In this document: positions 1 through 14,967 of the stretch, piece by piece
Layout: every line of letters starts with the position of its first letter
How positions within the stretch are numbered: the stretch's first letter is position 1
DNA from: Methanotrichaceae archaeon
GTDB lineage: Archaea > Halobacteriota > Methanosarcinia > Methanotrichales > Methanotrichaceae
Assembly (NCBI GenBank): GCA_013329455.1
Contig: DUKF01000118.1
Location: 1 to 14,967 of the forward strand
DNA length: 14,967 nucleotides
Direction of reading: 5' to 3'
Notes under the pieces: generated by a model
What the model was told of the DNA's origin: nothing
Seen by the model: the letters and a program-made list of their open reading frames with translations, nothing else
Databases searched by the model: none
Made by a program: the position numbers and the translations under genes

Positions 1-879
1 AAAGGCGGAGGGAAGCTCGCCTGGAGGGTCGACTGGCCCGCTCGATGGTCGATCCTGAAGGTCACGATGGAGCCCTTCGGCAAAGATCACGCCACCGCCG
101 GTGGCTCTTATGACACTGGAAAGAGGATCTCTGAGGAGATCTACAACTACCCCGCGCCCTACCCGGTCGTATATGAGTGGATCCACCTGAAGGGGAAAGG
201 CGCTATGCACTCCTCGACGGGCATAGTCGTGACGATCAGGGACATGCTGGACGTCGTCCCGCCTGAGGTTCTCCGCTACCTCATCATCAGGAGCAAGCCC
301 GAAAAGCACATCGAGTTCGATCCGGGCCTTCCGCTCCTCAACCTGATCGAGGAGTACGACCGCATGGCCGGCGAGGAGAGGGCAATCGAGCTATCGAAGG
401 TCGGAGCCGAGGGGCCGTCCCCGATCCCCTACAGACACATGGTGACTGTAGTCCAGATCGCGGGGGACGATCCCGAAAAGCTGATGACGGTCCTGGATCG
501 GAGCGGCTACGACACCTCGAACAAGCATCAGATCCTCTCCAGGGCCAAGAACGTCAGGGCCTGGCTCGACCGGTATGCTCCGCCCTTTGTCAAGTTCCAG
601 CTCCGAGAGGATCTTCCCACGAAAGTGAAGGAGCTCGATCCGGAGTTGAGGGGGGTCCTTGGCACCCTCGCCGAACGGATCGAGGGAAAAAGCGCCGAGG
701 ATATCCACAATGAGGTCTACGCCCTCGCTGAGGAGAGGGGGCTTGACTCAAAGAAGCTATTCCAGGCGATCTACGTCACCTTCCTCGGCCAAAAGCAAGG
801 GCCGAAAGTCGGCTGGTTTTTGGCGAGCCTCGACGACCAGTTCGTAAAAGAGAGGCTTCTTGCGGCCTCAGCCGATTAG
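1..879 (+). CDS. lysS: Class I lysyl-tRNA synthetase, C-terminal part (5' end outside window)
   Basis: Charges tRNA-Lys with lysine in the cytoplasm. The reading frame is open from base 1, so the true start lies upstream and only 292 codons are visible. The first codons give KLAWRVDWPARWSILKVT and run into EPFGKDHATAGGSYDTGKR, which is typical of the archaeal class I enzyme, not the bacterial class II form. The KMSKS-type activation loop appears as GKGAMHSSTG at bases 193-222, followed by PPEVLRYLI and the KPEKHIEFDPG block. The rest is the helical anticodon-binding domain. The second loop residue is His where I expect Ser in relatives (AMSSSTG-like). It heads a plus-strand cluster with the next three genes; the gap to the next start is 48 bases. 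Identity is clear from conserved blocks; residue numbers of the full protein cannot be given. Confidence 0.95.
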   Translation, partial: KGGGKLAWRVDWPARWSILKVTMEPFGKDHATAGGSYDTGKRISEEIYNYPAPYPVVYEWIHLKGKGAMHSSTGIVVTIRDMLDVVPPEVLRYLIIRSKPEKHIEFDPGLPLLNLIEEYDRMAGEERAIELSKVGAEGPSPIPYRHMVTVVQIAGDDPEKLMTVLDRSGYDTSNKHQILSRAKNVRAWLDRYAPPFVKFQLREDLPTKVKELDPELRGVLGTLAERIEGKSAEDIHNEVYALAEERGLDSKKLFQAIYVTFLGQKQGPKVGWFLASLDDQFVKERLLAASAD

Positions 880-927
880 ATGGGACCGGGTTGAGGAGAA
901 GGATAGAAAGAGAAACGGGATCGAAGG

Positions 928-1356
928 ATGGCCGAGAAAGTTTACGTGTACCTGGCAGGCCCCCTCTTCAGCAGGGCTGAGATCAAGTGGGCGGGATCTC
1001 TAAAAAAAGAGATCGAATCCAGCCTTGGTGATCGGATCGAGGTGGTCTGGCCCCACGAGATCGCCACAAGGACGAAAGAGGAGATCTTCAAGACGAACCT
1101 TGCGGCCCTGAGACGATCTTCCCTGATGGTGGCCATTTTGGACGGTCCCCAGGTCGACGACGGGACCGCCTGGGAGGTGGGGTGCCACCACGCCCTCTTC
1201 GGCCCGAAGGCGATCGGGATCAGGACCGACTTCAGAAAGGCGGGCGAGACCCCGGAGTCGAAGGTCAACCTGATGATAGAGCAGTCCTGCAGGGTCGTCG
1301 TGAGCGACGTGGTGGGGCTCGTCCAAGAGCTGGAAGATGCCCTGAAATATATCTGA
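928..1356 (+). CDS. Nucleoside 2-deoxyribosyltransferase family protein
   Basis: A 142-residue soluble protein. The family cleaves or transfers the N-glycosidic bond of (deoxy)nucleosides or nucleotides in purine/pyrimidine salvage. Visible family marks are the N-terminal strand and loop VYLAGPLFS (residues 6-14), Asp72 in AILDGPQVDDGTAWEVG (residues 69-85) with Glu83 at the place of the catalytic nucleophile, and Asn114 near the C-terminal strand. The length is normal for the family. The substrate cannot be read from sequence: a true transferase, a nucleotide hydrolase of the Rcl type, or an archaeal variant are all possible. It sits between lysS and a metallophosphoesterase, 14 bases before the latter's start, and near pyrE, which fits nucleotide metabolism. 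No strong ribosome binding site is seen; a purine-rich stretch (gaaggatg) precedes the ATG. Confidence 0.85.
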   Translation: MAEKVYVYLAGPLFSRAEIKWAGSLKKEIESSLGDRIEVVWPHEIATRTKEEIFKTNLAALRRSSLMVAILDGPQVDDGTAWEVGCHHALFGPKAIGIRTDFRKAGETPESKVNLMIEQSCRVVVSDVVGLVQELEDALKYI

Positions 1357-1370
1357 CGATTTTCGCGGAA

Positions 1371-2153
1371 ATGATCAGGACAAGGCCGATCCCAAATGTT
1401 CCCCTCCTTATGGTCGAGGGGAAGATCAAGGTGCTTGTGGCAACAGATCTCCACATAGGAATCGAGCACCAGCTCTGGCTCGGGGGTGCCAGCGTCCCAA
1501 GCCAGACCAACAAAATGCTGGAAAATCTCAGGTCCAAGATCGAAGAGATCAGGCCTGACCGGCTCATTCTTCTGGGAGACGTCAAGCACAATCTCCCCTG
1601 GACCTCTTTTCAAGAGAAGAGCGAGGTCCCATCCTTTCTGAAATCGCTATCCAAGATCGTGAGGGTCGATGTGGTCCTGGGAAACCACGACATCGGCCTA
1701 TCTGACCTCGCGCCCCCCGAGATCCGGATCCATCCGGCGTCAGGCCTCGTCCTGGACGGCGTCGGGTACTTTCACGGCCACACCTGGCCCGATCCGGAGA
1801 TCTTCGAGGCCGAAATTCTCGTGGCATCTCATCTGCACCCAGCGGTCAGGCTGGCCGACCGCCTGGGGTCCGGCCCGCCCGAGAGGGCCTGGGTGAGAAC
1901 CCCACTATCCCCGGAGGCCCTGAGGGGTCAGTACGGCCAAACCCTAAAAAGTCCGGAGATGACGATCGTTCCAGCCTTCAACCCCCTCTGCGGAGGCTAC
2001 CCCCTCGACTCGGTCTCCAGGGAGGATCGGGGACCTCTGCCTAAGATGGCCCGCCTCGAGAGGGCCAGAATCTACCTTCTGGACGGAACCGATCTCGGCA
2101 GGCTCGACCGGATAAGGGCGCTCCAGGCCACAAGGACTGGGAGAATGCGCTGA
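1371..2153 (+). CDS. ICC-like archaeal metallophosphoesterase (COG1407 type)
   Basis: A 260-residue calcineurin-fold phosphoesterase. The metal-binding blocks are in order: ATDLHIG (Asp26, His28), LLGDVKH (Asp70), LGNHD (Asn105, His106, Asp107), FHGHTW (His135, His137) and ASHLHP (His154, His156). The pattern, with an early DLHIG followed by a Gly-rich loop, matches the archaeal ICC-like family related to SbcD/Mre11-type phosphoesterases; the physiological substrate is unknown. The frame stays open 63 codons upstream inside the previous gene, but homology begins only near PIPNVPLL, so I take the ATG 14 bases after the upstream stop. No Shine-Dalgarno match is seen at this start, which suggests reinitiation or a start read from a polycistronic message. 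The C-terminal third is less conserved. Confidence 0.88.
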   Translation: MIRTRPIPNVPLLMVEGKIKVLVATDLHIGIEHQLWLGGASVPSQTNKMLENLRSKIEEIRPDRLILLGDVKHNLPWTSFQEKSEVPSFLKSLSKIVRVDVVLGNHDIGLSDLAPPEIRIHPASGLVLDGVGYFHGHTWPDPEIFEAEILVASHLHPAVRLADRLGSGPPERAWVRTPLSPEALRGQYGQTLKSPEMTIVPAFNPLCGGYPLDSVSREDRGPLPKMARLERARIYLLDGTDLGRLDRIRALQATRTGRMR

Positions 2154-2159
2154 AAACGG

Positions 2160-2167
2160 TTATATCC
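2160..2167 (+). promoter_or_regulatory. Box A (TATA) promoter of pyrE
   Basis: TTATATCC lies about 25 bases before the pyrE ATG, the spacing expected for an archaeal transcription start close to the start codon. A purine stretch GGGAGGAAAG follows it at 2170-2179 and could serve as a ribosome binding site for transcripts arriving from upstream. So pyrE may be transcribed both alone and with the cluster. Confidence 0.5.
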
Positions 2168-2188
2168 CCGGGAGGAAAGCTCCTTTTC

Positions 2189-2734
2189 ATGGACGAGAGA
2201 GAGAGGCTGCTGGAGCTGGTCAGGGAGAAGGCGCTTCGGATGGGTAAGATCACCCTATCCTCGGGGAAGGTGAGCGACTACTACGTTGACGCCCGAGAGG
2301 TTGTCCTCGACCCGGAGGGGGCGTACCTCACTGGAAAGCTGATGCTCGAAATGATCGATCCAGAGGCTGTCGCCGTCGCAGGGATGACCCTGGGCGCTGA
2401 TCCGATCGTTGCGTCGATATCGGTCGTCGGCCACATCGAGGGCAGAGACCTAACGGCATTGATAATAAGAAAGGAGCCGAAGAAGCACGGAACCCAGAAG
2501 TTCGTGGAGGGTCCAGTCCTTCCCGAGGGGTCGAAGGTGGCGGTCGTCGACGACGTCGTCACCACGGGATCGTCTCTTCTGAAATCGATCGAGCGGCTCA
2601 GAAACGAGGGTTACGAGCCGATCCAGGTCGTCGCCATCCTCGACAGGGAAGAGGGTGGAAGCGAGAAGCTAAAAGCTGCAGGATACGGTCTCGAATCCAT
2701 CTTCACCAGGGCGAACCTGCTGGTCAAAAAATGA
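2189..2734 (+). CDS. pyrE: Orotate phosphoribosyltransferase
   Basis: Converts orotate and PRPP to orotidine 5'-monophosphate, the fifth step of de novo pyrimidine synthesis, in the cytoplasm. The 181-residue length is normal for the short archaeal form. Motifs: SSGKVSDYYVDAR (residues 24-36) at the orotate-binding start, the flexible catalytic loop RKEPKKHGTQKFVEG (94-108), and the PRPP-binding motif VVDDVVTTGSS (119-129). The ATG is favoured over other starts by a TATA-like box about 25 bases upstream. Its stop is only 4 bases from the stop of a convergent minus-strand gene, and its last codons carry an A6 run (2726-2731) that reads as T6 on the other strand. The enzyme could use the pyrimidine pool also served by the nucleoside transferase two genes upstream; this link is inference. 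Confidence 0.95.
   Translation: MDERERLLELVREKALRMGKITLSSGKVSDYYVDAREVVLDPEGAYLTGKLMLEMIDPEAVAVAGMTLGADPIVASISVVGHIEGRDLTALIIRKEPKKHGTQKFVEGPVLPEGSKVAVVDDVVTTGSSLLKSIERLRNEGYEPIQVVAILDREEGGSEKLKAAGYGLESIFTRANLLVKK
2726..2731 (-). terminator. Possible T-run terminator for the convergent secreted-protein gene
   Basis: A6 on the plus strand reads T6 on the minus strand, 8 bases past the stop of the gene at 2739-3113. It lies inside the 3' end of pyrE. Archaeal termination often needs only a T-run; this is position-based inference. Confidence 0.3.
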
Positions 2735-2738
2735 TCGT

Positions 2739-3113
2739 CTAGCTCACGGTGAGAAGCATGCCATTTCTGTCTCCGCACCTGATCCGGTGGGACCGCCCCT
2801 CATCGTCGGTGTAGACCACCTGGGATGCTATGGCATACTTGCCTGGCTTCTCACCTCTTACCGGATAGGCGACCAGTGCCGAATTCCCCGGCGATATCTC
2901 GACGGACCTAGTGCCCGGATTCGAGGCAGCGAGCCCCTCTGGAACGCCCGGAACGACACTCACGTCCAAGGCGGACTCGCCGGTGTTGCCGAGACTGAGC
3001 ATCACGTTCACGTCTTCCCCCACACCCGCCTGGTACCGGTCCAGCTCTTGCCCTACGTTGATCCCCACCACCAGAAAGACAAGCAGGACCGGCACCATCA
3101 GAGACGTTTTCAT
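2739..3113 (-). CDS. Small secreted or membrane-anchored protein with a beta-sandwich-like domain
   Basis: A 124-residue protein of unknown function. Residues 1-20 form a hydrophobic leader (MKTSLMVPVLLVFLVVGINV), either a signal peptide or an anchor. The rest alternates short strands: VNVMLSLGNTGESALDVSVV, GVPEGLAA and the GNSALVAYPVRG block resemble the extracellular Ig-like repeats found in archaeal surface proteins (NEW3-like), a resemblance by eye only. The frame is open further upstream to 3236, but I choose the ATG at 3113: the leader begins there and a TTTAAATC box sits 26-34 bases upstream, right for a leaderless message. It is divergent from the membrane protein that follows, sharing an intergenic promoter region. 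It may contribute to the cell envelope or sheath; this is a guess. Confidence 0.7.
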   Translation of the reverse strand: MKTSLMVPVLLVFLVVGINVGQELDRYQAGVGEDVNVMLSLGNTGESALDVSVVPGVPEGLAASNPGTRSVEISPGNSALVAYPVRGEKPGKYAIASQVVYTDDEGRSHRIRCGDRNGMLLTVS

Positions 3114-3138
3114 CAAACGCCTATTTGAGCGGCGGCGG

Positions 3139-3147
3139 GATTTAAAG
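3139..3147 (-). promoter_or_regulatory. Box A (TATA) for the secreted-protein gene
   Basis: Minus-strand CTTTAAATC lies 26-34 bases before the ATG at 3113. This decides the start of that gene against longer alternatives and predicts a leaderless transcript. Confidence 0.5.
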
Positions 3148-3221
3148 GTAGCTTTCATGTAAGAGCTACGTGACACCTCCGCGCGCCCTTTTCGTCCGCT
3201 TTGCGAGGTCGGAAAGGATAC

Positions 3222-3234
3222 AAAAATACTTATC
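3222..3234 (+). promoter_or_regulatory. Box A (TATA) for the long membrane protein
   Basis: AAAAATACTTATC ends directly at the ATG at 3235, too close for use with that codon, but 25-30 bases ahead of the in-frame ATG at 3259. It faces away from the box A at 3139-3147, so the intergenic region holds a divergent promoter pair. Confidence 0.45.
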
Positions 3235-3258
3235 ATGGCGAAGCCAGTTGTACCTGCA

Positions 3259-4878
3259 ATGGACGTTTCGTACTCGGTCTGGCGCGAGATCGCGGTTGAG
3301 AAGCTGGAGTTAGGCGGCGAAAGTTTCTCATTTCTCTTCGATCGGCGCTATACGAACCGCCTGAACAGGATGAGCCGGGTATTTTTCGAGGCTTACGCGA
3401 AGGCCACTTTGGAGGTCTCGGCTGAGGAGGACCGTTTTCCGAGCCTCAGCGAGATCGAGTCCAGGATGGAGAGCGGCGCGATTTACGCCTACAAGGACCG
3501 GCTCACGAGGAGCACCGGGTTCTTCGAGGAGGTCAAGATCTCTGGGATATCCTATCTGATACCCAAGGCCAGACGTTTCGTTGACGAGACCGGGACCTAC
3601 ACAGATCTGATATTGGACCTAGAAAAGGGCGAGGTCGTCCTCCCCAAGAGGGATAAGACCTCGGCCATCGCGAGGTCTGGGGGGGCAGAACCCGAGGAGG
3701 AATCAACCGAGTCGGGCTCAACCGAGACGGAGCTGGAAGACGAAGAAGGGGACATTACGGTGGCCAGGGAAGGGCCACCATCCGAATTGGCCGGAGTTGA
3801 GAAGGAGCAGCCTCTGGAACCCGACGCCTTGCAGACGCCCCCAGAGGAGAAAGCCGAAGTAACTCGGGTCGAAGAGGCGGCCGCCGAGACGAAAGCAGAA
3901 GAGCCTCTTTTTGAAAAGGTGGGGCCGCCGGCCGAAGTTGATATCGAGACCGACCAGGCAACGCGAGCCATCGAGGCGGAGGCACCCAAAATCGGCGAGC
4001 CCCTCGAAAGGGCTCCGGCCGAGGTCCAGATTGGTGAGAAGGCACCTGTAGAGGTTGAAGAGGAATTTGAGGCCCCAGATGAGGAGATCCTCGTCGAGAC
4101 GGAAGAGCCGGAACCAGAGATGTATGAGGCCGCCTCAGAAAAGAGCGCTTCCGGCGCAGAGATCGAGGCGATGGAAAAGGGGGCAAAGGCTACCGAGCCG
4201 GAACAAAAGCCTCCAGCTTTGAAGAGGGCGGCTGCACCGTTGAAGCCCCAGCCGTCGGAGAAAAAGCCCGGAAAGGGGTTCGCAGGTTGGCGCAGAGACC
4301 ATAAGGGGCCGTTTCTGGCCCTGGCCGCCCTGGTCCTAGTCCTCATACTGGCCGCCTTTTACATCTGGTCGCCCCTGAACCCGGAGACACCGGCAACGCC
4401 AGCCCAGCCATCTGATTTTGTCGGCTATTCTGCTTACCTAACTAACACGACCGGAAACATCTATCTGAATCTCGACGTCACAAACCCCAAGGGCCTGGAG
4501 AGCGAGGTCGAACTGGTGCTGCCACCGGACGTGGACAAGAGCATCAGCGCCACGGGCGGTATCGTCACCATATCCTATACCAACAACACGGTGATCCGGC
4601 TGGTCTCCAGCAACAACGCCAGCGTCTCGGTCGCCCTCACCGACGAGTACGTCCTCGTCCCCGTGACCTTCAACCTGGCGATCCCGCAAGGGTACGAGTC
4701 GAGCGTCCTCGTCTACGACAAGGACTACAAGGTCAGCCGAACCAACAGCACCATCAACCTCTGGTGCAACTGCACTGATGACCATCTAGAGTTCGATCAG
4801 ATCTACAATGCGAAAAAAGTTTCTGGCGATCCCGGTCCCCAGGAGAGAGGTCCAGAGAACGTTACAGATGGTCCATGA
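3259..4878 (+). CDS. Single-span membrane protein with acidic linker and glycosylation-rich outer domain
   Basis: I do not recognise this protein (539 residues from this start). Its layout is clear. A folded N-terminal region of about 130 residues begins MDVSYSVWREIAVEKLEL. A low-complexity linker of about 200 residues rich in Glu, Pro and Ala follows (bases 3680-4200). Then comes a basic stretch ending in GWRRDHKG, one membrane span (FLALAALVLVLILAAFYIW, bases 4312-4368), and a C-terminal domain of about 170 residues. The outer domain holds six N-x-S/T sites (NTT, NNT, NAS, NST, NCT, NVT), as expected for an N-glycosylated archaeal surface domain; the basic flank puts the N-terminus inside. 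The ATG at 3235 is also possible, but a TATA-like box abuts it and fits the ATG at 3259. The last 71 bases overlap taw2. A sensor, anchor or envelope-spanning scaffold would fit; none is shown. Confidence 0.75.
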   Translation: MDVSYSVWREIAVEKLELGGESFSFLFDRRYTNRLNRMSRVFFEAYAKATLEVSAEEDRFPSLSEIESRMESGAIYAYKDRLTRSTGFFEEVKISGISYLIPKARRFVDETGTYTDLILDLEKGEVVLPKRDKTSAIARSGGAEPEEESTESGSTETELEDEEGDITVAREGPPSELAGVEKEQPLEPDALQTPPEEKAEVTRVEEAAAETKAEEPLFEKVGPPAEVDIETDQATRAIEAEAPKIGEPLERAPAEVQIGEKAPVEVEEEFEAPDEEILVETEEPEPEMYEAASEKSASGAEIEAMEKGAKATEPEQKPPALKRAAAPLKPQPSEKKPGKGFAGWRRDHKGPFLALAALVLVLILAAFYIWSPLNPETPATPAQPSDFVGYSAYLTNTTGNIYLNLDVTNPKGLESEVELVLPPDVDKSISATGGIVTISYTNNTVIRLVSSNNASVSVALTDEYVLVPVTFNLAIPQGYESSVLVYDKDYKVSRTNSTINLWCNCTDDHLEFDQIYNAKKVSGDPGPQERGPENVTDGP

Positions 4879-5821
4879 GCTGGGCCTTCTGGACCGGAGG
4901 AGAAAGACCGTCTCCAAAGGCGGCGACATTGAGATACCGGTGACCGGGCCCCTTCCGGGCCGAAAGGCCGTCTTTCAGGATTGTCCCGAGTTTTACGAGA
5001 AATGCCCGGACCTCGCCGAAATTCTTGGCGATGAGATCGCCCTAGAGGAGAGAGACCGTCTCCCGAGGGGGTGGTTCATACTTGGAAAGGCTATTACCGT
5101 CAAGATCGATCCCAAAATCGAGCACCTGAAAGGGAAGATCGGTGGTGCCCTCCTCGAGATCTACCCAAGATGCAGCTCTGTTCTTTTGGACAGGGGAATA
5201 GAAGGGAAGTTCAGAGAGCCGAACCGGGAGGTGATAGCCGGCACCAACCGAACCGAGACGATTCATCGGGAAAACGGCGTCGTATTCAAGCTCGACCCCA
5301 TGAAGACTATGTTCTCTTCTGGAAACCTCAACGAGAGGATGAGGATGGGCCGCCTGGGCGCCGGCGAGGTGGTTGTGGACATGTTCGCAGGGATCGGGTA
5401 CTTCAGCCTGCCGATGGCAGTCCATTCCCGACCGAAGAGGATCATCTCAATCGAGCTGAACCCGGTCGCTTACGAGTACCTCGTCGAGAACGTGAAGCTC
5501 AACGGCGTTGAGGAGGTCGTCGAGCCGGTTCTGGGAAACTGCGCCGAGAAAGCTCCCCAGGGCATCGCAGACCGGGTGGTGATGGGGTACGTCGGCACCA
5601 CGGACCGGTACCTGGACGCTGGGATCGGGGCGCTTCGGCCCGACGGGACTCTTCACTATCACCAGACCGTCCCCGAACGGCTCTGCCCCCAAGAGCTGGA
5701 AAAAGAGGTCGCGGAGGCGGCCGAACGGGCTGGAAGGTCGGTCAAAATCGAGAGGTGTGCTCGGGTGAAGAAGTATTCACCGGGAATGCTTCACGCCGTT
5801 CTCGACGCCAAGATCGTCTGA
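4808..5821 (+). CDS. taw2: tRNA(Phe) wyosine pathway aminocarboxypropyltransferase (Taw2/Tyw2)
   Basis: Transfers the 3-amino-3-carboxypropyl group of S-adenosylmethionine to 4-demethylwyosine at G37 of tRNA-Phe. The 337-residue protein has an N-terminal domain starting FLAIPVPRR (residues 5-13), a central block KLDPMKTMFSSGNLNER (161-177), the Rossmann SAM loop VVVDMFAGIGYFSLP (188-202), and MGYVGTT (259-265) plus HYHQTVP (283-289). The last two separate Taw2 from the related Trm5 methyltransferase, which has an NPP-type motif instead. The N-terminal block is part of the family, so the ATG at 4808 is real even though it lies 71 bases inside the upstream gene. No Shine-Dalgarno match is seen, so translation may be coupled. 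Methyltransferase Trm5 and Taw1 act earlier in the pathway and are not in this window. Confidence 0.9.
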   Translation: MRKKFLAIPVPRREVQRTLQMVHELGLLDRRRKTVSKGGDIEIPVTGPLPGRKAVFQDCPEFYEKCPDLAEILGDEIALEERDRLPRGWFILGKAITVKIDPKIEHLKGKIGGALLEIYPRCSSVLLDRGIEGKFREPNREVIAGTNRTETIHRENGVVFKLDPMKTMFSSGNLNERMRMGRLGAGEVVVDMFAGIGYFSLPMAVHSRPKRIISIELNPVAYEYLVENVKLNGVEEVVEPVLGNCAEKAPQGIADRVVMGYVGTTDRYLDAGIGALRPDGTLHYHQTVPERLCPQELEKEVAEAAERAGRSVKIERCARVKKYSPGMLHAVLDAKIV

Positions 5822-5864
5822 CGTGCCCAAAATAGTTATTATTGTTGATGCCAAATAGTCTGTA

Positions 5865-5870
5865 GGTGAT
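5865..5870 (+). promoter_or_regulatory. Ribosome binding site GGTGAT that fixes a TTG start
   Basis: GGTGAT is a perfect match to the usual archaeal 16S rRNA 3' end and lies 4 bases before TTG at 5875. It decides the start of the MBL-fold gene. An AT-rich box (about 5829-5841) precedes it. Confidence 0.7.
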
Positions 5871-5874
5871 CTGA

Positions 5875-6513
5875 TTGAAGATATCGTGGTTGGGGCATTC
5901 CTGTTTCGAGATAGTTGACAGCGAGGGAAGGACGATAGTGACCGATCCTTTCGACGACACTGTGGGTTACGATCTGCCCCGCGTTCGGGCTGACGTGATC
6001 ACGATGAGTCACGATCATCACGATCACAACAACATCGGCGTCGTGGAGGGCGAGCCGCCCGTGGTCACCGGCTCCGGGAGACAGACCGTTGCGGGGATCG
6101 AGTTTGAGGGCGTGCAAGTCTTCCACGACGAGTTGGGCGGAAAGCTCCGCGGCAAGAACGTGATATTCTGTTTTTCCGTCGACGGCGTGCGGGTGTGTCA
6201 TCTGGGCGATCTGGGCCATCTTCTGAGCGAAGACGAAGTGAACGCCGTGGGCGATGTTGATGTACTCTTGATTCCCGTGGGCGGAGTCTACACCATCGAT
6301 GCTGCCGGTGCCAAGAAGGTGGTAGAGCAGATCAAGCCTCGTCTGGTGATACCCATGCACTTCAGGAGCGATGCTTTCGATGTCGATCCCGTCGACTGGT
6401 TCTTGGAGGGGCAGAAGGTCGAGCGGCCGGGAAAGAGCATAACGGAGGACGACCTACCCATCGAGGGCAGAAAGATTGTGCTATTGGAGTGCGATCGGCC
6501 TTCGGACCGATAA
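5875..6513 (+). CDS. Metal-dependent hydrolase, MBL fold (UPF0173/COG2220 type)
   Basis: A 212-residue cytoplasmic beta-lactamase-fold hydrolase. The metal site is visible: MKISWLGHSCFEI at the N-terminus, SHDHHDHNN for the HxHxDH motif, VCHLGDLGH with the bridging Asp, PVGGVYTIDAAGA, and PMHFRSD for the last His. Members of this family are often annotated only as metal-dependent hydrolases, and the substrate is unknown. The gene starts with TTG, shown by a perfect GGTGAT four bases upstream and by homology beginning at this codon. It has its own AT-rich promoter region after taw2 (53-base gap). Length and motifs are complete, so it should be active. The closing residues after DLPIEGRKIVLLE are variable. 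Confidence 0.9.
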   Translation: MKISWLGHSCFEIVDSEGRTIVTDPFDDTVGYDLPRVRADVITMSHDHHDHNNIGVVEGEPPVVTGSGRQTVAGIEFEGVQVFHDELGGKLRGKNVIFCFSVDGVRVCHLGDLGHLLSEDEVNAVGDVDVLLIPVGGVYTIDAAGAKKVVEQIKPRLVIPMHFRSDAFDVDPVDWFLEGQKVERPGKSITEDDLPIEGRKIVLLECDRPSDR

Positions 6514-6517
6514 AATA

Positions 6518-6530
6518 TTTATATTATTTA
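6518..6530 (+). promoter_or_regulatory. Box A (TATA) for the multi-span membrane protein
   Basis: TTTATATTATTTA lies 17-29 bases before the ATG at 6547, directly after the TAA of the hydrolase gene. No Shine-Dalgarno match is found between box and ATG, so a nearly leaderless message is likely. Confidence 0.5.
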
Positions 6531-6546
6531 TGCAGTACATATTTCC

Positions 6547-7047
6547 ATGAGTTTCCAGACGTCGGCGTCCCCCAAGGCCGCGGTTTTACTCTTCAAGGCG
6601 ACGATGGCCGCGGGGACTGTTGGGATATTCCTAGGCATCTATTTCGCCTTCACAGACCCGATCCTATCAGTGAAGGTCGCCGCCGCCCTGCTGGTGGGCG
6701 TCGTCGGAGTCATCAGCTTTCTGAGGCACAGCGTCTTCTGGCGTTCCGACCAGGCGCGTATGGGCTGGGCCCAGGACAATCCCGCCTTCCAGATGGAGGT
6801 GGGTTTTGCAAACCTCGCCCTCGGGCTGGTGGCGCTGGCAGCAGTCCTCTTCTCGTGGGGATCCGTTGCTTACGGGACGATGTTATTATCTTACGGCCTG
6901 TACTTGGCGGGCTCGATCGTGGTTCATCTCAGGGACGCTGGAGCCTCCGACCCGGAACGCCGGTCCCGCGTCTTCGCAAAGGTCTTGAACACCGGCATCT
7001 TCGCAGCCGCCCTGCTGGCCTTCGGAGTCTACGCCATCTCTCTATGA
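6547..7047 (+). CDS. Multi-span membrane protein, probably DUF6790-like
   Basis: A 166-residue integral membrane protein with about five hydrophobic segments (near residues 17-36, 40-59, 85-104, 107-126 and 147-165). Between the second and third lies a conserved-looking polar loop, FLRHSVFWRSDQARMGW, followed by NPAFQMEVGFANLALGL, which recalls the DUF6790 family of small archaeal and bacterial membrane proteins; I recall this pattern and cannot test it. No catalytic motif is evident and function is unknown. It is preceded by a clear TATA-like box and seems to be transcribed alone. The gene is GC-rich like its left-hand neighbours, so it marks the last normal-composition gene before the tRNA and the AT-rich island. 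Confidence 0.75.
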   Translation: MSFQTSASPKAAVLLFKATMAAGTVGIFLGIYFAFTDPILSVKVAAALLVGVVGVISFLRHSVFWRSDQARMGWAQDNPAFQMEVGFANLALGLVALAAVLFSWGSVAYGTMLLSYGLYLAGSIVVHLRDAGASDPERRSRVFAKVLNTGIFAAALLAFGVYAISL

Positions 7048-7134
7048 GGGGCCCGTCCCAGGCCCGGAACCTTCCTCGGGATGCCTTCTTCGGATCGATA
7101 GGTTAATACGTGAAAAGCGTGACTGAGGTGCTGA

Positions 7135-7207
7135 AGCCCGGTGATGTAGCGGTCAATCATACGAGGCCCTGGACCTCGTCACCAAGGTTCGAATCCTTGC
7201 CGGGCTA
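7135..7207 (+). tRNA. tRNA-Gln (anticodon CTG), with C at position 33
   Basis: Folds as a full cloverleaf of 73 bases. Acceptor stem AGCCCGG/CCGGGCT with discriminator A; D-stem ATG/CAT; anticodon stem CGAGG/CCTCG around a 7-base loop CCCTGGA; T-stem CAAGG/CCTTG around TTCGAAT. The anticodon is CTG at 7169-7171, reading CAG (Gln). The base before it (position 33, base 7168) is C, while nearly all elongator tRNAs have U33. CCA is not encoded, as in many archaeal tRNAs. A T-rich stretch (TTTAATTTT, 7211-7219) follows and may end transcription. The tRNA borders the AT-rich two-gene island downstream. Confidence 0.92.
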
Positions 7208-7232
7208 CTGAACTTTAATTTTGCCAATTGTG

Positions 7233-7241
7233 TTTTATAAT
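7233..7241 (+). promoter_or_regulatory. Box A (TATA) for the HicBA-like operon
   Basis: TTTTATAAT is a strong TATA-like match between the tRNA and the AT-rich operon. Transcription would begin near 7262-7266, giving a leader of about 60 bases before the ATG at 7325. Confidence 0.45.
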
Positions 7242-7324
7242 CCTTAAAAAACCGATAGTCTAATAAGTCAGATAACCTTAACAAGTCTCAGATTAGGTTG
7301 CCAAGACTACAGAGGTTTAAAAAA

Positions 7325-8386
7325 ATGCCTCCAAAATTTATCTATAAGCTGGAAGGAGAATCCGTATCTTTAAAAAAGATCCCTGCCGAGCTTATAGGGC
7401 GTGTACTTGTAAACGTGCAATCATTAATATATTCAGTTGGTCGTTATAGTTGGCCGGATGTATCAGTTCAGGGAAGGTGCCCAAAAATAATAGAGGATTT
7501 ATATTCATTAAATGTCGGTTTCCGTGAGGGATGCGTTGAATTGCAATTTAACCCGTCACAAATTCAGTACAGCTTGGAAGATCCATCAAGAACGGTACAA
7601 GAACCCGCATTTTCTAAATTAGCTACTTTATTTGGAGTATTGTCTGGGCCCGATAAGGAATATGATGACGTAAAAGAAGAGGTTAAAAAAATAATTGAGG
7701 ATCAGAAGACCAGGGTCGCAATATTAAACCATATGAACCGTATTATACCGCCAAGTAATATGCATGCCAAAGTAAAGATCGAAGATGTGCATTTAGAAAA
7801 TCCAGAAATTGATATTCAGCACATACATTTTAGAGATCGGGTCTTAAGACTATTGGAAGAAGAAACTGAAAATGATGAAGTAAAAATCCGAGGAGCAATT
7901 GTTCGAATCAAAGACGATGTTCCTAATTCGCTATTTTGGGTTAAAAGAGATTCAGGAAATCTAGCAAAGGTTTGTTTACCCGAAGATATGCGCTCTCAAA
8001 TAATAGGATATCTCGCCGATCGAACCCCAGTATCGATATCTGGAATAGGACAAAAAATTGGACGAACACTCGAAATTATAGAGCTAGATAGTATTAAAGA
8101 AAGTGCAAAAATAACTATTGATACGGCATCTGATATAAAACTACATAATCCGATAGAGGCAACACTTTCTTATGAAAGATACGATGAAGACGATGAATTT
8201 TGGGTAGTAAGCAATGACGAATTGGGCATTAACGGTGTTGACGAAACCGTAGATAAAGCTAGAGAGATGTTTGAAGAAAGCCTTTACGAAGATTATCTAG
8301 TATATAAGGATATTGAAGATGATAGATTATCAGATAAGGCATTATTATTAAAAAGACATCTTATAGATTTGTTTGAATACCGGTGA
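7325..8386 (+). CDS. Three-part protein with C-terminal HicB-like domain (candidate antitoxin)
   Basis: A 353-residue soluble protein that I cannot assign to a named family. Three parts can be seen. Residues 1-170 form an alpha/beta region starting FIYKLEGESVSLKKIP, with REGCVELQFNPS at 67-78. Residues 185-260 look like a small OB-type beta barrel (VKIRGAIVRIKDD, LFWVKRDSG, PVSISGIGQKIG). Residues 275-350 resemble a HicB antitoxin: ATLSYERYDEDDEFWVVSND, GVDETVDKAREMFEESL, and a helical end LSDKALLLKRHLIDLF. I chose ATG 7325 over TTG 7298 because AGAGGT lies 8 bases upstream. AT-rich codon use differs sharply from all earlier genes, which suggests horizontal acquisition. The stop overlaps the ribosome binding site of the HicA-like gene, so the two are co-translated. 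Antitoxin function is inference from domain resemblance and pairing. Confidence 0.72.
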   Translation: MPPKFIYKLEGESVSLKKIPAELIGRVLVNVQSLIYSVGRYSWPDVSVQGRCPKIIEDLYSLNVGFREGCVELQFNPSQIQYSLEDPSRTVQEPAFSKLATLFGVLSGPDKEYDDVKEEVKKIIEDQKTRVAILNHMNRIIPPSNMHAKVKIEDVHLENPEIDIQHIHFRDRVLRLLEEETENDEVKIRGAIVRIKDDVPNSLFWVKRDSGNLAKVCLPEDMRSQIIGYLADRTPVSISGIGQKIGRTLEIIELDSIKESAKITIDTASDIKLHNPIEATLSYERYDEDDEFWVVSNDELGINGVDETVDKAREMFEESLYEDYLVYKDIEDDRLSDKALLLKRHLIDLFEYR

Positions 8387-8387
8387 T
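8382..8387 (+). promoter_or_regulatory. Ribosome binding site GGTGAT overlapping the upstream stop codon
   Basis: GGTGAT contains the TGA stop (8384-8386) of the first gene and lies 3 bases before the GTG at 8391. It rules out the longer TTG start at 8373, which would put the site inside the coding region, and indicates coupled translation of the pair. Confidence 0.65.
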
Positions 8388-8390
8388 GAA

Positions 8391-8684
8391 GTGGTACATG
8401 TGACGAAAAGAAGAAATATAGATTCAGCTTTTACGGGTAAAGGATTTATTAAGACTCCTTTGAGAAATGGGCACTTCTCGTATCAATTGGTGATTGATGG
8501 AAAGATCCAAACTATAAGGACAAAAATGAGCATGGGAAGTTCTCATAGAGAATTAGGAAAACCCCTTATTTCAAAAATGGCTAAGGATCTAAAAATGACG
8601 CCAAAAAAGTTCTCTGATTATGTCGTATGCAATTATTCCTACGACGATTATGTGGCTTATCTAAAAGATAATGATAACATATAA
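8391..8684 (+). CDS. HicA-like small protein (candidate RNase toxin)
   Basis: A 97-residue basic protein with the layout of the HicA/dsRBD-like fold. Residues 10-19 (IDSAFTGKGF) match the HicA first helix ending in GF/GW. RNGHFSYQLVIDGK (25-38) corresponds to the GSHhxF strand carrying the catalytic His, here His28 in Asn-Gly-His. TIRTKMSMGSSHRELGKPL (41-59) and SKMAKDLKMTPKKF (61-74) match the final strand and helix. A C-terminal extension, VVCNYSYDDYVAYLKD (78-93), goes beyond classic HicA of about 60-80 residues. HicA toxins cleave mRNA when freed from HicB. The start is GTG, fixed by GGTGAT three bases upstream and overlapping the previous stop. A related archaeal set of short HicA-like proteins with this extension is my recollection. 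Assignment rests on motif pattern only. Confidence 0.68.
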   Translation: MVHVTKRRNIDSAFTGKGFIKTPLRNGHFSYQLVIDGKIQTIRTKMSMGSSHRELGKPLISKMAKDLKMTPKKFSDYVVCNYSYDDYVAYLKDNDNI

Positions 8685-8698
8685 CTATATTCCGTCCT

Positions 8699-8713
8699 CT
8701 CAACTCAACTCAA
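8699..8713 (+). repeat. Tandem CTCAA x3
   Basis: Three exact copies of a 5-base unit directly after the HicA-like gene. It is a short microsatellite with no clear role; it is listed because it marks the end of the AT-rich operon. Confidence 0.6.
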
Positions 8714-8767
8714 CTCCGATATTATTCCATTTTGTAATTTATATTTTATATAGTTGCCACTGTGGGT

Positions 8768-8813
8768 CATTGAAAATCGCAAACAATTGACCACTTCGGC
8801 GAGATCCTATAAA
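8768..8813 (+). repeat. Diverged direct repeat, copy 1
   Basis: Pairs with copy 2 at 9403-9448. Ungapped, 35 of 46 bases agree. Best shared blocks are AAATCGCAA, ATTGAC and GAGATCCTA. The copies flank the minus-strand secreted-protein gene. Confidence 0.6.
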
Positions 8814-8920
8814 ATTGGTGCACGAAGCTGGTTTTATAGAATCTCGACGACCCGCACCCAAAGCCCGAATGGGCGGGCGAAGGTACGCACCCCTCCGCCC
8901 AATCGCTCGGGAATTGACGT

Positions 8921-9349
8921 TTACTCCACAACGCGGCGAAGCATCTGTACGAATGTCTCGCCCGGCTCGCCGTCCTGCTCACCATCCTGAATGTAAATCA
9001 GCTCGATCGTGTCTTCAGAGATGATCGTTCCCACGTCGTAGCCCGAGATGAACTCGGCGATGTAGAAGGTTTTGTTATCCAGGCCGATGGCCCCGGCAAA
9101 GCCCTCGACCACATCAGTCTCGTTCAACTGGTAGGTCATCTCCCCGTTGAAGACGCGCCCCTTCTGCTCTGCGATCGTGAAGGTCAGGTTGCCGTAATCC
9201 ACCCCCACGACGTAACCAGTTCCCTCTTGATACCCAGGCCCCGAACCGACCCAGTTCCCCACCAGGTCGGGGACATCCGCCGCACAGATGCCCGTGGCCG
9301 AGATGGCCAGAACCAGTACCAAAAGTCCAAAACACCAAATCTTTCTCAT
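8921..9349 (-). CDS. Secreted beta-barrel-like protein of unknown function
   Basis: A 142-residue protein with a clear signal peptide (MRKIWCFGLLVLVLAISATG, cleavage likely after CAA at residue 24). The mature part starts DVPDLVGNWVGSG and runs through short alternating strands (GTGYVVGVDYGNLTFTIAEQ, GEMTYQLNETDVVEGFAGAI, KTFYIAEFISGYDVGTII) to an acidic loop GEQDGEPGE and the end QMLRRVVE. The LVGNW start and the strand pattern recall lipocalin-like proteins common in methanogens; this is a fold guess without a ligand. One N-glycosylation site each lies at NLT, NET and NKT. The ATG is the only start before the signal peptide. The gene stands alone on the minus strand, GC-rich, flanked by the two copies of the diverged repeat, and has no evident partner. 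Confidence 0.78.
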   Translation of the reverse strand: MRKIWCFGLLVLVLAISATGICAADVPDLVGNWVGSGPGYQEGTGYVVGVDYGNLTFTIAEQKGRVFNGEMTYQLNETDVVEGFAGAIGLDNKTFYIAEFISGYDVGTIISEDTIELIYIQDGEQDGEPGETFVQMLRRVVE

Positions 9350-9770
9350 GCACTTATATTAGCTCATCTCTGACTGATGAATTTTTCTATGCGTACGTTG
9401 ATCAATGGAAATCGCAATCGATTGACAGATTAGTTGAGATCCTACAAATGCGGCACCTGATGCTGACGATATCGACGACTCTGATGAAGTTGACAAAGCT
9501 GACGAAGCTTATTTCAAAATCTCTTTCAGAAGGTCTTACGACCATCAAACGCCCCAAAAGGAGAATGAGAATAAGATTTTATATCCGACAACGCCAACGT
9601 GCCATCAATTACAGGAGTATAGTCGATCTGACCCTCCGGAGGATAACAGACACATTCGGCCGCCTTCTTGTCGAGGTGCACGAGCGGATGAGACGCTTTG
9701 CGAGAAGGCTTGAAAAGGCTTATATCTTGCGATCTAAAGATCTCAGACAGGATTACCAGAAGTGATCGAC
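9350..9770. other. Region without a convincing gene
   Basis: About 420 bases lie between two small secreted-protein genes. They hold the second diverged repeat (9403-9448) and, near the right end, a TTATATC box (9719-9725) likely to drive the next gene. A 105-codon ATG frame at 9448-9765 gives a Lys/Arg-rich, low-complexity product without motif or ribosome binding site. Another frame from 9437 reads an Asp-rich, then disordered sequence with no start codon, ending at a stop near 9716. Both look like decayed or chance coding. Confidence 0.5.
9403..9448 (+). repeat. Diverged direct repeat, copy 2
   Basis: Second copy of the unit at 8768-8813, 635 bases away in the same orientation. Similarity fades after CCTACAAA. 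It lies just upstream, in minus-strand terms, of the secreted-protein gene. Confidence 0.6.
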
Positions 9771-10007
9771 ATGAAAAAGATAATCATTACAATATCCGTG
9801 ATAATCGTGGCGCTGGCCATGATATTCGGGCTGCCGGCCTGGGAAGAGGAGGAGTCGCCGATGGCGGCCGAAAACAGGATCGAAAACCAAAACCCTGAGA
9901 CGACGGCCGACCTCGGCGAGAACTACGAAGAGGAGACGATCTATGAGAACCTCAGCGCCGTCAATGCCAGCGTAAACGAGGGACTCTCCGAAGCATCGGG
10001 CCCGTAA
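9771..10007 (+). CDS. Small secreted acidic protein
   Basis: A 78-residue protein of unknown function. The N-terminus MKKIIITISVIIVALAMIFG is a textbook signal peptide or anchor: two Lys then a long hydrophobic run, with cleavage possible near GLPA. The mature part is short and strongly acidic (WEEEESP, GENYEEETIYENLSAVNASV) and holds N-glycosylation sites at NLS and NAS. GTGATC (9762-9767) lies 3 bases before this ATG and supports it over the ATG-less extension upstream. A TTATATC box at 9719-9725 could drive it. A T7 run at 10038-10044, before the convergent polyferredoxin gene, may be its terminator. No family is recognised; coding is supported by the leader, ribosome binding site and GC-rich codon use. 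Confidence 0.65.
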   Translation: MKKIIITISVIIVALAMIFGLPAWEEEESPMAAENRIENQNPETTADLGENYEEETIYENLSAVNASVNEGLSEASGP

Positions 10008-10037
10008 ATCGACGGTTAAGAAAAGCTGCCGATAACA

Positions 10038-10044
10038 TTTTTTT
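10038..10044 (+). terminator. T7 run, probable terminator
   Basis: Seven T in a row, 31 bases past the stop of the small acidic protein and before the 3' end of the convergent polyferredoxin gene. No stem-loop is needed in archaea; no clear hairpin is seen. Confidence 0.4.
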
Positions 10045-10091
10045 GACAATTCTCGGGATCTCGCGGCCACACGCGCCCGCCATCCTCCGAA

Positions 10092-10700
10092 TCAGAAGCT
10101 TAGGGCGTCTTTGGGGCAGGCCTCGACGCACCGGCCGCACTTTATGCAGTCTGGCTTCTCGGCGATCTCGCTTCCCTCAAGCTGCATCGGGCAGACTATT
10201 TTGCATTTGCCGCAGTCGATGCACAGATCTTGGTCGAGCTTGAGCTGGTACTTTCCCCGACCGAGACGCCTCTGGAGCGTCCCCATGGGGCAGAAGGTGC
10301 ACCAGGCCCTGGGGCTCAGGGCCACCCCGAATATGATCGAGACGGAGGTTGTGAGGATGCACATGGTGACGAAGACCATACCGACTTTATCCACCATCCC
10401 CTGGGTCAGAAGGATCCTCGATATCATGAAGCCCATCAGAGCGATGAATACCGGCACCCTCAGCACCATGCTCCTGAAGAATCTGGGTATCTCCACGTGA
10501 CGGCTGATCTTCCCGATCCAGAAGTCGTTGAAGCTGCCCCTTGGGCAGAGGTTTCCGCAAAACCACCTGCCTCTGAAAGGGCTGATGATCATGAGGGCGA
10601 GAAATACCAGGGCCACGACGTACCCGAGTTTTGGGTACCAGATGCCACCGATGGATACCAAGACGACGATTATTCCCAGGTAGGGAGTTATCTTGAGCAT
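10092..10700 (-). CDS. Membrane polyferredoxin, NapH/COG0348-like 4Fe-4S protein
   Basis: A 202-residue membrane electron-transfer protein. Segments near residues 5-20, 27-42, 80-98 and 106-126 are hydrophobic. Two paired-Cys sites flank the membrane core: FCGNLCPRGS (Cys48, Cys52) and WCTFCPMGTL (Cys134, Cys137), the NapH/MauN hallmark. The C-terminus carries two classical 4Fe-4S clusters: CIDCGKCKIVCP (160-171) and CIKCGRCVEACP (185-196). NapH-type proteins pass electrons between the quinone or methanophenazine pool and partner proteins, but no partner oxidoreductase lies next to it here. It is shorter than NapH of denitrifiers (about 280), with fewer spans. The single ATG at 10700 fits the hydrophobic start. 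An AT-rich stretch (10711-10745) upstream likely holds its promoter. Confidence 0.88.
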   Translation of the reverse strand: MLKITPYLGIIVVLVSIGGIWYPKLGYVVALVFLALMIISPFRGRWFCGNLCPRGSFNDFWIGKISRHVEIPRFFRSMVLRVPVFIALMGFMISRILLTQGMVDKVGMVFVTMCILTTSVSIIFGVALSPRAWCTFCPMGTLQRRLGRGKYQLKLDQDLCIDCGKCKIVCPMQLEGSEIAEKPDCIKCGRCVEACPKDALSF

Positions 10701-10815
10701 AATTCTCAGAAAATATTATTCATCTGGACCTTATATCTATTTTTCCGGCTCCTTTCGGGACTCAAGACGCCGAATCCGGAGATATTCTCGACTTTGGGGC
10801 CGGGAAAAGTCCCGA

Positions 10816-11352
10816 CTATTTCATCACCCTGAAATTCCTATCTAAGAGAAGGTGGAGGTTGTAGCCGAGGAAGGAGGCAAATGCGATGAAGAGCGACTCG
10901 CCCGGGGTCATGTCGAAGCCGAACCTCACGATGGTGAATGCGAGAAGGGCGTATACCGCAGCGAAGACCGAGGAGTGGACGACGCCCCTGTGATTCGGCA
11001 TCAGCGTTTTGAAAAGGTTCCAGGTGACGACGGCCACCAGGGCCGCCACGGCCCAGGCGAGGGTGAGGTTGACGACCGGGTTGGAGGTGAGATGGAGATT
11101 GAGGCCCAGGTTCCGGAAGGCGGATATCCCAACGGCCACCGAGACGAAGGGCTTGATCACCCTGTGAATCAGGGCTCCGGGATGGTCCATGTCCGGAAGG
11201 TCGGACCCCAGAACGTAGAAGGCGTAGCCCAGGGACATGGCCATGAAGGTCATCTCGATGGGAAGGCCCAGGTAAAAGCTGAGGACTGAGAGGATTAAAA
11301 TCGCTATCGGATAGCTCAAAATTCCCGCCAGAACGTGCTCGTCGTAGTTCAA
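10816..11352 (-). CDS. YdjM-family membrane-bound metal-dependent hydrolase-like protein
   Basis: A 178-residue integral membrane protein of the PF04307/COG1988 family. The conserved blocks are LGSDLPDMDHPGALIHR with the DxDH motif and PNHRGVVHSS with paired His. Hydrophobic helices lie between and after them (around ILSYPIAILILSVLSFYLGL, NLTLAWAVAALVAVVTWNLF and SSVFAAVYALLAFTIV). The family is often called LexA-regulated or metal-dependent hydrolase; no reaction is proven. The frame is open far upstream, but the start is TTG at 11352: a strong GAGGTGAC lies 6 bases before it (11359-11366), and the sequence upstream (charged, Arg-rich) is unlike a protein N-terminus. It is transcribed in the same direction as the polyferredoxin gene 115 bases away; co-transcription is possible. 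Confidence 0.85.
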   Translation of the reverse strand: MNYDEHVLAGILSYPIAILILSVLSFYLGLPIEMTFMAMSLGYAFYVLGSDLPDMDHPGALIHRVIKPFVSVAVGISAFRNLGLNLHLTSNPVVNLTLAWAVAALVAVVTWNLFKTLMPNHRGVVHSSVFAAVYALLAFTIVRFGFDMTPGESLFIAFASFLGYNLHLLLDRNFRVMK

Positions 11353-11473
11353 CCTTTTGTCACCTCGTTCACATCGATCATCCCGATAACCATCTTCATC
11401 CCCAATCTCCTCTGACCCCTCAACCCGAATGCGATGACCGATGGGGATTTTACATTTTCCCTCAACGGCCTCT

Positions 11474-11499
11474 CGATCTCTGGGAGATCGGATCCGATC
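11474..11499. repeat. Hairpin plus overlapping 14-base palindrome
   Basis: CGATCTC-TGG-GAGATCG is a perfect 7-base-pair stem with a 3-base loop (11474-11490). GATCGGATCCGATC (11486-11499) is a perfect 14-base palindrome sharing its left edge. GATC-rich DNA gives such palindromes by chance more often than usual, but the stacking in a gene-free divergent region would suit a dimeric regulator site. Confidence 0.5.
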
Positions 11500-11672
11500 G
11501 GCCGGGAGATGGCTGATGACCAGAAACCTACAGGCCCCTTTCGTTTTCAAAAAATACCTGGCTCTACCACTAGGAGCTGGATGCGGTTCTTGCGTTGGTG
11601 CTGGAGATGGTCTTTCGGTTGATTATGCTGGCGAGCAGAGCGACTCGATCCCAACGGCGCCGAGAAAGCAAG

Positions 11673-11681
11673 CATATATTA
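11673..11681 (+). promoter_or_regulatory. Box A (TATA) for the small membrane protein/YbjQ pair
   Basis: CATATATTA is centred about 30 bases before the ATG at 11707, fitting a leaderless start there and arguing against the ATG at 11683, which almost touches the box. Confidence 0.5.
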
Positions 11682-11706
11682 CATGGATTTTGTTTATGAG
11701 AAGATC

Positions 11707-11883
11707 ATGAAGAGCCAGGTCAAGTGGGGGATCGCACTCGCAGCTCTCGGCCTTGCCATTCTGCCCTTTGGCTATCCCTATCTGCTGGTCTACACCGCCC
11801 CTCTGGAGATTATCGGAATGGCTCTGATCGTCTTTCGGAACAGAGAAATTATCATAGATGAGGCAGAAACGAGAGAGCCATGA
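11707..11883 (+). CDS. 58-residue membrane mini-protein coupled to a YbjQ-family gene
   Basis: A very small membrane protein, MKSQVKWGIALAALGLAILP at the start, with two hydrophobic spans (residues 8-26 and about 31-47) and a short charged tail (FRNREIIIDEAETREP). No family is recognised. The ATG at 11683 is in frame and adds eight residues, but the TATA-like box points to 11707. The stop overlaps the next ATG in an ATGA junction (11880-11883), so ribosomes likely reinitiate on the YbjQ-family gene, which ties the two functionally. A tight membrane partner or anchor for the YbjQ-family ring-like protein is a reasonable guess. Confidence 0.6.
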   Translation: MKSQVKWGIALAALGLAILPFGYPYLLVYTAPLEIIGMALIVFRNREIIIDEAETREP

Positions 11884-12197
11884 TCGTCACTACCACAGAT
11901 GGTATTCCGGGCTACGAGGTGGAGGTTCTGAATGTCATCTTTGGGAACACCGTCAGGTCAAAGCACCTTGGAAGGGACATAACAGCTTTTTGTAAGGGCT
12001 TGGTCGGCGGGGAGCTTGAGGAGTACACCGACATGCTGACGGATGCAAGACGAGAGGCGATGAACCGGATGATCAACGAGGCATCTAGGCTCGGAGCAGA
12101 CGCCGTGGTCAACGTCCGCTTTACGACCTCGATGACCGGGACGAGAGCTGCCGAACTGATGGCCTACGGGACGGCGGTCAAGCTGAAGAAGGTATAG
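11880..12197 (+). CDS. YbjQ/UPF0145 family protein
   Basis: A 105-residue soluble protein of the PF01906 family (also labelled heavy-metal-binding), which is known to form pentameric rings; its biological role is unclear. Family marks: MIVTTTDGIPGYEVEVLNVI at the start, GNTVRSKHLGRDI, the Tyr/Asp-rich GELEEYTDMLTDAR, and the C-terminal GADAVVNVRFTTS with TAVKLKKV. Length is typical. It overlaps the upstream membrane mini-protein by an ATGA junction, which suggests translational coupling. A pyrimidine-rich, gene-free stretch follows, and the next gene is convergent. Confidence 0.9.
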   Translation: MIVTTTDGIPGYEVEVLNVIFGNTVRSKHLGRDITAFCKGLVGGELEEYTDMLTDARREAMNRMINEASRLGADAVVNVRFTTSMTGTRAAELMAYGTAVKLKKV

Positions 12198-12438
12198 ATA
12201 TATGAGTATGGGGCAGGTGGCCTCAGCGGGTTTTGCGACCAATATTATTCTCAGGAGCTTCAAAAGAAGTCCCCAGAATGGTGGAACGATTGACACGCCT
12301 GGACGAATCCGTTTTTGATGAAAATGCAGAATATCCGATTTATCAGCATCCATTTTGCCAGCCATCATCCTCTTGGTTTTCATCGGTCTTGGCGAGATCG
12401 AAGTCCGTGAGATTACAGACCGAAAGCAGAGTACCCCG
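12198..12438. other. Convergent gap without a supported gene
   Basis: Between YbjQ and the convergent radical SAM gene. A plus-strand frame here begins at ATG 12278 and runs into the 3' end of the radical SAM gene; it has no ribosome binding site. Another frame reads a short hydrophobic run (ILPAIILLVFIGLG, about 12350-12391) without ATG, perhaps a decayed leader. Confidence 0.4.
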
Positions 12439-13338
12439 TCAGATCCCAAGTCCTCGGCCCAGCCCCGCGGCCCGTGCGAGGTTGACGGCGTCGGCGTACT
12501 CCTGCAAGGTGATCGGCCTTGAGAGCTCCGGATAATTGTAGGCTTTGTGGCAGGGGTGGTACTGGGCCATGACATTCAGGTAAGTCTCGGGGGAGACCTC
12601 CTCGGCGAGGAACCTCACCACCTCGGCAGTCCCGGCGAGGTTCTCGGGTAGGACCAGGTGGCGGACGAGAAGGCCCCGGACGGCGACGCCTTCCTCGTCG
12701 ATCTCCAGGGGCCCCACCTGCCGGTGCATCTCCAGAATCGCCGCCGTCATGATCTTCGTGTAGTCGGGGGCGTCCGAATACTTTTTGGCGGCCGAGTCGG
12801 TCCCGTACTTGGCATCGGGCATGTAGATGTCGAAGATCCCGTCCAAAAGTTGGAGGGTTTCGACGGAGTCGTAGCCTCCTGAGTTGTAGACCAGTGGAAC
12901 GGATAGGCCCATATTTCGAGCCTCAACGAGCGCCTCCAGGATTTGGGGGACGAAGTGGGTCGGGGTGACGAAGTTGATGTTGTGGCAGCCCCCCTTTTGA
13001 AGACAGATCATCATCTCGGCGAGCTTCTTTGCCGAGACCTCCCGCCCTTCACCCAGCTGGCTGATGTCGTAGTTCTGGCAGAAGACACAAGCAAGGTTAC
13101 ACCCGGTCATGAAGATAGTGCCCGAGCCGTGGGCGCCGACCAGTGGCGTCTCCTCACCGAAGTGGGGTGTGAAGCTCGATACCTTGGCGATGCGGCCGCT
13201 TCTGCAGTATCCAAACTCCCCCTCAAGCCTGTTGGCCCCGCAACTGCGGGGGCATATGTCACAGCTTTCAAGGCGCGAGAGGGCAAGCTGTGCCCTCTCC
13301 AGCAGAGTCTCCGGGGGCATATCGTTGTAGCTCGCCAA
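12439..13338 (-). CDS. Radical SAM protein of the PflX/COG1313 type
   Basis: A 299-residue radical SAM enzyme similar to pyruvate formate-lyase activating proteins (PflX group); its substrate is unknown. The SAM-cluster motif is CNLACVFC (Cys80, Cys84, Cys87, a CX3CX2C). An extra N-terminal Cys set, CDICPRSC with a further Cys45 (Cys26, Cys29, Cys33, Cys45), is usual for this group and may bind zinc or an auxiliary cluster. Further blocks are NINFVTPTHFVPQILEAL, VYNSGGYDSVETL, YMPDAKYG, and the C-terminal YHPCHKA. The start is TTG at 13338 with GGAG 7 bases upstream; the alternative ATG at 13320 lacks one. No target glycyl-radical enzyme is nearby. The gene runs alone on the minus strand and is complete. 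Confidence 0.9.
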   Translation of the reverse strand: MASYNDMPPETLLERAQLALSRLESCDICPRSCGANRLEGEFGYCRSGRIAKVSSFTPHFGEETPLVGAHGSGTIFMTGCNLACVFCQNYDISQLGEGREVSAKKLAEMMICLQKGGCHNINFVTPTHFVPQILEALVEARNMGLSVPLVYNSGGYDSVETLQLLDGIFDIYMPDAKYGTDSAAKKYSDAPDYTKIMTAAILEMHRQVGPLEIDEEGVAVRGLLVRHLVLPENLAGTAEVVRFLAEEVSPETYLNVMAQYHPCHKAYNYPELSRPITLQEYADAVNLARAAGLGRGLGI

Positions 13339-13384
13339 GGAACCTCTCCATTAAAAGTGGTGTCTTGGAATTACGTCATTTCTG

Positions 13385-13534
13385 ATGGTAATTACTTTTG
13401 GCGGTGGTCTGCTGTTGGCTCCAAACATCTCGATCCTTGAAGGGAAATCCAAGAAGGAGATGGTCGCCTTCTTCGACCGGACCCTGATGACCGAAAGGAG
13501 GGAATCGAGGTATGGGGAGGTATGGGGATCTTAG
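13385..13534 (+). CDS. Possible 49-residue small protein
   Basis: An ATG frame of 49 codons in the gap between the radical SAM and phosphatase genes: MVITFGGGLLLAPNISILEG, then a Lys/Glu-rich helix-like part KSKKEMVAFFDRTLMTER. A TTAAAAG box is about 31 bases before the ATG, and codons are GC-rich like neighbouring real genes. The stop overlaps the 3' end of the convergent phosphatase gene by a few bases. No ribosome binding site is seen and no family is recognised, so it could also be a remnant of a longer gene. Confidence 0.35.
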   Translation: MVITFGGGLLLAPNISILEGKSKKEMVAFFDRTLMTERRESRYGEVWGS

Positions 13535-14791
13535 AGCCCCATCCCCTCTTTCATCAGATAAAATATCTCGGTGTTGTCGGTCCGTCCTCTGCTGAACTTC
13601 TCGGCCCCGGGACCGCTGGCCATGAGGGGCACATCGACGGCAGTGTGAGTTGCCATTCCCGTCGACGTGAGGTTGTATCCCGGTCCATGACTGAGGGCGA
13701 GACCGCTGGCAAAGACTGGGTCTCCTGCAGAATAGTTGTAGAAATCCACTGCCCCGAGGACCAATCCCCCGGCTTCATGATCCGCGGTCACTATCACCAG
13801 CGTATCATTGGACAAGCTGGCGTAGTCGAGGGCCGCCTTCACCGCCACATCGAAGGCCAAGGTTTCTGCGGTGGTGTTTTCGTAGCACCTTATGTGGCAG
13901 GCGTGGTCGATTCTCCCACCTTCCACCATGAGGAAGAAACCGTCATCGTCCTTGGAGAGAATCTCTATGGCTTTCTGGGTCATCTCTGAGAGACTGGGCT
14001 CGGGATCGGTCTGGTTTATCCTCCTCAGCTCGAAAAATAGATGAGAACTGCCAAATAGCCCCAAAAGCTTCTCTGTGCTTTCCGGATCGATGCCGAGAAG
14101 CCCGGTCCGGTTGTATACGATACACGTACCTAAGATCCAAGGCTTCATGCAGGAGGTTTTGGTCGTCGTCCCTGCAGCTCGCCCCGCCGAGGGGGTCGAT
14201 CTCGTTCTGGCCCACGAAATGGCAGAGGCCGCCTCCCAGGACCACATCAACACCGCTCGCCAGGAGCTGCTCTGCGATCAGGTTCTCCTTGTCCCTATCG
14301 TTGACGTGAGCGTAAAACGAGGCGGGTGTGCCGTGGGTTATCCTCATGTTTGTGACGACTCCCGTAGACTTCCCGTCGGCCTCGGCCAGCTCCAGGATGG
14401 TGGTGAGGTTCTCACCATCCCACACCCCCGAGATGGCAGTTGCATCCTGGCCTACTATCCCAAGGTTTGTCTTATGGCCGGTGGCCAGGGCAGTTCCAGA
14501 GGCAACAGAGTCAGTTACAAAGCTATCAGCTGCGGAGGTGGAGGAGTATCCCGCATACTCCATGTCGTCCATATAAAGCTCTGTATCCATGTAATTGGAG
14601 AGATTCTCGTCTGCCTTCGCCCACCGGGCGGCGGTCATCTGAGAAAACCCCATCCCATCCCCGATCAGGAGGATCACGCTTTTGGCTTCTTTTGACTCTG
14701 CCCCATTTTCGGTTTCCGAGGCAATGCCATGCAGAGAAACCGAAACCACGAGAAGGATTAAAACCCCGATGACTGTGTGTAGCTTATTCAT
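13531..14791 (-). pseudogene. Secreted alkaline phosphatase split by one +1 frameshift
   Basis: Hydrolyses phosphate monoesters outside the cell; family metal and catalytic sites are all present. The signal peptide is MNKLHTVIGVLILLVVSVSL. ILLIGDGMGFSQMTAARW holds the first metal Asp, FVTDSVASGTALATGHKT the catalytic Ser, then MRITHGTPASFYAH. In the second frame come FFLMVEGGRIDHACH, VTADHEAGG and HTAVDVPLMASGPGAE. The two halves join if the base at 14131 is skipped: frame one ends HEALDL, frame two continues GTCIVYNRTGLL. The joined product has 419 residues, a normal length. Without it, frame one runs on to a stop at about 13943. The start is ATG 14791, with GAGGTG five bases upstream that excludes GTG 14797. 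A TTTTATAATC box lies about 43-52 bases upstream. It may be a pseudogene, a sequence error or a recoded gene. Confidence 0.85.
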
Positions 14792-14796
14792 ACGCA

Positions 14797-14802
14797 CACC
14801 TC
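14797..14802 (-). promoter_or_regulatory. Ribosome binding site of the phosphatase gene
   Basis: Minus-strand GAGGTG, five bases before the ATG at 14791. It excludes the in-frame GTG at 14797, which shares a base with it. Confidence 0.65.
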
Positions 14803-14833
14803 AACTAATTTACCAAACAGTTTCTAGATCTGG

Positions 14834-14843
14834 GATTATAAAA
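14834..14843 (-). promoter_or_regulatory. Box A (TATA) for the phosphatase gene
   Basis: Minus-strand TTTTATAATC, 43-52 bases before the ATG, giving a short leader with the ribosome binding site. The large inverted repeat begins about 26 bases upstream of it. Confidence 0.5.
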
Positions 14844-14868
14844 CTTTGGCTCCTCGCTATTTGCATTT

Positions 14869-14951
14869 ATGGTGTTTAACGATACCTTTCGGCCAAATCT
14901 CTAACTCGTAAGAGTTTGAGATTTAGCCCTGTTCGTATCGTTAAACACTAT
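14869..14951. repeat. 83-base nested inverted repeat (hairpin element)
   Basis: The outer arms GTGTTTAACGATAC (14872-14885) and GTATCGTTAAACAC (14935-14948) are perfect complements, and two further pairs follow outside after one G-T position. The inner arms AAATCTCTAACTC (14895-14907) and GAGTTTGAGATTT (14912-14924) pair in 12 of 13 positions around a 4-base loop. GGC/GCC adds three pairs between inner and outer arms. It could be a palindromic mobile element, a structured RNA, or the end of a transposon running out of the window. Confidence 0.7.
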
Positions 14952-14967
14952 TCTGGCGAGAACCGAT

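Follow-up and report, generated by a model that had tools for sequence, protein, structure and literature searches.

Two adjacent genes directly downstream of a tRNA-Gln in a Methanotrichaceae archaeon encode a further member of Class 8 hicBA, a class already defined by sequence and modelling in Gerdes 2024 (mBio, PMC10865869) and compared here with the account in the text of that paper. We put the probability at about 85% that the pair is a Class 8 type II toxin-antitoxin module made of an RNase toxin and its antitoxin and acquired by transfer. The DNA analysed, referred to below as the window, is the forward strand of contig DUKF01000118.1, positions 1 to 14,967 (assembly GCA_013329455.1). 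Homology, folds, pairing of the genes, variability of the locus and a viral copy come from the computation; from these we infer RNase activity, toxicity, neutralization, regulation and role. What is added to the known class is modest, namely the virus copy, exchangeable antitoxin heads and a variable tRNA-Gln site. The features of the locus, all on the plus strand, are as follows.

7135..7208, +, tRNA-Gln (CTG), found by ARAGORN, directly upstream of the pair
7268..7307, +, two direct repeats of 20 bases, 70% alike, in the leader, from a repeat search
7311..7316, +, Shine-Dalgarno (SD)-like AGAGGT, 8 bases 5' of the first-gene ATG, from the sequence
7325..8386, +, Class 8 hicB-like antitoxin gene, 353 aa, from reading frame, homologues, domain layout and model
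7325..7858, +, antitoxin N-terminal module, residues 1-178, from family HMM and model
7865..8110, +, OB-fold middle domain, residues 181-262, from Foldseek on the model
8132..8383, +, C-terminal HicB-like domain, residues 270-353, presumed toxin-binding, from profile and model
8382..8387, +, SD-like GGTGAT across the first-gene stop TGA (8384-8386), from the sequence
8400..8684, +, Class 8 hicA-like toxin gene, 94 aa, start GTG 8400, from family alignment, profiles and model
8472..8474, +, His25 codon, in the column of the HicA catalytic His, from the alignment

Location and composition of the pair

An earlier reading of the sequence alone had placed the pair in an AT-rich island beside tRNA-Gln within GC-rich surroundings, and both composition and the ARAGORN tRNA bear this out. 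GC content is 0.32-0.38 across 7251-8750 against 0.55-0.63 in the intervals upstream of 7000, and the pair itself has a GC content of 0.356 where 5,164 flanking bases have 0.548. Of the 65 homologous loci whose flanks are long enough to compare, 54 have lower GC in the pair than around it, but the median difference amounts to only 0.04. A strong contrast is therefore a trait of the window locus and two relatives from the family, L114 (0.364 against 0.56) and L115 (0.386 against 0.527), and not of every copy. Rfam gave zero matches at gathering level, the ARAGORN-detected tRNA-Gln at 7135-7208 included.

The pair provides the only ORFs of at least 100 aa within 7209-8895, and no integrase was found among them. 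Nor does 6900-9500 contain a repeat of the tRNA 3' end (att), and an integrative island at the tRNA was rejected on these two grounds. Only one repeat involves the tRNA, a match over 33 bases at 73% between its 5' side and 8374-8406, which we take for chance. The direct repeats in the leader might possibly form an operator, a weak suggestion.

In all eight same-genus genomes the tRNA-Gln is kept near the same upstream gene (5875-6513 in the window); the content 3' of it varies. The pair follows the tRNA in none of the six relatives readable there (five of the same genus and G303; L101, L102, L103, L106, L108 and L109), a reading that leaves out L116 and four relatives whose contig ends at most 400 bases past the tRNA. 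Clearly AT-rich stretches follow the tRNA in G171, G216 and G298, and G303 has one at the far end, while G296 has GC-rich genes there. The first gene after the tRNA is common to G171 and G299, and a 491-aa gene further on is common to G216 and G298. As read from their translations, genes at this place in relatives include putative GIY-YIG-like, 538-aa P-loop ATPase-like and 866-aa STAND-like ones.

Some features of the surroundings were noted in passing. A DUF6790 gene (6547-7047) stands between the upstream gene and tRNA-Gln, in the stretch 6433-7090. It has no DNA match in eight same-genus loci, and the gap between the two flanking matches is about 100-170 bases in seven of these and 1.1 kb in G298; the upstream side of the tRNA (6433-7090) may therefore be variable as well. 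Directly 3' of the pair, the intergenic 8755-8865 holds a strong predicted hairpin (-33 kcal/mol, z -3.65); this stretch is single-copy in its own genome and matches five places in the relative G294 at 71-77% identity, so it is perhaps a dispersed repeat element. Downstream of the pair lies a 142-aa gene (8921-9349, minus strand) that has no Pfam match. At least two stretches similar to it stand close together in several relatives, and it perhaps belongs to a tandemly duplicated family. Pfam likewise gives no match, at E 0.001, to a 547-aa ORF at 3235-4878 on the plus strand. The window also has genes of TRM5/TYW2 type and for a class I lysyl-tRNA synthetase, from which we read it as archaeal.

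The HicA-like toxin

The second gene had been called HicA-like, and this is supported. The profile of the toxin matches a profile of 25 classic HicAs at 97.3%, while 60 shuffles reach at most 1.1%. The HicA family PF07927 gives no match to the window toxin itself and is found in 20 of 30 aligned family members (best 6.3e-8). The model of the small protein is predicted to have the HicA fold (dsRBD core), followed by two helices, H68-76 and H81-90; absence of such a fold would have spoken against the earlier reading. No NCBIfam family is found in more than two of the 30 toxins, and a PDB sequence search with the toxin profile gives nothing below E 0.1.

His25 is invariant in all 30 aligned members and falls in the same column as the GSH histidine of classic HicA. 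The Gly two residues before it is replaced in the window toxin (N23), which is also without the second His of the family. In HicA of B. pseudomallei the corresponding Gly22 has been reported as necessary for toxicity; because that report covers one HicA, the Gly is not defining for the whole HicA family. Only seven of the 30 aligned members have it, so that its absence is a trait of the present family.

The first gene was said to overlap the second, with a ribosome binding site laid over its stop codon. An SD-like GGTGAT does lie over the stop, at 8382-8387, and presumably makes translation of the second gene depend on that of the first. The overlap exists only from TTG 8373, the start given in the ORF list. 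The family alignment agrees with a start at GTG 8400; this puts 13 bases between the two genes, which therefore need not overlap.

The HicB-like antitoxin

The N-terminal module of the antitoxin is recognized by its family HMM in 30 of 66 ORFs upstream of small-gene homologues (the window included, one match being partial) and in gp38 of the virus MFTV1 described below. The middle domain resembles an OB fold, the top Foldseek rows for residues 181-262 being OBody, AspRS and LysRS at E values of 1e-3 to 1e-2.

That the first gene ends in a HicB-like domain is supported by comparison of the C-domain profile with classic HicB, which gives 43.6% and a score of 26.6, against 11.4 for the best shuffle (54 of 60 shuffles scored). 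The order of elements in the predicted model of this domain is b-b-b-a. The structural match list (VIA) of the antitoxin is filled by OB folds and holds no HicB row. Taken together, the support for a C-terminal HicB fold is moderate. PHD_like (PF12910) matches weakly, at best with 8.9e-4 among the long antitoxins (six of 15) and with 0.0061 in a second set (five of its 16 rows). With 13.4 and 17.0 bits for the window protein against a cut-off of 27, we do not assign it to PHD_like and read these matches as the shared HicB-like part. Searches of the antitoxins against PHROGs gave one unnamed family in three of 15 (best 4.9e-4), and the antitoxin profile finds nothing below E 0.1 in a PDB sequence search.

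Comparison with known hicAB and hicBA systems

According to the text of PMC10865869, Class 8 HicB is encoded upstream of hicA by 331-356 codons in the figure legend (the running text has 342-356 aa) and consists of an N-domain without known relatives, a LysRS-like middle and a C-terminal HicB fold. The same account puts Class 8 HicA at about 95 aa, extended by two helices at its C-terminus; it describes the two genes as closely linked, sees no recognizable DNA-binding domain in their products, and raises the question of how Class 8 operons are regulated without one. The window pair agrees at each of these points, though for the C-terminal HicB fold the agreement is only moderately supported. 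Its 353-aa HicB lies upstream on the same strand and within the codon range, its middle domain resembles the OB fold of AspRS and LysRS, its 94-aa toxin is predicted to have two helices after the dsRBD core, and its genes stand 13 bases apart (or overlap, if read from TTG). It differs from the class as described there in being AT-rich at a tRNA-Gln site and in a HicA too diverged for PF07927, and in nothing essential. The label 'undescribed' given by the sequence-only reading has to be dropped, since the Class 8 of Gerdes 2024 matches the pair in protein sizes, gene order and arrangement of domains.

With the classic hicAB systems of Classes 1-4 (E. coli, B. pseudomallei, Y. pestis) the pair shares a HicA-fold toxin, the conserved His and a HicB-like domain in the partner. 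However, the toxin of Classes 1-2 is 60-85 aa according to PMC10865869 against about 94 aa here, and the window partner is several times larger, carries its HicB-like domain at the C-terminal rather than the N-terminal end and is without a visible HTH or RHH. The gene order is likewise reversed, as had been noted; this holds for the best-studied bacterial loci, but an unusual order cannot be claimed. In 30 classic HicA loci, which are those returned for the best-scoring rows and thus non-random (two have identical HicBs), a HicB-like gene adjoins on the same strand in all 30 cases, 26 times upstream and four times downstream. Two statements in PMC10865869 are in line with this, namely that bicistronic loci most commonly take the form hicBA and lack a DNA-binding domain, and that Classes 2 and 5-8 have the order B-A; by the same source, only two of its contexts had been studied experimentally.

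The hicBA systems of Classes 5 and 6, as described there, have an N-terminal Phd/YefM and resemble the window pair in the order B-A and in the C-terminal place of the HicB part. In the window, by contrast, the N-terminus is the 178-residue module with the OB fold, and the 94 aa of the toxin leave scant space for the HicA Shared Domain of 55-60 aa found in those classes. An N-terminus like that of VapB/DUF7557 antitoxins (PF02697, PF24434) occurs in 21 homologous loci and is absent from the window protein.

Pairing of the two genes and selection

The small gene has 69 distinct homologues, the window included, in a set that leaves out the weaker rows of the genome search and later same-family matches. 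At all 66 loci with upstream sequence, the partner C-domain or a remnant of it lies directly upstream on the same strand; the domain itself is found in 65 of the 66 upstream ORFs, with a remnant at the other locus. In the remaining three (L132, L143, L144) the contig ends before the partner. Sorted manually, the partners are long antitoxins with N-module, OB fold and C-domain at 30 of the 69 loci (one truncated at the N-terminus, one at the C-terminus), a short VapB-like N-terminus with C-domain at 21, another N-terminus with C-domain at seven, the C-domain alone at five, an ORF cut inside by the contig end with the C-domain present at one (L122) and a decayed remnant at two (the second copy of L133, and L137). 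Seen from the antitoxin side, the small gene adjoins 18 of 19 matches. The two genes co-occur beyond chance, and their homologues are found together rather than mostly apart, the outcome that would have told against the earlier reading. At L045 (G228:C6) an antitoxin C-domain has no HicA-like gene within 1.5 kb beside it; an orphan or a decayed pair are possible readings.

For both genes dN/dS is 0.05-0.29 in the eight of ten close pairs that could be scored for both, one of the eight having a dS of about 1.7, near saturation. In the other two, one or both genes are saturated, and these include the comparison of the window with L115, one of its two nearest relatives. Homologous pairs other than the window's are under purifying selection.

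Distribution and a viral copy

By our own count, the small gene is found at 70 bits or more in 53 of 392 genomes, some of which have several copies, and in 11 of 50 genomes of the family, its own included. The eight same-genus genomes contain no full-length homologue (five without a match, three with weak partial matches of 21-29 bits).

The whole pair is present in Methanocaldococcus fervens tailed virus 1 (MFTV1, NC_074641.1; L146:3001-4294), where gp38 (328 aa) and gp37 (104 aa), annotated as hypothetical proteins, overlap by 8 bases. A phage search with two toxins found MFTV1 alone, the two matching records of 50,697 being the same virus. Single-protein scans of genome contigs with both proteins and of viral contigs with two toxins returned zero relatives, tblastn of three toxins and two antitoxins found none in plasmids, and PADLOC reported nothing on the window pair. 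The earlier proposal of a HicBA-like toxin-antitoxin pair acquired by transfer is sustained by profiles, structure models, co-occurrence, the variable locus and the viral copy; that reading was largely right, save for novelty and gene order.

Exchangeable antitoxin heads

Within one HicA subfamily, and with the same HicB-like C-domain, the antitoxin carries either the N-module with OB fold (30/69) or a VapB-type N-terminus (21/69). DUF7557 (PF24434) matches nine of the 21 VapB-like N-termini (best 4.1e-9) and VAPB_antitox (PF02697) also nine (best 1.7e-5); the remaining ones were placed in the group by visual inspection, on account of a common motif. On the HicA tree (64 rows, 95 columns, many unresolved forks) 10 changes suffice for the partner types, where shuffles take 28, and the VapB-type head alone needs three. 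A single clade of all 21 VapB-type loci is rejected by the AU test (p 0.004), while without L138 it is not (p 0.10). A gain of VapB-type heads at least twice is supported. We claim two gains and not the three independent ones that the starred branches force, because a single clade is rejected only with L138 included. In family f16 one genome has as many as four toxin copies.

In the text of Gerdes 2024 (PMC10865869) that was consulted, none of the 14 classes has a VapB-headed form, and among the matches listed no literature title deals with VapB-headed HicBA. PMC2701414 describes the pairing of HicA with HicB as strict and unique; here the HicB-like part is constant and the remaining parts of the antitoxin vary.

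Proposed function

The pair likely functions as an RNase toxin and its antidote. The antitoxin would be made first, and the toxin would then be translated by coupling through the SD sequence over the stop. The C-terminal HicB-like domain would bind the HicA-fold toxin and keep it inactive; once freed, the toxin, a small RNase with one essential histidine, would cut RNA and growth would stop. The N-module with the OB fold most likely has a regulatory job, either dimerization and operator binding or the sensing of a signal that frees the toxin, because it is located where related antitoxins have a VapB-type DNA-binding domain. The unit would have been acquired by transfer into the variable site 3' of tRNA-Gln and is probably retained as an addiction or anti-virus element. 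A more specific version, which we consider unlikely, makes the N-module and the tRNA-synthetase-like OB fold a sensor in place of a DNA-binding domain, with a head exchangeable for the VapB type by recombination. An infection or stress signal such as a tRNA, a tRNA fragment or viral nucleic acid would then bind the head and release HicA, giving a ligand-gated abortive infection.

Two other readings were weighed against the toxin-antitoxin module. The pair might be a decayed or domesticated HicBA that has lost RNase activity through the changed environment of its His and is now a regulator only, or drifting. Absence of the Gly of Gly-x-His and of the second His from the window HicA is in keeping with this, as are its long terminal branch (0.94 against a median of 0.35) and the existence of decayed copies in the family (L044 besides the two remnants above). 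However, both window reading frames are intact, the Gly is likewise missing from 23 of 30 members, and the other homologous pairs are under purifying selection, the window's own being saturated; we regard decay as distinctly improbable. An RNA-handling operon, in which a tRNA-synthetase-like OB-fold protein binds RNA together with a small dsRBD-like partner, would account for the likeness of the middle domain to AspRS and LysRS and for the HicA fold, which is a dsRBD according to PMC10865869. This reading sits poorly with the patchy distribution and multiple copies of the family, with the replacement of the N-terminal part by a VapB-like domain at 21 of 69 loci, with an invariant His of catalytic type and with the viral copy, and we consider it very improbable indeed.

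As for the toxin-antitoxin module itself, a role in defence is a plausible hypothesis. The presence of the full pair in an archaeal tailed virus links it to virus-host conflict. The naturally occurring long-headed and VapB-headed pairs offer a handle on the role of the large head, be it regulation, sensing or dimerization.
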